Below are positions 1-64,000 of a stretch of 64,000 nt of DNA, piece by piece. Under the pieces are notes generated by a model. The model worked only from the letters and a program-made list of their open reading frames with translations, made no database searches and was not told the origin of the DNA. Source of the DNA: Vulcanimicrobiota bacterium (GTDB taxonomy: Bacteria; Vulcanimicrobiota; Vulcanimicrobiia; Vulcanimicrobiales; Vulcanimicrobiaceae); contig PLJL01000004.1 of assembly GCA_003140215.1 (NCBI GenBank), positions 880,661-944,660 on the forward strand. Direction: 5' to 3'. The stretch's first letter is position 1, and each line of letters opens with the position of its first letter. Made by a program: the position numbers and the translations under genes.

Positions 1-339
1 GCGTCTTCCCACACGTCGGAGTAGTACTCTCGCCGGCGCATCCCGGCTGCTGCTGCGTCGAAATCGCGGAACTCGACTTTTGACGCGCCCCGTACCCCTG
101 GAACGGAGAAGGCAGTGAAGCTTCAAGAAGACGCGAAACCGTAGCCGGGGCCGATTGCGGTTTACCGACCCGTTGCCGCGAAGCAGGGTAAATCGCGCGC
201 AAGGACGAGGATCGAGCCTCCCGTCGCCAAACAATGCCGATCCGGGTCTTTGTAGTTCGGCATCTCCTCTCGGAGGTGGGTTAGCCTTCGACCAACGCGA
301 ACACCCTCAAGGTTCTTCTCTGTAAACGGGTGCGTTCTT
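1..339. other. window edge, no confident gene
   Basis: No complete gene is visible upstream of the first operon. On the minus strand, roughly positions 1-105 read open with a protein-like composition (ASKVEFRDF... REYYSDVWED) and run off the window edge. A TGA lies just upstream in that frame and no convincing start codon follows it, so this may be the 5' part of a divergent gene or chance. The rest (about 110-339) should hold the promoter of the operon starting at 340. No sigma70 box was clear enough to call. Confidence 0.3.
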
Positions 340-1848
340 ATGGTCTCTCCACGTGTGGTCACGGGTTCCATGCTCTACAATTTCTTGAAATGCGAGCACC
401 GTCCGTGGATGGACCTATATGGTGACGAGGAACTCCGTGACGACGCAAGCCCGTTCGTGGAAATGCTCTGGCGACATGCCAGATCGCACGAAGAGTTGGA
501 ACTCGCTAAGCTAGAAGGCACGTCTATCGATCGCACGCATTCCACTGCTGCGGAAAGAGAGCGTGCGACGCTGGAAGCAATGGATCGTCACGAACGCTTG
601 ATCCTTGGGGGCCGGATTACGAGCGACGATCTGGTCGGTGAGCCGGATTTACTGCGACTCGACGGCGACCGATACGTGCCTGGTGACGTCAAGTCCGGCG
701 CAGCGGACGAAGGCCCGAGCTCGGGTCAGCGAAAGCTCAAGGTGCACTACGCCGTGCAGCTCGCCCTCCACGTCGACGTCCTCGAACGTATAGGCCGTTC
801 CGCCGGCAGGCGTCCATTCGTGCTCGATGTGCGGGGTGATGAGGTCGTCTACGACCTGGGGGCTCCAAAGGGCCCGAAGATGCCGACGACGCTTTGGGAT
901 GACTATCTTGAGGCGTTGAGCTCTGTCCGCGCCATCCTTGCCGGTACAGCGTCCTCGGCACCGGCCTTGAGTGGTGACTGCAAGGAGTGCTGGTGGTTTC
1001 ACGCATGCACGGCCGAGCTCGAGCGTACGAATGACCTGACGCTGCTTCCCGAAGTCGGGCGCGGTCGCCGCCGCGTACTCTTCCCCTATGTAACAACCAT
1101 ACGCGAGCTCGCCGCCTCTGCCCCCGGTGACTTCCTAGACGAGAAAGGCAAAAGTATAATCAAAGGGGTGGGTGCCGACACCCTCGCGGCATACCGCGAT
1201 CGCGCGGTTCTTCGCGCCTCGGGCGGTAGTGCTTACCTAAAGGCTCCGCTGACGCCCAATCCGTGCGGAACGGAGCTCTTCTTCGATATCGAAACCTTCC
1301 GAGACCGGTGTTACCTGCACGGCTTTGTCGTGCGTATCAACCACGACTCCGTGACGGAGCGCTATGTTGGCTTCTTCATGGATCGAGATACGGCTGATGC
1401 GGAACGCGAGGCTTTCGCTCAGTCGTGGTCATTTGTGTGCTCGCAACGCCCATGTATCGTCTATATTTACTCAAAGTATGAGCGTACATGGTGGCGTGGG
1501 CTACAGCAGCGCTATCCAGATGTCTGCTCCGCTCAGGACATTGAAGGCCTGTTCGACCCGGACATCACGATAGATCTCTACGATGTTGTCTCGAAGCAAA
1601 GCGAGTGGCCGACCATGGATTATTCGCTAAAGACACTTGCGAAGCACCTTGGCTTCGGTTGGCGTGACACGCATCCGTCTGGCTCGGCATCGATCGAGTG
1701 GTACGACCGGCACCTACGAGGTGACGGGAGCGCGAAGCAACGTATTCTCGACTATAACGAAGATGACTGTCGTGCAATGCGGGTCTTGTTCGACGGCCTC
1801 CTTGACCTGCCGGTGCGTGCTGAAGGCCCGACGATGAGATCGATATAG
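340..1848 (+). CDS. TM0106-family RecB-like nuclease with RNase H-fold domain
   Basis: Predicted DNA nuclease of 502 aa. The N-terminal half has a PD-(D/E)xK (RecB/Cas4-like) core: E101-P-D103, then D117-V-K119 in GDVKSG. C18 in CEHRPW together with C214, C217 and C223 gives the one-plus-three cysteine layout that holds a 4Fe-4S cluster in Cas4/AddB-type nucleases. The C-terminal half looks like an RNase H-fold exonuclease (FDIET at 315-319, YNEDDC near 472-477). This two-domain layout matches the uncharacterised TM0106 family. It is the first gene of a four-gene run; the next gene starts 5 nt after its stop, so they are probably cotranscribed. The family assignment is firm, but its substrate and role here are inferred. 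A nuclease effector or processing role in anti-phage defence is plausible. Confidence 0.82.
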   Translation: MVSPRVVTGSMLYNFLKCEHRPWMDLYGDEELRDDASPFVEMLWRHARSHEELELAKLEGTSIDRTHSTAAERERATLEAMDRHERLILGGRITSDDLVGEPDLLRLDGDRYVPGDVKSGAADEGPSSGQRKLKVHYAVQLALHVDVLERIGRSAGRRPFVLDVRGDEVVYDLGAPKGPKMPTTLWDDYLEALSSVRAILAGTASSAPALSGDCKECWWFHACTAELERTNDLTLLPEVGRGRRRVLFPYVTTIRELAASAPGDFLDEKGKSIIKGVGADTLAAYRDRAVLRASGGSAYLKAPLTPNPCGTELFFDIETFRDRCYLHGFVVRINHDSVTERYVGFFMDRDTADAEREAFAQSWSFVCSQRPCIVYIYSKYERTWWRGLQQRYPDVCSAQDIEGLFDPDITIDLYDVVSKQSEWPTMDYSLKTLAKHLGFGWRDTHPSGSASIEWYDRHLRGDGSAKQRILDYNEDDCRAMRVLFDGLLDLPVRAEGPTMRSI

Positions 1849-1853
1849 CGACG

Positions 1854-3356
1854 GTGAGCCTCTTCGAGTCGCTCTGGCGTCTGCTCGGAGTGAGCGACGC
1901 GCACGCACTGTTTCGGTCGTCGCAGGACGAACGCGGTATCGTAGCGTCACCGTCGAAGCGTATCGGTGAACGTGCGGCGAGAGAAAGCTCAGGTGATCCA
2001 GTTCGCTCTACCGACTCGATCCCGCAGCGAGTGCCGCCAATAGCTACACCAGTGCGCAACGGAGTGTTGCGAGCGGCGGCCGATGGCTTTCCGCCTCTGC
2101 AATCGGGGCGTCTGCCTGCGGTTGAGATACCACCGTGCAAAATCTACTATCCATCTTACGCGCAGTTTACTCCCGAGCAGCAGCGCGCGTATGTGTATTG
2201 GCGACAAGAACTGCTGTCCGGCGTCATCATCGACGTGCCGCTAACGTACCGCTTCCTGTACGCATACGAGATCGGTTGTCGAAGCGCAAACTTGGTGGAG
2301 TTAGAGAAGCGCCTCGCATTTCTCCGGAACTCGTACCGTGCCGACGAGCATTTTGCGTCGTACATCGCTTCGTGGCTGGTGTCGGCACGTCTCTGGCGCC
2401 GCGACTTTACCTATGACGAGCTTATCGAGAGTGCACCCGATGTCCGGCTACGAGTGGATTTGGCGCTGCTGAACAACCGTTCGCCGAACGCCGATGACCT
2501 GGTGCACCTCGTGTACGGGCACGGACAGCGGGACCGGCTCGTGCAGGCGCTTCGGGTCGTACGCGCGGCGGAGCCTGCCGATGTCGTGGTGGCCGCCGCA
2601 GCTTCGACGGCGCCGCAACGCCGCGGCTACGTAGCGTTCGCCGGGTATCCGATCAACATCCGTGGCGTCGCATCGCGAGCTATCGATGTTCCGACCTACA
2701 CGAACACAGCACAGGATCCCGTCATGCTCGCGATCGCTCGGGTAATGGCGGCATCCGAGTTGCTCATCGGAGATCTTCTCAGCCCTGCGGATCGCGAGTT
2801 GCAATTCGTTCAGCATACCGGCACCGGCTCGGCAATTCCGATTCGCCGTAACGCCACAGCGACGGTGTTGCCGGTATTACCGCCTAGCGATACGGTCGAA
2901 GGTCTGTGCCTATCCAGTAAGGGGCTCTGGGATGTGGACATGCGCATAACGATGGTGCTCGTGTTGTGGCAAGCTGACATCAAGCCATATATCGAGGGTG
3001 AGATAGCGCTTTCTCGGGATCTTCGGAAGAAACATGAAGCATTCACTGCCGCGCTCGGCATTGACGGCGGGATAGGTGCACTCCGCCGCGGCTTCTTTTA
3101 TCTCACCCGGGGCCTCAGAGCGCCCTGGCGACTCGACGTGGAGGCACCTGTGGCGGCAGACCTTCGCATGGGTACTGCGTGCGCACGCTTCACCACCGAA
3201 CTGCAGCACCAGCTTCGTGGCTCCGCAGCGCGTGCGCGCATTCTTGCCGACTTGATTGAGCAGATCGCACAGGATACCCGCAAGTCACGTTCCGAGATCG
3301 TCGCCGCGCTCGTCGCAGGAACCGGGGCCGAGCCACCGCTCGGGGTCCAGGCGTGA
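1854..3356 (+). CDS. TerB N-terminal-domain protein
   Basis: GTG start 5 nt after the nuclease stop; 500 aa. The first ~90 residues are low-complexity and probably flexible. From about residue 95 (PCKIYYPSY, TPEQQRAYVYWRQ) the protein matches the TerB-N domain pattern, through a helical region rich in paired aromatics and arginines to about 300. The remaining ~200 residues include a helical C-terminus (RARILADLIEQI) that could be TerB-C-like. TerB-N/TerB-C proteins have been linked by genome context to ATPase-helicase-nuclease DNA-processing modules as well as to tellurite resistance operons. The absence of terC/terD-like genes and the presence of an ATPase, helicase and nuclease here favour the DNA-processing type. 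Its biochemical activity is unknown. Confidence 0.7.
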   Translation: MSLFESLWRLLGVSDAHALFRSSQDERGIVASPSKRIGERAARESSGDPVRSTDSIPQRVPPIATPVRNGVLRAAADGFPPLQSGRLPAVEIPPCKIYYPSYAQFTPEQQRAYVYWRQELLSGVIIDVPLTYRFLYAYEIGCRSANLVELEKRLAFLRNSYRADEHFASYIASWLVSARLWRRDFTYDELIESAPDVRLRVDLALLNNRSPNADDLVHLVYGHGQRDRLVQALRVVRAAEPADVVVAAAASTAPQRRGYVAFAGYPINIRGVASRAIDVPTYTNTAQDPVMLAIARVMAASELLIGDLLSPADRELQFVQHTGTGSAIPIRRNATATVLPVLPPSDTVEGLCLSSKGLWDVDMRITMVLVLWQADIKPYIEGEIALSRDLRKKHEAFTAALGIDGGIGALRRGFFYLTRGLRAPWRLDVEAPVAADLRMGTACARFTTELQHQLRGSAARARILADLIEQIAQDTRKSRSEIVAALVAGTGAEPPLGVQA

Positions 3357-3402
3357 GGTCTGATTGGCTACCTCGGGGCTGCCCGTACGGTAAGAGTTCA
3401 CC

Positions 3403-4632
3403 GTGAATGCAGAACTAAGCATCATCAAGGCGCTGAAGATCGGAAAAGTACCTCTGATCGGTGCTACTCGTCTATGCGTTGGACGCGACGGCGAGGTCGC
3501 GGAGTTTGGTCGTATCTTGGATTTCGTGGCAGACGGCGGCTTCGAGACGCGCTTCCTGCGTGGCGACTACGGAAGCGGTAAGACGTTCATGTGTGCCGTT
3601 CTCAGGGAACTCGCATTTTCACGTGACTATGCGGTATCGGTAGTCAACCTCAGCCGCGAGGTGCCGTTCGGGCGGCGGGATCTGGTGCTGGGCGAAATCG
3701 TTCGAGGGTTGCGCACGCCGGGCTCGGGTGCCTCGTGCGCCCTCCCCGAACTGATCGAGCGCTGGTTCGCGAAGTACCATCCGGGCACGCCTCTGACGGA
3801 GAATCCTGCCTTACGTGAAGCGATCGCGCGGATTGCCAACGCTGACGCCGGCATGGGCGTTGGCCTCCGTTCTTACTACGGGGCATACTGCGACGGAAAT
3901 GATCTACTTATGGATGGTGCGCTTTCGTGGCTTCGCGGCGAGACCATCGAAGCCGACGTGCGCAAGGCGTTACGGCTTGTCGGGAAGCTCACCCCAGAAG
4001 CCGCGTTCCGCCGCCTTCGCAGCATCGTAGCGCTTCTCAAAGACGGCGGTGCTCCCGGACTCGTCGTACTCGTCGATGAAGCGGAGGCGATCTACCGTTT
4101 GGCGCAGGCGCCGCAGCGCCTGGCTGCATACACTGCCATCCGCGAGATCATCGACATCGGTGATGTCGAGTTCCCGAGCGCGTTCATTCTCTTCGCCGGG
4201 ACGGCCGAATTGTTCGAGAACGAGTTCCGCGGCATCGCGTCGTATTCCGCGCTTTATCAACGCATCCGCTCTCAGCAGGTCAGCAGCCAGCGCGACCTAC
4301 GTCAGCCAATCATCCGGCTCGAGGAGCTTGGCGGCGAAGCCTTGCTGCAGATTTCACGTCGCGTTCGTGAAATTCATGGACATGCATACGACTACGATGC
4401 AGGCGGACGTTTTGGCGACGCGGAGCTCCAGCAATTCATGACGGCTGCGGCGACCAAGTTTGGCGACATTCGATCGAAGCCACGAGGCTATCTTAAGGCG
4501 CTCGTAGATGCCCTCGACGCCCGACAACAAGATCTCGATGTGGCCGCAGTGTTAGAACAATCAGGCGATCACGTTCAACGGATCGAGCACACGGACGCCA
4601 CGCTCGATGACGTAGTGCTCGCCGAAGTATAG
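3403..4632 (+). CDS. brxD-like: BrxD-like ATP-binding protein (DUF2791)
   Basis: P-loop ATPase of 409 aa with a GTG start. Walker A is GDYGSGKT (residues 54-61) and Walker B ends in VVLVDEAEAI (D225, E226). The N-terminus (IIKALKIGKVPLIGA) and the arrangement of the ATPase core match the DUF2791/BrxD family, which in BREX type 2-like systems sits next to the helicase BrxHI. The same pairing is kept here: the helicase ATG follows this stop with one base between them. None of the BREX core genes (pglX methylase, pglZ phosphatase, brxC/pglY ATPase) is in the window. The ATPase therefore probably works with the flanking helicase, TerB protein and nuclease. Probably cytoplasmic. Confidence 0.8.
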   Translation: MNAELSIIKALKIGKVPLIGATRLCVGRDGEVAEFGRILDFVADGGFETRFLRGDYGSGKTFMCAVLRELAFSRDYAVSVVNLSREVPFGRRDLVLGEIVRGLRTPGSGASCALPELIERWFAKYHPGTPLTENPALREAIARIANADAGMGVGLRSYYGAYCDGNDLLMDGALSWLRGETIEADVRKALRLVGKLTPEAAFRRLRSIVALLKDGGAPGLVVLVDEAEAIYRLAQAPQRLAAYTAIREIIDIGDVEFPSAFILFAGTAELFENEFRGIASYSALYQRIRSQQVSSQRDLRQPIIRLEELGGEALLQISRRVREIHGHAYDYDAGGRFGDAELQQFMTAAATKFGDIRSKPRGYLKALVDALDARQQDLDVAAVLEQSGDHVQRIEHTDATLDDVVLAEV

Positions 4633-4633
4633 A

Positions 4634-6823
4634 ATGTCGATCGGTCCATCTGATGGTCAAGATCCATACTCGACTCTCAGTGAAGGCGTGCGTCGGTGGA
4701 TCGACGACCACGGATGGACCGCGTGGAGCGGGATCCAGGCACGCGCTATTGTTCCTATTCAGGCCGGCCGCGGCGCATTACTCGTGGCACCGACAGCGTC
4801 GGGCAAGACAGAAGCCGCGCTCCTGCCACTGGTGTCACGGATCGTTCAAGATCATGCGTCGCCGATCGCATTGCTGTACGTTGCTCCGTTGCGTGCGCTG
4901 ATCAACGATCAAGTGCGTCGCGCCTATCGCCTCCTCGAAGAGAACGGCCTGACGGTTGAATGGTGGCACAGTGACCTCTCGGCCTCGCGTCGCCGCTCCA
5001 TTCTGCGTCGGCCCCCACACGCTCTTTTGACAACGCCGGAGTCCTTGGACGTAATGCTTTCGTCGGACGCGTACGGCCATGGTGCACTCCTCGGCAATGT
5101 CCGCTATGTTCTCATCGACGAGGTCCACGCGTTCGTCGAGGACGACCGTGGCGCCCAGCTGGTCTCTGTACTCGCGCGCCTGGAATCGACGATGGACCGG
5201 GCGCTGCAACGCGTCGCGTTGAGCGCGACCATTGCGAGTCCAGCAGCCGTTGCCACGTGGCTCTCGTCGGCGCGTTCAGATGCGACGAGCCTCGAGCCGA
5301 TCGTCGACTATGGAGCGCGCGGCCGGCGTCTGGCAGTGGGCCTAATCCCGGAAGTTCGCCGCCCGGACCTCTCGCAAGGGCAGCGTGCGACGGAGGATCT
5401 CACCCGGTTGGTGGCTGTTCTTGAGAAGCATGTGGCCGGCCGGCGAGCGATTGTCTTTACAACGTCGCGCGCCGACGCTGAAAACGTGACCGCAAAGCTG
5501 CATGAGCGGGGCATCGAAACGTACATCCATCACGGGTCCGTGGACAAGGACGTGCGAGCCGTGACGGAGGCCGCGTTCCGTGAAGGCGGTCCGCGAACGA
5601 TTGTCGCGACGTCGAGTCTGGAACTTGGAATTGATATCGGTGATCTCGAACTCGTCGTGCAAATCGGCTCACCGGGAAGCGCCCTTTCGCTGCTGCAGCG
5701 GGTGGGTCGCTCGGGTCGTCGTGGCGACGCCTCGTCTGTTGGTATCGTGTACGCAACGTCCGAGGAGGAGCTGCCGGTCGCTCTCGCCGTGACCGACCTT
5801 GCATTGGACGGAATTGTCGAAGAGGCGTATCCGGACGATATGGTATTGCAGGTTCTGTTTCAGCAGGTGATCCAGTTCGTGCGAGAACGTGGTTCCATGA
5901 CCGCTGCCCAGATAGAACTGACTCTCCTGGGCGCCGGCGCTTTCCGAGGTGTCTCCCAGGAGGCTTTCTTCGACCTTATCAACGAGCAAGTAGCTGGCGG
6001 CTTTCTGGAGGTCGAGCGCGGCGATATGCTGGTGATCGGCCCGGAGACCGAGCGGCGGTTCGGTTATGCAAATTACCGTGACTTCTATGCCCTCTTCGAA
6101 GCGGACGCCGGCTGGATGGTTCGTCACGCTGCCCAACGGATCGGCACGCTGGACCGCGCGTATCCGATTCCATCTGGCCGCGAAGTAACATTCGTCCTCG
6201 CGGGCCGACGTTGGCGCGTTATCCATGCGGACCGGGAGCGGATGGTCCTCGATGTCGAGCCGACCGGCTCCGGCGCGATTCCACGATGGTCAGGGGAGGG
6301 CGGAGACACGTCTTTCGAGGTGATGCAGCGCGCACGCACGATCCTGACCGGTGAAGCGCCGAGCTCCCTCGAGTCCGCCACGCTTCGCGCTTACATGGAT
6401 CGTGAGCGGGGGCGAGTCCAGAAGGACGGCCTCGCACCGGGCATTATCCCGGTTCGCTTGACGAAGAGCGGGGCGCGTGCGGCGACGTACGGGGGTAACG
6501 CGCTGAACCGCTACCTGGCGGCGCTGTGTGCGGCGGCAATGAACGGCGTATCAATTGGCGCGCATGCGGCTGATGTGCAGTGCGCGACATCTGCAGATGT
6601 CGCAGCTCAAGCACTTGAGCGTATCCTCGGCGATGCAGACCTACGCGCCACCCTTCGCGCGACCGCCCTCGAGACTGCGCCGCCGCTGGGGATCGGCCGT
6701 CATTGGCCGCACCTCGGCCCCAAAACCCGGCGCCATTTGTTACGGCACAGCCTCGACCGAGGCGAGGTCCTTCTCGCACGCCTTCGATACGACGCGATCG
6801 TCGTCGCGGGCAGTGCGCACTGA
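4634..6823 (+). CDS. brxHI-like: DEAD/DEAH-box helicase, BrxHI/Lhr-like
   Basis: Superfamily 2 helicase of 729 aa. Visible motifs are I (APTASGKTE, 52-60), II (DEVH, 162-165), III (SAT, 197-199) and VI (QRVGRSGRRG, 355-364). The LGIDIGDLELVVQIGSPGS stretch before motif VI is typical of the Lhr/BrxHI branch. A long C-terminal region (~370-729) resembles the winged-helix and Lhr-extension part. It is last in the four-gene module and one base from the ATPase stop, so translational coupling is likely. Expected activity is ATP-driven 3'-5' translocation or unwinding on DNA or DNA/RNA hybrids; the assignment to defence rests on neighbours. The next gene is on the opposite strand, which ends the operon. 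Confidence 0.85.
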   Translation: MSIGPSDGQDPYSTLSEGVRRWIDDHGWTAWSGIQARAIVPIQAGRGALLVAPTASGKTEAALLPLVSRIVQDHASPIALLYVAPLRALINDQVRRAYRLLEENGLTVEWWHSDLSASRRRSILRRPPHALLTTPESLDVMLSSDAYGHGALLGNVRYVLIDEVHAFVEDDRGAQLVSVLARLESTMDRALQRVALSATIASPAAVATWLSSARSDATSLEPIVDYGARGRRLAVGLIPEVRRPDLSQGQRATEDLTRLVAVLEKHVAGRRAIVFTTSRADAENVTAKLHERGIETYIHHGSVDKDVRAVTEAAFREGGPRTIVATSSLELGIDIGDLELVVQIGSPGSALSLLQRVGRSGRRGDASSVGIVYATSEEELPVALAVTDLALDGIVEEAYPDDMVLQVLFQQVIQFVRERGSMTAAQIELTLLGAGAFRGVSQEAFFDLINEQVAGGFLEVERGDMLVIGPETERRFGYANYRDFYALFEADAGWMVRHAAQRIGTLDRAYPIPSGREVTFVLAGRRWRVIHADRERMVLDVEPTGSGAIPRWSGEGGDTSFEVMQRARTILTGEAPSSLESATLRAYMDRERGRVQKDGLAPGIIPVRLTKSGARAATYGGNALNRYLAALCAAAMNGVSIGAHAADVQCATSADVAAQALERILGDADLRATLRATALETAPPLGIGRHWPHLGPKTRRHLLRHSLDRGEVLLARLRYDAIVVAGSAH

Positions 6824-6850
6824 CGTCCGCGCAGAGCGACGGACCGACGC

Positions 6851-7171
6851 TTAGAACTTCTTCACGAACAGCAAGATGCGAGTGACGTGAGGCTGGTCTT
6901 CGTCGAGGTCTTGAAGCATCGAGAATGAATCGAATCCTATGAAATTGTCGGCAGATACAACGTGTTCCATTGCTCCCAGCATGCGCCCGCCCGCGTCGTA
7001 GAGATTCGCGACCACCTCAAGGTCGGCGTCCAAGGTGCGCTCTGACCGAAGTTCACCATTGACGTATATGTACTCACCGTCTCCGTATGCGTATAGACCG
7101 GCAAGACTGACGCCGAAACGCTGCTCAACGATAGGGAGACGTTCGATGAATGACGTCATATCTTCACGCAT
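6851..7171 (-). CDS. small hypothetical protein
   Basis: 106 aa, not recognised. It is acidic, and alternating beta-like stretches (EYIYVNGELRSE, ADLEVVANLYDAGG) suggest a small beta-sandwich reminiscent of FxLYD-type domains. There is no signal peptide, membrane segment or cysteine. It converges with the helicase gene, whose stop is 27 nt from its own stop. A second possible start is M5 (7159), preceded by GTGAAG. Whether it belongs to the defence module is unclear, as it is on the other strand. Confidence 0.5.
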   Translation of the reverse strand: MREDMTSFIERLPIVEQRFGVSLAGLYAYGDGEYIYVNGELRSERTLDADLEVVANLYDAGGRMLGAMEHVVSADNFIGFDSFSMLQDLDEDQPHVTRILLFVKKF

Positions 7172-7267
7172 GTTTCGATCCCGACGTTTCTACAGCGATT
7201 GATGCGACCTTTTTAAAGGGATTGGCTCTTCGTAGTCTCACCGCGGATCCTGAATCCCAATGTAGGA

Positions 7268-8002
7268 TTATTGAGGCCGCCGTCCCACGACGACCAGCAA
7301 ATCGTGTTGTCCGTCGTCACGCAGGACCGTAATCTTCAGTTGGGAGCCCGGTTCAACCGATGAAATCAGGGTGAGCGCCTCGGCAACCGTCGCAACATGT
7401 TGGTCGTCGACTTTCTGAATGATATCGCCTTGCATCATCCCCGCCGCGCGGGCTGGGCCAGAGGGGATCAAGAGGTGTGCGACAACGCCTTGCGGCGTTT
7501 GATCCATTTGCACGCCAATCCATCCGCTGCCACTAAGCGCAGCGGCCGCACGAACCGCATTTGCCGCAGCCGCTGCCGGCGTCCATTCGGAGCCGTCCTT
7601 AAAATGCACGGCATCGACCGAGCAACGTAGTTTCGCTGGAGCGAATAGCGGCGAAGCGTAGATATTGCCGCCGCGCCTCTTGAAGACGTGTGTAATCGTA
7701 ACTCCAGGCGCAAAGCTTCCAGCATCGCGAATCGCGAGTGATTCGGTACCGAAGTCAATACGGAATCGGATCAAGTCCGCTGCTACATGCCCTTCGTTAG
7801 TGAACACTACTTTGAACCGACGATCGCTTTCTGAAATAAGCGCGCCACCGGTACCACCCGCGACGCAGTCTTCTATTTGGACCGGTGGACCCGACGGCGG
7901 ACCATTTCCCGCGTTCGGAATTCCGAGGGGAGTTTGCGCGAGAGCTTCGCTAGAAGCAGTGGCGACGAGACCGGCGATGATCATTGCGGGCACCCGAAGC
8001 AT
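7268..8002 (-). CDS. secreted PDZ-domain protein
   Basis: The start is placed at the ATG at 8002, which has an AGAGGAA ribosome-binding site 2-6 nt upstream and gives a good signal peptide (MLRVPAMIIAGLVATASSEA, cut near ALAQ). An upstream in-frame start at 8056 would put a non-hydrophobic leader before it. The mature protein (~220 aa) has a beta-rich middle region with two cysteines (C46, C127) that could form a disulfide. A C-terminal PDZ domain (about 160-240) includes GWIGVQM and the carboxylate-binding-loop-like AAGMMQGDIIQKVDD. No protease catalytic domain is present, so it is probably an envelope adaptor or substrate-binding protein. Partner unknown. Confidence 0.7.
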   Translation of the reverse strand: MLRVPAMIIAGLVATASSEALAQTPLGIPNAGNGPPSGPPVQIEDCVAGGTGGALISESDRRFKVVFTNEGHVAADLIRFRIDFGTESLAIRDAGSFAPGVTITHVFKRRGGNIYASPLFAPAKLRCSVDAVHFKDGSEWTPAAAAANAVRAAAALSGSGWIGVQMDQTPQGVVAHLLIPSGPARAAGMMQGDIIQKVDDQHVATVAEALTLISSVEPGSQLKITVLRDDGQHDLLVVVGRRPQ

Positions 8003-8362
8003 CGTTCCTCTTGCTTCGCAAGACAAGAGCTCGGTCCTGGCGGCGCTGCGGCTCAATCCCCAGCCCGAATTGGGTCAAATCATCGCGCGGCCGCTCGGGG
8101 ATCGCCACGGCGTCCGAAGCGCATCGGCCGACGGGGGGCCATAGGACCGGTCTCTTCGTCTTGCCGCCGAGGCCGTAACGGGGTGTTAACGCCGGCCGAA
8201 AAGTGACCCACCTTCGAGCACGCCCGACGGCTTAAAAACACGGGCGACGACCCCAAAACGCATAGGTGATCCGCTTCGCTGCCTGAGAGCCGAAATATCA
8301 CCCAACGACGATCTCATCGAGCTTGTTGGGCGCAGCGAAGGCCCGCACCCGTTGCAAGCGCG
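8003..8362. other. intergenic gap
   Basis: About 360 bases between two minus-strand genes. It should hold the promoter of the PDZ protein gene and the 3' untranslated region of the PIN gene. No reading frame has protein-like composition, and I see no clear repeat or terminator. Confidence 0.4.
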
Positions 8363-9703
8363 TCACTGCGCCTCTTCGTCGTCACCGGCCTCGTTCGGAA
8401 GCATCTCCTTGGCGATCTCATCGGTCGGTAACAATTCACTGAGCATTTCGCCGATCGCTTCGTCGAGCGACGTCTGCCTAAGCCGTACCAGCAACGACCC
8501 GGTTTTCACGCCCATCCCATTGCTCGCGCGAATCTCATAGCCGATGCTAAACGCTGGCGGAATCTGATGAATTTCCAACGTTACCGCGTCGAGCGTCACG
8601 GAGCGGCGTTGGCGTACCATCGGTTCACCGTATGATACGAGACCCGTGACTCGAAGGCTTGGTCCCCAGCTGGTGATCTGTACCGGCTGGGCCGTTGTCA
8701 GGTACGGCAACGTGAACTTCGGCGGGGAGGCCGCGGACAGCGCTGCCGCGAGTCGCCACGGCGCATTAGGATTGCCGGCCAACACTATGCGACTCGGCTT
8801 ACGTGGAAGGCCCGGCTTCTCAGGCCTCCGCTCGGGCGCTCGAACGAACGGAGGGAGTTTCAGATCCGCCCTGACGTTCGTCGCCTCGACGTCCGCATCG
8901 TTCGTCAATTTAAACGCGAGGTGCACCAGCGCTCCGTGGCGACGCCAAAGGTCGGGCAGGGCCAGTCGCACCTTATCGACGTACGATGCGAGCTTCTCGT
9001 CATAGCGAGGATCGTCACGCCAGATTCCGCCCATGAAATTGACCGCGTCGAGATCGCGCTCAGGCTTCCCGACAGTGGCCGCGATGCGCTCGACCGCGTC
9101 AGGCGATAGCGTCGGAAATACTTGGCATTCGATTTCGTTGCTACCGTCCAGGAACACGAGATCCAGGTTTGGGTGCGCGTTCTCAAACTCAGCGACGCGT
9201 GCTCGAAGATGACGATTTTCACGTTCGACTTCGTCGACTTCTTCAGCCGCTTGGATGTCGACCGTCGGCACGGCAAGGCGGATGCCCCGCCGTCTCGCCT
9301 TGAGACGCATACCGATGTCGAGCGTGAGAAGAACGACGTCGGCTTCTGGGCGCTCGCGACCGAACGTCATCACTTCGGCCTGGATTATGTCATCGTTCTT
9401 CGCGGGGTCGAAGCCTTCATCGGCGTATCGGATCGGTACGGCGGGCTTAAAGAACTCGACGACGGCACTAGAACTCGCTGGCCCTTCCTGGTCCTCCAGA
9501 CGGCTCAGCGCGGATCGGGCGCGGCGCTTGATGCGGTTGTTGGTGTGATGCGTCTTCTCGTCGAGTTCATCCACCACGCTATCGACCAAGAGCCAGCTAA
9601 ACGGGCGGTCGAGCCCTAGTATCGATGGCGTGACCTCTTCGAGCGGCTTGCCATGCAACAGGAAGTTGGTGTCCGGCGTTACGTACAAGGGACGGCTTTC
9701 CAC
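8363..9703 (-). CDS. PIN-domain protein with C-terminal extension
   Basis: 446 aa from a GTG start preceded by GAGAG. The N-terminal ~150 residues form a PIN-like nuclease domain with the acidic set in place: D11 (TPDTNFLL), E46 (VVDELDEK), D104/D105 (KNDDIIQAE) and D129 (LLTLDIGMRL). PIN domains are metal-dependent ribonucleases, usually toxins or RNA-processing enzymes. A short coiled-coil-like linker (150-180) joins it to about 265 extra residues of beta-rich sequence that I do not recognise; small VapC toxins lack this part. No VapB-like antitoxin gene is adjacent. Its position among defence-type genes suggests an effector, but a housekeeping RNA-decay role cannot be excluded. Confidence 0.72.
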   Translation of the reverse strand: MESRPLYVTPDTNFLLHGKPLEEVTPSILGLDRPFSWLLVDSVVDELDEKTHHTNNRIKRRARSALSRLEDQEGPASSSAVVEFFKPAVPIRYADEGFDPAKNDDIIQAEVMTFGRERPEADVVLLTLDIGMRLKARRRGIRLAVPTVDIQAAEEVDEVERENRHLRARVAEFENAHPNLDLVFLDGSNEIECQVFPTLSPDAVERIAATVGKPERDLDAVNFMGGIWRDDPRYDEKLASYVDKVRLALPDLWRRHGALVHLAFKLTNDADVEATNVRADLKLPPFVRAPERRPEKPGLPRKPSRIVLAGNPNAPWRLAAALSAASPPKFTLPYLTTAQPVQITSWGPSLRVTGLVSYGEPMVRQRRSVTLDAVTLEIHQIPPAFSIGYEIRASNGMGVKTGSLLVRLRQTSLDEAIGEMLSELLPTDEIAKEMLPNEAGDDEEAQ

Positions 9704-9842
9704 GGTCTCTCATCATTCGGCGCCAACCACTAGAAGACCTAAGATCAGGTCGATAGGTGGGCAGTGACCGACAGGCCCTTGATTGCTATTGCAACTCTAT
9801 ATGCCCGCGCACTCGCGGCAAGTCTCGCTGATGCAGGATCGA

Positions 9843-10475
9843 CTAGTCTAATTCGTGGGTGCCGAACTTGGGGACGACGTCCTCTTCCGCAATCCATGGC
9901 GTCCCGAAGAGCTCACGGATGTCGAACTCTGTCGGGCCCTTGTACACTTCATCCGGTAACGGTCCGTCGAGGATCGTCGTGTACTTGACGCCGACATCGA
10001 GCATCACGTCGAGGGCTTCGTCGCGGCCGGCAAACGCTTCCCAGAGCGGTCCCGGTGGCCGCGGATCAACGTGGGCATAAATCCTGTCCGCAACATCGTT
10101 CACTGGCTTCACGGCGGCTTCAAGACGTTGTAGGTCGGCTAGCACCTCTGCGTGTGGTGGCAGTGCGGGAAGCATTTCTGCGGCTATTGCCGGCCACGCG
10201 GCGATGTCTTTTAGAAGGCCGATCAGCGAAACACCGCCAGCTGTCTCGGATGCCTTAGTAATGCGTCGGATTAATAGGGCCTTGTACTCTTCATAGACGT
10301 GGATGATGCTTTGAACCATTGCCCCGCCGTCCTCGCTGGAGAGCCCGCGATGCTGCCCCATCGCCCAATAGAGCGCGGCTTGGTAGCGACGAAACTCTCT
10401 TGCATCAACGATCTCGTACCGCAGATGGCGACCGCGCCGCCCCCACTTTGTAGCTTTGTCATGCTTCATGCTCAT
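9843..10475 (-). CDS. hypothetical protein, HEPN/AbiU2-like candidate
   Basis: 210 aa, predominantly helical. The layout resembles AbiU2-type HEPN proteins: a long helical N-terminal half (GQHRGLSSEDGGAMVQSI, SLIGLLKDI), then a central R-x3-H motif (ADRIYAHVD, residues ~131-139), then an acidic helical tail. In HEPN ribonucleases the signature is R-x4-6-H, so the spacing here is slightly off and the call is tentative. It has no signal peptide or transmembrane segment and no strong ribosome-binding site at the chosen ATG. It lies between the PIN protein and the 2TM effector candidate, which fits a defence cluster. Confidence 0.45.
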   Translation of the reverse strand: MSMKHDKATKWGRRGRHLRYEIVDAREFRRYQAALYWAMGQHRGLSSEDGGAMVQSIIHVYEEYKALLIRRITKASETAGGVSLIGLLKDIAAWPAIAAEMLPALPPHAEVLADLQRLEAAVKPVNDVADRIYAHVDPRPPGPLWEAFAGRDEALDVMLDVGVKYTTILDGPLPDEVYKGPTEFDIRELFGTPWIAEEDVVPKFGTHELD

Positions 10476-10517
10476 GTGTTTCAGCCGACCCCTGATACGC
10501 AGAGAGGCGTCGAGGAC

Positions 10518-10676
10518 CTACGGCCGCGTTCCGCCGCCGAACGCGTGGTGGTGCGAGTCCCGCAGCGCCTCGTCCGTCGACGATCCGAGCGCGTGGCGGT
10601 CATCCCCGATCGACGGGTTTGACGACAGGAACAGGATGGGAGCGACGGTGATCTCGCCGATCCACGGCAGACCACG
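10518..10676 (-). pseudogene. fragment of an uncharacterised protein
   Basis: A short stretch with coding character: PWIGEITVAPILFLSSNPSI, then DDRHALGSSTDEALRDSHHH, ending at a stop. The WIGxIxxAPxLxLSSNPS pattern looks like the N-terminus of a conserved family of unknown function, but the reading frame is not continued on either side and no good start codon precedes it. Probably a truncated relic; a short genuine gene is less likely. Confidence 0.3.
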
Positions 10677-10762
10677 CCGCGCTTTGCGCGACGGTCTAAC
10701 GACACAGCATGACCGCTCGCGCATCGCAGTCCTGTGCGACCACGCCGAAACGGATTCGGGAA

Positions 10763-11461
10763 TCACGAATCAACCCGGCGTAGAGTCGCTTCGCCGATAA
10801 AAAGGACGGCATCGTTTTCGCGTACGCAATCGTACCAGTGGTTTCTCATGACCCGCGGTCTGCCGTGAATCGCTGTGCCGCTTGCCGGCGGGTCCCATTC
10901 GGTGACCGTAAAACTATCGACACCGTAGCCCTCGCTGCGTAGCGTCTTTAGAGCGGGGTCGGGCATCTCGTCGACTTTGTATGCGGCATAGATTTGCTTG
11001 CCGCCTTCACTGATGGCGGCGGACAACCAGCTCCAGCCACCCAAATCGGCATGGCTCACCGTCGACACAAGTCTTCCAGAATTCAAGCTTATCCAAAACG
11101 GCGTCTGTTCGACCGTTATATCGCCCTTTAATGACGGCGGCAGCGGCTCGTGTGGCAGCAGTCTGAACGCCTGGAGGAACCGGCCCTCAAATTTCCACCT
11201 GCCCGAGAAGTCGAGATCGGGACGAGTCTCTCGCCAGATGGACGTTTCGTAGTTGCGAATTCGGATTTTCGCCAGCCATGCCGCGCTTGGAATTGAGAAC
11301 AAAACCAGGATGATCGCAAGCTGGCCAAGCCCTTTGCTGAGGTGCTCATTCACGGCGAGAACGAGCCCGGCCGCGATAATTGCGATCCAGGTCTGAAGCT
11401 TGCAAACGAAGTCGATGTTGTCCCGTACGGCTTTACCGTAGCCTTCGATCAGGGTCTTCAT
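10763..11461 (-). CDS. two-TM, beta-rich protein, Cap15/S-2TMbeta-like candidate
   Basis: The ATG at 11461 is preferred over an upstream GTG at 11473 because AGGTG lies 9 nt before it; 232 aa. Two hydrophobic helices (about 25-38 and 45-66) are followed by ~160 residues of alternating beta strands that begin with LDFSGRWKFEGRF. This layout, two membrane helices plus a beta-barrel opening with a DxxGxW-type strand, is that of the SMODS-associated 2TM-beta effectors (Cap15-like) of CBASS systems, which disrupt the inner membrane on cyclic-nucleotide binding. No CD-NTase gene is visible nearby, so it is an orphan if the assignment holds. An unrelated small membrane protein is the alternative. 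Confidence 0.5.
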   Translation of the reverse strand: MKTLIEGYGKAVRDNIDFVCKLQTWIAIIAAGLVLAVNEHLSKGLGQLAIILVLFSIPSAAWLAKIRIRNYETSIWRETRPDLDFSGRWKFEGRFLQAFRLLPHEPLPPSLKGDITVEQTPFWISLNSGRLVSTVSHADLGGWSWLSAAISEGGKQIYAAYKVDEMPDPALKTLRSEGYGVDSFTVTEWDPPASGTAIHGRPRVMRNHWYDCVRENDAVLFIGEATLRRVDS

Positions 11462-11630
11462 ACGGATGCACACCTGTGGCCATTTTGTAAATGCTGGCTT
11501 GGCTCGAAATTCAAGCGAGGCTTGGGGATTGGTGCGGTCAGGCGTTCTTCCTCCTCACCATTGGGATTCAAACGTCACTCGGACGCAGGTCAGTAGCCAG
11601 GATCCTCGTCGCTCGGCTCGTACGGCCCGA

Positions 11631-11789
11631 TCATCTAGCGAAGGGGCCAGTTCCCCACCCGATGAACCGCCGCAGCTGATCCGGCGCGCATTGTTTGGCG
11701 AGCATTTGCGCGAACATGTACGCGATATGATCGTCGAGCGCGTGCTCCGGCCAGTCGAGGCCTCCCGCCCGCGCCTTCATCGTGTTCAT
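11631..11789 (-). CDS. possible small protein, unknown
   Basis: 52 aa from the ATG at 11789 (MNTMKARAGGLDWPEHALDD...). The end (CAPDQLRRFIGWGTGPFAR) has tryptophans, acidic pairs and amphipathic spacing that look like real protein, but no family is recognised. It might be a C-terminal remnant of something larger. Confidence 0.25.
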   Translation of the reverse strand: MNTMKARAGGLDWPEHALDDHIAYMFAQMLAKQCAPDQLRRFIGWGTGPFAR

Positions 11790-11921
11790 GAGCAGAACAT
11801 GTTTTTTATCGGCGGCTCCAATCGGCCGGCTGCTGCTGTGGAGGTGACGCCCGGCCCGGGCCGCATCGTCCGAGAGTCGAAGCCCGAACCCGGCTCTCGA
11901 CATCGGCGCTCGCCGATCGGG

Positions 11922-12167
11922 CTATCCCGACCGTACAGTCGGCAGCTTCTTTTTCCCGGCCGCGAGCATCGCGCACATATGTTCGATTCGACTTTTCCAC
12001 GCCTCGCGTGCTTTTGCGGCGTAGATCCAGTCGATGAAGTCCCGGCGCGCGTCCGGCGTCAGGCCCCTCCATCCGGCCTTCGCCGGCGGTGCCACCTTGA
12101 GAGCGTTGTGCAGATCGAGCGGCACGACTGCGTAACAGCAAGGCCGTCGCTTTCCGGCCGTCAACAT
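11922..12167 (-). CDS. YdeI/OmpD-associated C-terminal domain, short or truncated
   Basis: 81 aa. The segment VPLDLHNALKVAP ... LTPDARRDFIDWIYAAK ... RIEHMCAMLAAGKK follows the pattern of the C-terminal domain of YdeI/OmpD-associated proteins (DL..AL...P, L.P..R..(Y/F)..WI..AK....R..RI......L..GK). Full-length members are about twice as long with an N-terminal DUF1905-type or YdeI domain, absent here, so this is either a stand-alone domain or a truncated relic. Its ATG overlaps the ATG of the divergent gene at 12166 within the same CATG. Confidence 0.5.
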   Translation of the reverse strand: MLTAGKRRPCCYAVVPLDLHNALKVAPPAKAGWRGLTPDARRDFIDWIYAAKAREAWKSRIEHMCAMLAAGKKKLPTVRSG

Positions 12168-12969
12168 GTCGCACGCCGTCGCCGTTCTGCATGAAATAAA
12201 GCGGGTACATGAAGCGCGTTGCTTCGCGGAGCTGCGCGCACCATCGGGCAATACCCTGGCCGAGTCTGACCTGATCGCGATCGGGCCGGATATCGTAGCC
12301 TTCGGAAGCCTCAAGGAGTTGGACGACGCCACCTGGCTGCTGGAATTGCAGCATTTTGTCATTGGCGATAGGCAGGCTCTTGTCGACTTCATTAGCACGT
12401 TCGAGCAGTGCCGCGAAGACGATCGGTACGTACTTCTGAACGAATTGGGCGATGGTCGGTTGCTGCGATCGGCGCCCGCCCTAGTCCGTAAAGAACGCGG
12501 ATATGAAGTGCGATGCGAAGTCCAGGCGCCATTTGCTCGAGTCAATGCGGCAAACTTGGGTACTGACATCGCGCTCTCACTAGATGGTGATCTCGTGCTC
12601 GAAAACGGTGACTTAGCTACGGTATCCGGACTCGCCGCGCTAGAACAAAAAATTCGCCTTCAGCTATCACTTCAGCGAGGCGATGACAGGTTTCATCCAA
12701 GATTTGGAGCGCGGCTGGTGGAGTACTACCAAGCCTTTCGCGGCTCGCCCTGGTTAGAGAGCCTTCTCAAGCTCGATGTGGTTCGCCTCGCTGCTATTCC
12801 CTATACCGACAGTACTTCTGCGCAAGCTTTTACGCCCTTGCAATGCGTAAATCGCGTTGGCAAGATTGGCGTGGACGATGACGACATGTCGCACGTCCTC
12901 ACGATCCATGTCGAACTCGATGTTGAGGGCGTCGGGTCAAGAGGGCAAACGGTGACGATTAGGCTCTAG
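12166..12969 (+). CDS. orphan gp25/gpW-like domain protein
   Basis: 267 aa. The C-terminal part (about 130-215) has the hallmarks of the T4 gp25/P2 gpW baseplate family: LGTDIALSLDGDLVLENGDL, then a helix with ALEQKIRLQLSLQRGDDRF, then RFGARLVEY. Family members are ~110-130 aa and open with a similar (D/N)I-x6-G-D strand; in gp25 a conserved E-P-R motif docks into the sheath, but I do not see that motif here. The first ~120 residues are an unrecognised mixed alpha/beta region, so this is an extended version. No sheath, tube, spike or baseplate genes are nearby. It may be a domesticated or defence-linked derivative or a relic of a contractile injection system. Confidence 0.55.
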   Translation: MSHAVAVLHEIKRVHEARCFAELRAPSGNTLAESDLIAIGPDIVAFGSLKELDDATWLLELQHFVIGDRQALVDFISTFEQCREDDRYVLLNELGDGRLLRSAPALVRKERGYEVRCEVQAPFARVNAANLGTDIALSLDGDLVLENGDLATVSGLAALEQKIRLQLSLQRGDDRFHPRFGARLVEYYQAFRGSPWLESLLKLDVVRLAAIPYTDSTSAQAFTPLQCVNRVGKIGVDDDDMSHVLTIHVELDVEGVGSRGQTVTIRL

Positions 12970-13055
12970 GTTGCAAGAGTAAGCAACTCGAATGGTCCAG
13001 TCCGACCGTTTCGACGTGCGGACGCGCGCCACCGTGGTCTTCTTCGAAGGCGGAA

Positions 13056-13865
13056 TTATTGCCCTACGCGCGGCTCAGGAATCCAGATCGCTGCGTCCCC
13101 GTCGTCATCCGGAAACGGCCGGGCCGTACCGTCGAGGAAACACGCTCCCGCCCACGCGCAGACAACGGCGTCGATCGCATCCTCGTACGGTTTCAGTCTG
13201 GCCGCCGAGCGAATCGAACTTCGTTCAGGAAAGTCGATCCCGATTGCGCCGACTTCTCGCACGAGCGCCTCGCAGATTGAGCCCCAATTCTCTAACAGTC
13301 GATCGATCCGCTCGCGGACGGTTCCTGGCCATCCGTAGCGCGCAATCTTTGAAACCTTATAGGCCGGACGTCGCCCAGCACGTAAGAGGCGAACGAGGGC
13401 GGCGAGGGGATAGACTTCGACGAGTGCCGGCAATTTCGACCTCGTCGTCGCAAGTTCGTAGCCCGCCGCTTCAAGGGCTCGCACCATGCCGGTGACGGGC
13501 TTGTCCGGACGATACGCACTCGGACTGTGCACGGCTGCCCCGAACGCTCCAAATGCTCGTGAAACCGCTCTATCGGCATTGCGCCGCCCGACTATGGGCC
13601 GTCGGGACATGGGCACATCGACGGCAACGACATCAATGGGTTCGCCTCCGAGCACCGTAGCCGCAGCCAGGAGGTCCGGAACTATCGGTATGCCGCTTGG
13701 CGTCTGCCTCCACTCGGCCGGCTCGCCGCGCGCAAGTCCAATGAAGCCCGCGTAGGATGGCGCAACCGCAATGACCTTCCGGCCGACCTCGTCGACGCGG
13801 AGCAAGGCCAAAGCGCTCGAGCCGTGTTCCGTCCATGCGGCGTCGATCCCGAGAACTAGAGCCAT
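13056..13865 (-). CDS. DUF429 family protein (RNase H-like fold)
   Basis: 269 aa, ATG preceded by AAGGGCAC. GIDAAW near the N-terminus (residues 6-11), VVAVDVPMS in the middle and the C-terminal segment YEDAIDAVVCAW are the conserved acidic motifs of DUF429, a family predicted to have an RNase H-like fold and nuclease activity. The central RRNADRAVSRAFG and the VEVYPLAAL motif also fit. Length is normal for the family. The gene stands alone between the gp25-like gene and a repeat-rich gap. Its role is unknown. Confidence 0.78.
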   Translation of the reverse strand: MALVLGIDAAWTEHGSSALALLRVDEVGRKVIAVAPSYAGFIGLARGEPAEWRQTPSGIPIVPDLLAAATVLGGEPIDVVAVDVPMSRRPIVGRRNADRAVSRAFGAFGAAVHSPSAYRPDKPVTGMVRALEAAGYELATTRSKLPALVEVYPLAALVRLLRAGRRPAYKVSKIARYGWPGTVRERIDRLLENWGSICEALVREVGAIGIDFPERSSIRSAARLKPYEDAIDAVVCAWAGACFLDGTARPFPDDDGDAAIWIPEPRVGQ

Positions 13866-14062
13866 TGTGCCCTTTTTCCATTGGCTCGCGGGCGCGTTCC
13901 CCCGCTCGGGCGCCGTCTCGCGGCGGCAGGATCAATTTATGCCGGCGTTTGCCCGCGCGGCCCTCGCGGGCGCTGGCAAGCCGCCCGACTCGTCCGGAGC
14001 GGTCGGGCACGGCCCCACCGGCGACCGGCCGCGGATTCGGCTTGGCATCCTATCGCAAACGG

Positions 14063-14157
14063 GATTCAATGTGAAATGATGGCGACAACCCCCGATTCAT
14101 TGTGAAATGGAGACCCCAATGCCGATTCAATGTGAAATGGCGATTCATTGTGAGACA
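14063..14157 (+). repeat. four direct repeats of GATTCANTGTGAAATG
   Basis: Copies start at 14063, 14094, 14124 and 14142. The unit is GATTCA(A/T)TGTGAAATG(G), and the last copy diverges after GATTCATTGTGA. Position 7 alternates A,T,A,T. Spacing is 31, 30 and 18 bases. Such clustered short repeats are typical of transposase-binding ends of IS21-like elements or of regulator-binding arrays. No transposase gene is present beside them, so a solo IS end is the working guess. Confidence 0.55.
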
Positions 14158-14182
14158 GCGCCGTTTTGAAAGGCAGTAAACT

Positions 14183-14304
14183 CGTTAAGTTAAGACAGCC
14201 TCAAACGAGACGAGAAAACTCAAGCCAGGACCGGGATTCTCCGCAAGACGAGGGCCGTGCATCGCGCAGCCCTCGTTCTTTCGTTCGGCTGACTTAACTT
14301 AACG
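14183..14304. repeat. 122-bp element with 18-bp inverted ends (MITE-like)
   Basis: Left end CGTTAAGTTAAGACAGCC (14183-14200) and right end GGCTGACTTAACTTAACG (14287-14304) are inverted copies with one mismatch. The interior contains a terminator-type hairpin. No coding capacity. The size and structure are those of a miniature inverted-repeat element; no clear target-site duplication is seen. Alternatively, the ends are paired operator sites for the downstream DNA-binding protein. Confidence 0.5.
14248..14283 (+). terminator. Rho-independent terminator-like hairpin
   Basis: ACGAGGGC (14248-14255) pairs with GCCCTCGT (14269-14276) across a 13-nt loop and is followed by TCTTTCG. The stem is GC-rich and the T-run weak. 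It sits inside the inverted-repeat element and upstream of the promoter of the next gene, so it could insulate that gene. Confidence 0.55.
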
Positions 14305-14310
14305 GCTCAC

Positions 14311-14340
14311 TTACATCTTGGGCTGTGCCGATGGTATAAT
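14311..14340 (+). promoter_or_regulatory. promoter of the repeat-domain DNA-binding gene
   Basis: TTACAT (14311-14316), an 18-bp spacer and a perfect TATAAT (14335-14340). The expected transcription start (about 14347) is only ~2 nt before the ATG at 14349, so the message would be essentially leaderless. Confidence 0.6.
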
Positions 14341-14348
14341 TCACAGCA

Positions 14349-15539
14349 ATGGTTGAGCCCACGACGACCCAAGAGGATGGACGGCTGTTCCGAGTCCGCG
14401 TCTGTCGCATGGCGGGGCGCCTCCTCGTGAGGCTCGAGGAGATGTATCCGCTGCCCCCGTTGGTTCGCGTGTATGAAATGCCGAATCGGCCGAAATTGAA
14501 ACGGTGGACGGGAGACCGGTCCGCTCTCTTCGGAGGCCCCATTGCAACCGGCATTCTCGCGAGCATTGGCGTTCTCGGCTGGACATTCGAACGGCTTTGC
14601 GTGGCGGTCGCCGTCGGCTACGATCGCGTGGTCGTCAAAAAGGCGCTTCGGATGCTTGAGGTGCAGGGCATTCTCGCGGGCGACAGGCCCCGCGGCCCGG
14701 GCTTCAATATCCGGCTTGTTACGGTTGCGCGTACGTTTCCGGCGTGTGATGAATTGAATGGCCTGCTGCAGGCCTATGCCTATGCGTGGCCCGATGTGGC
14801 TGACAGAACGCGGCAGGCAATTGAGCATGCTACTTCGCGGACGAAGGAACATCTTCGCCGGCGCGACGTCAGAACAGCAGAGCCCGATCAGTGGAGCGAG
14901 CTCGAATCACCACGTCGGCGACCGGTCCGCGATGGCCGTCAGCAATGTCTTAGTCGGTACTACGCACTCAATCGGAAAGCGGGACGAGTACTGTCTAGCT
15001 CGGATCTCCTGCGAACCGATTCTAACCTGTATCGCAGCATACGAGCGAATTGGGGCCCGTTTCGTGCCTTCCGTGAAGAAGCGGGTCTCGAGCCGGTTTT
15101 AACGGGCCGGACCGAACATCCAAATCCGATATTGCGCAGCGAATGTGTAGCGGAGTACTTCGCGCTGCGTAATCGTGTCGGCTTCTTGCCAAACACGACG
15201 GACCTCAATCGGCTGAACGCATGGTTGGGGGAAAGAATCCGAATTCAGTGGGGCGGGTTCGCGGCGTTTTGCGACGATTTGAAGACGTATCCTGCCCGTC
15301 GACATCGAAGTTCAAGGACAGACGAGACGACAAAACGTGAGATGTGCCGACAAGAATATCGTTCGCTGATGCGGCTCCTTGAACACCCACCGTCTAGCTG
15401 GGAATTACGTTTGCATACTGACGGACTCTATAAGCGAATCAAGAAATCGTGGAATAGCTTTGAGTCGTTCTGCGATGATATCGGTATCACACCGCCGCGA
15501 CGACGCCGCGCTGCCAGCGCGCAAGGACGCGCGCGCTAG
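14349..15539 (+). CDS. DNA-binding protein: winged helix plus three homing-endonuclease-associated repeats
   Basis: 396 aa. Residues ~60-125 look like a winged-helix reader (GPIATGILASIGVLGWTF ... VVVKKALRMLEVQGILAGD). The second half holds three ~50-residue repeats at 200-249, 266-315 and 333-382. Each runs C-x2-(E/R)Y-x2-L ... L-x-R/I-x5-W-x2-F-x2-F-x(D/E)(D/E)-x4-P, the pattern of the homing-endonuclease-associated repeat (PF18780-like) that helps such enzymes bind DNA. No HNH, LAGLIDADG or GIY-YIG nuclease motif is visible, so this looks like a pure DNA binder, perhaps a regulator of the adjacent repeats. A basic tail (PPRRRRAASAQGRAR) follows. The strong promoter and near-leaderless start are noted separately. 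Confidence 0.6.
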   Translation: MVEPTTTQEDGRLFRVRVCRMAGRLLVRLEEMYPLPPLVRVYEMPNRPKLKRWTGDRSALFGGPIATGILASIGVLGWTFERLCVAVAVGYDRVVVKKALRMLEVQGILAGDRPRGPGFNIRLVTVARTFPACDELNGLLQAYAYAWPDVADRTRQAIEHATSRTKEHLRRRDVRTAEPDQWSELESPRRRPVRDGRQQCLSRYYALNRKAGRVLSSSDLLRTDSNLYRSIRANWGPFRAFREEAGLEPVLTGRTEHPNPILRSECVAEYFALRNRVGFLPNTTDLNRLNAWLGERIRIQWGGFAAFCDDLKTYPARRHRSSRTDETTKREMCRQEYRSLMRLLEHPPSSWELRLHTDGLYKRIKKSWNSFESFCDDIGITPPRRRRAASAQGRAR

Positions 15540-16893
15540 CGGCTTAGGCGGTCCGTGCCGCGAACGGTTGGGGTTGCGGCTGCGCATTCCGGAATGGATT
15601 GCGCACGCGTCATACGAAGGCCCGGCGCCATGCTCAGTAAGCATCACATCCCAGGCGCTGCGGGCCGAGTCACGCGCAGCCACGCTCGCGGTCGCGATGA
15701 CCACGACAACCCATCAGCACGACGAAAGACAAAATCTGTCCACGAATCGGCGTGCGCGGAACGCCGCGAAGGGGCTCGGGCTAGCTCGGCATCACGCGCT
15801 CCGACCCGGCTGCCGGGTTCGGTCGAGGACTGACTTGAAGGCCGCCGGGATCGATCCGAGACTTTCGTTCGCTGCTTCCACGCAGGAGCTTGACGGATTT
15901 CCGCGCGGAACGCTGACCCTATCTGAATTGATCTGCGCGGGCCGCTTTCGCGTCAACGACGGGGCACAAGCCTCGTGCGGTATAGTGATTTGGCGTGTAA
16001 TACCCGTCGGGGCGGCTTTCACCGTCGCCTAGGGGTTGAATCCCATGCCGGCGCTCAAGCGCCCTCCCTAGCTCCTTGATCGCTTCTGACGGTCGCCGCC
16101 GAACGATGATGAGCCGCCTGATCATGAGGCCTATTGTACGACGTTTGACCACCAGCAGCCTACCCGATCGCACCGCCGGACCGCGCGCATCAGGATTGTT
16201 TGAGGCCGCGCTTTAGCCTAGCGGGATCCGACACTCCGAGGCGATTAGAGCGGAGATTTGGCCGGCAGTAACACCGAATCGATCGAGAGTACTGTGTGAC
16301 CGGATGCTGTCGTCGGATTAACGAGCTCGTCGACAGCAGAAGCAACGAAATGGCAACCGGGCCTCAGTACGATGAGTAGCGCTACACTTAGGAACGCCAC
16401 CGTTGTTACCGCTGCTGCTCCGGGACGTGCGGCTCGCGGCAGCTACCACTTCGCGTAAATAACGTCTTTGCATCGCGCTGGAATCGATGCTCGCGGATCT
16501 GAAGACGACCGTCCGATGCGTTCGATCCGATCCGTTGTCGAACTCGACGCCCTGGGGATTCCGTTCGCAGGGCCCTCGCGCGGCATTCGACGTCGCGCTC
16601 GTCATCACCACCACGTAACGCATGCACGATTCGATACGGTACAGTACCGACGGGGTCGGAGGAAAAGATGCGTTGACTGTCCGATTCGATTCCACCAGGG
16701 GGCGATGCTGATGGATTATTTGGTGCTTCTGCCCGTGCGGACATAGCCTAGAGCGTCACGACGCTGCCGGTTGCCGCGGCCGCGACTCGTGGTGCGAGTG
16801 CGCACGCGACGGCAGCGGCGCACTTGAAGCCGCGATCGACGATGCGACCACGCCGAATTGGCGCGCTGAACACGGCGAGCATTACGCGGCCTG
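15540..16893. other. 1.35-kb stretch without a recognisable gene
   Basis: Several open frames exist on both strands, but none has consistent coding character, a ribosome-binding site and a recognisable product. The segment between the repeat-domain protein and the decayed gene at 16894 looks like degraded sequence. No tRNA, repeat array or strong promoter was seen. Confidence 0.45.
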
Positions 16894-17123
16894 GGCAACA
16901 CGAAATACGTAACGCTGCTCGGCAATCCGGGAAAGCTTGAACGCGAAACCTACAGACTTCAAGCCCGACGAAACCGTCCTGTTCGCGCCGAAACGGACCG
17001 GTGGGGGTCGTGGTCAAGCGCATCGAAGGCCAGAACGTTATCGTAGAGCTCGAAGCGATTCCGGAGCAGCTGACCAAACTCGCCGACGGCGGGACGCTCG
17101 GCGGCGGCGGCGGGCTGGGCTAG
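16894..17123 (+). pseudogene. frameshifted small gene of unknown function
   Basis: Protein-like sequence continues through all three frames: GNTKYVTLLGNPGKL (frame of 16894), then KPTDFKPDETVLFAPKR (frame of 16937), then VVVKRIEGQNVIVELEAIP ending in a glycine run and TAG at 17121. At least two frame changes are needed to read it as one ~75-residue product. No family recognised. Either a decayed gene or sequencing indels. Confidence 0.4.
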
Positions 17124-17197
17124 AACGACTCGAACGGTTGGTGAGTCCGAAAACTGAGCTGGCAGACCGCCCGCCGGGGATGAATCGCACGCTGTTG

Positions 17198-17641
17198 CTA
17201 ACCATGACTCATGGCCGCCCCGCTCCGGTACGCGGCGTCGAATATTAGCCGGCGATCACAGCGCCACCAGACCGTCTCCGAGCACAAAATCGCGAGGCGC
17301 GCCGCCGCCGCGACCGCAAGTAACGCGGCGAGGGTGTCGTTGAAGGCATCCGTTTCCATGTAATCCGCGTACGCGCGAAATGAGAGGTGGCGCAGACCGA
17401 CGTTGTCGCTGTTGCGATTACCCTTACGAAAGCCTCCGAGGGCTGGCTCCCAAACATATGCGCTTTCGGTGCGTTCCGGCACCCAGCACTCCATTTCTTC
17501 GCGCCGAAATTGCGGATGACGTCGACTTTTGGGGAACGCGCGGACGTCAACGATCAACTCGATCGCGGCCTCGCGGATGAGCTTGGCGAGTTCGTCGGTA
17601 GTCGCAGTTCCGTGTCCGAGCGTGAGCAAATCCTGCGCCAT
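17198..17641 (-). CDS. DUF488 family protein, copy 1
   Basis: 147 aa from the ATG at 17641 (MAQDLLTLGHGTA), chosen to match its paralogue at 38998; a second ATG lies 9 nt upstream at 17650. Family motifs: LTLGHG, ELIVDVRAFPKSRRHPQF, ALGGFR, FRAYADYM and the ILCSETVWWRCDRRLI segment, with the conserved C-E/S-x3-W-R-C-H-like motif near the end. In the paralogue the same place reads CHRRLI, so the usual His is Asp here and the last ~15 residues differ. DUF488 proteins are small and uncharacterised, with a conserved Cys-based motif. It is about 85% identical by eye to the 38.5-kb copy over the core. Confidence 0.75.
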   Translation of the reverse strand: MAQDLLTLGHGTATTDELAKLIREAAIELIVDVRAFPKSRRHPQFRREEMECWVPERTESAYVWEPALGGFRKGNRNSDNVGLRHLSFRAYADYMETDAFNDTLAALLAVAAAARLAILCSETVWWRCDRRLIFDAAYRSGAAMSHG

Positions 17642-17892
17642 CAGGTCCATTTCGTACAGAACGTACCGCGGCCCCTGATTGACACGCGAATCCACATGGA
17701 GACCTGGCGTCGGAAGAGAAGTGGTCCCACCGCAGCGGGTCCGGACTCGGGTCGTAGAGACCACTTCTCCCGCGCATCGCCCGCTTCTTCGATCTTCACC
17801 CAAGGGGTGTTGCGTCGGAGCTTGCAAACGATCGATTGCGTAGCGCCGCGGACGCAAATTCACACGGAAAGCGAAAATGGTTCTCCTTTGAT

Positions 17893-18531
17893 ATGAAAAC
17901 TGAAGAGATTCTGCTTGAAGATGTGCGGGTTCATCTCAAACTCCCAGCCGACTCCAGAAAGCACCAAGCCGTCATTGTCATCGGGGAAGATCCCACCGCC
18001 GCGACCGAGTTGGTCCACGTGGCAGAGTTGCTTTCAAGCCAAGAACATGTCGCGCTCGCGTTCCCATCGCTCGAGCAACGGTTTGATGCCGCACAGATCA
18101 AACGCAATATCGCCGCAGCCGTCACTCTCCTAAACGACAGACCCGATGTGTTGCATGGGAACATCGCCGTCTGGTCATTCGGTGCGGGCTGCGGTGCTAT
18201 CGCGTCTACCGTCCCCGGCATCGCCGCCGCAGTCATCCTTCACTTAGACGCAGGCACCGGGCCTACAGGGGACTGGCACCCGGCGGCGCCATTCGATCCG
18301 CATGACGTCCAGTGCCCGGTCTTGCTCATTTTCGCTACTTCGCGTGTCGATGCTGATGACGTGATGCAGCGGATCCGCAACGATCTTGAAGATGCTGGCA
18401 AAATTGTGGAGATCCAGCACTACGATGCTCCAGCGTCGCAAACCAGCGTAACCATGGAATCATTCCCAGCTCGTGTAGTTGCCGATCGCTGGGACCATGT
18501 TCGAGCATTCTTACGCCGCCATCTCAGTTGA
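17893..18531 (+). CDS. dienelactone-hydrolase-like alpha/beta protein, possibly inactive
   Basis: 212 aa from the ATG at 17893 (MKTEEILLEDVRVHLKLP); an upstream start at 17836 would add a non-conserved leader overlapping the divergent gene's region. The fold features are those of the DLH family: VIVIGEDP strand, a nucleophile-elbow-like IAVWSFGAGCGA, CPVLLIFATSRVDAD near the acid position and AFLRR at the end. The usual DLH nucleophile Cys in GxCxGG is not in the expected place (VWSFGAG), so activity is doubtful. The gene faces away from the DUF488 gene and precedes the metal-sensor-type repressor. Confidence 0.55.
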   Translation: MKTEEILLEDVRVHLKLPADSRKHQAVIVIGEDPTAATELVHVAELLSSQEHVALAFPSLEQRFDAAQIKRNIAAAVTLLNDRPDVLHGNIAVWSFGAGCGAIASTVPGIAAAVILHLDAGTGPTGDWHPAAPFDPHDVQCPVLLIFATSRVDADDVMQRIRNDLEDAGKIVEIQHYDAPASQTSVTMESFPARVVADRWDHVRAFLRRHLS

Positions 18532-18673
18532 CCCAACTGCCCGAGCGGAAACAGAGGCCCCAGATGCATGCATGTCCGTCAATAAGAAAGCCGTAGAGCG
18601 CGCGTCACACCAGGGTTGTGCCGAGCGCACGACACAGGGAGACCCTCATCTGGCCAGGGCCAGCGGCCGCTGA

Positions 18674-18703
18674 TTGTCCTCCCTCCCTGGGAGGGGGTAT
18701 AAT
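18674..18703 (+). promoter_or_regulatory. promoter with G/C-tract operator, site 1
   Basis: TTGTCC (18674-18679), an 18-bp spacer and TATAAT (18698-18703). The spacer holds the perfect palindrome CCCTCCC-T-GGGAGGG (18681-18695). G-tract palindromes of this kind are the operators of CsoR/RcnR/FrmR repressors, and the repressor gene follows directly. Binding in the spacer would block RNA polymerase, so autoregulation is expected. Confidence 0.7.
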
Positions 18704-18745
18704 ATTCCCCTGAATGGGAGTCCGACGGAGGGGCATACAGATCCC

Positions 18746-19057
18746 GTGCGACGCAACCGTGGCTTGGACCGGCTTCGAAAGCCTTTGGAGCCGAAGCGAA
18801 AGTCCGACATCGTCAATCGCCTCAAGACCGCGCGCGGGCACCTCGACCACATCATCTTGGCGCTCGAGGACGACCCGTACCCGCTCGACGTATTGCGTCA
18901 AGTTGCCGCGGTGCGAGGCGCTCTCGACGCGACCATCCGCACGGCCCTTCGGCACTATTTCGAGCATACGTTCGTCGGCGCTGTCAACGCCGGCAAAGCG
19001 GATGCGGCAATCGATGAGCTCATGAGCGCGCTGGCGTTCTTGCGCCAACTCGACTGA
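18746..19057 (+). CDS. FrmR/RcnR/CsoR-type transcriptional repressor
   Basis: 103 aa from the GTG at 18746. An upstream TTG at 18674 would lie inside the -35 box, so it is rejected. The DUF156 core is clear: KSDIVNRLKTARGHLDHI, then LDVLRQVAAVRGALDATIRTAL, then HYFEH. These proteins are all-helical tetramers that release DNA on binding a metal, aldehyde or persulfide. The conserved Cys (in the DPYPLDVL position, C35/C36 in relatives) is Pro here, while two His in RHYFEH (H70, H74) match RcnR/FrmR. Sensing chemistry is therefore unusual or lost. Flanking operators at 18681 and 19065 support self-regulation and control of the downstream operon. Confidence 0.8.
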   Translation: MRRNRGLDRLRKPLEPKRKSDIVNRLKTARGHLDHIILALEDDPYPLDVLRQVAAVRGALDATIRTALRHYFEHTFVGAVNAGKADAAIDELMSALAFLRQLD

Positions 19058-19059
19058 CA

Positions 19060-19088
19060 GTGTGACCCCTCCCTAGGAGGGGTACAAT
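19060..19088 (+). promoter_or_regulatory. promoter with G/C-tract operator, site 2
   Basis: ACCCCTCC (19065-19072) and GGAGGGGT (19076-19083) form a perfect 8-bp palindrome with a CTA centre, overlapping a TACAAT -10 box (19083-19088). GTGTGA (19060-19065) is at -35 distance (17 bp) but weak. It closely matches site 1 and lies right after the repressor gene, ahead of the small gene and the ThDP enzyme, so it probably drives the long metabolic operon under the same repressor. Confidence 0.65.
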
Positions 19089-19175
19089 GCCCCCGAGGGA
19101 GAGCGTAGTGCCGTCGATTGGGTGCGACGGCTTGGTTGAATGCACCAGAGTTTTGCCAGCCACGAGGCTGCTTGC

Positions 19176-19373
19176 ATGTTCGCACGAGCGACCACGAGGC
19201 GTACCGCCGAGAAAATTCAGCAGTGGGTTGCCGAAGAACTGTGGCACGCGCCGATTGCACCGGTATGGGGAACAATGTGCGCGCTTCAAGCGGCGGCAAC
19301 AACGCGATCCGATGCAAGAGACTCGCTTAACACTGCCTCCATCTATCAGCACCACCGGAGAAACACGACGTGA
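19176..19373 (+). CDS. small protein translationally coupled to ThDP enzyme
   Basis: 65 aa from the ATG at 19176, which has GAGG 8 nt upstream; an in-frame ATG at 19140 lacks a site. It is helical, with ARATTRRTAEKIQQWVAEE and a Trp-rich centre (ELWHAPIAPVWG). No family recognised. Its TGA overlaps the GTG start of the ThDP enzyme (GTGA at 19370-19373), so the two are coupled, and it is the first cistron after operator site 2. It could be a small regulatory or accessory subunit. Confidence 0.5.
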   Translation: MFARATTRRTAEKIQQWVAEELWHAPIAPVWGTMCALQAAATTRSDARDSLNTASIYQHHRRNTT

Positions 19374-21157
19374 ACACGAGCGATTTTCTACTCGAACGGC
19401 TTGTCGAATGGGGTTTCAAGCGAGTCTACGGTTACCCGGGCGATGGCATTAACGGCATCATGGGCGCTTTGGATCGAATCGGCGACAAGCTAGAGTTCAT
19501 TCAAGTTCGCCACGAAGAGATGGCGGCGTTCATGGCGTGCGCGCATGCGAAGTTCACTGGTGACGTCGGCCTGTGCCTGGCGACGTCCGGCCCAGGCGCC
19601 GTGCACCTGCTCAATGGTCTGTACGACGCGAAGATGGACCATACGCCGGTGGTGGCGATTGTCGGCCAGGCCGCGACGACGGCGCTTGGAAGCTCGTATC
19701 AACAAGAAGTCGACCTCCAAGTACTGCTGCAGGACGTGACGGAGTATGTCTACACGGTGTCGAGCCCTGCGGCGATGCGCCACGTCGTCGACCGCGCCGT
19801 CCGAACGGCTGCTGCTTTTCGGGCGGTCACCTGCGTGATCGTTCCGAAAGACGTGCAAGAGAAAAAGGCCGTACCCAAGCCGCCGCATACGCACAACATG
19901 ACGCGCAGCAGCGTTGGATACTCGGCGCCGGTCATCATACCGACGCAACGCGATCTGCAGCGTGCAGCCGATATTCTCAATAGCGGCGAGCGCGTGGCGA
20001 TGATGGTCGGTCAAGGCGCGGCGAACGCGACCGACGAGGTGCTCGCGGTTGCCGACCGTCTGGGTGCGGGAGTCGCCAAGGCGTTGCTCGGCAAATACGT
20101 CGTTCCCGACGATCTGCCGTATGTTACCGGCACGCTCGGACTGCTGGGAACGCGTCCGAGCTCCGACATGATGAACGAGTGCGATACCTTGCTGATGGTG
20201 GGCACCTCGTATCCATATTCGGAGTTCCTGCCCAAAGAGGGGCAGGCTCGCGGCGTGCAGATCGACATCGACGCGCGCAACGTCGGATTGCGCTTTCCGA
20301 CCGAGCTCAATCTTATCGGTGACAGTCGTGAGACCCTCGCGGCGCTGCTGCCGTTGCTCAAGTCCAAAACGGATGTCGCCTGGCGCACGAAGATCGCCAA
20401 GAACCTCAAAGACTGGTACGGGGATGAGGAGGCGCGCTGCCACGTCAAAGGCGAGCAGATCAATCCGCAACTGATCTTCTGGGAGTTGAACGAGCGGCTG
20501 CCCGACAACACGATCCTGAGCGGGGACGCCGGCACGGCTACCAATTGGTTCGCGCGAAACATCCACATGCGGCGCGGGATGAAGTCCTCGCTGTCGGGCA
20601 GCCTGGCGACGATGGGATCCGCGGTCCCGTACGCCATCGCAGCGAAGTTCGCTTTCCCCGACCGCGTCGTCATCGCGTGCACCGGCGACGGCGCGATGCA
20701 GATGAACGGCAACGCCGAGATGCTCACCGTAGCGAAGTACTGGAAACGGTGGGAGGATCCGCGGCTTATTTTTCTGGTGATGAACAATTCGGATCTCAAC
20801 CAGGTCACCTGGGAGATGCGGATCGAAAGCGGCAACCCGAAATTCGATGCTTCCCAGAACTTGCCGCATTTCAACTACGCGCAATACGCCGATCAGATCG
20901 GTCTGAACGGTATTCGGGTCGAGCGCTCGGAGGACGTCGGCCCGGCGTGGGATCGCGCCTTGGCCTCCGACCGGCCGGTGGTCTTCGATGCGGTCGTCGA
21001 TTCGAACATCTCGCAGTTGCCGCCGCATATCACGCTCGCACAGGCGCACAACCTCTTCTCGGCGCTTTCGAAAGGCGATCCGGATGAAGGTGGCGTGATC
21101 AAAGAATCGATCAAAGAGGTGCTGGCGGGACTGTTGCCCCACGGCTCGGAGAAGTAG
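19370..21157 (+). CDS. thiamine-diphosphate enzyme, pyruvate oxidase/dehydrogenase-like
   Basis: 595 aa, GTG start. N-terminal PYR domain with catalytic E50 in RHEEMAAFM and the GYPGDGINGI loop; central FAD/DHS-like domain (~190-340); C-terminal PP domain with the ThDP/Mg motif GDG at 439-441 followed by NNSDLNQVTWE (472-481). The overall pattern matches the pyruvate oxidase/pyruvate:quinone oxidoreductase branch (PoxB/YdaP-like) more than acetolactate synthase. No C-terminal membrane-binding amphipathic peptide like that of E. coli PoxB is obvious. It probably decarboxylates a 2-keto acid; the neighbouring sugar-acid dehydratase suggests the substrate may come from sugar acid breakdown. Cotranscribed with the following genes (2-nt gap). 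Confidence 0.82.
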   Translation: MNTSDFLLERLVEWGFKRVYGYPGDGINGIMGALDRIGDKLEFIQVRHEEMAAFMACAHAKFTGDVGLCLATSGPGAVHLLNGLYDAKMDHTPVVAIVGQAATTALGSSYQQEVDLQVLLQDVTEYVYTVSSPAAMRHVVDRAVRTAAAFRAVTCVIVPKDVQEKKAVPKPPHTHNMTRSSVGYSAPVIIPTQRDLQRAADILNSGERVAMMVGQGAANATDEVLAVADRLGAGVAKALLGKYVVPDDLPYVTGTLGLLGTRPSSDMMNECDTLLMVGTSYPYSEFLPKEGQARGVQIDIDARNVGLRFPTELNLIGDSRETLAALLPLLKSKTDVAWRTKIAKNLKDWYGDEEARCHVKGEQINPQLIFWELNERLPDNTILSGDAGTATNWFARNIHMRRGMKSSLSGSLATMGSAVPYAIAAKFAFPDRVVIACTGDGAMQMNGNAEMLTVAKYWKRWEDPRLIFLVMNNSDLNQVTWEMRIESGNPKFDASQNLPHFNYAQYADQIGLNGIRVERSEDVGPAWDRALASDRPVVFDAVVDSNISQLPPHITLAQAHNLFSALSKGDPDEGGVIKESIKEVLAGLLPHGSEK

Positions 21158-21159
21158 CG

Positions 21160-22269
21160 ATGACGACGACTGCCATGCGCGACGATATGCGGATCGACGC
21201 ACTCGACGTGCGCGCCTATGAAGTTCCCACGGCAACGCCGGAATCCGACGGGACCTTGACGTGGGATTCCACGACGCTGGTGTACGTCGAGGTGCATGGG
21301 GCGGGCGAGACTGGGATCGGCTTTACCTACGCCGATGCTGCCACGGCGAAATTGATCGAGACGGTCTTGCGCGACGCAATCCAAGGGAAAAACGCTGCCC
21401 AAATCGGAGCGCGGTGGGACGATATGTATGCTGCCGCGCGCAACCTTGGACGCGGCGGCATTACGTCGATGGCGGTTTCCGCGGTGGACGTCGCGCTCTG
21501 GGACCTCAAGGCAAAATTCCTCCGCGTTCCGGCCTACGTACTTCTCGGCGCGGTCCGTGACAGTGTTCCCGTGTACGGCAGCGGCGGCTTTACCGCGTAT
21601 TCCGAGCAGCAGCTCTGCGAGCAGCTCGCGGGTTGGGTTGACAACGGCATACCGCGCGTGAAGATGAAGGTCGGCCGCGACCCCGAGGCCGACCCCGTTC
21701 GCGTGGCGGCGGCGCGAGCGGCGATCGGCACGAGTGCCGAGCTCTTCATCGACGGCAACGGTGCATACTCGGCCCAACAGGCGATCGGACTCGCGCACAA
21801 GTTTGCAGAGCAGCGAGTAACGTGGTTCGAAGAGCCGGTCTATCGCGAGGACTACGCGGGGACGCGCTTCGTGCGCGAGCACGCGCCGCCCGGGATGGAT
21901 ATCTCGTCCGGTGAGTACGGGTATGGGCTTTACACGTTCGCGCGGATGATTGCAGCGGAGACCGTTGACGTTCTTCAGGCGGACGCCACGCGTTGCGGCG
22001 GCTTTTCGGGGCTGCTTGCCGTGGACGGATTGTGCCAGAGCGCCATGACGCCCCTCTCGACCCACTGCGCGCCGCACCTCCATCTGCACGCTGCAATGGC
22101 CTGCAAGCAACTGCGCCACAGCGAGTATTTTTTCGATCACGCTCGCATCGAGCGCATGCTCTTCGACGGCGTGCTCGAGCCCGTCAACGGCTCACTTCAT
22201 CCCGACCCGGCTCGGCCCGGAATCGGGCTGGAATTCAAACACGCTGACGCCGCCCGTTACGCGATCTGA
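21160..22269 (+). CDS. enolase-superfamily dehydratase (mandelate racemase/muconate lactonising type)
   Basis: 369 aa. N-terminal capping domain (to ~125) and a (beta/alpha)7beta barrel. Catalytic set: K168-x-K170 (KMK), metal ligands D198 (FIDGN), E224 (WFEEP) and E252 (SSGEYG), then D275 (LQADATRCGG) and H302/H306 (STHCAPHLH). KxK plus His-Asp dyad resembles MR-subgroup acid-sugar dehydratases. It lies 2 nt after the ThDP gene and before a 2-hydroxyacid-type dehydrogenase, so dehydration of an aldonic acid to a 2-keto-3-deoxy acid is the best guess. Exact sugar unknown. Confidence 0.83.
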   Translation: MTTTAMRDDMRIDALDVRAYEVPTATPESDGTLTWDSTTLVYVEVHGAGETGIGFTYADAATAKLIETVLRDAIQGKNAAQIGARWDDMYAAARNLGRGGITSMAVSAVDVALWDLKAKFLRVPAYVLLGAVRDSVPVYGSGGFTAYSEQQLCEQLAGWVDNGIPRVKMKVGRDPEADPVRVAAARAAIGTSAELFIDGNGAYSAQQAIGLAHKFAEQRVTWFEEPVYREDYAGTRFVREHAPPGMDISSGEYGYGLYTFARMIAAETVDVLQADATRCGGFSGLLAVDGLCQSAMTPLSTHCAPHLHLHAAMACKQLRHSEYFFDHARIERMLFDGVLEPVNGSLHPDPARPGIGLEFKHADAARYAI

Positions 22270-22275
22270 GGCACG

Positions 22276-25200
22276 ATGATCAAGTTTCTGCAGTCCGCCG
22301 AACAGGCGCGTGCGTCGCACATGGCCTCCCATGTCCCGCCCTCGGGAACGCGGCTCGACGCCGTCACGGATCCCGACGTGGATCGGGATGCCCTCGCGGT
22401 TGCCCTCCGTGCGCGCGTGCGCGGCGAGGTCCGGTTCACCGACGGGGACCGCGCGTTGTACGCAACGGACGCCTCGAATTACCGCCAGATCCCCATCGGT
22501 GTCGTCCTGCCGAAGGATGCCGACGATGTAGTCTCCGCGATCGCCGTCGCGCGGGAGTTCGGCGCGCCGATCGTCTCGCGCGGCGGTGGAACGAGCCTCG
22601 CCGGCGAGACGTGCAACGCCGCGGTCGTGATCGACATGTCCAAGTACATGAACCGCATCGTGAAGATCGATTGGGATCGCAAGACGGCGCGCGTCCAGCC
22701 GGGCTGTGTACTCGACGATCTGCGTGATGCCGCGGAGACACAGCACTTCACCTTCGGGCCGGACCCGGCCACGCACAACCGCAATACGATCGGCGGTATG
22801 ATCGGGAACAACTCGTGCGGGATGCACGCACAGATGGCCGGCAAGGTCGAGGAGAACACCGACGAGCTCGACGTCCTCTTGTACGAGGGACTGCGGCTCA
22901 CGGTCGGCCCCACCGGCGACGAGCAACTCGAACGCATCATCGCCGAGGGCGGACGACGCGGCGAGATCTATGCGCGCCTCAAAGCGCTACGCGATAAATA
23001 CGCCGACTTGATCCGCGAGCGGTTTCCGGACATCCCGCGGCTCGTCTCCGGGTATCCGTTGCAGCAACTCCTGCCCGAGTACGGCTTCAACGTTGCGCGC
23101 GCGCTGGTCGGGACCGAAAGCACGTGCGTGACGGTCCTCGAAGCGTCGCTGCGGCTCGTACCGAGCCCGCCGTGCCGAACGATGGCGGTGTTCGGCTTTC
23201 CCGACATCTTCACGGCCGGCGACAACGTGACGTTCTGCAACGCGCACGAGCCGATCGCGCTCGAAGGCATCGACAGCAGCATGTTCACGTACATGCACGA
23301 CAAAGGCATGTCGACCAGCGGCCGCAAGATGTTTCCGGCCGGCGGGGCGTGGCTCGTCGTTGAATTCGGCGGCGCGACCAGGGAGGTCGCGGATCGCCAG
23401 GCGCACGGCCTGATGGACGCGTTCAAGGCGACCGAGCATCCGCCGAGCATGAAGCTCGTCGACGACGAACACGAAGAGAAGCTGCTCTGGAAGATCCGCG
23501 AATCCGGCTTGGGTTCGACGTCCAAAGTCCCGCGCCAGCCCGACTTCTATCCCGGTTGGGAAGACTCAGCCGTCGCTCCGAAGGATGTCGGCAACTACCT
23601 GCGCGACCTGCACAAGCTGTTCGACAAGCACGGCTACACCGCGTCGCTCTACGGTCACTTCGGGCAGGGCTGCATCCATTGCAGCATCGACTTCGACCTG
23701 TTCACGGCCGAAGGCATCGAGAATTGGAAAGCGTTCCTCAACGAGGCCGCGCACCTGGTGACGTCGTACGGCGGTTCGCTCTCGGGTGAACACGGTGATG
23801 GACAGGCCCGCGGGGCGCTGCTCCCCATCATGTTCGGCGACGAGTTGGTGCAAGCGTTCCGCGAGTTCAAGGCGATCTGGGACCCGGCCGGCAAGATGAA
23901 TCCCGGCAAGGTCGTGGACGCCTACCCCGTCGACGTCAATCTCCGCTGGGGCACGCACTACGATCCGTGGGAACCCAAGACGCACTTTTCGTTCTTGGAA
24001 GATCGCGGGAGCATCGCGTACGCCGCGAACCGCTGCGTCGGGACCGGCAAGTGCCGTAAGCACGATGCCGGAACGATGTGCCCGAGCTACATGGTGACGC
24101 GCGAGGAGATGCACTCGACGCGCGGTCGCGCTCGGCTCCTGTTCGAGATGTTGGAAGGCGACCCGCTGCGGGACGGATGGCACAACGAAACCGTCAAGGA
24201 TGCGCTCGACCTGTGCCTCGCGTGCAAGGGTTGCCGTGGCGAGTGTCCGGTCAACGTCGACATGGCGACGTATAAGGCGGAGTTCCTCTCGCACTATTAC
24301 GAGGGCAAGCGGCGGCCGATTGCCGCCTACGCGTTCGGCCTCATGTACTGGTGGGCACGCGCCGCGGAGCGCTTGCCGGCCGTGGTGAACTTCGTGACGC
24401 AGACGCCCGGCCTGCGCGACATCGCGAAAGCGCTCGCCACGGTTGCGCCTCAACGCCGCATTCCGATGTTCGCGCCGCAGACGTTCAAGGCGTGGTTCGC
24501 GAAACGAGGCGTCCGTAACAAGGGCAAGACGCAAGTCGTGCTCTGGGCGGACACGTGGAACAACCACTTCCATCCGACGACCGCGCAGGCCGCCGTCGAA
24601 GTGCTCGAAGCGGCCGGCTTCCAGGTGGTGGTTCCACCGGAATCGCTCTGCTGCGGCCGGCCGCTCTACGACTACGGGATGCTCGAGCTCGCGCGGCCGC
24701 TGCTCGAGCAGATCCTCGACACGCTCAAGCCGTACATTGAGGCCGGTACCTACGTGGTCGGTCTCGAGCCGAGCTGCGTTTCGGTGTTCCGGGACGAGAT
24801 GGTCGATCTGCTCGCTGGTCGCGAAGACGCGCAACGTCTCAAGGACCACACGCTGCTCCTGAGCGAGTTCCTCGTGCAGCACGTCCCCGACTTCGCCTGG
24901 CCGCACCTCGAGGGCAAGGCGGTCGTGCACGGCCACTGCCATCAGAAAGCGGTGCTCGACTTCGGCGCCGAGGAAACGTTGCTGAAGAAAATCGGACTGG
25001 ACTACGAAGTGCCGGACACCGGTTGCTGCGGCATGGCGGGCGCGTTCGGGTTCGAAGCCGGTGAGCACTACGACGTGTCGATCGCATGCGCGGAACGGGT
25101 GCTGTTGCCCAAAGTGCGCGAGGCGGACCAGGAGACGCTCGTCATCACCAACGGTTTCAGCTGCCGCGAGCAGATCGCGCAGACCACCGACCGCCAGGGT

Positions 25201-25386
25201 CTCCACATCGCACAAGTCCTCGCAATGGCCATCTCGGGCACGAAGCTCGGTCCCCGTCCCGAACTCAAGTTCATGCCCGACATCGCGACGTCGTCGCGTC
25301 GCGCGACGATGCGCGGGGTACTCGTGCTGGCTTGTCTCGCCGCCGGCTTCATCACGGCGCGCGCTGTGAAAAGATGGCGACGGTAG
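22276..25386 (+). CDS. FAD-binding/Fe-S 2-hydroxyacid dehydrogenase (GlcD-GlcF fusion, YdiJ-like)
   Basis: 1036 aa, with GAGG close to its ATG. N-terminal FAD-binding-4 domain (~50-300; RGGGTSLAGET near 110) and FAD oxidase C domain. Next comes an Fe-S module with CVGTGKCRKHDAGTMCP and CLACKGCRGECP, then two CCG domains (SLCCGRPLYDYG, DTGCCGMAGAFG). This is the fused form of the glycolate/D-lactate/D-2-hydroxyglutarate dehydrogenase type that passes electrons from FAD through 4Fe-4S clusters to quinone. A C-terminal hydrophobic helix (GVLVLACLAAGFITARAV) followed by RWRR is unusual and would tether it to the membrane. Part of the same operon. Confidence 0.85.
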   Translation: MIKFLQSAEQARASHMASHVPPSGTRLDAVTDPDVDRDALAVALRARVRGEVRFTDGDRALYATDASNYRQIPIGVVLPKDADDVVSAIAVAREFGAPIVSRGGGTSLAGETCNAAVVIDMSKYMNRIVKIDWDRKTARVQPGCVLDDLRDAAETQHFTFGPDPATHNRNTIGGMIGNNSCGMHAQMAGKVEENTDELDVLLYEGLRLTVGPTGDEQLERIIAEGGRRGEIYARLKALRDKYADLIRERFPDIPRLVSGYPLQQLLPEYGFNVARALVGTESTCVTVLEASLRLVPSPPCRTMAVFGFPDIFTAGDNVTFCNAHEPIALEGIDSSMFTYMHDKGMSTSGRKMFPAGGAWLVVEFGGATREVADRQAHGLMDAFKATEHPPSMKLVDDEHEEKLLWKIRESGLGSTSKVPRQPDFYPGWEDSAVAPKDVGNYLRDLHKLFDKHGYTASLYGHFGQGCIHCSIDFDLFTAEGIENWKAFLNEAAHLVTSYGGSLSGEHGDGQARGALLPIMFGDELVQAFREFKAIWDPAGKMNPGKVVDAYPVDVNLRWGTHYDPWEPKTHFSFLEDRGSIAYAANRCVGTGKCRKHDAGTMCPSYMVTREEMHSTRGRARLLFEMLEGDPLRDGWHNETVKDALDLCLACKGCRGECPVNVDMATYKAEFLSHYYEGKRRPIAAYAFGLMYWWARAAERLPAVVNFVTQTPGLRDIAKALATVAPQRRIPMFAPQTFKAWFAKRGVRNKGKTQVVLWADTWNNHFHPTTAQAAVEVLEAAGFQVVVPPESLCCGRPLYDYGMLELARPLLEQILDTLKPYIEAGTYVVGLEPSCVSVFRDEMVDLLAGREDAQRLKDHTLLLSEFLVQHVPDFAWPHLEGKAVVHGHCHQKAVLDFGAEETLLKKIGLDYEVPDTGCCGMAGAFGFEAGEHYDVSIACAERVLLPKVREADQETLVITNGFSCREQIAQTTDRQGLHIAQVLAMAISGTKLGPRPELKFMPDIATSSRRATMRGVLVLACLAAGFITARAVKRWRR

Positions 25387-25387
25387 C

Positions 25388-26635
25388 ATGACGCGGATCG
25401 TCATCCTGGGCGGCGGCTTCGCCGGACTGGGAGTGGCGCGCGCGCTCACGCGCTCGCGCCGCCGCGCGCAATTGGACGTCACGATCGTGAACCGCGAAAA
25501 CTTCCTGTTGTTCACACCGATGTTGCCGGAGGTTTCCAGCGGCTCAGTCGAGCCCCGGCACATCGCGCAGCCGATCCGGTCGGCATTACGGGGCCGTGCG
25601 CGTTTCGTGCTCGGAAGCGCCACCGCGGTCGACCTCGATTCGCGGTCGGTGAAAGCGACGCACTCGGTAACCGGCGAGGTGACCGAGATCACATACGATC
25701 ATCTCGTAATCGCGCTGGGCTCGGACAGCTCGACGCACGGCGTCCCCGGCGCGCAGGGTCACAGCGTTCCGCTCAAGACGCTCGACGATGCCGTCTGCGT
25801 GCGTTCGAAGATCATCGCGGCGTTCGAAGCCGCCGCCGTCGCACAGGACGACGTCGAACGCCGGCGGCTCCGCACGTTCGCGGTCGTCGGCGGAGGCTTC
25901 GCCGGAGTCGAATGCGCCGGCGAACTGCTGGCATATCTGCGCGCGATTCGCAAGCAATATCCCGCTGCAGATCGGCCGGCGCGGATGATCCTCGTCGCCG
26001 GCACCGGCAGGCTGTTGGAACAGCTTCCGCAGCGCTTCGGCGATCGCGCGGCGCAAATGCTCGTGCGCCGGGGAACCGAAGTCGTGTTCGAGGATGACGT
26101 GGCGTCCGTCGACGCCGGCGGGTTGACGCTCAAGTCGGGCAAGCGCTTCGAGACGGGCACCGTCGTATGGTGCGCCGGTGTAGGCGTTTCGAGGCTGGTG
26201 GAGCACCTCGCACTCGAACACTCAAAACACCATGCGATCGTGGTGGACGCCGACATGTCGGTCCCGGGGCGACCCGGGGTCTGGGCGTTGGGCGACTGCG
26301 CGCAGATCCCCAAGCCCGGAGGTGGCTCGTATCCTCAGACGGCGCAGCACGCCGTCCGCGAAGCGCCGCTCCTGGCCCGCAACATCGAAGCGGCGATTCG
26401 CGGTCGCTCGACACGTCCGTTTCGCTATCGCGAGGCCGGCATGATGGCGTCGCTAGGCGACCGCGAAGGGCTTGCAGACATCGCTGGGCGGACGATGGTG
26501 TCCGGCCTTCCGGCGTGGTTGATGTGGCGCGCATATTACCTCGCGCGGCTGCCCGGCGCGTATCGAAAAGCACGCGTTGCGCTGGATTGGGCACTTTCAC
26601 TCCCCTTTCCGCAAGACATCACGAGCATCGAATGA
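25388..26635 (+). CDS. NDH-2-like NAD(P)H:quinone oxidoreductase
   Basis: 415 aa. Two Rossmann motifs: GGGFAGLG (8-15) for FAD and GGGFAGVE (168-175) for NAD(P)H, with TPMLPEVSSG and WALGDCAQIP near the flavin. It matches type II NADH dehydrogenases, single-subunit peripheral flavoproteins that pass electrons to quinone without pumping protons. Its start is one base after the preceding stop. In this operon it could reoxidise the NAD(P)H made by the glucose-dehydrogenase-type SDR that follows. The C-terminal ~60 residues (WLMWRAYYLARLPGAYRKAR) give the usual amphipathic membrane helix. Confidence 0.85.
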   Translation: MTRIVILGGGFAGLGVARALTRSRRRAQLDVTIVNRENFLLFTPMLPEVSSGSVEPRHIAQPIRSALRGRARFVLGSATAVDLDSRSVKATHSVTGEVTEITYDHLVIALGSDSSTHGVPGAQGHSVPLKTLDDAVCVRSKIIAAFEAAAVAQDDVERRRLRTFAVVGGGFAGVECAGELLAYLRAIRKQYPAADRPARMILVAGTGRLLEQLPQRFGDRAAQMLVRRGTEVVFEDDVASVDAGGLTLKSGKRFETGTVVWCAGVGVSRLVEHLALEHSKHHAIVVDADMSVPGRPGVWALGDCAQIPKPGGGSYPQTAQHAVREAPLLARNIEAAIRGRSTRPFRYREAGMMASLGDREGLADIAGRTMVSGLPAWLMWRAYYLARLPGAYRKARVALDWALSLPFPQDITSIE

Positions 26636-26636
26636 C

Positions 26637-27404
26637 ATGAGACTTCAGGACAAAGTCGCGATCGTCACCGGCGCAGCGACAGGCATCGGACGCGCTATCG
26701 CGACGGAGATGGTACGCGAAGGGGCGCGCGTCGTAATCGACTATGTCGGCCCTAGCGACAAAGCTGATGAGCTCGTTCATGCGCTCCAAACCGTGAACGG
26801 GAGTGCCACCGCCGTTGCGGCCGACGTGAGCGACGCGCAACAGGTCGACATGCTCGTCGAGCATGCCGTCAAGACGTTCGGACGGCTCGACATCTTCGTA
26901 AACAATGCCGGTATCGAGCACGAATACCCGTTTCTGGAGACGCCGAAGTCCGAATGGGACAAGGTCATCGCCGTCAATCTCACGGGGCCGTTCTTGTGTA
27001 GCCAACGAGCTGCCAAGCAGATGGTCGCGCAAGACGGAGGTGGGCGCATCATCAACATCTCATCGGTCCATGAGGACCTGCCGATGCCGACGAACAGCCC
27101 GTACTGCGCCGCCAAGGGCGGCCTGCGGATGCTCATGCGTACGATCGCCGTCGAACTGGCCCCGCACGGCATCACCGTCAACAACGTCGCTCCCGGGGCA
27201 ATCGACACGCCGATGGACGCGCCACTCGAGGCGGACGCCGTCAAGATGAAGGCCTTACTCGATGAGATCCCGTTGCACCGCATGGGCAAACCCCAGGAGG
27301 TGGCGGCGCTGTGCGTGTTCCTCGCGTCCGACGCGGCGGCATACATCACCGGCTCCACATACGTCATCGACGGTGGGATGATGCGCAAGTCGGGCCGGCT
27401 CTAG
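26637..27404 (+). CDS. short-chain dehydrogenase, glucose 1-dehydrogenase type
   Basis: 255 aa from the ATG at 26637, one base after the previous stop. TGAATGIG (11-18) is the nucleotide-binding turn, NNAG at 89-92, catalytic S142/S143, Y156 and K160 in YCAAK, and the C-terminal YITGSTYVIDGGM. The ISSVHEDLP segment after the catalytic serine is close to that of bacterial glucose 1-dehydrogenases. Likely reaction: oxidation of an aldose to its lactone with NAD(P)+. This fits with the dehydratase and sugar genes in the operon. Confidence 0.85.
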   Translation: MRLQDKVAIVTGAATGIGRAIATEMVREGARVVIDYVGPSDKADELVHALQTVNGSATAVAADVSDAQQVDMLVEHAVKTFGRLDIFVNNAGIEHEYPFLETPKSEWDKVIAVNLTGPFLCSQRAAKQMVAQDGGGRIINISSVHEDLPMPTNSPYCAAKGGLRMLMRTIAVELAPHGITVNNVAPGAIDTPMDAPLEADAVKMKALLDEIPLHRMGKPQEVAALCVFLASDAAAYITGSTYVIDGGMMRKSGRL

Positions 27405-27405
27405 C

Positions 27406-29847
27406 GTGGCGGCGGGATCCGCCGACGTCTCGGGAACTGGCGAGCGCATCGGATACTATTCCGTCCCGGATGACCAGCTCGCGGTGGGCAGCACGCTCGG
27501 CGGCCCCAAAATCTGCATGGTCATCAAAGCGACCGGCGCGATCGAGAAGGTCTACGCGACCGACGCCGGCGAGGTGTTGTTCGGCGCCGTCGTGCTGCAT
27601 CACTGGGACGAGCGCACGGGCGTGCACCTTTCGGCGCTGCCGGGTTCCTTCGTCATCCGCCCGCAATGTCAGGAGCACCACTTCACGCTGAGCAACGGCG
27701 TGACCGTGCACGAGACCCTCTTCGTGCTCAATCCGAAGCCGGGCGGCGATGATGCCGACGTACCGGCCGCGTACTACGTCATGGAGTTGCGCAACGACGG
27801 TGGGACCGCCGTACAGATGGGAAGTTACGCATTCTGCCAGATGCGGGGGCACATGCCGCACGACGTCCGCGTGGCGTACGACGCGGACTTGCACGCCTTG
27901 GTCGCATGGAATGAAAAGACAAATCCCGACCACGTGCGCATGTTCGGCATGTCGCAGCCGCCGACGAGCTACGAAGCGACATCCGATACTGCGAAGGCCA
28001 TCTCCGCGCGGTGCCCGGGTCCGCTCGCGAACTCCACCCAGACACCTCCAAGCGATCCGCTCGGCGTCTTCCACACGAGTCACACGCTGCGGCCAGGGGA
28101 CTCTGCACGCGTCTGGTACACCCTGTCCTTTTCAACCGGCGGTCGTGCGGCCGCGAAGAAGGCCTACCGTTCGTGTCCAGACGCGGACGACGCCCTGAAA
28201 CGGACGACGGAGCACTACACCGAAGTGCTCGCGCGATCCGTGGTGGTGACGCCCGATGCAGAGGTCAATCGCGGCGTGCTCTGGGCGAAGGCCAACATGC
28301 TTCGCACCGAGCTGCACTCCCCCACCGGGTGGTCGTTCGTGAACGATCCCACGCGATCGAACAACAGCGTCGGTCGGGACACGGCATGGTTCGCATTCGG
28401 CGCGGACTATCTCACGCCCGAGTTTGCGCGGGAGTCGCTGCTCGCGTACGTGGATCGTCAGGAGCGCTCCGGGATGATCGTGGAGTACTACGACGTCCGC
28501 AACGGCAAGAGCGCCGACTATGGGCTCAACGTCAACGACAACACGCCATTGCTCATCCTGGCGCTTTGGCATCACTACAACACGACCGGGGACGAAGAGT
28601 TCCTCAAGCGCGTGTACCCGGCGGCGTTGCGCGCCGGACGGTTCCTACTCCGCCAGCGCAACGACCAGGGTCTCGTTTGGTGCACCTCGGTCAAGACGCA
28701 GGATTGGGGCATCGTGGGCTGGCGTAACGTCATCGACAACTACCGTCTTTCGGGTGCAACCACGGAGTTGAACTCCGAATGCTACGCGGCCCTGGCGACG
28801 GTCGGACACATGGCGCGCGTTCTCGGCAAGCACAAGCAAAGCGCGGAATTCGCGGATCGTGCGAACGAGCTGCGAGACGCCATCAACGATCACCTGACGA
28901 ACCCCGAAAACGGCTTGTACTATCTCAACATCGACGTCGACGGAGAACCCCGCACGGACATCACGTGCGACCTCGTCTTTCCGGTCATGTTCGGCGTGGC
29001 TTCGGACGAAACGGCCGCGCGGATCATCAGCCGGCTGAGCAACGACGACTTCTGGACCGACGCGGGGATCCGGACAGTCCCGCGCGACGCGCCGGAGTAC
29101 GGCCCGACCCACGGCTTCGGCCTGCTGGGCGGTGTCTGGGTCGGCGTGACGTTCTGGTTCGCGTTCGCAGCGGCACGCTTCAGCGCGGCGTTCATGGCCT
29201 ACGCGCTGTCGACGAGTTTCCGGCACTATTCGCGCGATCCGAGAAAGAACAACACGGTTCCGGGACAGTTCTCCGAATGGCTGCACGGCGAGACGCTGAC
29301 GAACCAAGGCATGATGCTTTCGCCCTGGTTTCCGCCGCGGTACCTCTGGGCGGCGATCGAAGGCGCCGCTGGCCTCGATCTCTCGGGAGGGACGCCGACG
29401 GTCTCGCCGCGCCTCGCTCCGGACTGGAAGTGGCTTGGCGTGCAGAACCTTCCGTACCGCGGCACATCGTTGACGTGGTTCGTCGCGCGCGCGCCGGAGA
29501 TACGGATGTACACGAACTTCGCATTCCACCAGTCTTCGCCGTACATCGCCTATGAGCATGACATCAGCCACCTCGTCGCCACCGACGGGCACGCTTCCGT
29601 CTCGCTGGGGCTGCGACAGGCGGCCGACATCGTGCTGTTCGTCGGAAACACGGTCGAGCGCACGATCTCCACGGCCGTGCGTATCAGCGAAGGCGTCCAA
29701 GGTACCTATCGCATGAAATCATTCGACAGCATGCGCGGTTCGTGGGTGGACGACGACACGATTTCCGCCGATCAGCTCCGCGTCGGCGTCCCAATACAAC
29801 TCGAACGCAAAGGGTTCTGGCTAATCGAACTGCAGCAGGAGACGTAG
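27406..29847 (+). CDS. six-hairpin glycosidase (amylo-alpha-1,6-glucosidase/GH15-like)
   Basis: 813 aa, GTG start one base after the SDR stop. A beta-sandwich N-terminal part (~1-270) is followed by an (alpha/alpha)6-barrel (~290-690) with SVGRDTAWFAFGADYL, SADYGLNVNDNTPLLILAL and TVPGQFSEWLHGE, typical of six-hairpin glycosidases such as glycogen-debranching, GH15 or rhamnosidase relatives. A small C-terminal beta domain closes the protein. No signal peptide, so cytoplasmic action on an imported oligosaccharide or glycoside is expected. Family-level specificity cannot be fixed by reading alone. Confidence 0.72.
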   Translation: MAAGSADVSGTGERIGYYSVPDDQLAVGSTLGGPKICMVIKATGAIEKVYATDAGEVLFGAVVLHHWDERTGVHLSALPGSFVIRPQCQEHHFTLSNGVTVHETLFVLNPKPGGDDADVPAAYYVMELRNDGGTAVQMGSYAFCQMRGHMPHDVRVAYDADLHALVAWNEKTNPDHVRMFGMSQPPTSYEATSDTAKAISARCPGPLANSTQTPPSDPLGVFHTSHTLRPGDSARVWYTLSFSTGGRAAAKKAYRSCPDADDALKRTTEHYTEVLARSVVVTPDAEVNRGVLWAKANMLRTELHSPTGWSFVNDPTRSNNSVGRDTAWFAFGADYLTPEFARESLLAYVDRQERSGMIVEYYDVRNGKSADYGLNVNDNTPLLILALWHHYNTTGDEEFLKRVYPAALRAGRFLLRQRNDQGLVWCTSVKTQDWGIVGWRNVIDNYRLSGATTELNSECYAALATVGHMARVLGKHKQSAEFADRANELRDAINDHLTNPENGLYYLNIDVDGEPRTDITCDLVFPVMFGVASDETAARIISRLSNDDFWTDAGIRTVPRDAPEYGPTHGFGLLGGVWVGVTFWFAFAAARFSAAFMAYALSTSFRHYSRDPRKNNTVPGQFSEWLHGETLTNQGMMLSPWFPPRYLWAAIEGAAGLDLSGGTPTVSPRLAPDWKWLGVQNLPYRGTSLTWFVARAPEIRMYTNFAFHQSSPYIAYEHDISHLVATDGHASVSLGLRQAADIVLFVGNTVERTISTAVRISEGVQGTYRMKSFDSMRGSWVDDDTISADQLRVGVPIQLERKGFWLIELQQET

Positions 29848-29851
29848 CAGC

Positions 29852-30772
29852 ATGCCAAGCGACGTGTACGACCTCGGGATAAGCGAGTTCACGACGTGGT
29901 CCTGGACGTTCGAGCAGGATGTCGAACGGTACCGGAGCCACGGCATGGAGGCGATCGAGATCACGGAATTCAAGCTCGATCCCACCCGCATCGCAGAGCA
30001 GCTCGCGCTCGTTCCTGCGCATTCGCTCAAGGTCAGTTCCGTCCAGGCACGGATCCATTCCCTCTATCCGACCCTGCTCGAACCTCAGCCGAACGCCCCG
30101 GCCGATCGCCTGCGCCACATCCGCGACTCGATCGAGGCGATCGCCCCGCACGTTCCGCAGGGCTCGCCGTTCGTCGTCATCACCGGGGCGGCGCCGGACG
30201 GGAATATCCACGCGGTCCTCAAGACCGCCCGACGCGAGTTCGGAGAGTTGGCAAGATTCGCCGAGGCACATGGAGTCCGGATCGCGCTCGAGCCGCTGAA
30301 TCCGACCTTGATGAACGTCGACTCCTCCATCTGGTCGTTGGGAGACGCGCTCGAACTCGTCGAGGAGGTCGGCCATCCGGCGTTCGGCCTATGCGTCGAC
30401 ACGTGGAACATCTGGCAGAGCCCGAACGTCTGCGAAACAATCCGGCGAGCCGGTGACCGTATATTCGTCGTGCAGGTCAGCGACTGGCGATCGCCTCTCG
30501 GCTACTACGACCGGCTCGTTCCGGGCGATGGCACGGCTCCGCTCGTCCAGATCGTCGACGCTGTGAACGAGGCGGGCTACATCGGCCCATTCGTCGTCGA
30601 GATCTTTTCGAGCGAATCGCTGCCCGGGTCATTGTGGCGTACGAATTTCGATCAATTGCTCGACAGGTGCACGCTCGGTTTCGACAACATCTGGAACTCG
30701 GCCATCGCGCGAAGAAAGAGCCAAGAGCCGCCGCGGACGCATTCGGCGAAGGCGAGCGAGATATCGTCATGA
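29852..30772 (+). CDS. sugar phosphate isomerase/epimerase (TIM barrel)
   Basis: 306 aa; AGGAG 11 nt before the ATG. Xylose-isomerase-like TIM-barrel pattern: ISEFTTWSWTF, MEAIEITEFK, IALEPLNPTLMN with the metal-binding Glu, FGLCVDTWNIWQ and FVVQVSDWRSPLGYYDRLVPGDG with Asp/His-type ligands, then FVVEIFSSE. Such proteins isomerise or epimerise free sugars, inosose-like keto-sugars or related compounds. It follows the glycosidase and overlaps the next gene by ATGA. Confidence 0.78.
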   Translation: MPSDVYDLGISEFTTWSWTFEQDVERYRSHGMEAIEITEFKLDPTRIAEQLALVPAHSLKVSSVQARIHSLYPTLLEPQPNAPADRLRHIRDSIEAIAPHVPQGSPFVVITGAAPDGNIHAVLKTARREFGELARFAEAHGVRIALEPLNPTLMNVDSSIWSLGDALELVEEVGHPAFGLCVDTWNIWQSPNVCETIRRAGDRIFVVQVSDWRSPLGYYDRLVPGDGTAPLVQIVDAVNEAGYIGPFVVEIFSSESLPGSLWRTNFDQLLDRCTLGFDNIWNSAIARRKSQEPPRTHSAKASEISS

Positions 30773-31440
30773 AGGCGCCGTCGACCGTCTACGATTTGAG
30801 CCAGCCCGTCTTCGCGGATTGTCCGCAATATCCCGATGCCAATCCACGTCCGGCGCAGATCCGGCTGTTCTACATGCAGGCCGTGCAGGGAGTCAACAAA
30901 GAGATCGTCGAGATCAGCACGCACACCGGAACGCATTGCGACGCGCCGTACCACTTCTTCCCCGACGGGAAGACGATCGACGAGATTCCGCTCGAGACGT
31001 ATATCGCGCCCGCAGTCGTCTTCGACGTTCGTCACAAGGTCGACGGAAGCGCGATCGATCCGGAGGATCTCCAGCATCGGCTCGACGACGTCGCTCCGGG
31101 AGACGTCGCGCTGCTCAACACAGGATGGGGCCACAAACGGGCCAACACACGCGAGTTCCTCACCGAATACGTTTATCTTGGCGAGGCGGGCGCCCGCGCG
31201 TTGCTGGAGCGCGGAGTCGCCGGAGTCGGGATCGACGCGGTCAGCCTGGGCGGATACGGCGATCCGGCCAAAGCCGGCCCGGCGCATCGCATCCTGCTGG
31301 GTGCAGGCAAGTTCATCGTCGAGGAGTTGTGCTTTCCGGACGCCGTGACCGACGGCCTCAAACGGCTGTTCGTCGCCGTACCGATCAAACTGCGCGGCTG
31401 CGGCGGCGCCTGGACGAGAGCGATGCTGTGGGAGGCGTGA
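30769..31440 (+). CDS. cyclase family protein (kynurenine-formamidase-like hydrolase)
   Basis: 223 aa from the ATG at 30769, overlapping the previous stop (ATGA). Metal-site motif H-x-G-T-H-x-D-x-P-x-H-F is complete (THTGTHCDAPYHFF). YDLSQPVFADCP at the N-terminus and GIDAVSLGGYGDP further on fit the cyclase/KynB family, zinc hydrolases of amides, lactones or esters. In this operon lactone hydrolysis of the SDR product is a reasonable but untested role. Confidence 0.8.
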   Translation: MKAPSTVYDLSQPVFADCPQYPDANPRPAQIRLFYMQAVQGVNKEIVEISTHTGTHCDAPYHFFPDGKTIDEIPLETYIAPAVVFDVRHKVDGSAIDPEDLQHRLDDVAPGDVALLNTGWGHKRANTREFLTEYVYLGEAGARALLERGVAGVGIDAVSLGGYGDPAKAGPAHRILLGAGKFIVEELCFPDAVTDGLKRLFVAVPIKLRGCGGAWTRAMLWEA

Positions 31441-32477
31441 CTCCCATCGTTTTCGGCGGCCGGTCGGACGTACGCGAGTTGCGCCGCCGGACCGGCGACC
31501 TCCGCCGACTGGCGGGAGTGACGTCGATGCGCTTCGACGACGGTCGCGCCGAAGGCGTGCGCGGCTTGGAGCTGCGCAACGGATGCGGACTTTGCGCGAC
31601 GCTCGTCACGGACCGTGCGTTGGACGCGCTCGAACTGAACTACCGCGGCGTTCCGCTCACGTGGCTTGGACCGGGCGGCCTCGCGTCTCCGCGCTCGTAC
31701 GTGCCGACGGTCGAGGAATTCGAACGCGGCTTCTTCGGCGGCTTGGTGACGACGTGCGGCCTTACGGCGTTCGGGCCGCCCGGCTCCGACCGGTGGGGCA
31801 GTTGGTCGCAGCACGGGCGCGTGAACTGGCTCCCTGCACAAGACGTCGCGACGTCGGTAGACTGGCAGGCTCCCGAACCGCGAATCCATGTGGAGGGAGT
31901 CGTGCGCGAAGCCCGGATGTTCGGCGAGAACCTTCGCCTCGAGCGGTCCTGGACGATGCCGATCGGGATCAACCGTCTCGTGCTGCGCGACCGGGTGACC
32001 AACGAAGGGGGCACGCCGATTCCGCACATGCTGCTCTATCACTGCAACATCGGATATCCGTTGCTCGACGAGGAGACGTTCTGGACTGTTTCGCAGACCG
32101 CCGTCACGCCGCGGGACGACGAAGCCGCGAAAGGCATCGCGACGTGGAACCGAGGCGGGAAACCGAAAGCCGGTTTTCGCGAGCAGGTCTTCATCCACGA
32201 GCCCGAGGCGGATGCGGATGGCTGGGCCTTCGCGACGGTCTGCAATCCGCGCCTTTGCAACGGCCTCTTGCTGACGGTGAGCTACCGCCCCGACCAACTC
32301 CCCGCGTTGTTCACGTGGCGGATGCTCGGATATGGAACGTACGTGATGGCCGCGGAGCCCGCCAACTGCCCGACGATCGAAGGCCGCATCGAAGCCGAGC
32401 GTCGAGGCACGTTGCCCATGCTCGAACCGGGCGAATCGCGCGAATACGAGCTGCAGTTCGACGTGCGAAGCCTCTAG
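31437..32477 (+). CDS. DUF4432 family aldose-epimerase-like protein
   Basis: 346 aa from the GTG at 31437; the GTGA overlap with the previous stop and GGGAGG just upstream set the start. Galactose-mutarotase-like beta-supersandwich pattern with YRGVPLTWLGPGG, RDRVTNEGGTPIPHMLLYHCN and WRMLGYGTYVMAAEPAN, characteristic of DUF4432. These are close to aldose 1-epimerases and act on sugars or sugar acids. It is the last of the tightly linked sugar genes, 14 nt before the Mo-enzyme fusion. Confidence 0.75.
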   Translation: MTPIVFGGRSDVRELRRRTGDLRRLAGVTSMRFDDGRAEGVRGLELRNGCGLCATLVTDRALDALELNYRGVPLTWLGPGGLASPRSYVPTVEEFERGFFGGLVTTCGLTAFGPPGSDRWGSWSQHGRVNWLPAQDVATSVDWQAPEPRIHVEGVVREARMFGENLRLERSWTMPIGINRLVLRDRVTNEGGTPIPHMLLYHCNIGYPLLDEETFWTVSQTAVTPRDDEAAKGIATWNRGGKPKAGFREQVFIHEPEADADGWAFATVCNPRLCNGLLLTVSYRPDQLPALFTWRMLGYGTYVMAAEPANCPTIEGRIEAERRGTLPMLEPGESREYELQFDVRSL

Positions 32478-32491
32478 GCGGTTGATCGTCC

Positions 32492-34171
32492 ATGTTCGTG
32501 TTTGACGAAGCGCGTCGGAGAGTTCACGTGCCTGACGATCGTCGAATGGTCGTCATCCTAGGGCGGCGGTACATCATCTGGCTCGTCGTCGTCGCCGCCG
32601 TGCCGATCCTGCTCGCGTGGTTGCAAGTGCTCGTGCTCGGAATCCACTCCGCGTCCTCGCCGGTCGCGGGCATCACCGTCGGCGCGCCGAACGGCGTCCC
32701 ACGCGGCTTTCCGATATGGATCCGCTGGACCCACTATGCGAATCTGTTCTTCCTCTTTCTCCTGATCCGCAGCGGTCTCTCGATCCTCATGGACCATCCA
32801 CGACTCTACTGGCAAAACGACTGCACGCCGGGAACGGAATGGGTGCGTTTTACGCCGATCGACGTTCCTCAGGACCGCGTTTGGACTGCGAAGGACGATG
32901 CGCGTTATATCTCACCGCTCATCGCGCTACCCGGCTACAGACATACTCCCGGGATGGGCCGGTCCTGGCATTTCATCACCGACTATGGGTTTATCGCGGT
33001 AGGGATCATCTATGTCGGGATGCTCTTGGTTAGCGGGCAATGGCCCCGCCTTATTCCCACATCGTGGGCGGTCGTTCCGTACGCATGGGAGACCTTCGTA
33101 CACTACGCGACTCTTTACTTTCCGGTCGAGCCGAACGGCTACTACGCGTACAATGCGCTTCAACAGCTCGTGTACTTCGGCGTCGTCTTCATCATGGCGC
33201 CGCTCTCCATCTTGACGGGAATCGCGATGTCCCCGGCCGTCGATAACGCTTTTCCATGGTATCCGCGGCTATTCGGTGGCCGTCAGGGTGGTCGTTCGAT
33301 CCACTTTCTGCTTCTCTGCGGATTCGTCGCCTTCACGATCGTGCACGTCAGCCTCGTGATCTGGACCGGAGCGCAGCGTAACTTCAACCATATCGTTTTG
33401 GGCACCGACGATACGCGGTCGCTCGGCCTGATCCTCGGCTGTGTCGGCCTTGCCCTCGTGGTCGCCTCGTGGATCGTCGCGCACGTGGTCGCGTGGAAGT
33501 ATCCGCGTCTGATCCAGCACTTGCACAAGGCGCTGATCTTTCCGCTAGAGCTTAGCGTGAGCGCCTCGGCTCGCTTCGATCCGGCGGAACGTTACACGCG
33601 AAAGGACATTTCGCCCTACTTCTGGGCGAACGGCAAGATGCCGGATTCTGATGAATGGAAACGCCTCGCGGCGGACGACTTCCGCGGTTACTGTTTGCGC
33701 GTCGGCGGCCGCGTCGAGAATCCTGTCGACTTGAGTCTGGACGAGATTCGGGCGCTCGGTCACGAACAGCACGTCTCGTTGCATCACTGCATTCAGGGGT
33801 GGAGCGGAATCGCACAGTGGGGTGGCATCTCGATGGTGCGCCTTATCGGGCTGGTGAAACCGCTGCCGGGCGCGCGCGTCGTCGAGTTCATCTCGTTCGG
33901 CGAAGGAACCTTCGGCGGAGTCTATTACGATACGCAACGACTCGAAGATGTCGTCAAGCCCGAGTGCCTTCTCGCGTACGAGATGAACGATGTGCCTCTG
34001 CCGCAAGCGCACGGTGCGCCGATACGTTTACGCGTCGAAAACCAGCTCGGATTCAAAATGGTCAAGTGGATTCGGGAGATTCGCTTCGTCGAGACGGAGA
34101 AGTCCGTCGGCGAAGGCCACGGCGGGGCGAACGAAGATCAAGAATACTTCGACCTGCTACCGTATATCTAG
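32492..34171 (+). CDS. cytochrome b561-type membrane domain fused to sulfite-oxidase-type molybdopterin domain
   Basis: 559 aa. Residues ~20-345 carry five or six membrane helices with candidate haem histidines H81, H160, H271 and H285, like the di-haem cytochrome b of formate dehydrogenase or thiosulfate reductase. Residues ~370-545 are an Oxidored_molyb domain with the Mo-ligand cysteine C433 in SLHHCIQGWSG and the pterin-binding segment VENQLGFKMVKW. Normally (e.g. MsrP/MsrQ) the two parts are separate polypeptides and the Mo subunit is exported. Here the fusion has no twin-arginine signal; the topology of the catalytic domain needs checking. Likely quinone-linked oxidation or reduction of a small substrate. 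Confidence 0.78.
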   Translation: MFVFDEARRRVHVPDDRRMVVILGRRYIIWLVVVAAVPILLAWLQVLVLGIHSASSPVAGITVGAPNGVPRGFPIWIRWTHYANLFFLFLLIRSGLSILMDHPRLYWQNDCTPGTEWVRFTPIDVPQDRVWTAKDDARYISPLIALPGYRHTPGMGRSWHFITDYGFIAVGIIYVGMLLVSGQWPRLIPTSWAVVPYAWETFVHYATLYFPVEPNGYYAYNALQQLVYFGVVFIMAPLSILTGIAMSPAVDNAFPWYPRLFGGRQGGRSIHFLLLCGFVAFTIVHVSLVIWTGAQRNFNHIVLGTDDTRSLGLILGCVGLALVVASWIVAHVVAWKYPRLIQHLHKALIFPLELSVSASARFDPAERYTRKDISPYFWANGKMPDSDEWKRLAADDFRGYCLRVGGRVENPVDLSLDEIRALGHEQHVSLHHCIQGWSGIAQWGGISMVRLIGLVKPLPGARVVEFISFGEGTFGGVYYDTQRLEDVVKPECLLAYEMNDVPLPQAHGAPIRLRVENQLGFKMVKWIREIRFVETEKSVGEGHGGANEDQEYFDLLPYI

Positions 34172-34254
34172 CAGGAGAACGAGAGGACCCGCGCGAGCGA
34201 GTACATCCAGGGCAAAGGGTCTGCGGATGATTCGGGCGCGCCGTTCGCTGGAAA

Positions 34255-35934
34255 GTGAGCACTGAGGCACGAATGCCGATCGTCCCTTCCCGCTACCAGC
34301 CACCTCTTCCGATTGACCGCATCGTCGTTCGTGACGCGCCGGATGTCGATGCCCTCACGATGGACGTCGTATTCGTCGGCGGCGGACCGGCCGGATTCGC
34401 CGGGGCAATCGAACTCGCGCGTCTCGTGAAGCGAGAAAACGAGAGCGGCGGTACGCTCGGCGACGTGCAGATCGCCGTGCTCGAGAAGGCGGAAGGGCTG
34501 GGCGAACACAACCTCTCGGGCGCGATCGTCAACCCGCGCGCGTTCCGGGAACTCTTCCCCGAAATCGCGGAAGAGGATCTTCCGTTCCGCGGGTCCGTGC
34601 GCGGCGAGCGCGTGTACTTTCTCACCGGCGGTCGTGCCGTCCGGATTCCGACACCGCCGACGATGGCGAACCATGGCTACTATATCGCGTCGATATCAGA
34701 GATCGTGCGCTGGCTTGGACAGCAGGCGGAATCGTTAGGGGTCAACGTCTTCACCGGGTTTCCGGTTGATGCATTGCTGGTCGACGGCCAGCGCGTGACC
34801 GGCGTGCGCACGACGCCGTCCGGTCTCAGGCGGGACTACTCGCATGGCAGCGCCTACCTGCCGCCGGCGGAGATCGCAGCGACCGTGACCGTGTTGAGCG
34901 AGGGTACCCGCGGAATGCTGTCGGAGGCTTACTGCGAATGGCAGCGGATCACGGGCGAGAACCCGCAAGTCTTCGCGCTCGGCGTGAAGGAGGTCTGGGA
35001 GACGACGCGGGCGCTCGACGCGGTCATCCACACGCTTGGGTGGCCGTTGCCCAGCAACGCGTTCGGCGGCAGCTTCATCTACCCGCTCGCTTCGGATCTC
35101 GTCGCGATCGGGCTCGTCGTCGGAATGGACTATCCCGAGGTGTCGCTTGACGTGCACGTCATGCTGCAACGGCTCAAGCTGCATTCATTGGTGCGCCCGA
35201 TACTCGAAGGTGGCCGCATGGTCGAGTGGGGCGCGAAGACGATCCCCGAGGGCGGCTACTACGCGCTCCGGAACCGCCGTTCGGGCGACGGTCTGGTCAT
35301 CATCGGCGACGCAGCCGGATATGTCGAAGTCGCGTCGCTCAAGGGAATCCATTACGCGATGCAGTCGGGAATGTACGCGGCACGCGCGATCTTCGACGCG
35401 TTGAAGTCGGGCGACACATCGGGCGGCGCGCTCGGCGCATACGATCGCGCTGTCGACGGAAGCTACATCGCAGCCGATCTCCGCAAGCGTCGTAACATGC
35501 GCCTCGCGTTTCATGGATCGAATCTCTACGTCGGCGGCATCAAGGCGGGCGTGATGACGCTGACAAAAGGCGCTTTCCCAGGACGCAAGATCGTCGCGCC
35601 TCCCGACGCCGATGTGCCGCGCGCAGAAGCGCCCGCTGAGCGGACTCCGTTCATTCCAGACGGCACGCTCACATTCAGCAAGCTCGAGGCAAACTACCGG
35701 TCCGGCAACGCGACGCGCGACGACATCCCGTCGCACCTCATCGTCGGCGCGGATATCCCGCCGGTCGTCGCGGAGCTGTATCAGCACATGTGTCCGGCGG
35801 GCGTGTACGAGCGACGTGGTGATGAGCTTGCCGTGACTCCTGCGAACTGCATCGATTGCAAAGCGACCGATGTGATCGGCCCGCGCTGGACGCCGCGCGA
35901 GGGTACGAGCGGACCACATTATCGGCGGATGTAA
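34255..35934 (+). CDS. electron-transfer flavoprotein-ubiquinone oxidoreductase
   Basis: 559 aa from a GTG; an ATG at 34273 is an alternative. FAD motif VFVGGGPAGFAGA (39-51), AVLEKAEGLGEHNLSGA, VIIGDAAGYVEVASLKGIHYAM and the ferredoxin-like C-terminus fit ETF-QO, which passes electrons from ETF to quinone. The 4Fe-4S part is odd: C513 (CPAGVYE), C532 and C535 are present, but the last cysteine of the usual CxxCxxCD is replaced (CIDCKATD). No etfA/etfB lie in the window. It is 83 bp after the Mo fusion on the same strand and may be the last gene of the operon or have its own promoter. Confidence 0.83.
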   Translation: MSTEARMPIVPSRYQPPLPIDRIVVRDAPDVDALTMDVVFVGGGPAGFAGAIELARLVKRENESGGTLGDVQIAVLEKAEGLGEHNLSGAIVNPRAFRELFPEIAEEDLPFRGSVRGERVYFLTGGRAVRIPTPPTMANHGYYIASISEIVRWLGQQAESLGVNVFTGFPVDALLVDGQRVTGVRTTPSGLRRDYSHGSAYLPPAEIAATVTVLSEGTRGMLSEAYCEWQRITGENPQVFALGVKEVWETTRALDAVIHTLGWPLPSNAFGGSFIYPLASDLVAIGLVVGMDYPEVSLDVHVMLQRLKLHSLVRPILEGGRMVEWGAKTIPEGGYYALRNRRSGDGLVIIGDAAGYVEVASLKGIHYAMQSGMYAARAIFDALKSGDTSGGALGAYDRAVDGSYIAADLRKRRNMRLAFHGSNLYVGGIKAGVMTLTKGAFPGRKIVAPPDADVPRAEAPAERTPFIPDGTLTFSKLEANYRSGNATRDDIPSHLIVGADIPPVVAELYQHMCPAGVYERRGDELAVTPANCIDCKATDVIGPRWTPREGTSGPHYRRM

Positions 35935-36419
35935 TAGCCTCTTTGTTCATTTCGACCTTTGCACCTGATCAATGCGCCAAGCTCGCCGTCGCTTCGGCAT
36001 GCACTCTCTCGTCACGTTGTGCAGCGCTGCGGCTTAGGTCGCAGATGCGCGGATCGGGTATCGGGCGTTGTCGCATAGGCGCGTAATTACGCCGGGCCAT
36101 CGCGCCCTTCCGGACGAACGGAAATTCGCAAGGACGGCCATTGCACGATGAGCGAACGGCGCGCAGTCAATGTGACGGAATACCGTACGCCGTCCACGCT
36201 CACGAGGCGTATGCATCTTGAAGCGCGTTGCTTCGAGCACGACATCCTCTTCGGGTGCCGGTGCGTGCGAGCGCTCGATGCGTCCTTCGTCTTTTGGGGG
36301 CCCGAACGGCGCGCGATGACGCCGGTTGCGTCTGATCCCTTGTAGAAGCAGGTCACCCGCCAATGGCTTCAGTATAACCGCGGTTCGCGCCACGAAGCCA
36401 ATATCCACGGGAATACGCG
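35935..36419. other. intergenic gap
   Basis: 485 bases between ETF-QO and the PAS protein. A few short open frames exist on both strands without recognisable product. I see no clear terminator, RNA gene or repeat. Confidence 0.4.
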
Positions 36420-37295
36420 ATGACCGTCAGCTTCGATCCCGATCGATTCTCTCGAACCTTGGTCCACGACGCTCCCGACGCCGTGATTTATGCGGACGCC
36501 AGCGGCCTGATCCGATTTTGGAATAATGCCGCCGAGCGGATCTTCGGGTTCTCAGAAGCAGAGGCGCTTGGACAATCACTGGACATCATCATTCCCGAAA
36601 ACCTTCGAGCGCGTCACTGGAATGGCTATGCGGAGACGATGCGGACCGGCAAAACGCGCTACGGTGCCGGTGATCTGCTCGCGGTTCCCGCTCAGCGTCA
36701 GGACGGCTCACGCATCTCCGTCGAATTCACGATTCTCCCGGTTCGCGACGAGCAGGGCGGCATGATCGGGATCGCAGCAATCCTGCGCGACGTCACCAAC
36801 AGATTCCGCGAGATTACCGCGTTTCGCAAGCGGCTTGTCCGTCTTGAAACAAACATGACGCCACTCCATGCCGTGCGAGACGTGCGTTGTGCGTTTAGCT
36901 TAACGATCGAGTTGATCGAGGCGTTTCATGCGGCGAATCCGGACCACCGGGTCGGACCCTTCGGGTGGGGACGTGCACACGTCTGGTGCGAGGCGTCGCT
37001 AGTCCGCGACGTCAGCGATCATTCGCGCCAGCACGAAGCCTTCTCTTTTACCTGGCACGGAAGTGGCTGGTTGCCGTTGCCTGTGATTCACGGCTTCATC
37101 ACGGTCCGGCCGAATGGTCAGCTCACCCAGCTCAGACTCGAGGGGCAATATGTTCCGCCGTTTGGCATCGCCGGGCGTGTTTTCGACGCCGCCCTGGGGC
37201 GAAGGGTCGCCCAACTCGCGATCCAACGATTAGCGGATGAGATGGCATCGTTCGTCGAGCGAGGTGAGGAACGTATGCGAGCAGATCACGTCTAA
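36420..37295 (+). CDS. PAS-domain protein with unknown C-terminal domain
   Basis: 291 aa. Residues ~10-130 form a PAS domain (DAPDAVIYADASGLIRFWN ... AAERIFGFSEAEALG ... LRDVTNRF). Residues ~150-290 are an unrecognised alpha/beta domain (GRAHVWCEASL ... FTWHGSGWLPLPVIHG). No kinase, GGDEF or HTH output domain follows, so it is a stand-alone sensor or an atypical regulator. It lies directly upstream of an IS3 remnant, so its 3' end may have been altered by the insertion. Confidence 0.65.
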   Translation: MTVSFDPDRFSRTLVHDAPDAVIYADASGLIRFWNNAAERIFGFSEAEALGQSLDIIIPENLRARHWNGYAETMRTGKTRYGAGDLLAVPAQRQDGSRISVEFTILPVRDEQGGMIGIAAILRDVTNRFREITAFRKRLVRLETNMTPLHAVRDVRCAFSLTIELIEAFHAANPDHRVGPFGWGRAHVWCEASLVRDVSDHSRQHEAFSFTWHGSGWLPLPVIHGFITVRPNGQLTQLRLEGQYVPPFGIAGRVFDAALGRRVAQLAIQRLADEMASFVERGEERMRADHV

Positions 37296-37307
37296 AAGCT
37301 AGACCGT

Positions 37308-37530
37308 GTGCCGGCGTTGCGCGCACGCATCGATGAAATTGCCGCGACCCGCGTACGTTACGGTTACCCACGCATTCACGTCTTGCTGCGTCGTGAAGGA
37401 TGGGTCGTCAACCGCAAGCGTGTGTATCGGATTTATCGGGAAGAAGGCCAATCCACGAGGCACAAGGCGCCACGACGCCGGCGAGCCGCCGTGCTCCGCG
37501 ATCGCGTCGCGGCCTACGCGGTGACCGCTC
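37308..37530 (+). pseudogene. IS3-family transposase (OrfB) fragment
   Basis: PALRARIDEIAATRVRYGYP and the following RREGWVVNRKRVYRIYREEG are the conserved HTH_21-type N-terminal region of IS3 OrfB transposases. Similarity fades after KAPRRRRAA and the DDE catalytic core is absent. It is a relic, wedged between the PAS gene and the convergent Popeye-like gene. Confidence 0.8.
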
Positions 37531-37550
37531 CTGTCTCGCCAGTCGGCGTG

Positions 37551-38228
37551 CTAGGCCGGACCGCCGTGTAGCTTGGACATCGTCGTGTCGAGCAACCGCC
37601 TCAGCTGCAATCCGACGCTTCTCTCGAGCGCGAGCGCGACGTCAGGTCTCTCCTTGAGAAACGCTTGGAGTTGTCTGCGTGCCCAACACATGACGCGCAC
37701 GGGGGTTCGGACCACGACGTCGATGTCGCCCACGTCGCCGGCGCGCGAGTCGAGATCTCCAACAAACTGACCTTCGCCAAGTTCCGCGATTGTTTCACCG
37801 CGCTGCTCCACATCGGCGACGCCGAACAGAATGACCGAAAACCGTGACTGCGCGTTGTCGTGCTCAACGATGGACTCCCCCGGCTCGATATCTTCCCACA
37901 TCCCCATCTTGTAAAGGTTTAGGGCTTCTCGCGGCGTGAGCGATGGGAACGCGAGTTCTCTGAGCCGCTGCTCATCCGCCGTCAGGTGCACCGGGCGCCT
38001 CTCGAGTGTCAGCCGGACGATCCAATACCCATTGATCGCAATGAACACGAAGTTCCAGATTACCGGCGTCCACAATGGCGCGGCCTGTAGGTAGTAGTAT
38101 GGGATGAGAAAAAAAGCCGCCACGACCGTGAGGACGCGCAGCCAGAGGATGTCGCGTATCGAGTACGACACCAAATACAGCACGTTGGCAACCGTGATCC
38201 AGACGGTGGCGTCAAAGATGCTGCGCAT
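37551..38228 (-). CDS. Popeye-like membrane protein with cyclic-nucleotide-binding fold
   Basis: 225 aa. Three hydrophobic segments in the first ~75 residues (LYLVSYSIRDILWL, VVAAFFLIPYYYLQ, WNFVFIAINGYWIV), then a linker ERRPVHLTADEQRL and a cNMP-binding-like beta-roll (115-215; ESIVEHDNAQSRF, GEGQFVGDLD). This is the layout of the Popeye family, known mainly from animals but with bacterial members. The canonical phosphate-binding cassette is not clear, so nucleotide binding is unproven. Its stop is close to the IS3 relic on the other strand. Confidence 0.7.
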   Translation of the reverse strand: MRSIFDATVWITVANVLYLVSYSIRDILWLRVLTVVAAFFLIPYYYLQAAPLWTPVIWNFVFIAINGYWIVRLTLERRPVHLTADEQRLRELAFPSLTPREALNLYKMGMWEDIEPGESIVEHDNAQSRFSVILFGVADVEQRGETIAELGEGQFVGDLDSRAGDVGDIDVVVRTPVRVMCWARRQLQAFLKERPDVALALERSVGLQLRRLLDTTMSKLHGGPA

Positions 38229-38521
38229 AGTTTAGATCCTCACACGGAATGTCGCGACGTCCGCAAAAGCGTTCCTGCGCCGGTACCTGCGGAATGTGCA
38301 CAGCGTATTCGATGCTGACGTCCCTGCATCCGCGCGAAGCCACCCGAACTGGAGCGAGGTGTACCCGAAGTCGAAATCAACCCATGCTACGCTTTCAAGC
38401 GGCTTGAAAGCGTACTCAGATCACACGCACGACGCCGCCACCACGATACAAACGGTGTTTTACGCTGCGACGAGCACATCGTAGCGGAGTTTTCCCGTCT
38501 CGGTGACACGCACGCCCGCCG

Positions 38522-38998
38522 TCAACAGGTGCGGGCGCAGTTGCCGTCGTGCATCAAGTGGCGGACCTGCACCCCGTGTAGAAGGACCGCCGCGTCGGAT
38601 ATCAGCCGGCGATGGCAACGCCACCATACCGTCTCAGAACACATGATCGCGAGGCGCGTCATCGCCGCCGCCGCGAGCAATGCGGCGAGAGCGGTCGCGA
38701 AGGCGTCCGTTTCCATGTAGTCGGCGTATGCGCGGAATGAGGGGTGCCGCAGCGCGACGTTGTCGCTGTTGCGATTGCGCTTGCGAAAGCCTCCGAGGGT
38801 CGGTTCCCAGATATACGCGCTTCCGGCGTTTTCCGGCACCCAGCGTTCCATCTCTTCGCGCCAGAATTGCGGGTGGCGCCGACTCTTGGGAACCGTCCGG
38901 ACATCGACGATCGACTTGATCGCAGCTTTGCGGATCAGCCAGGCGAGCTCGTCGGCGGTCGCGGTTCCGTGTCCGAGCGTGAGCAACTCCTGCGCCAT
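38522..38998 (-). CDS. DUF488 family protein, copy 2
   Basis: 158 aa from the ATG at 38998, which has GGAAG 7 nt upstream; an ATG at 39028 would add ten residues. LTLGHGTA, SIVDVRTVPKSRRHPQF, TLGGFR, FRAYADYM and MCSETVWWRCHRRLI are all present, including the His missing in copy 1. It is a close paralogue of the gene at 17198-17641, 21 kb away on the same strand, with a different C-terminal tail. Uncharacterised family. Confidence 0.8.
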   Translation of the reverse strand: MAQELLTLGHGTATADELAWLIRKAAIKSIVDVRTVPKSRRHPQFWREEMERWVPENAGSAYIWEPTLGGFRKRNRNSDNVALRHPSFRAYADYMETDAFATALAALLAAAAMTRLAIMCSETVWWRCHRRLISDAAVLLHGVQVRHLMHDGNCARTC

Positions 38999-39071
38999 CG
39001 ACCCACTTCCGATAGTAACGTGCGGCATCCCTAATCAGCGCACGCGCGAGGACAACCGTGAAGCGGCAGAC

Positions 39072-39296
39072 CTACGCTGTGTGAGCGAGTCTTCGCAACG
39101 CGGAGCCCTTGTGCATCGCGATGTGCTCCGTCGTGTCACTTTGGATCTCGTACTGCGGTTCGTCCTCGCTCGCATGGACTGTGTACCCCTTGAATTGAAT
39201 CTGGGACGTGACCACTCGAATAATCGTCCCGCTGACGTGGCCGGCTTCAGAATTCCAACGCACATGATCGCCCTTGCTGAACGGCCGCTTCGTCAT
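39072..39296 (-). CDS. HVA1/Tudor-type small protein (DUF2945)
   Basis: 74 aa, AAGGA upstream of the ATG. KGDHVRWNSEAGHVSGTI, FKGYTVHASEDEPQYEI and HIAMHKGSALRRL are the family signature of hypervirulence-associated Tudor-domain proteins, small SH3-like barrels of unknown function found in stress and DNA-repair neighbourhoods. A gene for a similar-sized SH3-like protein lies at 42610. Confidence 0.85.
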   Translation of the reverse strand: MTKRPFSKGDHVRWNSEAGHVSGTIIRVVTSQIQFKGYTVHASEDEPQYEIQSDTTEHIAMHKGSALRRLAHTA

Positions 39297-39569
39297 TATG
39301 TCCTTATTCTCGGGTTCGTCCTTGCGACCCGCCGGTGGTCATCCGAGACTGCACCCGTCCCAGCACTACAGCAGGCGGTTGCCGGACGTCGGCGAGTACG
39401 GCGCGGTGGCGCGTCTGCCCGACGGCAACCGGCCACGTCATCGTCGCCGTGAAGTCACCCTGCAACAAGCCAGATGTCGTCGCCGGCGGAACTGAACCTC
39501 TGCGATGCGGGCCCGCAATTTCGGGGTACGCTAGAATCCCATTGTCTGTCTAAAGTTGAGAAACACCGG

Positions 39570-40505
39570 ATGCGAACAGGGTCTAAGCCGATCGTACGTT
39601 CTTCGACTTACGAGATCGATGTCGCAGTCCCGTATCGACTCGACCTCACCGTCAGCGCGCTTCGGCGATTGTCCGCAAACATCGTGGATGTGTTCACGCC
39701 GGATGGGCAGTACATTCGCGCGTTCGGCAGCTCTTACGAGCCATCAATCGCACGAGTCACGCAGACGCGGCCGGATATGCTTACCCTTACGCTGGATGGC
39801 GATGCGGGCGAGCACCCGCGAGCGATCGCGCTCGTGCGCCGGATGCTGGGAGTCGATCGCGAACTCACTCACTTCAATCGTGCGGCCGCTCGCTTTTCGT
39901 GGCTTCGCCCGCTTGCACAACGGATGCTCGGCGTGAAGCCGCCTCGCTACCCGACTCTTTGGGAGGCGTGCGTCAACTCGATCGTCTTCCAGCAAGTCAG
40001 TCTCCACGCGGCGAGCGCGATTTTACGAAAGATCATCGTTGCGACGTCCCCGCCCCTCACATACGATGGTAGCGTCATGCACACGTTTCCGAGCGCGGAG
40101 AGCGTGCAACGTACCGAAGATGGTCTCTTGTTAGCCGCTGGGCTCAGCGAAAGGAAACTGGCGACGTTGCGACGCGTCGGTGACGCACTGCTCTCAGGAA
40201 TGCTCGATGAGACCATGTTGGAAGAGCGAGCGAGTCCGGACGCCGTTGAATTGCTTTGCCGGCTCAAAGGAATAGGCCCGTGGACGGCCACAGTCATTCT
40301 GTTACGCGGACTCGGGCGGCTCGACGTGTTTCCGATGAACGACTCGAGCGTCGCTCGCAACCTCAGGCTGGTCGCTGGTGACGCGCCGCTCGACGTCGAC
40401 GGAATCCTCCGTGCCCTTGGTCCGCAGAAAGGAATGCTGTACTATCATCTGCTACTTGCTCGGCTCGAAACGCGAGACGACGTAGGCCGTGCTTCTGCCT
40501 ATTAG
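39570..40505 (+). CDS. alkA-like: DNA-3-methyladenine glycosylase II (AlkA-type)
   Basis: 311 aa from the ATG at 39570; an upstream GTG at 39474 would add 32 non-conserved residues. HhH-GPD fold with LKGIGPWTATVILL (helix-hairpin-helix, ~232-245) and the catalytic Asp in DVFPMNDSSV (D258, with D252 earlier). An AlkA_N-like domain precedes it. Function: removal of alkylated bases in base excision repair. Stand-alone gene. Confidence 0.85.
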   Translation: MRTGSKPIVRSSTYEIDVAVPYRLDLTVSALRRLSANIVDVFTPDGQYIRAFGSSYEPSIARVTQTRPDMLTLTLDGDAGEHPRAIALVRRMLGVDRELTHFNRAAARFSWLRPLAQRMLGVKPPRYPTLWEACVNSIVFQQVSLHAASAILRKIIVATSPPLTYDGSVMHTFPSAESVQRTEDGLLLAAGLSERKLATLRRVGDALLSGMLDETMLEERASPDAVELLCRLKGIGPWTATVILLRGLGRLDVFPMNDSSVARNLRLVAGDAPLDVDGILRALGPQKGMLYYHLLLARLETRDDVGRASAY

Positions 40506-40623
40506 CGTCCGCGGAACAGATCATAGTCGTTGTGCCGCGTCCAAGACGTCACAGCAGGGAGAGAACCGAGTGGGATCGACGATTAGGGGCGTAGAGCCCA
40601 GCACGGAGCACCCGGAGAGCACG

Positions 40624-41400
40624 ATGAGGTTCTTTACCGACGTCACGCTGTGCATCGGCTGCAAGGCGTGCGAGGTGGCGTGCAAGCAGTGGAACCAGTT
40701 GCCGGCTGACGGCTACGCGTTTACCGGCAACAGCTACGACAACACGTCGCGCTTGTCGGCAGCCTCGTGGCGGCACGTCGCGTTCGTCGAGCAAATGGAC
40801 CGCGAGGTGCCCGTCGCCTCGCGTTGGATGATGCTGTCCGACGTCTGCAAGCACTGCACGAACGCCGGCTGCTTCGAATCGTGTCCGACCGGAGCAATCG
40901 TTCGTAACGAGTTCGGCGACGTGTACGTGCAGCCGGACGTCTGCAACGGATGCGGTTACTGCGTTCCGTCGTGTCCGTTCGGCGTCATCGCGGTGCAGCC
41001 CGACGCGGGCGTGGCGCAGAAATGCACGCTACGACCGCCAAAAGGACGGCCTCGAACCCGCCTGCGCGAAAGCATGTCCGACCGACTCGATCGTCTTCGG
41101 GCGGGTTGAGGACCTACGCGTAAAGGCCGCGGCGCGCGTCGCGAAACTCCAGCAGCTAGGGCAAGAAGCGCAATCTGTACGGCGTCGACGGCGATGAGAC
41201 CCGCAACGTCGGCTCGCTCAACGCGTTTTTCTTGTTGCCCGAACCGGCCGGAAGTCTTCAACTTGCCGCCCGGCCCCGCGCTGCCGTCGCGCTTCCAGCG
41301 CGCCGCGTACACGAGCGGCTTGCTGACGGCCGCCGCTCTGGCGCTGGTCGGGATGCATGTGTTCCGCGGCGGTAGGCGCAAGAATAATGGAGAGCGGCAG
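40624..41400 (+). pseudogene. formate dehydrogenase beta subunit (FdhB/FdoH-like), multiply frameshifted
   Basis: Starts MRFFTDVTLCIGCKACEVAC, with CKHCTNAGCFESCP and CNGCGYCVPSCP, so three 4Fe-4S cysteine groups are intact. The frame then breaks after KCTL: the next cysteine group (EPACAKACPTDSIVFG) is in the +1 frame, apparently after loss of about five bases. It shifts again near 41160 (KRNLYGVDGDETRNVG) and once more near 41250 (VFNLPPGPALPSRFQR, TSGLLTAAALALVG). At least three indels, so no functional product is expected unless the sequence is wrong. No formate dehydrogenase alpha or gamma gene is in the window. Confidence 0.8.
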
Positions 41401-41407
41401 GCTCCGC

Positions 41408-42343
41408 TCACGCCGGCTTCGGTGACGCTGCGGCTCCCGCCGGCTCCGGTACGGCAGGTTCGCAAAGCGGTCTACGCACTTCGATCTGACCGTTGCGCAC
41501 GCGCGTTTCCAGACACGGTTGGGGATGGACCGCCGGCCCATCGAGCACCTTGCCGTCCTCCAGCGCGAATCGCGAGCGGTGCCAAGGACACCGAATGCTG
41601 TCGCCCACCAGTTCGCCTTCCGACAGCGGACCGTTGAAATGCGAGCACGTCTCGGCCATGGCAAAGATTCGGATTCCACGGCGGACCAACAGAATTGGAA
41701 CACCGCCATGCTCGGCGCGCTTCGGCTGCGCCTCCGCCAGCTCGGAATCGGCCAATACCGGCACGAAATCGGGAGGAAATGTTTGGCGGGCGGTGCGGTC
41801 GACGCCCACTCGGTACTCGTACACCATCTTCCCGCCCAGACGCGCTGCGGCGGTCACCACGCCGTACGCCAGCACGCCCAATATCCGGCCTACACCCCGT
41901 GCCTTGCGCCTGCGCGAGAGCAGCGAAGCTGCGAACAACGCCGTCCCGCTCAGGTTCAAGAAGCCGTGGATCATGCCGAGGCGGCGAGCTGGCGCATCCG
42001 CATCCTGCCAGTCGGTAATTCCGGTGACCGCTGCACCGAGCGCGCCCGCGATACCGATCGCGACGGAAGCGTCGGCGGCGACGGCAAACTCGGCGCGGCC
42101 ACCGATCAATTCCAGCGCATCGAAAGCCAGAGCCGCCGTCCACGCACCGATGGGAACATCGGTAAGGATCACGTGTAGCGGTTCCCCGAGACGCGTTCCG
42201 TTCAGGAGGTTTTTGAGTTCTTGACTGCTGGGACCCGCGCTGGCGAACGCTTTATGCACTTGCTTCTGCAAACGTTCTGCGAGCGATCTGGCCTGGGGCG
42301 ATTCGTCGCAATCAAACCCGCCCGTAATATCTGGTGTCGCCAT
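41408..42343 (-). CDS. DUF2231 membrane domain fused to Rieske [2Fe-2S] domain
   Basis: 311 aa, strong AAAGGAGCG site before the ATG. Residues ~45-180 are a DUF2231-type four-helix membrane region (HVILTDVPIGAWTAAL, GAAVTGITDWQDAD). Residues ~195-295 are a Rieske domain with ligands C233-x-H235 and C252-x2-H255 (TCSHFNGPL, RCPWHRSRF). A fused, membrane-anchored Rieske protein suggests an electron-carrier or sensor role. A second DUF2231 protein without Rieske lies at 43792. It converges with the FDH relic. Confidence 0.82.
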   Translation of the reverse strand: MATPDITGGFDCDESPQARSLAERLQKQVHKAFASAGPSSQELKNLLNGTRLGEPLHVILTDVPIGAWTAALAFDALELIGGRAEFAVAADASVAIGIAGALGAAVTGITDWQDADAPARRLGMIHGFLNLSGTALFAASLLSRRRKARGVGRILGVLAYGVVTAAARLGGKMVYEYRVGVDRTARQTFPPDFVPVLADSELAEAQPKRAEHGGVPILLVRRGIRIFAMAETCSHFNGPLSEGELVGDSIRCPWHRSRFALEDGKVLDGPAVHPQPCLETRVRNGQIEVRRPLCEPAVPEPAGAAASPKPA

Positions 42344-42465
42344 ATCGCTCCTTTCCCGTCAACCTTGACCGTAGCTACGCCGGTTATCCGGGAGTTTTTG
42401 GTGTCACGCTGCGATCTTCATGGCAACCGCTCGCAAGGCGCTTGTGGCTGGCGATCCGGGGTGGC

Positions 42466-42580
42466 TGGGGCACACGGTACCTGGTTGAGCGACTGTGGCC
42501 CAGGGGAGTCAAAAAGAGCACGACAAGTAGATGCTTGGCGACCGAGCCTTGCACGCGGTGGCAGTTGGCTGGGAAAATGA
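42466..42580 (+). pseudogene. YeaO-like DUF488 remnant
   Basis: RYLVERLWPRGVKK is the start motif of YeaO-type DUF488 proteins (xxLVDRLWPRGVxK). The continuation ARQVDAWRPSLARG (expected RxDxWxKxLAP) is in another frame, and the rest of the gene is missing. A short decayed relic. Confidence 0.6.
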
Positions 42581-42609
42581 AAGTACGTCAACCTCGAGGG
42601 AGAGATGAT

Positions 42610-42822
42610 ATGGCTACAAAAAAAAAGACGTTCAAGACAATCCCCGTTGGCACCAAAGTGTCATGGCATTATCGCAGTGCCATCGGCCATGGCACGGTCA
42701 CTGGTGTGTCCAAGATGGGCACCAACGCAGATAACACAATGTACAGCGTGCGCGAGACTGACCATCACCCGGGGGAACCAACCATCGTGCACCACTCAGG
42801 CAAGGCACTCAGTCGCGCATGA
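42610..42822 (+). CDS. small SH3-barrel-like protein
   Basis: 70 aa, GAGGGAGA upstream of the ATG. A Lys-rich start (MATKKKTFKTIPVGTKVSW) is followed by a beta-rich body (IGHGTVTGVSKMG, YSVRETDHHPGEP, IVHHSGKALSRA), similar in size and texture to HVA1/DUF2945 Tudor proteins but not clearly the same family. Function unknown. Confidence 0.6.
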   Translation: MATKKKTFKTIPVGTKVSWHYRSAIGHGTVTGVSKMGTNADNTMYSVRETDHHPGEPTIVHHSGKALSRA

Positions 42823-42914
42823 GGGTGTCGTCGCATTCGAACGATACGGAGTTCGAACGATGGTTTGAAGTTTGTCCTGAACGAGCTGCCAAACCGGATG
42901 CAGGAAGGGCGCGA

Positions 42915-43505
42915 TTAGCCGTCGCCTTTTGCTGACTGCTCCTGAGCCCAGAAAAGCCAGTCAGCGCCGTTCTCGTGCTTCTTCCGTCGTGGCAGCACGC
43001 CGCGCTGTTCAAGAAGTTTACGCGCGCTGCGCTGCTCGCCGGCGTAGCAATACTGCGCGAGATCAGAGAACGTCCATCCGCGCGCCGCGAGTCCGGTCTT
43101 GTCGAAAGCGCTCCGCAGCCGCGGAACGTTCTTCTCAAAGAGATCAGCAACGCGCTCCGCGATCGAATCGCAGATCGCTTCGAACTCGGCGCGCTCTTCG
43201 GCTCGCACGACTGGGAAATTCGGTTCGTAGTATCGTTCCGTTGGATACCGCTTCTCATGTTCTTCCGACTCACGCAACAGTTCGCCCGCCATCATGTCAT
43301 TTATGTGCGAGTGAATAGTTGGCTGAGAAAGACGGAGCTCGGATGCGAGCTGCGCGATCGTCTTAGGTTCACGTGCGGTCGCATTCAAGAGCTTCTCTTT
43401 TGTACCGTCTAACAAGAGCTTGTTCTGCGCGATGGCCGCCCATGGGTCGCTGTAGCCGCCTCGCGCTGAGACGCACTCGCAGGCAAATTCTAGCTTCTTC
43501 TCCAC
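42915..43505 (-). CDS. winged-helix transcriptional regulator (ArsR-like)
   Basis: 196 aa from a GTG; AAAGGAGG lies unusually far (~17 nt) upstream. Residues ~30-90 are a winged helix-turn-helix (LLLDGTKEKLLNATAREP, IAQLASELRLSQPTIHSHI). The C-terminal ~100 residues are helical (AEERAEFEAICDSIAERV) and probably form the sensor or dimer part. An ATTAG-N8-CTAAT palindrome (43541-43558) lies in its upstream region, suggesting autoregulation. A decayed paralogue with the same palindrome is at 44945-45149. Confidence 0.7.
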   Translation of the reverse strand: MEKKLEFACECVSARGGYSDPWAAIAQNKLLLDGTKEKLLNATAREPKTIAQLASELRLSQPTIHSHINDMMAGELLRESEEHEKRYPTERYYEPNFPVVRAEERAEFEAICDSIAERVADLFEKNVPRLRSAFDKTGLAARGWTFSDLAQYCYAGEQRSARKLLEQRGVLPRRKKHENGADWLFWAQEQSAKGDG

Positions 43506-43540
43506 GTTCGAAATCTCGAAACCTCCTTTACAAGGGGAGT

Positions 43541-43558
43541 ATTAGCGCGTAAACTAAT
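43541..43558. promoter_or_regulatory. operator-like palindrome ATTAG-N8-CTAAT, copy 1
   Basis: ATTAGCGCGTAAACTAAT lies upstream of the minus-strand winged-helix regulator and just before the plus-strand GTG at 43563. The same 5-8-5 palindrome, with CTTGTAAAG at a similar distance on the regulator's side, recurs at 45189-45206. Likely binding site of this regulator. Confidence 0.6.
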
Positions 43559-43562
43559 ATCC

Positions 43563-43802
43563 GTGAGTCTGGATGCGTGCCGGTTCATGAGGTACCCAAC
43601 GAGACACGGTCTGATCGGGTTGGCCCTGGATTTCGATACGAAGGCGGCGAGAGACATCGAAGCAGGGCGCATCAAGCGCATCATCGACCGAGACTGGCCG
43701 ATCATGTCCGGCGCAGGCCTTGAAATTCATCGACGAGCTGAAACCGGCCGTTTGAGGGCCGACGCGGCAACACCGATAACCGGAGGTTTACATGCAAGGT
43801 AA
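43563..43802 (+). CDS. possible small protein upstream of DUF2231 gene
   Basis: 79 aa from a GTG right after the palindrome. MSLDACRFMRYPTRHGLIGL then FDTKAARDIEAGRIKRIIDR; the latter half is rich in charged helix, the last third looks non-coding. No family recognised and no ribosome-binding site. It may only be leader sequence for the next gene, whose start it overlaps. Confidence 0.25.
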   Translation: MSLDACRFMRYPTRHGLIGLALDFDTKAARDIEAGRIKRIIDRDWPIMSGAGLEIHRRAETGRLRADAATPITGGLHAR

Positions 43803-44250
43803 GGCCACCATCGGCGGTCACCCTATTCACCCGATGCTCATCCCCTTCCCGATCGGATTCTTCGTCGGCGCACTCGTATGCGACATAATCCTGGCATTCA
43901 CTGGTAATCCTTTCTGGCCGCAGGTCAGCGTTGTGCTTATCGGATTCGGTATCGTCGGCGCGCTGCTTGCCGCCCTGTTTGGATTTATCGACTACGCGAC
44001 GGCGTCGATGCCGGCGGATGCGAAGGCAACGGCGACCCGGCACATGACATTGAACCTGCTGGGCGTTGCGGTCTTCGTCGTCGCGTTCTGGCTTCGGCTC
44101 GGCAACAACGTTTCGAGCGCTGGGATCGTGCTGACGATCATCGGGGTTCTCGTGCTCGCGGTGGGGGGCTATCTCGGTGGTCACCTGGCCTATCACTTCG
44201 GCGTTGGGGTCGAGGAACGGAGCGGGGGGCGCCCGACGAGCGTTCGTTAG
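43792..44250 (+). CDS. DUF2231 membrane protein
   Basis: 152 aa, textbook GGAGG 5 nt upstream of the ATG. GHPIHPMLIPFPIGFFVGAL opens the first of four hydrophobic helices, and FGFIDYATA closes the second; the pattern is the DUF2231 family seen also in the fusion at 41408. Function unknown; such proteins are often linked to redox carriers. Followed 9 nt later by the aldolase gene. Confidence 0.82.
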   Translation: MQGKATIGGHPIHPMLIPFPIGFFVGALVCDIILAFTGNPFWPQVSVVLIGFGIVGALLAALFGFIDYATASMPADAKATATRHMTLNLLGVAVFVVAFWLRLGNNVSSAGIVLTIIGVLVLAVGGYLGGHLAYHFGVGVEERSGGRPTSVR

Positions 44251-44259
44251 GCGCGCGCC

Positions 44260-44922
44260 ATGAAGATATTCTTGGACACCGCCGACCTCGAGGAGCTCCG
44301 GACTGCGGCGCGCTGGGGCGTTCTCGATGGCGTGACGACGAATCCGACGCTTTTTGCCAAAGCTGCGGGGGGTTCGTACGAATCCGTGCTCGCCGAAATT
44401 TGTACACTCACGCCCGGCCCGGTGTCCGCCGAAGTGGTCGCTGAGAATGCGGACGGCATGGTGGCACAGGGGCGCGCGTTTTCAAAGATCGCCCCGAACA
44501 TCGTCGTCAAGATTCCGATGAGCGAGCAAGGGCTCGAGGCGATCGCGCGGCTGCGTGCGGAGGGCATCCGCACGAACTGTACGCTCGTGTTCAGCACGAA
44601 TCAAGGGCTCCTGGCCGCGAAGGCCGGCGCCGTGCTCGTAAGTCCGTTCGTAGGCCGTCTGGACGACATCAGCGAGGATGGGATGACGGTCGTCCGGCAA
44701 CTCGTCGAGGTCTTCGTGACACACGAGATCCGCGCGGAGGTCCTCGCCGCGTCGATGCGCCATCCGCTGCACGCGACGCAGGCCGCGCTCGCCGGCGCTC
44801 ACATCGTGACTCTGCCGTTCAAAGTGCTCCAGCAGATGGTGCACCATCCGCTCACAGACAGCGGCATAGTGCAGTTCCGTGCGGATTGGGAAAAGGCGCA
44901 GCGCGCTCGCGGCGCGGCATGA
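44260..44922 (+). CDS. fructose-6-phosphate aldolase/transaldolase
   Basis: 220 aa, the short form of the family. MKIFLDTADLEEL, GVTTNPTLFAK, NIVVKIPMSEQG with the Schiff-base lysine K84, and NCTLVFSTNQGLLA are conserved. At this length and with this sequence it is of the FSA/TalC type, acting as a dihydroxyacetone-dependent aldolase or a short transaldolase. It is 9 nt after the DUF2231 gene and probably cotranscribed. Confidence 0.88.
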   Translation: MKIFLDTADLEELRTAARWGVLDGVTTNPTLFAKAAGGSYESVLAEICTLTPGPVSAEVVAENADGMVAQGRAFSKIAPNIVVKIPMSEQGLEAIARLRAEGIRTNCTLVFSTNQGLLAAKAGAVLVSPFVGRLDDISEDGMTVVRQLVEVFVTHEIRAEVLAASMRHPLHATQAALAGAHIVTLPFKVLQQMVHHPLTDSGIVQFRADWEKAQRARGAA

Positions 44923-44944
44923 ACTTCCGGCGGTGTTCGCCGTT

Positions 44945-45149
44945 TCTTCAGGAGTCGACTCGATCCCGGTAGAGTCGGTTTGGACAGCCGCAATTTCTTC
45001 GCCGGTTGGGCGATGGTCTTCGGTTTGCGCGATCAGTTCAACAGTTTCTCCTTGGTTCCGTCGAGCAAGAAGCCTGTTTTGAACGACGCCCGCAATTGGT
45101 CGCAGTACCCTTCTAGCGATACGCACTCGCGCGCAAACTGCACGTGTTC
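44945..45149 (-). pseudogene. decayed paralogue of the winged-helix regulator
   Basis: FARECVSLEGY, FLLDGTKEKLLN, then an in-frame TGA, then SRKPKTIAQPAKKLRLSKPT match the regulator at 42915-43505 (FACECVSARGGY, LLLDGTKEKLLN, REPKTIAQLASELRLSQPT). Similarity ends soon after, so only the first ~65 residues remain, interrupted by a stop. Confidence 0.8.
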
Positions 45150-45188
45150 CCATAAGCGGTGTCGATGAACCGTCTTTACAAGATTCGA

Positions 45189-45206
45189 ATTAGGGGGTAG
45201 GCTAAT
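45189..45206. promoter_or_regulatory. operator-like palindrome ATTAG-N8-CTAAT, copy 2
   Basis: ATTAGGGGGTAGGCTAAT lies upstream of the decayed regulator (minus strand) and 69 bp upstream of the di-haem cytochrome gene (plus strand). Same architecture as copy 1. It could now serve the cytochrome gene under control of the surviving regulator. Confidence 0.6.
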
Positions 45207-45274
45207 ACCACACGGAAGACCGTTGGGCCGGGCTGCGACACGAAGCCGGGTCCATAGTGGAGGCTTTGAAGACG

Positions 45275-46624
45275 ATGAAGCGACGCTCGCTTTCTGTCGC
45301 GTTCGCGGTGAGCCTGTGTGCAATCGCGGCGTTGGTCGGTCCAGCGGTCCACGGGTCTGCCGTGGTCGCGCAGATAGCCGACACAGTTTCGGGGACCGGC
45401 GCGGAACCCGACGCCACGGCACTCTTCAACGACGGTCGAGCCATCTTCCGCGACGACACCTTCGGCGACGAAGCGTTCTGGGGTGGCGCCCTCAAGCTCC
45501 ACCAGGCGATCGAAGGCTCCGCGCTCGGGGGCGTCGGGGGCGGCGTGAGCCCGAAAACGGCTCTGAGCGTCGGTCTCAAGGTCGACGTGGACCGGCTGCC
45601 GGCACAACTGGTTGCGGCGATCAAGGCGGGCAACGTCGATCTGAACACCCCAGCAACGACCGTCGCTTTGCTAAAGGCGAAGGCCGTCGTCGGCGTGGTC
45701 GGCTCGTTCGGCCCGGCGAACGACAAGGAGCTCACGTCGGTCGGCATCTCGTGCGCTCTGTGCCATTCAACCGTCGACAATTCGGTTGCGCCGGGCATCG
45801 GTCATCGGCTCGACGGCTGGCCGAACCGCGATCTGAACGTCGGCGCGATCATCGACCTGGCGCCGGACCTCTCGGTCGTCCAGAGTTTGTTGGGCGTCAA
45901 TCGCCCGACCATCGACAAGGTGCTCAAGAGCTGGGGCCCGGGCAAGTTCGACGCCGAGCTGTTCCTCGACGGAAAGGCGTTCCGGCCCGACGGAAAATCG
46001 GCTGCGACGCTGATCCCAGCGGCATACGGTCTGGCCGGCGTGAACCTTCACACGTACACGGGCTGGGGTTCGGTGCCGTACTGGAACGCGTTCGTCGCCG
46101 TCCTCGAAATGCACGGCCAGGGAGACTTCACCGACACGCGGCTCGATAACGCCAAGCAATTCCCGGTGGCGGCGAAAGCGCACTTCGGGCACGTCCGGCA
46201 CTCTCCCGATTTGGTGACCCCCAAGCTAGCCGCGCTGCACTACTACCAGATGTCGCTGTCCGCGCCGACCGCGCCGCCGGCGTCGTTCGATGCGGCAGCC
46301 GCCGCCCGCGGACAAGCGTTGTTCGCCGGTCGTGCCAACTGCATCTCGTGCCACCAGGCGACGCGCTTCACCGAAGGCGGCTGGAACATGCATACCGGCG
46401 CGGAGATCGGCATCGACAACTTCCAAGCCGACCGTTCGCCGGATCACCGCTATCGCACGACGCCCCTGCGCGGAATCGGTGCATCGCGGATGAAGGGCGG
46501 TTTCTATCACGACGGACGCTATGCGACGCTCAACGACGTCGTCGCGCACTACAACATGACGTTGAAGCTCGGCCTTGCGACCGCAGACCAGAACGACTTG
46601 GTGCAGTACCTCAAGTCGCTCTGA
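45275..46624 (+). CDS. secreted di-haem cytochrome c
   Basis: 449 aa from the ATG at 45275 (GGAGG 11 nt upstream). Signal peptide MKRRSLSVAFAVSLCAIAAL. Haem motifs CALCH (160-164) and CISCH (356-360). The C-terminal half (TTPLRGIGASRMKGGFYHDG ... TLNDVVAHYN) follows the cytochrome c peroxidase/MauG-like arrangement, but the N-terminal half is atypical. Periplasmic or extracellular redox carrier; may deliver or accept electrons for the oxidase cluster downstream. Operator-like palindrome upstream. Confidence 0.82.
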   Translation: MKRRSLSVAFAVSLCAIAALVGPAVHGSAVVAQIADTVSGTGAEPDATALFNDGRAIFRDDTFGDEAFWGGALKLHQAIEGSALGGVGGGVSPKTALSVGLKVDVDRLPAQLVAAIKAGNVDLNTPATTVALLKAKAVVGVVGSFGPANDKELTSVGISCALCHSTVDNSVAPGIGHRLDGWPNRDLNVGAIIDLAPDLSVVQSLLGVNRPTIDKVLKSWGPGKFDAELFLDGKAFRPDGKSAATLIPAAYGLAGVNLHTYTGWGSVPYWNAFVAVLEMHGQGDFTDTRLDNAKQFPVAAKAHFGHVRHSPDLVTPKLAALHYYQMSLSAPTAPPASFDAAAAARGQALFAGRANCISCHQATRFTEGGWNMHTGAEIGIDNFQADRSPDHRYRTTPLRGIGASRMKGGFYHDGRYATLNDVVAHYNMTLKLGLATADQNDLVQYLKSL

Positions 46625-46849
46625 AGCCGCTAGCTGCAAAGCCAAACGTGACCCCGATCGCCCGCGTTGCGCGTATCGCTGGGTCGCTGGCAATACCGAC
46701 CGGCATGAACGGATCACGTCGTGTGAACCAAGGCCCTCTTTGCCACGTGGACGTGCGATTGACGATACGTTGATAGCACTCTACAATAGACGAGCGCGAC
46801 GGGGATCAACGTAAACTTGTGCGTCGGATCTTCCCGGCAGGAGCAGAAA

Positions 46850-47080
46850 ATGGCCGTTCGGATTACCCCGACTTTGGATGGACCGAATATGGTTACCGGA
46901 GATATCGAACTTGTCTGGCCCAGCGGTGATCGGATAGACATTCGCGCGGAGGCTGACAAGGCTGGCGCAATCTATCTGTGCCGATGTGGACGCTCGCAGA
47001 ACAAACCGTTCTGTGATGGAACCCACGAAAAAGTAGGCTTTAGATCCCGCGAGGGAGATGACACGGCGCATCGTGAGTGA
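46850..47080 (+). CDS. CDGSH-type iron-sulfur protein
   Basis: 76 aa from the ATG at 46850 (GGCAGGAG upstream). The cluster motif C-x-C-x2-S-x3-P-x-C-D-G-x-H is complete: C44, C46, C55 and H59 in YLCRCGRSQNKPFCDGTHE. These are small [2Fe-2S] carriers. The gene overlaps the following ferredoxin-reductase-type gene by 23 bases, so they are translationally coupled and probably partners. Confidence 0.9.
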   Translation: MAVRITPTLDGPNMVTGDIELVWPSGDRIDIRAEADKAGAIYLCRCGRSQNKPFCDGTHEKVGFRSREGDDTAHRE

Positions 47081-48290
47081 CAAGGGGAAAGTTTATGCGA
47101 TCATCGGAGCTGGCCTCGCAGGCTTCAGCGCTGCGCGGACCCTTCGTCTAGAAGGATTCGAAGGTCGTGTCATACTCCTCGGTCAGGAAACGGACTCGCC
47201 GTACGAACGGCCGCCGCTTTCCAAAGATCGCTTGCGTGGAGAACTCTCCGAGGAGCGGGTGCTCTTGGAGTTGCCCAACTACTATGAAGACCACGCGATC
47301 GAATTACAACTCGGCGAGCGCGTCGCGCGCATCGATCCTTCGCTTCGTGTCTTAGAATTATCCGGCGGCCGCAGGGTCTTCTATGACAAGCTGCTCATGG
47401 CGACGGGTGCTGCGTTGAGGCACATGGACGTCCCGGGCCACGATCTGGATGGGATCCTGTATCTGCGAACGCTTCGCGACTGCGACATGCTTCGTGGGCT
47501 ATTGCAACAACATCCGCACGTTTTGATCGTCGGAACGGGCTTCATTGGCTGCGAGGTGGCTGCGTCGGCGCGACAACTCGGCTGCGAGGTGACTCTGACG
47601 GGTCCTGACCTTCCTCTCGCGCACGTGCTCGGAAAGGAACTGAGCGAGATTTATGCCGGCTACCACCGCGGCAAAGGCATTACGTTGAAGACCGGTGTGA
47701 AAACCACGGCCTTCAGCGGCGCTGGGCACGTCGAAAGGGCGGTTTTTTCTGACGGCAGCACGGTCGATTGTGACATGGTTGTCGTGGGAATCGGGGTCAC
47801 GCCGAATATCGAATTGATAGCGGAGCACCTCAAGATCGAGAATGGAATCGTGACTGATGAATTTTGTCGCACAGACGTCGAGGGTATTTTCGCAGCTGGG
47901 GACGTCGCGAATTCGTGGCATCCCCGTCTCGGCGCCTCAGCCCGTCTGGAGCATTTTGACAATGCTCAACGCCAAGGAGAAGCTGCGGCGAAGGCGATGA
48001 TTGGTAAGCTGGAGGCCTTTGATACAGTTCCATTCTTTTATTCGGATCAATACGAGTTTAGACTAATTTATCGCGGCATGGCGCTTTCGTGGGATCGCGT
48101 TGTCATCCGAGGCGCTCCAGATACGGGCTCGTTCAGCGCCTTCTATTTGAAAAATCGCAGAGTCCTAGCTGTTTGCAGCGTCAACCGTTACGCCAAATCG
48201 GTAATCGCGGCGCAATTACTGCACCACGAGATAGATAGCGCAATGCTCGTAGACGAGAGCGTCGCCGTTGATCACGCCTTTGGAAAGTGA
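47058..48290 (+). CDS. FAD-dependent ferredoxin reductase (rhodocoxin reductase-like)
   Basis: 410 aa. YAIIGAGLAGFSAA (FAD), YERPPLSKD, the NAD motif VLIVGTGFIGCEVAASA and IFAAGDVANSW are typical of the class I ferredoxin reductase/BphA4/rubredoxin-reductase family. It transfers electrons from NAD(P)H to a small iron-sulfur protein; the overlapping CDGSH gene is the obvious candidate partner. Confidence 0.88.
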   Translation: MTRRIVSDKGKVYAIIGAGLAGFSAARTLRLEGFEGRVILLGQETDSPYERPPLSKDRLRGELSEERVLLELPNYYEDHAIELQLGERVARIDPSLRVLELSGGRRVFYDKLLMATGAALRHMDVPGHDLDGILYLRTLRDCDMLRGLLQQHPHVLIVGTGFIGCEVAASARQLGCEVTLTGPDLPLAHVLGKELSEIYAGYHRGKGITLKTGVKTTAFSGAGHVERAVFSDGSTVDCDMVVVGIGVTPNIELIAEHLKIENGIVTDEFCRTDVEGIFAAGDVANSWHPRLGASARLEHFDNAQRQGEAAAKAMIGKLEAFDTVPFFYSDQYEFRLIYRGMALSWDRVVIRGAPDTGSFSAFYLKNRRVLAVCSVNRYAKSVIAAQLLHHEIDSAMLVDESVAVDHAFGK

Positions 48291-48661
48291 TGCGACGACT
48301 AAAACGTGGGACGCGCTGCCGGTCGCGGAAGCGATCTGGTGATCCTATGCCAGCAAGGTCTCGACGACCGACTGCGACGGAAAGACTGTGCCGGTAATGC
48401 ACGCCTGCGTCCATGACGCGCACGTCACATGGCTGTTAAGACGACTACGCTGCTCGCGCGATCCCGCGATTCGTCGCGGTTGACGGTGATGAAGGTTCTT
48501 TTAACCCGCCGAAGAGATCGCGAAGGACGCCGAGACCATGATCGACGATGGCCTCTTCAAACGCTTCCCTAAACCCGATGTCGTCCTGCCGGCGCGTGAT
48601 GGTCGGAGCCGGGTCATCGGCAGACGTTGAACGTCTTCCGCGTTTCACATGACGGGATTTC
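48291..48661. other. gap with a coding-like remnant
   Basis: Between the reductase and the minus-strand membrane protein. On the plus strand 48508-48630 reads AEEIAKDAETMIDDGLFKRF then PKPDVVLPARDGRS to a stop, with RFVAVDGDEGSF in another frame just upstream. This looks like the 3' end of a broken gene, family not recognised. Nothing else supported. Confidence 0.35.
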
Positions 48662-49637
48662 CTAGAGCAGCCCGAACTCGTTCAAAGAGCCTCGCTGCAA
48701 CCAGACTTTGCTGTGAGTCCAAAGTGTACTCTTTATTTTCTGTACGCGACCGTCAGACCGCTCGCGCAGCGTCGAGCATATCGTCCCTGAGTCACTCGAC
48801 AACACGAGAGCAGTCCTGCCAGCCGGTGTCGCAGCAGCTATTTCGCGCGCACCGTTGAGCAGCCGCAGAATGTCGGCGGCGTCCGCGGCGTACGCGAGGG
48901 CACCGTCCGCAATCAAGACCACGCCGACGCGGAACAGCGGTGCCGACCACGGCGCGGCCGCGGCCGCGACGACGGATCCCGCTAGCAGGCCCGCGCCGGC
49001 CAGCGCATGCACGCGGGGGCATCGCGACTGCTGACCCAAGAGCGGACGGAACGTCCGCGACGACACACCGGCAGTGAGCACGGTCAACCAGCCCGCGATC
49101 CCGATCACAGCGTGTGAGGGTGCGGCGGAAAGCACAATCGGATTTCCTCCCGCGTACGCGCCGCCGAGGGCTGCGCCCAGGATCGCCGTCGCGGCCAACG
49201 CGACGACCGTCAGCGCTAGCCCGCGGGCGATGGTCGCCGATCGTCGGTCGCCCGCGGTCCCGCTCAACGTCCACACCGCCAGCATCGTGTACAGAATGAT
49301 GGCCGTGCCGAGAACCGCGCCCGATGCCGCAACACCGTTCGATACACCGGCCGCGAACGAGGCGACCAGTGCCAAGGACCCCGCCGCGACGACGACGACG
49401 GCACTGCGCGCGACACCCTCCGCGCGCCACGCGAGGTCGGTGAACCTGGGGATGACGTGCAAGAGCACGGCGAGCGCAACGAGCGTGAGCCAGCCGAGCG
49501 CGACGGCGTGAACCCAGGCGAGCTCGACGCCGAAGCTCGGGCGAACGGCGTGCAGCAGCACGAGACACCATGCAAGCGATTGGAACCCCAATGCCCACCG
49601 CGAGCGGGACAGGCGGGATCCAGAAGCGAGCCTTCAT
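48662..49637 (-). CDS. integral membrane protein, NnrS/haem-copper-oxidase-like, with probable frameshift
   Basis: Multi-spanning protein (about eight hydrophobic segments), with WVHAVALGWLTLVALAVLLH near the N-terminus and PSHAVIGIAGWLTVL in the middle; the repeated H-A-x4-GW pattern is like NnrS and haem-copper-oxidase subunit I relatives. The natural start seems to be the ATG at 49637 (MKARFWIPPVPLAVGIGVPI), which is one frame away from the rest; the frame changes near 49595. A start inside the main frame would be only TTG at 49591. Sequence error or a recent mutation. Downstream of the oxidase genes on the same strand. Confidence 0.6.
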
Positions 49638-50079
49638 CGTACGCCGGTGCGGGTCGCGACGGTCCCCGGACGCGCTGCCATGCGATAAGCGCGAACACCA
49701 TGTTGGCGACCAGTTGCGCTACCGCAGAGATGCACAATGCGACCCGCGGGACGAGTCCCGCGCTCAGCATTGGTTCGACGGCGATGCGCAACACGAGTCC
49801 GCCGTTGAGCAGCCAGTACACAAGAAGCGGGCCTCGCTTTGGGTAGCGCCCAGCCGTCTCGGGGTACCGGTCGCGCGCAAGAGGAAGCATCCAGAGCGCG
49901 ATACCGATTACCACGTTTACGAGCCACCCGACAAACGCAAGATGCGCGTGCTCGACCGACCAGATGGGTCTCACGGCGATACCGAGACTCTCGGCGATCG
50001 CAAGCGCCGCGCCGGCCGCGAAGGCGAGCAGAAGCGCGATCAGCGACGTCTTGACGAAAAGGCGGCTCTCGAATGGCAT
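49634..50079 (-). CDS. integral membrane protein, NnrS/oxidase-subunit-I-like, frameshifted near the end
   Basis: Starts MPFESRLFVKTSLIALLLAF; has SVEHAHLAFVGWLVNVVIG and ALWMLPLARDR, then three more hydrophobic helices up to VANMVFALIAWQRVR. After that the frame continues open but shadows the next gene. A shift near 49680 would end it at the TGA overlapping the next ATG (ATGA at 49634-49637), a normal operon junction. About 145 residues. Probable role in nitric-oxide handling or oxidase assembly, by context only. Confidence 0.55.
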
Positions 50080-50169
50080 CGTGTGGTATGCTACGCGCTG
50101 ACAGCGGCCGCTTGGTTCAGACGGCGGCGTCCAGCGGCGTGGATCGATGCGCGCAGTCGCCGTGGGCGA

Positions 50170-50352
50170 TCATCGCGTGACCTCGCGCTCCATGAATATC
50201 AAGGGGTCACGATTGTGCTGAGGATCTTCCTTGACGTGGACGATATGCCGGCCTTCCTGGCCTAGACGGTTCAATTTGGTCATTTCATCCGAACTCGTTT
50301 CGCGAAGTGCAACTCGGTCCAGGGAAACAAGTCGAAATTGAAAACGTTTCAT
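50170..50352 (-). CDS. small protein in the oxidase cluster
   Basis: 60 aa from the ATG at 50352, GGAGA 7 nt upstream. MKRFQFRLVSLDRVALRETS then EMTKLNRLGQEGRHIVHVKE; the pattern (short beta strand, N-LGxEG-W/H-x-V-like) is DUF4177-like. Function unknown. Confidence 0.6.
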   Translation of the reverse strand: MKRFQFRLVSLDRVALRETSSDEMTKLNRLGQEGRHIVHVKEDPQHNRDPLIFMEREVTR

Positions 50353-50369
50353 GTTGAATCTCCAAACGC

Positions 50370-51221
50370 TTAGCGTGCACGTTTCACGTCGTCGGGACTG
50401 ATGATCGGCGAGTTGTTTCCCCACGACGTGCGTTCATGATCGATGATCGCGGCGATGTCGTTATCGCTGAGCTGTGGAAACGCCGGCATCTGACTTGCAT
50501 ACGGCTTACCGACGATCGTCTTACCATGAAGTCCGCGCAAGACTATGCCGATATGCAACTTCGGGTCTTTCGCCGTGACGACCGGATCGCCGGCGAGCGC
50601 AGGAAAACCACCCGGAACGCCTGCGCCGTTTACCCCGTGGCAGGCCGAGCAGTTGGTGGCGTACAGTTGCGGCCCGGTCGCCGCATAGTCGAAGCCAGCC
50701 GCGACGCCATGGCCGCTGTACGCCATCGGAGCCTTTTCGCCCATCGGTGCGTTTGCCGCCGCAACAGCATTAGGCGCGTCACCTTGAAGGAACGCGGTCG
50801 GCTGCTGAAACTCGGTCAGTCCGTACCAGCCGGCCCACGCGGCGATGAGCGCCGACATGACCCACGTCCACACGGGAATCGGTCCGCTAGACTCGGCACG
50901 CACCGGGTCGAACGGCTCATTGGCGCTGAACGCGTTGACCGCGAGCTCGAGCCGTCCGCTGACACGCTCGTTCGCGCGCAGCCCCGTGACGGTAATTCCA
51001 GGACCGTTTTGAACGACGAAGGGAATCACTCGTACCCCGGCATGTCCGAGCGCATCCTGTGCCCGGACACGTAACACATGGGGCCCGTCTTCAAGTGCGG
51101 TCGTGTCGAGTTCGGCCGTCGCCGGGGGATGATACGTCGCGAGCGGTTCCGTCGCGTCGTCCAGATAGACGCTGAGTGAAACGACCTTGCCGCTTTCCGG
51201 ATAACCCTCCGACGGCTGCAT
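50370..51221 (-). CDS. CcoP-like cytochrome c with N-terminal Ig-like domain
   Basis: 283 aa. Residues ~1-90 resemble a bacterial Ig-like/chitobiase-type beta domain (ATYHPPATAELDTTALEDG). One transmembrane helix spans about 117-135, then a single cytochrome c domain with CSACH (191-195) and the methionine region YASQMPAFPQLSDNDIAAII. Normal CcoP has two haem c domains and no Ig-like part, so this is a divergent subunit III. Its ATG overlaps the stop of the small subunit gene (TGATG). Confidence 0.75.
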   Translation of the reverse strand: MQPSEGYPESGKVVSLSVYLDDATEPLATYHPPATAELDTTALEDGPHVLRVRAQDALGHAGVRVIPFVVQNGPGITVTGLRANERVSGRLELAVNAFSANEPFDPVRAESSGPIPVWTWVMSALIAAWAGWYGLTEFQQPTAFLQGDAPNAVAAANAPMGEKAPMAYSGHGVAAGFDYAATGPQLYATNCSACHGVNGAGVPGGFPALAGDPVVTAKDPKLHIGIVLRGLHGKTIVGKPYASQMPAFPQLSDNDIAAIIDHERTSWGNNSPIISPDDVKRAR

Positions 51222-51397
51222 CAGCGGTCGTCCTTAAAGATGAGGTTCTTTGGGTGGTCGGGCGCCGTCTCGCCGGGCCAGAACGTTACGCGAAAGGCCA
51301 GCACGAACGCGAGCAGGGTGACGAGCGCGCCGGCGATCACGACGATCGCGCCCAAAAGATCGCCGCCGGCCGGGGGCCCCATCTGCATACCGTTCAT
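51221..51397 (-). CDS. small membrane subunit of cbb3 oxidase (CcoQ-like)
   Basis: 58 aa: a hydrophobic helix (LLGAIVVIAGALVTLLAFVL) then FRVTFWPGE and a charged tail. Position between ccoO and the ccoP-like gene, with overlapping start and stop on both sides, is that of ccoQ. Sequence of CcoQ is poorly conserved, so the call rests on context. Confidence 0.65.
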   Translation of the reverse strand: MNGMQMGPPAGGDLLGAIVVIAGALVTLLAFVLAFRVTFWPGETAPDHPKNLIFKDDR

Positions 51398-51984
51398 GGT
51401 GATGGCGCGCGTGACGGAAGGGACGGCTGCTTGAGTGACTTCAGGTAGGCCACGAGATCTTGCTCCTCGCGCGTGGCGACGATGACTTTCCCCGGTGGCG
51501 CGTATTCCGGCGGAATGCTCACGACTGCGTCGCCGGGCGCGGCGTGATCCTTGGCGACGAACATCCATGGATATGCCGGCATGATCGATCCGTGCACGAG
51601 CGCACGCGGTTCGTAGAGGTGGATCGACTGCCAGACGTCGCTCGGCTGGCGTGCGCCGATGTTGCTCAAGTCGGGTCCCGTCCGCTCGGAACCGAGTAGC
51701 TGCGGCGTCGAGAACGCGTAATCGCCCGCCCTCGAAGGTCGACCCCAGACGCGATCTTGCGCCAGCGGACGGACCTGCTGCGTGTGGCAGTACGAACATC
51801 CCTCGCCGACGTACACGTCGCGTCCGCGCACGGCTGCCGCGTCGAGCGGGACGAGTCCCGCGGAAGCTGGAGTCTTCGACAAGATCGCGCCGGGGATGAT
51901 TCCCATGACGAGCGCCATAAACGCATAGACGCCGGCGGCACTCAGTACCAGGACGCGCACGTTGTCCATGCCGCGCCGTTTCAT
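51394..51984 (-). CDS. ccoO: cbb3-type oxidase subunit II, mono-haem cytochrome c
   Basis: 196 aa. N-terminal membrane anchor (VLVLSAAGVYAFMALVMGII), haem motif CSYCH (63-67) in VGEGCSYCHTQQVRPL, and GPDLSNIGAR and MPAYPWMF in the C-terminal part with the axial Met. These are CcoO/FixO hallmarks. The ATG overlaps the ccoN stop (ATGA), and its own stop overlaps the next ATG. Confidence 0.85.
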   Translation of the reverse strand: MKRRGMDNVRVLVLSAAGVYAFMALVMGIIPGAILSKTPASAGLVPLDAAAVRGRDVYVGEGCSYCHTQQVRPLAQDRVWGRPSRAGDYAFSTPQLLGSERTGPDLSNIGARQPSDVWQSIHLYEPRALVHGSIMPAYPWMFVAKDHAAPGDAVVSIPPEYAPPGKVIVATREEQDLVAYLKSLKQPSLPSRAPSP

Positions 51985-53423
51985 GTGCGAATACTTTCCG
52001 CGGCAAGCGATATCGGCGACGAGGATGTCGTCGTCGGCGCAGGAGCCAGCGTCATCCGCCAGACGTTGTAGGCGAAAATGGCGTGCGCCAGCAACATCAT
52101 CGTTCCGGAGACGGCGCGCCCGCTCCAATAGGGCGCCGCCGCCTCGACGGACGCGATGAACGGATCGCCGTTCGCCCATGTGATGCCTTGGACGGTGCCG
52201 GCGACCGACAGAACCAGCACGTAGATCGTCACACCCAAGAACGCAAGCCAGAAGTGCAATCCGACAAGGAGCAGCGGAGGGCGCTTCCCGGTCGCCATCG
52301 GCAAGAGTCCATAGATGCCGCCCCAGGCGATGAAGGTGATGAAGCCGTACATCGTGAGGTGCGAGTGCCCGACTGTGAAGTTCGTAAGGTGCCATATCGC
52401 TTGTAGACTGCGAAACGCCTCGACGGTGCCTTGTGTCGAACCCACGAAATAGTACAACACGCCGACGAAGAAGAACGGCAGTGCATACGAGCGGCGGACC
52501 GTCGCCCAGCGGCCGCGCATCGTCAGCCAAAAATTTCCGGTGCCGGCCCAGACCGGCACGAGCATCCCTACGCTAAAGACGATCGCCAGCGTCTGAAACC
52601 ACCACGGCAATGGCGAGAACTCGTAGTGATGCGCGCCGATGACCGGGTAAAACACGAGGTTCGTCCAAAAGCCGAGGACGCCGAGCGCGTACGAATAGAT
52701 CGGACGATTCAGAAGTTTCGGAAGCGAGTAGTACGTGACACCGAGCGCGAGGAACGTGAACCACATCCCGACGGCGTTGTGCATGTAGAACCCTTGCACC
52801 GCCACTTGACCTAGACCGTACTGATAGATCGGGATGGCCGCAGTGACGCCCAGGATCGTCGTGAAGATGAAGCCGCCGATCGTGTACCAGTTCGCAATGT
52901 AGATCTCGCGTTCACGCCGAGCCATAACCGTCGCAACGACGACGACTCCGCTCAGAACGACTGCGAGGAGGAAGAAGGCTGCGACCCACCAGACCCATTC
53001 GCGATATTCTTGACTGCCGTTGCTGATGCCGAGATCGAGGGTTATGCCTCCCAGGACGGCGGCAATGTTGTATGACCACAACGCCGCCCACGCGAGCCGC
53101 TTTTGGCGCAGATGAACACCCGACGATCGCGCGGCGACGTAGAACGCGAGACCGGTAAGCGCGACCGACGCCCAGCCGTAGAACGTGCCGTTCGTGTGGA
53201 TCGCCCGCAGACGTCCGAACGAAAGGAGCGGATTCGTCGCCAGATCCGGATACGTGAACTTGAAGCTAAGGAGCAGCCCGATCGCGGTCGTGATCAACAG
53301 CCACAGGGTCGCCGAAATCGTAAACGCGCTGAAGATGGCGACGTCTTCGGCAACGGAAGCCTCATCGAACCGCTCGCGGGGGCTTAGACTGCCAACAGTC
53401 GCAGTCGACATCGTTTCATTCAT
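51981..53423 (-). CDS. ccoN: cbb3-type cytochrome c oxidase subunit I
   Basis: 480 aa from the ATG at 53423 (or M5 at 53411); the open frame extends upstream into the ferredoxin gene, but that part is not ccoN. Twelve or so membrane helices. Ligands: H76 (IHTNGTFYGW) and H355 region (VGHSHLTMYG, H353/H355) for haems, H215 (FYMHNAVGM) and H265/H266 (GAHHYEF) around CuB. Terminal oxidase that reduces oxygen to water; cbb3 enzymes usually have high oxygen affinity. First gene of the minus-strand oxidase operon. Confidence 0.88.
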   Translation of the reverse strand: MNETMSTATVGSLSPRERFDEASVAEDVAIFSAFTISATLWLLITTAIGLLLSFKFTYPDLATNPLLSFGRLRAIHTNGTFYGWASVALTGLAFYVAARSSGVHLRQKRLAWAALWSYNIAAVLGGITLDLGISNGSQEYREWVWWVAAFFLLAVVLSGVVVVATVMARREREIYIANWYTIGGFIFTTILGVTAAIPIYQYGLGQVAVQGFYMHNAVGMWFTFLALGVTYYSLPKLLNRPIYSYALGVLGFWTNLVFYPVIGAHHYEFSPLPWWFQTLAIVFSVGMLVPVWAGTGNFWLTMRGRWATVRRSYALPFFFVGVLYYFVGSTQGTVEAFRSLQAIWHLTNFTVGHSHLTMYGFITFIAWGGIYGLLPMATGKRPPLLLVGLHFWLAFLGVTIYVLVLSVAGTVQGITWANGDPFIASVEAAAPYWSGRAVSGTMMLLAHAIFAYNVWRMTLAPAPTTTSSSPISLAAESIRT

Positions 53424-53509
53424 TTTCCAAAGAATGCCGGGCGGGGAAACAGATCGTCGACGCCGGCGCCCAACGACTTGCGATCCCCGAGTGTTGAACA
53501 CGAGAGACC

Positions 53510-53750
53510 TTAGTTGTCGTGGTCCGCGTTGATCGGGGAATAGTGTCTCCATTCGTCCGGGATGTCGGCATTTGGCATACATTGCTTCGACGGGGCAGGC
53601 GGACACACATGCGCCGCAATCGATGCACGCCTCGGGGGCTATGTAGAGTTGGAGGTCGGCGTCGCCACCGTGGATGCAAGCGACGGGACAGACGTCGATG
53701 CAGGACTTGTCTTTCGTTCCGATGCACGGCCCGGTGAAGACGTAGGGCAT
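53510..53750 (-). pseudogene. 7Fe-type ferredoxin (FdxA-like) with a frameshift
   Basis: MPYVFTGPCIGTKDKSCIDV, CPVACIHGGDADLQL and CIDCGACVSACPVEAMYAK give all cluster cysteines. The next residues (ADIPDEWRHYSPINADHDN, stop at 53510) are one frame away, so a single indel near 53580 separates them. Unshifted, the frame runs on into ccoN. Because the iron-sulfur part is intact, a functional shortened protein or a sequencing error is possible. Confidence 0.7.
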
Positions 53751-53911
53751 GAAGGCGAAACGAACCCTTCTTAGGAGCTCTGGGATCCTCCGGCATCGAA
53801 AATCCTTGAATTACGGGCCTTTCTCACCTATCACAAGCAGCACTCTATGCCAGCTGTGCGGCACAGTCGCCGCGATCAGGCTGAGGTCCCGGGCCGAAAC
53901 GCCGGGCTCGC

Positions 53912-53997
53912 GTCCGAAACGGTTCCCTTTCGGACATTTCCGGAGTGAACGGAGCCGCGCGGGTTCACGCGTCTCAAAAGGGCCGTCCGAAACGGCC
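53912..53997 (+). repeat. res-like inverted repeats upstream of resolvase
   Basis: GTCCGAAA (53912-53919) and TTTCGGAC (53928-53935) form a perfect palindrome. GTCCGAAA recurs at 53985-53992 inside GGCCGT-CCGAA-ACGGCC (53981-53997), and GTGAAC/GTTCAC (53945-53950, 53973-53978) form another. Paired inverted sites in the ~120 bp before a resolvase gene are what a res recombination site looks like. Confidence 0.6.
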
Positions 53998-54032
53998 ACC
54001 CTGTTGGCAGACGCGCCGCGCATCTTTGGGAG

Positions 54033-54662
54033 ATGAAAACGATCGGGTACGCGCGGGTCAGCACCGACGACCAGACCTCGGCGCTCCAGCTTGATGCATT
54101 GCGCGCAGCCGGCAGCCACGAGATTTTCGACGATGCCGCCGGCGGAGTTCGTCGCGATCGGCCGGGGCTAACGGGGGCGCTCGCCGCTGTCGGCAGGGGC
54201 GACGTTCTTGTCGTATGGCGGCTAGACCGCCTCGGACGTTCGCTGCGGCACCTCCTCGAAATCGTCGAATCCCTGCGCGATCGCGGTGTCGCCCTGCGGT
54301 CGCTAACCGAGGCGGTCGATACATCGACGGCGACAGGCAAGCTGGTATACGGCATTCTGGGCTCGATCGCCGAGTTTGAACGCGAGTTGATCCGCGAGCG
54401 TACGGTCTCGGGAATCCGCGCCGCACGTCGACGCGGCATCCACTGTGGTCGGCGACGCGGGCTCAGCCCGTCTCAGGTCGAGCTGGCGCGGTTCGCACTG
54501 ACCGCTGCGGACGCCACCATCGCCCATGTCGCCCGCCAAATGCGCGTCAGCCGCGCGACTCTTTACCGTGAGCTTTCGATGTGCTCGAAAACGCGTGAGC
54601 CGACAGCTTCGACCGTTGACGGGTCGTTCGAGGCGGTGCCACCGTGCGGATCCTCGGCATGA
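54033..54662 (+). CDS. serine recombinase (resolvase/invertase)
   Basis: 209 aa. Catalytic serine S10 in IGYARVSTDDQ, VVWRLDRLGRSLRHL (GRS at 68-70), AEFERELIRERT and a C-terminal helix-turn-helix (TIAHVARQMRVSRATLYREL, ~164-183). All resolvase-family motifs are present at normal length. Candidate res sites lie just upstream. No transposase lies next to it, so it may be the remaining resolution module of a Tn3-like element or an independent DNA invertase. Confidence 0.88.
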   Translation: MKTIGYARVSTDDQTSALQLDALRAAGSHEIFDDAAGGVRRDRPGLTGALAAVGRGDVLVVWRLDRLGRSLRHLLEIVESLRDRGVALRSLTEAVDTSTATGKLVYGILGSIAEFERELIRERTVSGIRAARRRGIHCGRRRGLSPSQVELARFALTAADATIAHVARQMRVSRATLYRELSMCSKTREPTASTVDGSFEAVPPCGSSA

Positions 54663-54689
54663 TCAGGGCGCCTTCGAGGTGCGAACTAG

Positions 54690-54995
54690 ACTTACGAATA
54701 TACCCTCAAAAACGCTGCGGTCGCGCGTGTATCCGCCGAGACCGATGAGCGAAGGTATCGCAATTTTAGACATTCAGCCTGGCTCCGGGTACAGGCGCCG
54801 GAATCAGAGACCGCTGAACTTGATCTGCTCCACACCGCGTACGCCCTTGGGGAAGACAACCAATGCCGAAAACCATCCATTCTCGTTTACGCGCCGTGGG
54901 TTAGAGATTTCGGCGACCCAGCAACGTGTGCCGAATACGAACGCAGCGCTAATCAGTGGCGCGATCTGGCCCTACGTATCCTCGGGGACCTTTAA
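54690..54995 (+). pseudogene. coding-like fragment without start codon
   Basis: An open frame of 101 codons with strong protein character (NFRHSAWLRVQAPE, ELDLLHTAYALGEDN, ILVYAPWVRDFGDPAT, YERSANQWRDLALRILGDL) ending at TAA. It begins after a TAG and contains no ATG, GTG or TTG near its 5' end. Family not recognised. Probably a 5'-truncated relic. Confidence 0.35.
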
Positions 54996-55098
54996 GGCTT
55001 CTCACGCGGGTGCCGCCTACGTAACCCTCGAGCCCGTGGCGCGGCGACGGCACGTCTAACCGTTGTACCCAGCCAAAGGCCGCACATGCGGCTAGAGG

Positions 55099-55304
55099 TC
55101 ACCTGCGAACCGAGAGAGCCGCCACATCGACGGCTTCGACCGCTCTCTCATCTAACTCTGCGACAACGGCGACGAGATCAGCGGGCGCATCATTGATGTC
55201 GACAAGCGTTCCGAGATACTCTAGTGCGGCCAAGGATAGTGTCGCTGACGAATAGGTGGCGCGAACGCCTTTTGGGTTCCATCGCTGGCCACTCTGTGCT
55301 GATC
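55099..55304 (-). pseudogene. RES-domain toxin remnant
   Basis: SGQRWNPKGVRATYSSATLS followed by LAALEYLGTLVDI and PADLVAVVAELDER matches the core of the RES family (xxRWxPxGxxxxYTSxSxALAxLE), NAD+-degrading toxins of Xre-RES pairs. Its 5' end is cut at the IS3 end at 55305 and it stops early at 55099, so the catalytic C-terminal part is missing. Confidence 0.65.
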
Positions 55305-55466
55305 TGAAGTGACTCCGCGGTTTCTGGACAGATTAGGCGCTTAATTCGGCCTGCCGGTTACGCCATTCCGCCGGCGGGAGGTAGTCGAGGCGCGAGTGCG
55401 GCCGCGACTCGTTGTAGTGCGTGACCCAAGCCGTCATCGCGGACTTCGCTTTAAGCTCGCATTCAC
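55305..55466 (-). mobile_element. IS3-family element end with transposase C-terminus
   Basis: AMTAWVTHYNESRPHSRLDY then LPPAEWRNRQAELSA and a stop at 55333 is the C-terminal end of an IS3 OrfB transposase, including the last DDE Glu region. The outer sequence TGAAGTGACTCCGCGGTTTC (55305 on) followed by TGGACAG is like an IS3-type terminal inverted repeat. The rest of the element is gone. Confidence 0.75.
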
Positions 55467-55493
55467 CGGATGAGAACCGGCTTCGACAAGAGG

Positions 55494-55955
55494 TTACGTC
55501 GGCCACTCACCATCGACTGCCCGTTGAACGATGTACGGGCCAATGATGATCCTGCAGCGCGACGTAATATCTGGTCGCCCGAGAAGCGATACGCGTATAA
55601 GGAGATCAATCTTTCCGACGGGCAGCCTGCCATCCCACGGCCAACTCTCTCCACGGCCTACGTCGCGAACCCGTACGTCGACCACCCGTCTCATTCGGGT
55701 CACTCGTCCCGAGGCATCGGTGAGAATAAAGCCGGAAACCGTTGCATGTCGCACCTCACGTACATTCGTGATCTCGACTTCCCCGTCCGCATACTCTGTC
55801 TCGTAGCCAGACGGGATCGGGTCCGGCACTTCGCCGACGCCGCCGTAGAAGCATGAAAGGAACTTCGCGTGCCCGGTCTCCGTGGCCGAGCTGCCGATAA
55901 CCGGCGTTGCTAGGACACTGCACAAAGCGAACGCGAGCGCAGACGAATATCGCAC
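55494..55955 (-). CDS. secreted hypothetical protein
   Basis: 153 aa from the GTG at 55955, which gives a signal peptide (VRYSSALAFALCSVLATPVI, cleavage near GSSA). No good ribosome-binding site precedes it. The mature part is beta-rich with two cysteines (FLSCFYGG and TSRCRIII) that may pair. No family recognised. The gene lies beside mobile remnants. Confidence 0.55.
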   Translation of the reverse strand: MRYSSALAFALCSVLATPVIGSSATETGHAKFLSCFYGGVGEVPDPIPSGYETEYADGEVEITNVREVRHATVSGFILTDASGRVTRMRRVVDVRVRDVGRGESWPWDGRLPVGKIDLLIRVSLLGRPDITSRCRIIIGPYIVQRAVDGEWPT

Positions 55956-56030
55956 GTGAGCTTTTAGCGCATCAGAGCGGCATCGGGGGACATGAACGTG
56001 ATTCTCCTCAGGTATAGTTAAGCGCGCATA

Positions 56031-56198
56031 CGCCCGGCTCGCCTCGGCGAGCGCGCGGAGGCGATCGGCGAGCTGCGCACGGCGGTCGAGACGAACGAGC
56101 CGTGGACGATTCTGCTGCCGCTGGACCGCGTCTTCAACGACCTGCGCGACGACCGCGCGTATCGCAGCCTGCTGCCGCTCGCCGTCACCGCGCGCTGA
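56031..56198 (+). pseudogene. C-terminal fragment of a TPR-type protein
   Basis: RLGERAEAIGELRTAVETNE then PWTILLPLDRVFNDLRDDRA and YRSLLPL resembles the last TPR and the tail (xDPWLxxLKxDPxFDxLRxDPRFxxLL) of adenylate-cyclase/TolB-like or regulator-TPR proteins. No upstream part is present. Confidence 0.4.
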
Positions 56199-56344
56199 GG
56201 TCTGAAACGCTGTCGTGCGCATTGGTGCACGATGTGGGGAGATCGGTAGAGTCGCGCGGGTTTGAATCGAACACCGTAGGGTAACGGCGAGCGAGCCCTC
56301 AGACGCCTGGAGTGGAGGGCGCCGCCGCCCGCACCCGCGCAGCG

Positions 56345-57325
56345 CTACGGGCAGCTCGTCATCGTGAAATCGCCGATGACGCCATGCGACATTCCGGCAG
56401 CATCGACCAACCACACGTTCCATTTGTGTGGAGACGAGCCGGCGCACAGCGCTGCCGGTGCGGTCGCGGTCGCGATCCCGCCGGAAAATGCGCTAAGCGG
56501 CGTCGTCACCGCACCGGCGGTGCTGAACGTCAGGTTCGCGGTGAACAGCAACGTCAAGCCCGGCGGCGTGGGACGCTCTTGGATGACGGTGATGATCGAA
56601 CTGGGCGGCCCGAAGCACGGTCTGGCGATCGCGGCGAGCGCGCCGGCGTTCACGTAGCACGGGACGGCGCCTGATGTTCCGGTCGTGCCGGGCGGCGCCG
56701 CCGTCGGGATCGTCGCGGGCGGCGCAGCGAGCGAACCCCGCGGGCCGGTGACGCTTACGTCGTCGACGACCGCGCCGCAGTTCGTCGGCGCGTCAAGACT
56801 GCGCAGCGTGATGCGCGTCAGCGCGGCGGTAGCCCGAAACGTAAACGACTCGCGAACCCACTTGCGCTTCGACACGCTGATCCGGTTCGTATCGACCGCA
56901 AACGAATGCGCCGTCACCCCCGCGACCGCTTGCATGCGCTTGACGTCGGGAGCGCAGTCGCCGTTTCCGGAGAGCATGAACGTAAAGACGTACAGGGCTC
57001 CCGGACGCGTTGCGATATTTTGCACGATCGCGCCCGGACCCGGCGTGCCGTCGAGATCGACGCTTCGCCCGCCATCGGCACCGCGCCAGTACGTACCGAT
57101 ATAGTCGACCGTGACGCCGGTGACCGTCCAGCCGGTGATGCTTTGGTCGCCTGGGCGCAGCGTCGCGAACGAGCCGGGGTTTCGGCCCTGCTCGAAGTTC
57201 ACGTTGACGATCAGCTCCGCGGCGATTGCAGGCGGCGTCGTCGCGACGAGGATCGTGGCCCCGGCGGCGAGCGCGCAGAGAAAAAGATAAAGACGAGTCA
57301 GCACGAAATCCCCACGTTTTATCAC
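56345..57325 (-). CDS. secreted DUF642/choice-of-anchor C family protein
   Basis: 326 aa from the GTG at 57325 with GAGGAG 6 nt upstream. Signal peptide: LTRLYLFLCALAAGATILVA, cleaved after IAA. Mature N-terminus NVNFEQGRNPGSFATL, TGWTVTGVTVDYIGTYW and GRSVDLDGTPGPGAI are typical of the DUF642 galactose-binding-like domain (to ~190). A Pro/Ala/Thr-rich linker follows, then ~110 residues of beta-rich sequence. Probably an extracellular or cell-surface carbohydrate-binding protein. Confidence 0.75.
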   Translation of the reverse strand: MIKRGDFVLTRLYLFLCALAAGATILVATTPPAIAAELIVNVNFEQGRNPGSFATLRPGDQSITGWTVTGVTVDYIGTYWRGADGGRSVDLDGTPGPGAIVQNIATRPGALYVFTFMLSGNGDCAPDVKRMQAVAGVTAHSFAVDTNRISVSKRKWVRESFTFRATAALTRITLRSLDAPTNCGAVVDDVSVTGPRGSLAAPPATIPTAAPPGTTGTSGAVPCYVNAGALAAIARPCFGPPSSIITVIQERPTPPGLTLLFTANLTFSTAGAVTTPLSAFSGGIATATAPAALCAGSSPHKWNVWLVDAAGMSHGVIGDFTMTSCP

Positions 57326-57704
57326 GATCAACTCCTCGATGGCCTCAGTTGCGAGCCGCCTGCCGCGCCGCTGCGGGGAAGTCCTCTTTCGAGACGTTTT
57401 CTCGTCCAAGGTAGATCGGTTTTGCCACAGTGTCTCGTTGAACCAAGCGGTACATGGCTCCCGAGAGTTTTCAACGGGGATGCTGGTTCCGTCGACATTT
57501 TTCCGTGGACGGCCGCGAGACCAGCAAAATCCGTCTGCTAACCGCTTCACGACCGAGGAAAACGCTTCGAAGGATGCCCATTCGCTATGAAATGTAGGTT
57601 CGTTGTTCTCCGTAGTCGCGCACTCGACGCAAAGAAAAAGGACCCGCTATCGGCGAGTCCTTCTGCATTTCAGATCGTAGCTGCGGATGCCGGCGTTTCG
57701 GGAG
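57326..57704. other. intergenic gap with terminator
   Basis: 380 bases between two minus-strand genes. It holds the terminator listed at 57631-57662 and presumably the promoter of the DUF642 gene. No supported gene. Confidence 0.5.
57631..57662 (-). terminator. Rho-independent terminator of the phospholipase D gene
   Basis: On the minus strand AAGGACTCGC pairs with GCGGGTCCTT (one mismatch) around CGATA and is followed by TTTCTTT. It is 43 nt after the stop of the gene at 57705. Confidence 0.8.
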
Positions 57705-59816
57705 TCAGAGCGTTAGACGTGCAAACATCGCCATCAACTTGACGACCGAGAGCGTGAAGCCGATCGGGATCGGGTTCGTCTCCGGGCGGCGCCACGGCCA
57801 CGCGTCGCCGTGGTGGCAGCGCTCGAGCAAGAACGTGATCTCGTCGAGGCGTCCTGGGGCTTTCGGGTCGCCCCCGGCCTCAGGGAACTGGCACACGTTG
57901 GCGTCGTGCGGCGGCACGATCGACGACGGCTCGAAGAGGAAGTCGGGCTTTATCCCGTCAGTCGGAATCGGGATGCCGTTCGGCGTCGACGGCACACCAG
58001 GATTCTCGGCAAAGAACGGATCGACGATCGCGAACGGCGCTTGTTTGTTCACGACGGCGTCGCGGAATGCGGTGAAGTAGCGCGCGCCCCAGCCCGCGGC
58101 GAAGTCGCCCGGCCACGGCGTCTTGGTCGCGACCGTCGAGAGGCGCGCGAGGTGCCCGCGCGTCGTCGTCTGGTGAAGCACCGCGCAGTCGAGCTCGGCG
58201 TCGCACTCGAACGAGCGGCGGTTCATGTTCGCCGAGCCGCAGACCAGCAGTACGTCGTCGTAGGTTTGCGCTTTCGAGTGGTTATAGATGCCCATGTTCG
58301 GCTGCGCTTTGCCGAGTTCGCGCAGCCAAACGTCGACGACGGCGACACGCGCGCGGTTCTGCGGGGTCTTGAGGTCGTCCCAGAGCGCGCGCAGCGCGAC
58401 CTTCCGCAACCGAAGCTCGTTCGCGGTGTCCGTGGTCCCGAACGGCGGGAGCACGATGATCGCGTGGAGCGCCGGCGACGACAGGAGCCGCGCTGCGAGC
58501 AGCCGGGCCAGCGGCACGCTCCAGAAATACTGGTCCCAGATCGTCACCAGCTCGGTGGTCCGCGTGAGCGCGTGAGCGATCCCGGCTAGGATCGTGAACT
58601 CGCCCCGCACGAACGGCGGGCGCGAGCGCTCGCCGCGCAGCGGGATCGTTCGCCACATCTGCACGACGGCGTCGCCGACGGCCGCGAGGCGCCGCGCGAC
58701 GGGCAGCGGGTTGATCGTGCCGAATTGTCCGCCGGTGAATGCCGCCGCGCTGGTGAACTGAACTTGGTTGTCACCGCCGATGTCGGCGCCGTCGCGGTCG
58801 AAGACGAACAGCCGTGTCTGGATGACCCAGCGTTCCGAAAACTGCTCCTCCAGCGTCGCGACGATGGGGCCTTCGAGCCGCAGATGCTGGTCGAACCAGC
58901 GACAGTCTGTCGCCCCGTAGACGTTCGCCGGGAGATCTTCGGGGAAGCGTTCCGGTTTCGTCACCCACAAAGCGCGCCACCACGGGTACGGAGGATAGCC
59001 GCCCGGGAAGTTGGGGCCCTTTGGCCAGCCTTTGTATGGGTCGGGGATCTGGCTCCCCGATTGCCAGTCGCCGTTGCCGACGAGCGCGTACCCGCCGAGC
59101 GCAGGCACGTCACGCCGCGTGAACGCGAGGTCGACGCCGCCACAGTACGCGACGTTCACGTCGGCGACGCGCACGACCACCGTCTTCTGGTGCAGCGATG
59201 CGGTCAGCGGCGCAGCCGTCCGAAGATCGAGCGCGACGATCCCGACCGGCGCGGAGAGATTCCACAACTTCACCAGTTTGTCGTTGTGCTCTTGAATCGC
59301 TGTCGCGACGCTCCAGTGTTCCAGCGAGTGCTGCGCCATCTGCGTCGCTTGCAGTGTGGTCGGCATCCAGAGCAGCATCCGGACCGTGATGCCGGCCGAC
59401 ATCATCCGCAGCACGAGACCGAGCGCGGTCTGATCCCGCTTTGCGGTGGCGTTGGCACCCCATGGCCTGGTACCCCAGGCGTTGTCGGTCGAGAGATCGC
59501 GCATCGCGTTGAACAGCCAGTCGGCGATGTAGACGTGACCGCGGCTCCCGGGCGGCACGCGGCTCCCCATCGCCTCCGCTTGCGCGATCGCCGCCTCGAA
59601 GGTGTCGCGAATCGCCGAGAGCGTCTCGAAGCCGCCGATCATCGCCGTGACGCGGCAGCCCTCGTCCCACGGCGCGCGTCCTTCCCGCGCCCGGCGGGCC
59701 ACCGCCGTGCCGTCACCCCAGGGCCGGCCGTCGCCGTCCGAGGCGTTCGGGTCGGCCGATGTGAACCCGATGAGCCACGCCCGCGGGTCCGGCTGGCCGT
59801 TGCGATCAGACGTCAT
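57705..59816 (-). CDS. phospholipase D family protein
   Basis: 703 aa. Two HKD-type motifs: H209-x-K211 with D229 region (LHQKTVVV ... GGVDLAF) and H513-x-K515 (YNHSKAQTYDD) followed by GSANMNRRS. Each PLD active site needs both. The large insert between motifs and the ~160-residue C-terminal extension are unusual; a Trp/Pro-rich segment (PNFPGGYPPYPWWRALW) lies at ~269-284. No signal peptide, so it may act inside the cell or be delivered by another route. It has a G-rich AGGTGGGGGTG site before the ATG. Confidence 0.82.
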   Translation of the reverse strand: MTSDRNGQPDPRAWLIGFTSADPNASDGDGRPWGDGTAVARRAREGRAPWDEGCRVTAMIGGFETLSAIRDTFEAAIAQAEAMGSRVPPGSRGHVYIADWLFNAMRDLSTDNAWGTRPWGANATAKRDQTALGLVLRMMSAGITVRMLLWMPTTLQATQMAQHSLEHWSVATAIQEHNDKLVKLWNLSAPVGIVALDLRTAAPLTASLHQKTVVVRVADVNVAYCGGVDLAFTRRDVPALGGYALVGNGDWQSGSQIPDPYKGWPKGPNFPGGYPPYPWWRALWVTKPERFPEDLPANVYGATDCRWFDQHLRLEGPIVATLEEQFSERWVIQTRLFVFDRDGADIGGDNQVQFTSAAAFTGGQFGTINPLPVARRLAAVGDAVVQMWRTIPLRGERSRPPFVRGEFTILAGIAHALTRTTELVTIWDQYFWSVPLARLLAARLLSSPALHAIIVLPPFGTTDTANELRLRKVALRALWDDLKTPQNRARVAVVDVWLRELGKAQPNMGIYNHSKAQTYDDVLLVCGSANMNRRSFECDAELDCAVLHQTTTRGHLARLSTVATKTPWPGDFAAGWGARYFTAFRDAVVNKQAPFAIVDPFFAENPGVPSTPNGIPIPTDGIKPDFLFEPSSIVPPHDANVCQFPEAGGDPKAPGRLDEITFLLERCHHGDAWPWRRPETNPIPIGFTLSVVKLMAMFARLTL

Positions 59817-60240
59817 GTTTCACCCCCACCTGGAGAAACCAGTCGATGCGGACAACCGGCTTTTACCCTGGTCGGCCGATGTCCTGGGCGAGCGCGCCCG
59901 GGATGCCGGCGAGCTCCGGCGCGGGGGCAAAGGCTCGTTCTACGAAATTCGGACGCGAGATCAGGCTCGCGTCCAATCAAGAAAATCAGGGTGACAGACA
60001 GCGCGAAATCAGAAAAAGCCCAGGAAATAGCCCTGTAACCACGGGGCTATTTTCGTGTCACCTCGCTTAAGAACGGTGCACGGTGCTCCAAAAAACCTTT
60101 TGATTTTTCACCCTTAACCGATTTTCTTTCACTCTGAATGTTTGACGAATTACACCCTGACTCCGTTAAAGATCGCAGCGCAAGAGAAGAGGCTCCGAGC
60201 ATCGCTCGAGGTCTCGTACCAACACGCTGGACCGCCGTGC
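59817..60240. other. intergenic gap with bidirectional terminator
   Basis: Between the phospholipase gene's start and the amidohydrolase relic. The only clear element is the hairpin at 60023-60052. Confidence 0.5.
60023..60052. terminator. hairpin terminator
   Basis: AAATAGCCC (60023-60031) and GGGCTATTT (60042-60050) form a perfect 9-bp stem with flanking A and T runs, so it can work on either strand. Confidence 0.7.
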
Positions 60241-60426
60241 GGAACGTTAATGGCGTACGCCGACAATGCCGTTCGAAACGGCGATCGTCAGCTCGACCGC
60301 GAGCTCGGCAGGCTCGACGTAGGGAAGCGCGCCGATCTCTCGACGTGGAGCGACGGTATCAGGTGCTGCCGACGGTCGTCGGCGGATTCCCGGTCTACGG
60401 CGCCGCCGACGTGTACCGCCGGTCGC
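60241..60426 (+). pseudogene. amidohydrolase C-terminal remnant
   Basis: RELGRLDVGKRADLSTWSDG is the end of an amidohydrolase barrel (IGxLxVGKxADLVVxD), and VLPTVVGGFPVYGAAD in another frame matches the following (V)xxTxVxGxxVYG strand. The two are one indel apart and the catalytic part is missing. Confidence 0.45.
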
Positions 60427-60446
60427 GAGCGACGAACGCGTGGAGC

Positions 60447-61910
60447 TTACGGTCGAGAGACCTTCGGGTCGAACGGCGGGTAGTTAGCGTTCAAGATCCC
60501 CGGGAGTCCGGGATTCGCAAGACTGTAAAGGACCAATGCACCGCTCGGGTCGCGCGTCGCCTCCACGTTGACGTACGTGAATTGGTTGTCGGTGAGCGAG
60601 TGGACGGTGTCATCCGATAACGGTCCGTCGATCTCCAGGTCGTAGGTCACATAGGGCGTATCAGTGCGCGCTTCGATGTGTACGGAGTGCGGATGGGTGG
60701 CGCGGAACGCTGACGCATTGACGTAGAACGAGACGATACTCGGTGACAACTCGTTCTTGATCGGCGTTCCGATCACGCTGGCCGTCATGCTTTGAAGACC
60801 GCTCGCGTCGTAGATGACGACCAAACTGTCGTCCACGACGTCGCCGCCTGCGGTGATCGCGACGACGACTGTCGCATCGGCCTCGTCAGGATTGGCGTTC
60901 GTCCAGGCGATTGATTCTTTGTACCAGGCGTCCGCGAGCGCTGCGTACGCCTGGTCATTCTGCACCGCAAACGCCTCCTGCAGCGCGCGGAAGGGACGCT
61001 CAGCCGGCGTTTGGATTCCTTCGAGTATTCCGAAGGTCTGCGACGAAACGGGGACCTTCTTCTTGCCGAAATGGGTGAGTTGTTCGACGATGTTCGTGAC
61101 GCCCGTGAGCACGAGGCCCTTCGTATCAGGAGCCCGTTGACTCGTGTGCGAATACACCTTTGCGGGGTTGTCATTCACGGTGACCAGATGCGGGGCCGGC
61201 TGAGCCATCACGACCGGAATGACCGTATCGTACGGCGGTTTGAGATCGAGAAAGCGGTAGTTGAGATTTGCTCCGCTGATGCGGACGGTACCGTCGGAGC
61301 CGGGCTCGCGCGATTGCCATACCAGCTGGTTCTGCCAAAAGCTGTGGTCGGTTCCACCCATACTGAAGCAGTAGGTATCCTTCCAGAGCGGCGCGTTCGC
61401 GTCGTTCCAGGCATCGATCCATTCACGGTTGAGCGCGCGGAGAAACGCGCTGCCGTAGTCCAAGTCCTCGAGGACGCGCCGTCCGACATCGGTTTGCTGC
61501 GTGAGCTCGCGGAAGATCTGTGCGAGCTCCGTCCGTCCGAGCTGAGCCAGCGTCGAGCCGTGGTTCGCGCCCGCGCAGGTGATGAGATGGCTTGGCGTCT
61601 TCGCACCCGCGCTGCGCCGGTTCAACAACCAACGGCGCGTGACGATCGCACCGGTCGAATGACAGATCAGAGCCGTCCTTCCGAGATCGAGCGCCTGATC
61701 CCGCTCGAGCGCGGCGATCTTGCCTTCCAACGCGACGGCCAAGTCGCTGCAACTGACGTAGTCGTCGAGCGAGACGAAGGCGGAGAGGTAGATCGCTTGT
61801 CGCTGTAAACCTGCGCCTTGCAAGAGGTCGGGGAGGAGCCCCCAACTGTTCAGCGTTCGAACGCTGTAGCCGTGGATGAGCAGGACGGTATCGATCGAAT
61901 CGCTGTGCAT
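60447..61910 (-). CDS. alpha/beta-hydrolase, lipase/esterase-like
   Basis: 487 aa. VLLIHGYSVRTLNSWG near the N-terminus gives the oxyanion-hole HG, and ALICHSTGAIVTRRW holds the nucleophile S85 (C-H-S-T-G, a variant of GxSxG). AGANHGSTLAQLG and MGGTDHSFWQ follow, and a His-containing region (PAKVYSHTS). The last ~190 residues are beta-rich, like a binding or stabilising domain. No signal peptide. General architecture is that of PGAP1-like or phospholipase-type hydrolases. Confidence 0.75.
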   Translation of the reverse strand: MHSDSIDTVLLIHGYSVRTLNSWGLLPDLLQGAGLQRQAIYLSAFVSLDDYVSCSDLAVALEGKIAALERDQALDLGRTALICHSTGAIVTRRWLLNRRSAGAKTPSHLITCAGANHGSTLAQLGRTELAQIFRELTQQTDVGRRVLEDLDYGSAFLRALNREWIDAWNDANAPLWKDTYCFSMGGTDHSFWQNQLVWQSREPGSDGTVRISGANLNYRFLDLKPPYDTVIPVVMAQPAPHLVTVNDNPAKVYSHTSQRAPDTKGLVLTGVTNIVEQLTHFGKKKVPVSSQTFGILEGIQTPAERPFRALQEAFAVQNDQAYAALADAWYKESIAWTNANPDEADATVVVAITAGGDVVDDSLVVIYDASGLQSMTASVIGTPIKNELSPSIVSFYVNASAFRATHPHSVHIEARTDTPYVTYDLEIDGPLSDDTVHSLTDNQFTYVNVEATRDPSGALVLYSLANPGLPGILNANYPPFDPKVSRP

Positions 61911-62858
61911 CGTTCACCCGTGTCTGAGAGGCAGCGCCGGCGAGGGCGTCCTCATTGTAGGCTTGACACGCCCTGCTTGGCAAGCTCCTATTCGAAGGGG
62001 GCCAGCGGCCGACGCGTCCGCCGCAGGCGCTCGATCGCACGTTCCATTCTTGAAAGCCGCCCGCATTGGGAGCGACCCGCGATCGACCGGCGACCGTCGA
62101 GACCATCGGCGGCATCGGCCGCAAAGCGGTCAAGCCACTTCTACACGGGCGGATTATGGCGCGCGGCGTGCGTTTACCAAAAGCGACCGTCCGCTCGGTA
62201 CTCGCGCCCAGCTGGGGTGCCATGAACGACAGCCCGCGCGGTGCCTCGAAACCCGACCCCCGAGCGCCCCTACGCACTGCCCGGCGGGTATTCTCCGCAC
62301 CAGATTGTCATCTCGGTAGGAAAGAAATAACTATTTAGTCCTGTTACCGCTCAAACGCGCCGACTGTTTTCGCTGTCGGCGAATTTCACAGTGAATCAAA
62401 CGATCGGGGGCGAACGCCACCCGACGTCGATCGGCATCGAGTAGCGTTGAGCGAAGCGTGGGCGGTCGCGATTTGCGACTGTTTTTTCGAATCGATGAAT
62501 GCTCCGCATTCACACCGACGAAAGGGAACTGACATATCCACGATCTTGTGCAACAGCGCGGCAGCCCGATGGACCGTATGTGCTCGCTGGCCACCACGCG
62601 CGGGCCGACCCGGCTGTCAGTAGTGCTGCTCGGTCAGCGTCGCGCGGACAAGGGAGTCAATGAGACGGTGGGCTTCATCGAACATCCTTCACGCGAGCTG
62701 TCCTGCGCGCAGACCGGCCTGAGCATACATCGGCGGCTTTGATCTTGCGCGCTCGCCGGTGCGTCACGAAGCTGTCGGAGTCCGTAGTCACTGAGGCGCC
62801 GCATGATTCCGGATGCTAGCGAAGAAGTGTAAGATGTGGGATCCATCTGTGGGTTGAT
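61911..62858. other. ~950-bp stretch without a supported gene
   Basis: Several open frames occur because of the high G+C content, but none has coding character, ribosome-binding site or recognisable product. It may hold promoters for the divergent hydrolase and toxin genes; no clear boxes, repeats or RNA genes found. Confidence 0.45.
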
Positions 62859-63272
62859 GTGAGTACCGGGGCAGGTCGATCAAAGTGGGTGACGGTCTAT
62901 TATCGAGATCGTCATGGCAATGAGCCCGTGAACGCGTTCATCGATGGTCTGCCGCCGGATCATCAAGAGTCAATTGATCGTAAGATTGATCGGCTGAATG
63001 AATTAGGACCGATGCTTCCGTCACCGCACAGCAAGAAGGTCGACGGGAAGCTGCGCCGGCTCAAGTGTGACTTTGACGGACTTGCTTACCGTGTTCTTTA
63101 TCACGAGGCGCAGAACGGGTTCATCGTTCTGCTCCACGCTTTCGTTAAGAAAACACAAAAAATACCGCCAGCGGAAATCGAGCAAGCTAAGTCTCGGTGG
63201 AACGACTTCAAGGCGCGAATGGATGCGGCTAAACGTGTTCCGCCCCGTGCCGCTGGCCATGATGCGCCATGA
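62859..63272 (+). CDS. RelE/HigB-like toxin (Gp49 family)
   Basis: 137 aa, GTG start. VTVYYRDRHGNEPVNAFIDG, LNELGPMLPSPHSKKVDGKL, LRRLKCDFDGLAYRVLY and IVLLHAFVKKTQKIPPAEIE are the classic phage Gp49/HigB-type RelE-fold signature. mRNA-cleaving toxins of this family normally have an XRE antitoxin gene directly downstream on the same strand. Here the XRE gene is on the opposite strand, tail to tail, with 2 nt between the stops. Confidence 0.85.
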   Translation: MSTGAGRSKWVTVYYRDRHGNEPVNAFIDGLPPDHQESIDRKIDRLNELGPMLPSPHSKKVDGKLRRLKCDFDGLAYRVLYHEAQNGFIVLLHAFVKKTQKIPPAEIEQAKSRWNDFKARMDAAKRVPPRAAGHDAP

Positions 63273-63274
63273 GA

Positions 63275-63616
63275 CTAGACCGACGCCAGCTCGTGCGCCC
63301 CGGAACTCTCAGACATCGCAAAAGTGATTTCGGCGCCGCACCCTTCTTTGATCCGCTGCAGCGTGTCTGCGTTCGGAACGTGATCACCGCTCTCGAGCCG
63401 GCTGATCGCCGAGTCTTTCATTCCCAAGCGCGCTCCGAGTTGCGCCTGAGTAAGTCCGTAGCGCTGCCGGTACCCAATCAGGAACCGAGCGATCGTCTCC
63501 GCCATTTCGTGACGCAGGTGGGCACGCTGATAGTCAGGATGTCGAGCTCGCCGGCGGTCGGCGGCAACGGCGTGCGTGGATCCCAAGGGTGAGAGGTCCG
63601 CATCGCGGTTACTCAT
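63275..63616 (-). CDS. XRE-family antitoxin
   Basis: 113 aa. Helix-turn-helix at about 55-95 (LTQAQLGARLGMKDSAISRL ... ESGDHVPNADTLQRI) preceded by RHEMAETIARFLIGYRQRYG, as in antitoxins of Gp49-type toxins. An N-terminal extension of ~35 polar residues is unusual. Convergent with the toxin gene. Confidence 0.82.
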   Translation of the reverse strand: MSNRDADLSPLGSTHAVAADRRRARHPDYQRAHLRHEMAETIARFLIGYRQRYGLTQAQLGARLGMKDSAISRLESGDHVPNADTLQRIKEGCGAEITFAMSESSGAHELASV

Positions 63617-64000
63617 GGGCTGAGCATAACAGAAGTGTGAAGTCAGCGCAAGTTCTTGCGCGAGTGATCAGCTCCCGGCGGTCAGGCAGGCAAGCGAGCG
63701 CCCTCTGAGGCGGCAATGGCGGCGTCGGCCGATCAGCCCAGCATCGGCCGACCGCTCGGACCTGGTCCGATTCGAGCTGCGGCGCGACCCAAGGTCGCGC
63801 CTTGCCGGCGTGCCCTTGACGGCCCCCCCCCAAAAAAAACGGCACCGCCGCCTGCGGGCGGGTATGGGCGCGCGGCGGCCCACCGCAAGACGGACGTCGC
63901 GCCAGCGAGCGTTAGGGCTTCGGCGAGGGTGGCGTCGTGCGGAAGTCGACCTCACGTTCGAAACTTGTACCGTCGTCATACGTTGCACCCTGGACCACCA
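63617..64000. other. right edge, no gene; hairpin and C9A8 tract
   Basis: No supported coding sequence. A perfect hairpin GGCGCGACC-CAA-GGTCGCGCC lies at 63781-63801, and a run of nine C then eight A at 63823-63839. Confidence 0.5.

What the first reader, a model, noticed from the sequence alone, without database searches (positions are those of the whole stretch)
340..6823. Four-gene nuclease-TerB-BrxD-BrxHI module outside a BREX context
A RecB-like nuclease, a TerB-N protein, a BrxD-type ATPase and a BrxHI/Lhr helicase are packed with gaps of 5, 46 and 1 nt. BrxD and BrxHI are known BREX partners, and TerB-N proteins have been linked to DNA-processing modules, but the BREX methylase, phosphatase and BrxC/PglY are absent. 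This suggests a stand-alone defence system that shares parts with BREX. Its function as a unit is inference.
Basis: partly seen in the sequence, partly recalled or inferred. Interest (0 to 1): 0.78.

Follow-up and report, generated by a model that had tools for sequence, protein, structure and literature searches.

The report
Divergent Shango-like module beside Cas4-like nuclease
A bacterium carries a three-gene cluster built like a known phage-defence system called Shango, next to a DNA-cutting enzyme whose relatives turn up beside other defence genes; it looks like a divergent relative of something known rather than a new four-gene machine.

Summary
The four genes are real and at the stated coordinates. 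BREX core genes were not found: no PglZ and a single BrxC/BrxD-family gene in the 86.7%-complete genome. Yet this is not ordinary Shango. Its ATPase and helicase form their own clade, apart from canonical Shango and BREX-like rows, and its SngA-like protein matches only part of TerB_N, with no detectable TerB or TerB_C. These three genes sit together in 4 of 149 genomes of the phylum. The nuclease is not a conserved member: adjacent in 1 of 4 such loci and 0 of 15 canonical Shango loci. Its close orthologues lie near other defence genes, and in a congener one is fused to a DUF499-like ATPase region. It is a Cas4-like nuclease plus DEDDy exonuclease with intact motifs. Verdict: new variant of a known kind. 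Phage defence is inferred, not shown.

The parts
340..1848 (+). TM0106-family nuclease: N-terminal Cas4/RecB-like PD-(D/E)xK domain with four cysteines, C-terminal DEDDy (DnaQ/RNase_H_2) exonuclease domain; neighbour, not a conserved member of the module
   Evidence: TIGR03491 196.3 bits against 97.45; D103, C214, C217, C223, D316, E318, D412, Y472, D476 the same in all 16 aligned rows; model pLDDT 89.9, best PDB matches Cas4
1854..3356 (+). SngA-like protein with a partial TerB_N match; conserved part from about 2064-2130 on, start codon uncertain
   Evidence: PADLOC SngA 8.6e-15, Pfam TerB_N 2.3e-8 over residues 98-140; 25-33% identical to four homologues
3403..4632 (+). BrxD/SngB-like AAA+ ATPase; Walker A GDYGSGKT at aa 54-61, Walker B VVLVDE at aa 221-226
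   Evidence: BrxC_BrxD 3.4e-79; PADLOC BrxD 1.3e-58, SngB 1.4e-47; motifs; 59-64% identical to three relatives
4634..6823 (+). BrxHI/SngC (Lhr-like) SF2 helicase; Walker A APTASGKT at aa 52-59, DEVH at 162-165, QRVGRSGR at 355-362
   Evidence: PADLOC BrxHI 1e-150, SngC 3.4e-129; DEAD and Helicase_C; motifs

Best explanation
Genes 2-4 (1854-6823) are a divergent, horizontally acquired relative of the Shango anti-phage system. Proposed mechanism: the AAA+ ATPase loads or switches the Lhr-type helicase on aberrant or replicating invader DNA, and the TerB_N protein is the sensor or scaffold that confines this to infected cells. The nuclease next door is a separately mobile accessory effector (Cas4-like nuclease plus a 3'-5' exonuclease) that in this genome can degrade DNA opened by the helicase; the core does not depend on it, since 3 of 4 related loci lack it. 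Shown here: gene content, intact motifs, three-gene conservation, separate clade, nuclease not conserved, unusual composition. Inferred: defence, helicase loading, TerB_N as sensor, any cooperation with the nuclease.
For: PADLOC SngA, SngB and SngC all match in the order A-B-C, and four plasmid Shango loci have that order. The same three genes lie together in G000, G087, G072 and G109, four genera of one family, and the module was not found in 10 congeners. ATPase and helicase each form one clade with these relatives, SH-aLRT 99. Third-position GC 0.62-0.69 in the module against a mean of 0.876 in 22 upstream genes. Catalytic motifs intact. Published: Shango inhibits phages (PMC10250203); SngC, BrxHI, DruE and DpdJ may form a defence-helicase clade (PMC12278908); BrxD is proposed to load or activate BrxHI (PMC12839542).
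Against: No phage data. Genes 3 and 4 score higher with BrxD/BrxHI models than with SngB/SngC. TerB and TerB_C were not detected. The trees are unrooted with long branches. Of 10 further window proteins scanned with PADLOC, one matched, a candidate family only, so the module does not sit in a dense island of known defence genes. The composition of much of the rest of the window is also below that of the upstream flank, so foreign composition is not special to the module.
Confidence: 0.55

Rival explanations
1. A true four-component system: the nuclease is the dedicated effector of this Shango-like core and the first gene of its operon.
For: Same strand, 5-nt gap if the GTG at 1854 is used; a close orthologue (58%) is fused to a DUF499-like ATPase region in congener G120, so physical coupling of this nuclease to a defence-type ATPase exists.
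Against: Absent from 3 of 4 variant loci and from 15 of 15 canonical Shango loci; genome-level overlap is compatible with chance; the conserved part of gene 2 starts some 200 nt further down; no promoter or terminator evidence either way.
Confidence: 0.15
2. Simply Shango, diverged so far that TerB and TerB_C escape profile searches; the nuclease is a bystander.
For: Gene order and TerB_N as in Shango; L018, scored as canonical here, also lacks a TerB match; detection limits of profile searches.
Against: ATPase and helicase lie outside the canonical Shango clade; profile-profile comparison with canonical SngA aligns only 48 columns; canonical SngA in the same phylum is found easily.
Confidence: 0.13
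3. A DNA-repair or replication-stress module rather than anti-phage defence.
For: Lhr-like helicases and Cas4/DEDDy-type nucleases also act in repair (recalled); the G109 copy lies beside a weakly HerA-like gene, a gene read by eye as Mre11-like, and an SbcC/Rad50-like gene.
Against: Patchy: 4 of 149 genomes, none of 10 congeners; unlike-host composition; the nearest named models are defence systems.
Confidence: 0.12
4. A remnant of a type 2 BREX system: the BrxD-BrxHI pair left behind.
For: Best PADLOC models for genes 3 and 4 are BrxD and BrxHI; the pair is a tightly linked dyad in type 2 BREX (PMC12839542).
Against: Own clade outside 19 BREX-like rows in both trees; the TerB_N gene accompanies the pair in all 4 loci; no PglZ in the genome.
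Confidence: 0.05

Closest known systems
Shango (SngA TerB protein, SngB ATPase, SngC helicase)
   Same: Gene order and families of genes 2-4; TerB_N in the first protein; works without BREX core genes
   Different: No detectable TerB or TerB_C (against 84); ATPase and helicase in a separate clade; nuclease neighbour not seen at 15 canonical loci
Type 2 BREX BrxD-BrxHI dyad
   Same: ATPase followed directly by helicase; best-scoring PADLOC models
   Different: No PglZ, no further BrxC/BrxD gene; a TerB_N gene in place of the BREX core; separate clade
DUF499-centred BREX-related / Hma-type systems
   Same: A close orthologue of the window's nuclease is fused to an AAA/DUF499 region in congener G120, near HmaA- and HmaB-like matches
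   Different: Different ATPase, helicase and a methylase; the window has none of these
TM0106 RecB-like nucleases (TIGR03491)
   Same: Over the curated cut-off; same motifs
   Different: Here a short stand-alone protein of 502 aa, 24-27% identical to the family's long members in related genomes, most of which lie in open frames of about 1,100-1,250 aa

Membership tests
Shango | Three adjacent genes: TerB-domain protein, ATPase, DEAD/DEAH helicase, in that order | tested here: met
   same order in four annotated plasmid loci
Shango | SngA with TerB_N, TerB and TerB_C domains | tested here: not met
   Only part of TerB_N; of 4 canonical SngA scanned, 4 have TerB_N and TerB_C, 3 have TerB
Shango | ATPase and helicase inside the SngB and SngC clades | tested here: not met
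   Separate clade in both trees, SH-aLRT 99; quick, unrooted trees
Shango | Anti-phage activity | not testable with these tools
   Needs plating assays
BREX (type 2) | PglZ present | tested here: not met
   No match in the genome, 86.7% complete; by contrast 9 of 12 BREX-like comparison loci carry one inside the fetched stretch
BREX (type 2) | BrxC/PglY ATPase besides BrxD | tested here: not met
   One BrxC/BrxD-family gene in the genome
BREX (type 2) | BREX methylase PglX/BrxX | not tested
   Not searched for in the genome
TIGR03491 TM0106 RecB-like nuclease | Score over the curated cut-off | tested here: met
   196.3 bits against 97.45
TIGR03491 TM0106 RecB-like nuclease | Intact nuclease and exonuclease motifs | tested here: met
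   motif names recalled

The most novel reading that the evidence does not exclude
The short TM0106 nuclease of this bacterial family is an exchangeable effector plugged into different ATPase/helicase defence modules: beside a Shango-like core here, fused to a DUF499-like ATPase region in a congener, and near Druantia, type II restriction and AbiE genes elsewhere. The Shango-like core is itself a third lineage of TerB_N-AAA+-Lhr systems, beside Shango and BREX.
Probability: 0.25. Interest if true: 0.6.

Novelty: new variant of a known kind. Interest (0 to 1): 0.4.

Why it matters
Shango's mechanism is listed as unknown in a 2026 review (PMC12926258, passage). A lineage that keeps part of TerB_N but shows no TerB or TerB_C would point to the part of SngA that matters. 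It also ties Shango and BREX together through a shared ATPase-helicase pair, and the nuclease is a concrete candidate effector to test.

Tried and rejected
Shared integration site: the G087 copy lies near genes read by eye as rpsR, rplI and dnaB, and rpsF and ssb (by eye) lie upstream of the window; but tblastn with the G087 flank genes found nothing in 40 kb upstream, the window, or 60 kb downstream. No tRNA was found in the window or those flanks.

Phage or plasmid carriage: the nuclease and the ATPase variant were not found in viral contigs by pattern-based scans, the nuclease not in phage records, the SngA-like protein not in plasmids. Plasmid matches of the nuclease (24 records) are diverged family members, 28% identity or less.

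A prophage around the module: one protein (12166-12966) matches phage baseplate families, but nine other flank proteins gave no phage structural match.

Structure of the SngA-like protein: pLDDT 56, not used; no fold search of it was run.

Rows dropped before counts: L140 and L141 (weak SngA matches without Shango genes) and L132/L133 (shorter copies of L134/L135) from the 15 canonical loci; L048 (same contig as L014) from the trees, where 19 of the BREX-like loci and 7 of the methanogen loci were used. Several canonical loci are short (7-10 kb), so a more distant nuclease would be missed; L019 shows no SngB and in L018 SngA and SngB are 5.5 kb apart.

Papers: PMC10250203, PMC10952713, PMC12458937, PMC12278908 and PMC12926258 by passages; PMC12839542 by abstract, outline and passages; all other titles as search listings. 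The searches listed no title that I recognised as describing this variant or this nuclease beside Shango; only open-licence papers are held, and most listed papers were not opened.

Full report
What is there. The window is G000:C4:880661-944660 of a 3.88 Mb assembly, 86.7% complete. The same-family contig G072:C137 (16,975 bases, L014) corresponds in length and genes to L048, whose record is titled Candidatus Eremiobacterota, so the host is inferred to belong to that phylum.

Not BREX. No PglZ was found in the genome, and the only BrxC/BrxD-family gene is the one in the window; the BREX methylase was not searched for. As a contrast, of 12 bacterial BrxD-BrxHI loci checked, 9 have a PglZ match inside the fetched stretch, each confirmed by an open frame of the listed length at the expected place; L081, L098 and L116 have none.

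PADLOC gives SngA 8.6e-15, SngB 1.4e-47 and SngC 3.4e-129 for genes 2, 3 and 4; BrxD (1.3e-58) and BrxHI (1e-150) score higher for genes 3 and 4. Shango, a three-gene TerB, ATPase and helicase system, lowered plating 10- to 100-fold for many, not all, phages tested in P. aeruginosa (PMC10250203, passages). Four plasmid-borne relatives show the same order: TerB N-terminal domain protein, ATP-binding protein, DEAD/DEAH box helicase.

How it differs from Shango. In trees of 38 ATPases and 29 helicases the window and three relatives (G087, G072, G109) form one clade (SH-aLRT 99), outside the canonical Shango rows (8 and 6) and the BREX-like rows (19 in each); the trees are quick and unrooted with long branches, so whether the variant is nearer to Shango or to BREX is open. 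Of 4 canonical SngA proteins scanned, all have TerB_N and TerB_C and 3 have TerB. Of 5 variant proteins, 4 match TerB_N and none matches TerB or TerB_C, even at E up to 1; in the window only 43 residues match, and a profile-profile comparison with canonical SngA aligns 48 columns. A failed defining feature bars filing it as Shango; it is built like Shango and most likely works like it.

The three genes are a unit. In 149 genomes of the phylum the SngA-like variant occurs in 4, each of another genus (G109 has two copies, one at either end of its module), with ATPase and helicase beside it each time. Within the window's family the strong BrxC/BrxD-family matches (over 260 bits) are these four; the others there score 18.8-23.6 bits. 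None was found in 10 congeners, though only the first 10 candidates per genome were scored. Third-position GC is 0.62-0.69 in the module and averages 0.876 (0.716-0.924) in 22 genes upstream. This points to horizontal acquisition, with the caution that overall GC stays low through much of the window.

The nuclease is not part of the unit. It is adjacent in the window only: 1 of 4 variant loci, 0 of 15 loci with a canonical SngA, several of them short. Close orthologues (about 51-59% identical) lie in G051, G120, G089 and G114 (the last cut by its contig end), with short fragments in G033, G097 and at a second place in G000. Surroundings: AbiEii and RmuC genes within about 6 kb in G051; in G120 one 1418-aa frame that joins the nuclease to an AAA/DUF499 region (DUF499 at 23.2 bits, cut-off 23), near an HmaB-like match to the model's C-terminal part and an HmaA/BrxHI-like helicase cut by the stretch; an AIPR gene and a type II methylase-restriction enzyme pair in G089; DruE- and DruL-like genes in G114; SIR2/STALD and ThsB-TIR genes for the G000 fragment; genes read by eye as recR, ybaB and dnaX for G033 and G097. 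In the phylum the overlap of nuclease and module at genome level is compatible with chance (P = 0.18 with 7 nuclease genomes, 0.13 with 5).

What the nuclease is. TIGR03491 at 196.3 bits. In 16 aligned sequences D103, C214, C217, C223, D316, E318, D412, Y472 and D476 are the same; C18 is found in 15 (one gap) and H50 in 15. D116-x-K118 is shared by the four close rows; the distant rows show a DxK motif displaced by gaps. The model (pLDDT 89.9) matches Cas4 structures best (E 2.9e-5 and 8.7e-5) and, above E 0.001, MGME1, Dna2 and DnaQ/RNase T-type exonucleases. The reading as a cysteine-bearing Cas4-like nuclease plus a DEDDy 3'-5' exonuclease rests on motif and fold; the motif names are recalled.

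Mechanism (inferred). The ATPase loads or activates the helicase on invader DNA, as proposed for BrxD and BrxHI (PMC12839542, passages); the TerB_N protein senses or tethers; degradation is done by the neighbouring nuclease here and by other nucleases elsewhere. SngC, BrxHI, DruE and DpdJ are reported as a potentially distinct clade of defence helicases (PMC12278908, passage). Walker, DEVH and motif VI sequences are intact.

Weak points. No phage data; one genome carries the four-gene layout; the start of gene 2 is uncertain; promoter- and terminator-like sites (2 and 4) are no more than in shuffled sequence; of 10 further window proteins scanned with PADLOC one matched, a candidate family.

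Score. A divergent relative of a known system with a nuclease neighbour that keeps varied company: new variant of a known kind, interest 0.4.

Noticed in passing
L042:6706-10959 (G120, a congener): The nuclease's orthologue is fused in one 1418-aa frame to an AAA/DUF499 region, near HmaA- and HmaB-like matches.
   Followed up: partly
L015 (G109) 4020-17521: The variant module has a second SngA-like gene after the helicase and lies beside a weakly HerA-like gene, a gene read by eye as Mre11-like and an SbcC/Rad50-like gene; plasmid Shango locus L131 also has SbcD and SMC genes just upstream.
   Followed up: partly
SngA proteins of L128, L130, L131, L134, L137, L138, L139 and L015: A hydrophobic stretch (19-residue Kyte-Doolittle mean of at least 1.9) near the N-terminus in 7 of 13 canonical SngA examined and in 1 of 5 variants, not in the window: some SngA may be membrane-anchored.
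   Followed up: partly
window 12166-12969 (+): Protein matching phage baseplate families (best named tail match 2.7e-8) with no other phage structural gene recognised among nine flank proteins: possible prophage remnant.
   Followed up: partly
window 13056-13865 (-): DUF429 protein matching the PADLOC candidate family PDC-S44 (1.9e-24); no link to the module shown.
   Followed up: no
L047 (G000:C4:1777000-1796900), fragment at 9589-9945: A second, fragmentary copy of the nuclease in the same genome, a few kb from SIR2/STALD and ThsB-TIR genes that look like a Thoeris-type neighbourhood.
   Followed up: partly
L050, L056, L089 and other Methanomicrobiales loci: BrxD-like ATPases without a BrxHI-like gene nearby in most methanogen loci fetched; they form their own clade. 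Of three genomes searched for PglZ, one had a weak match.
   Followed up: no
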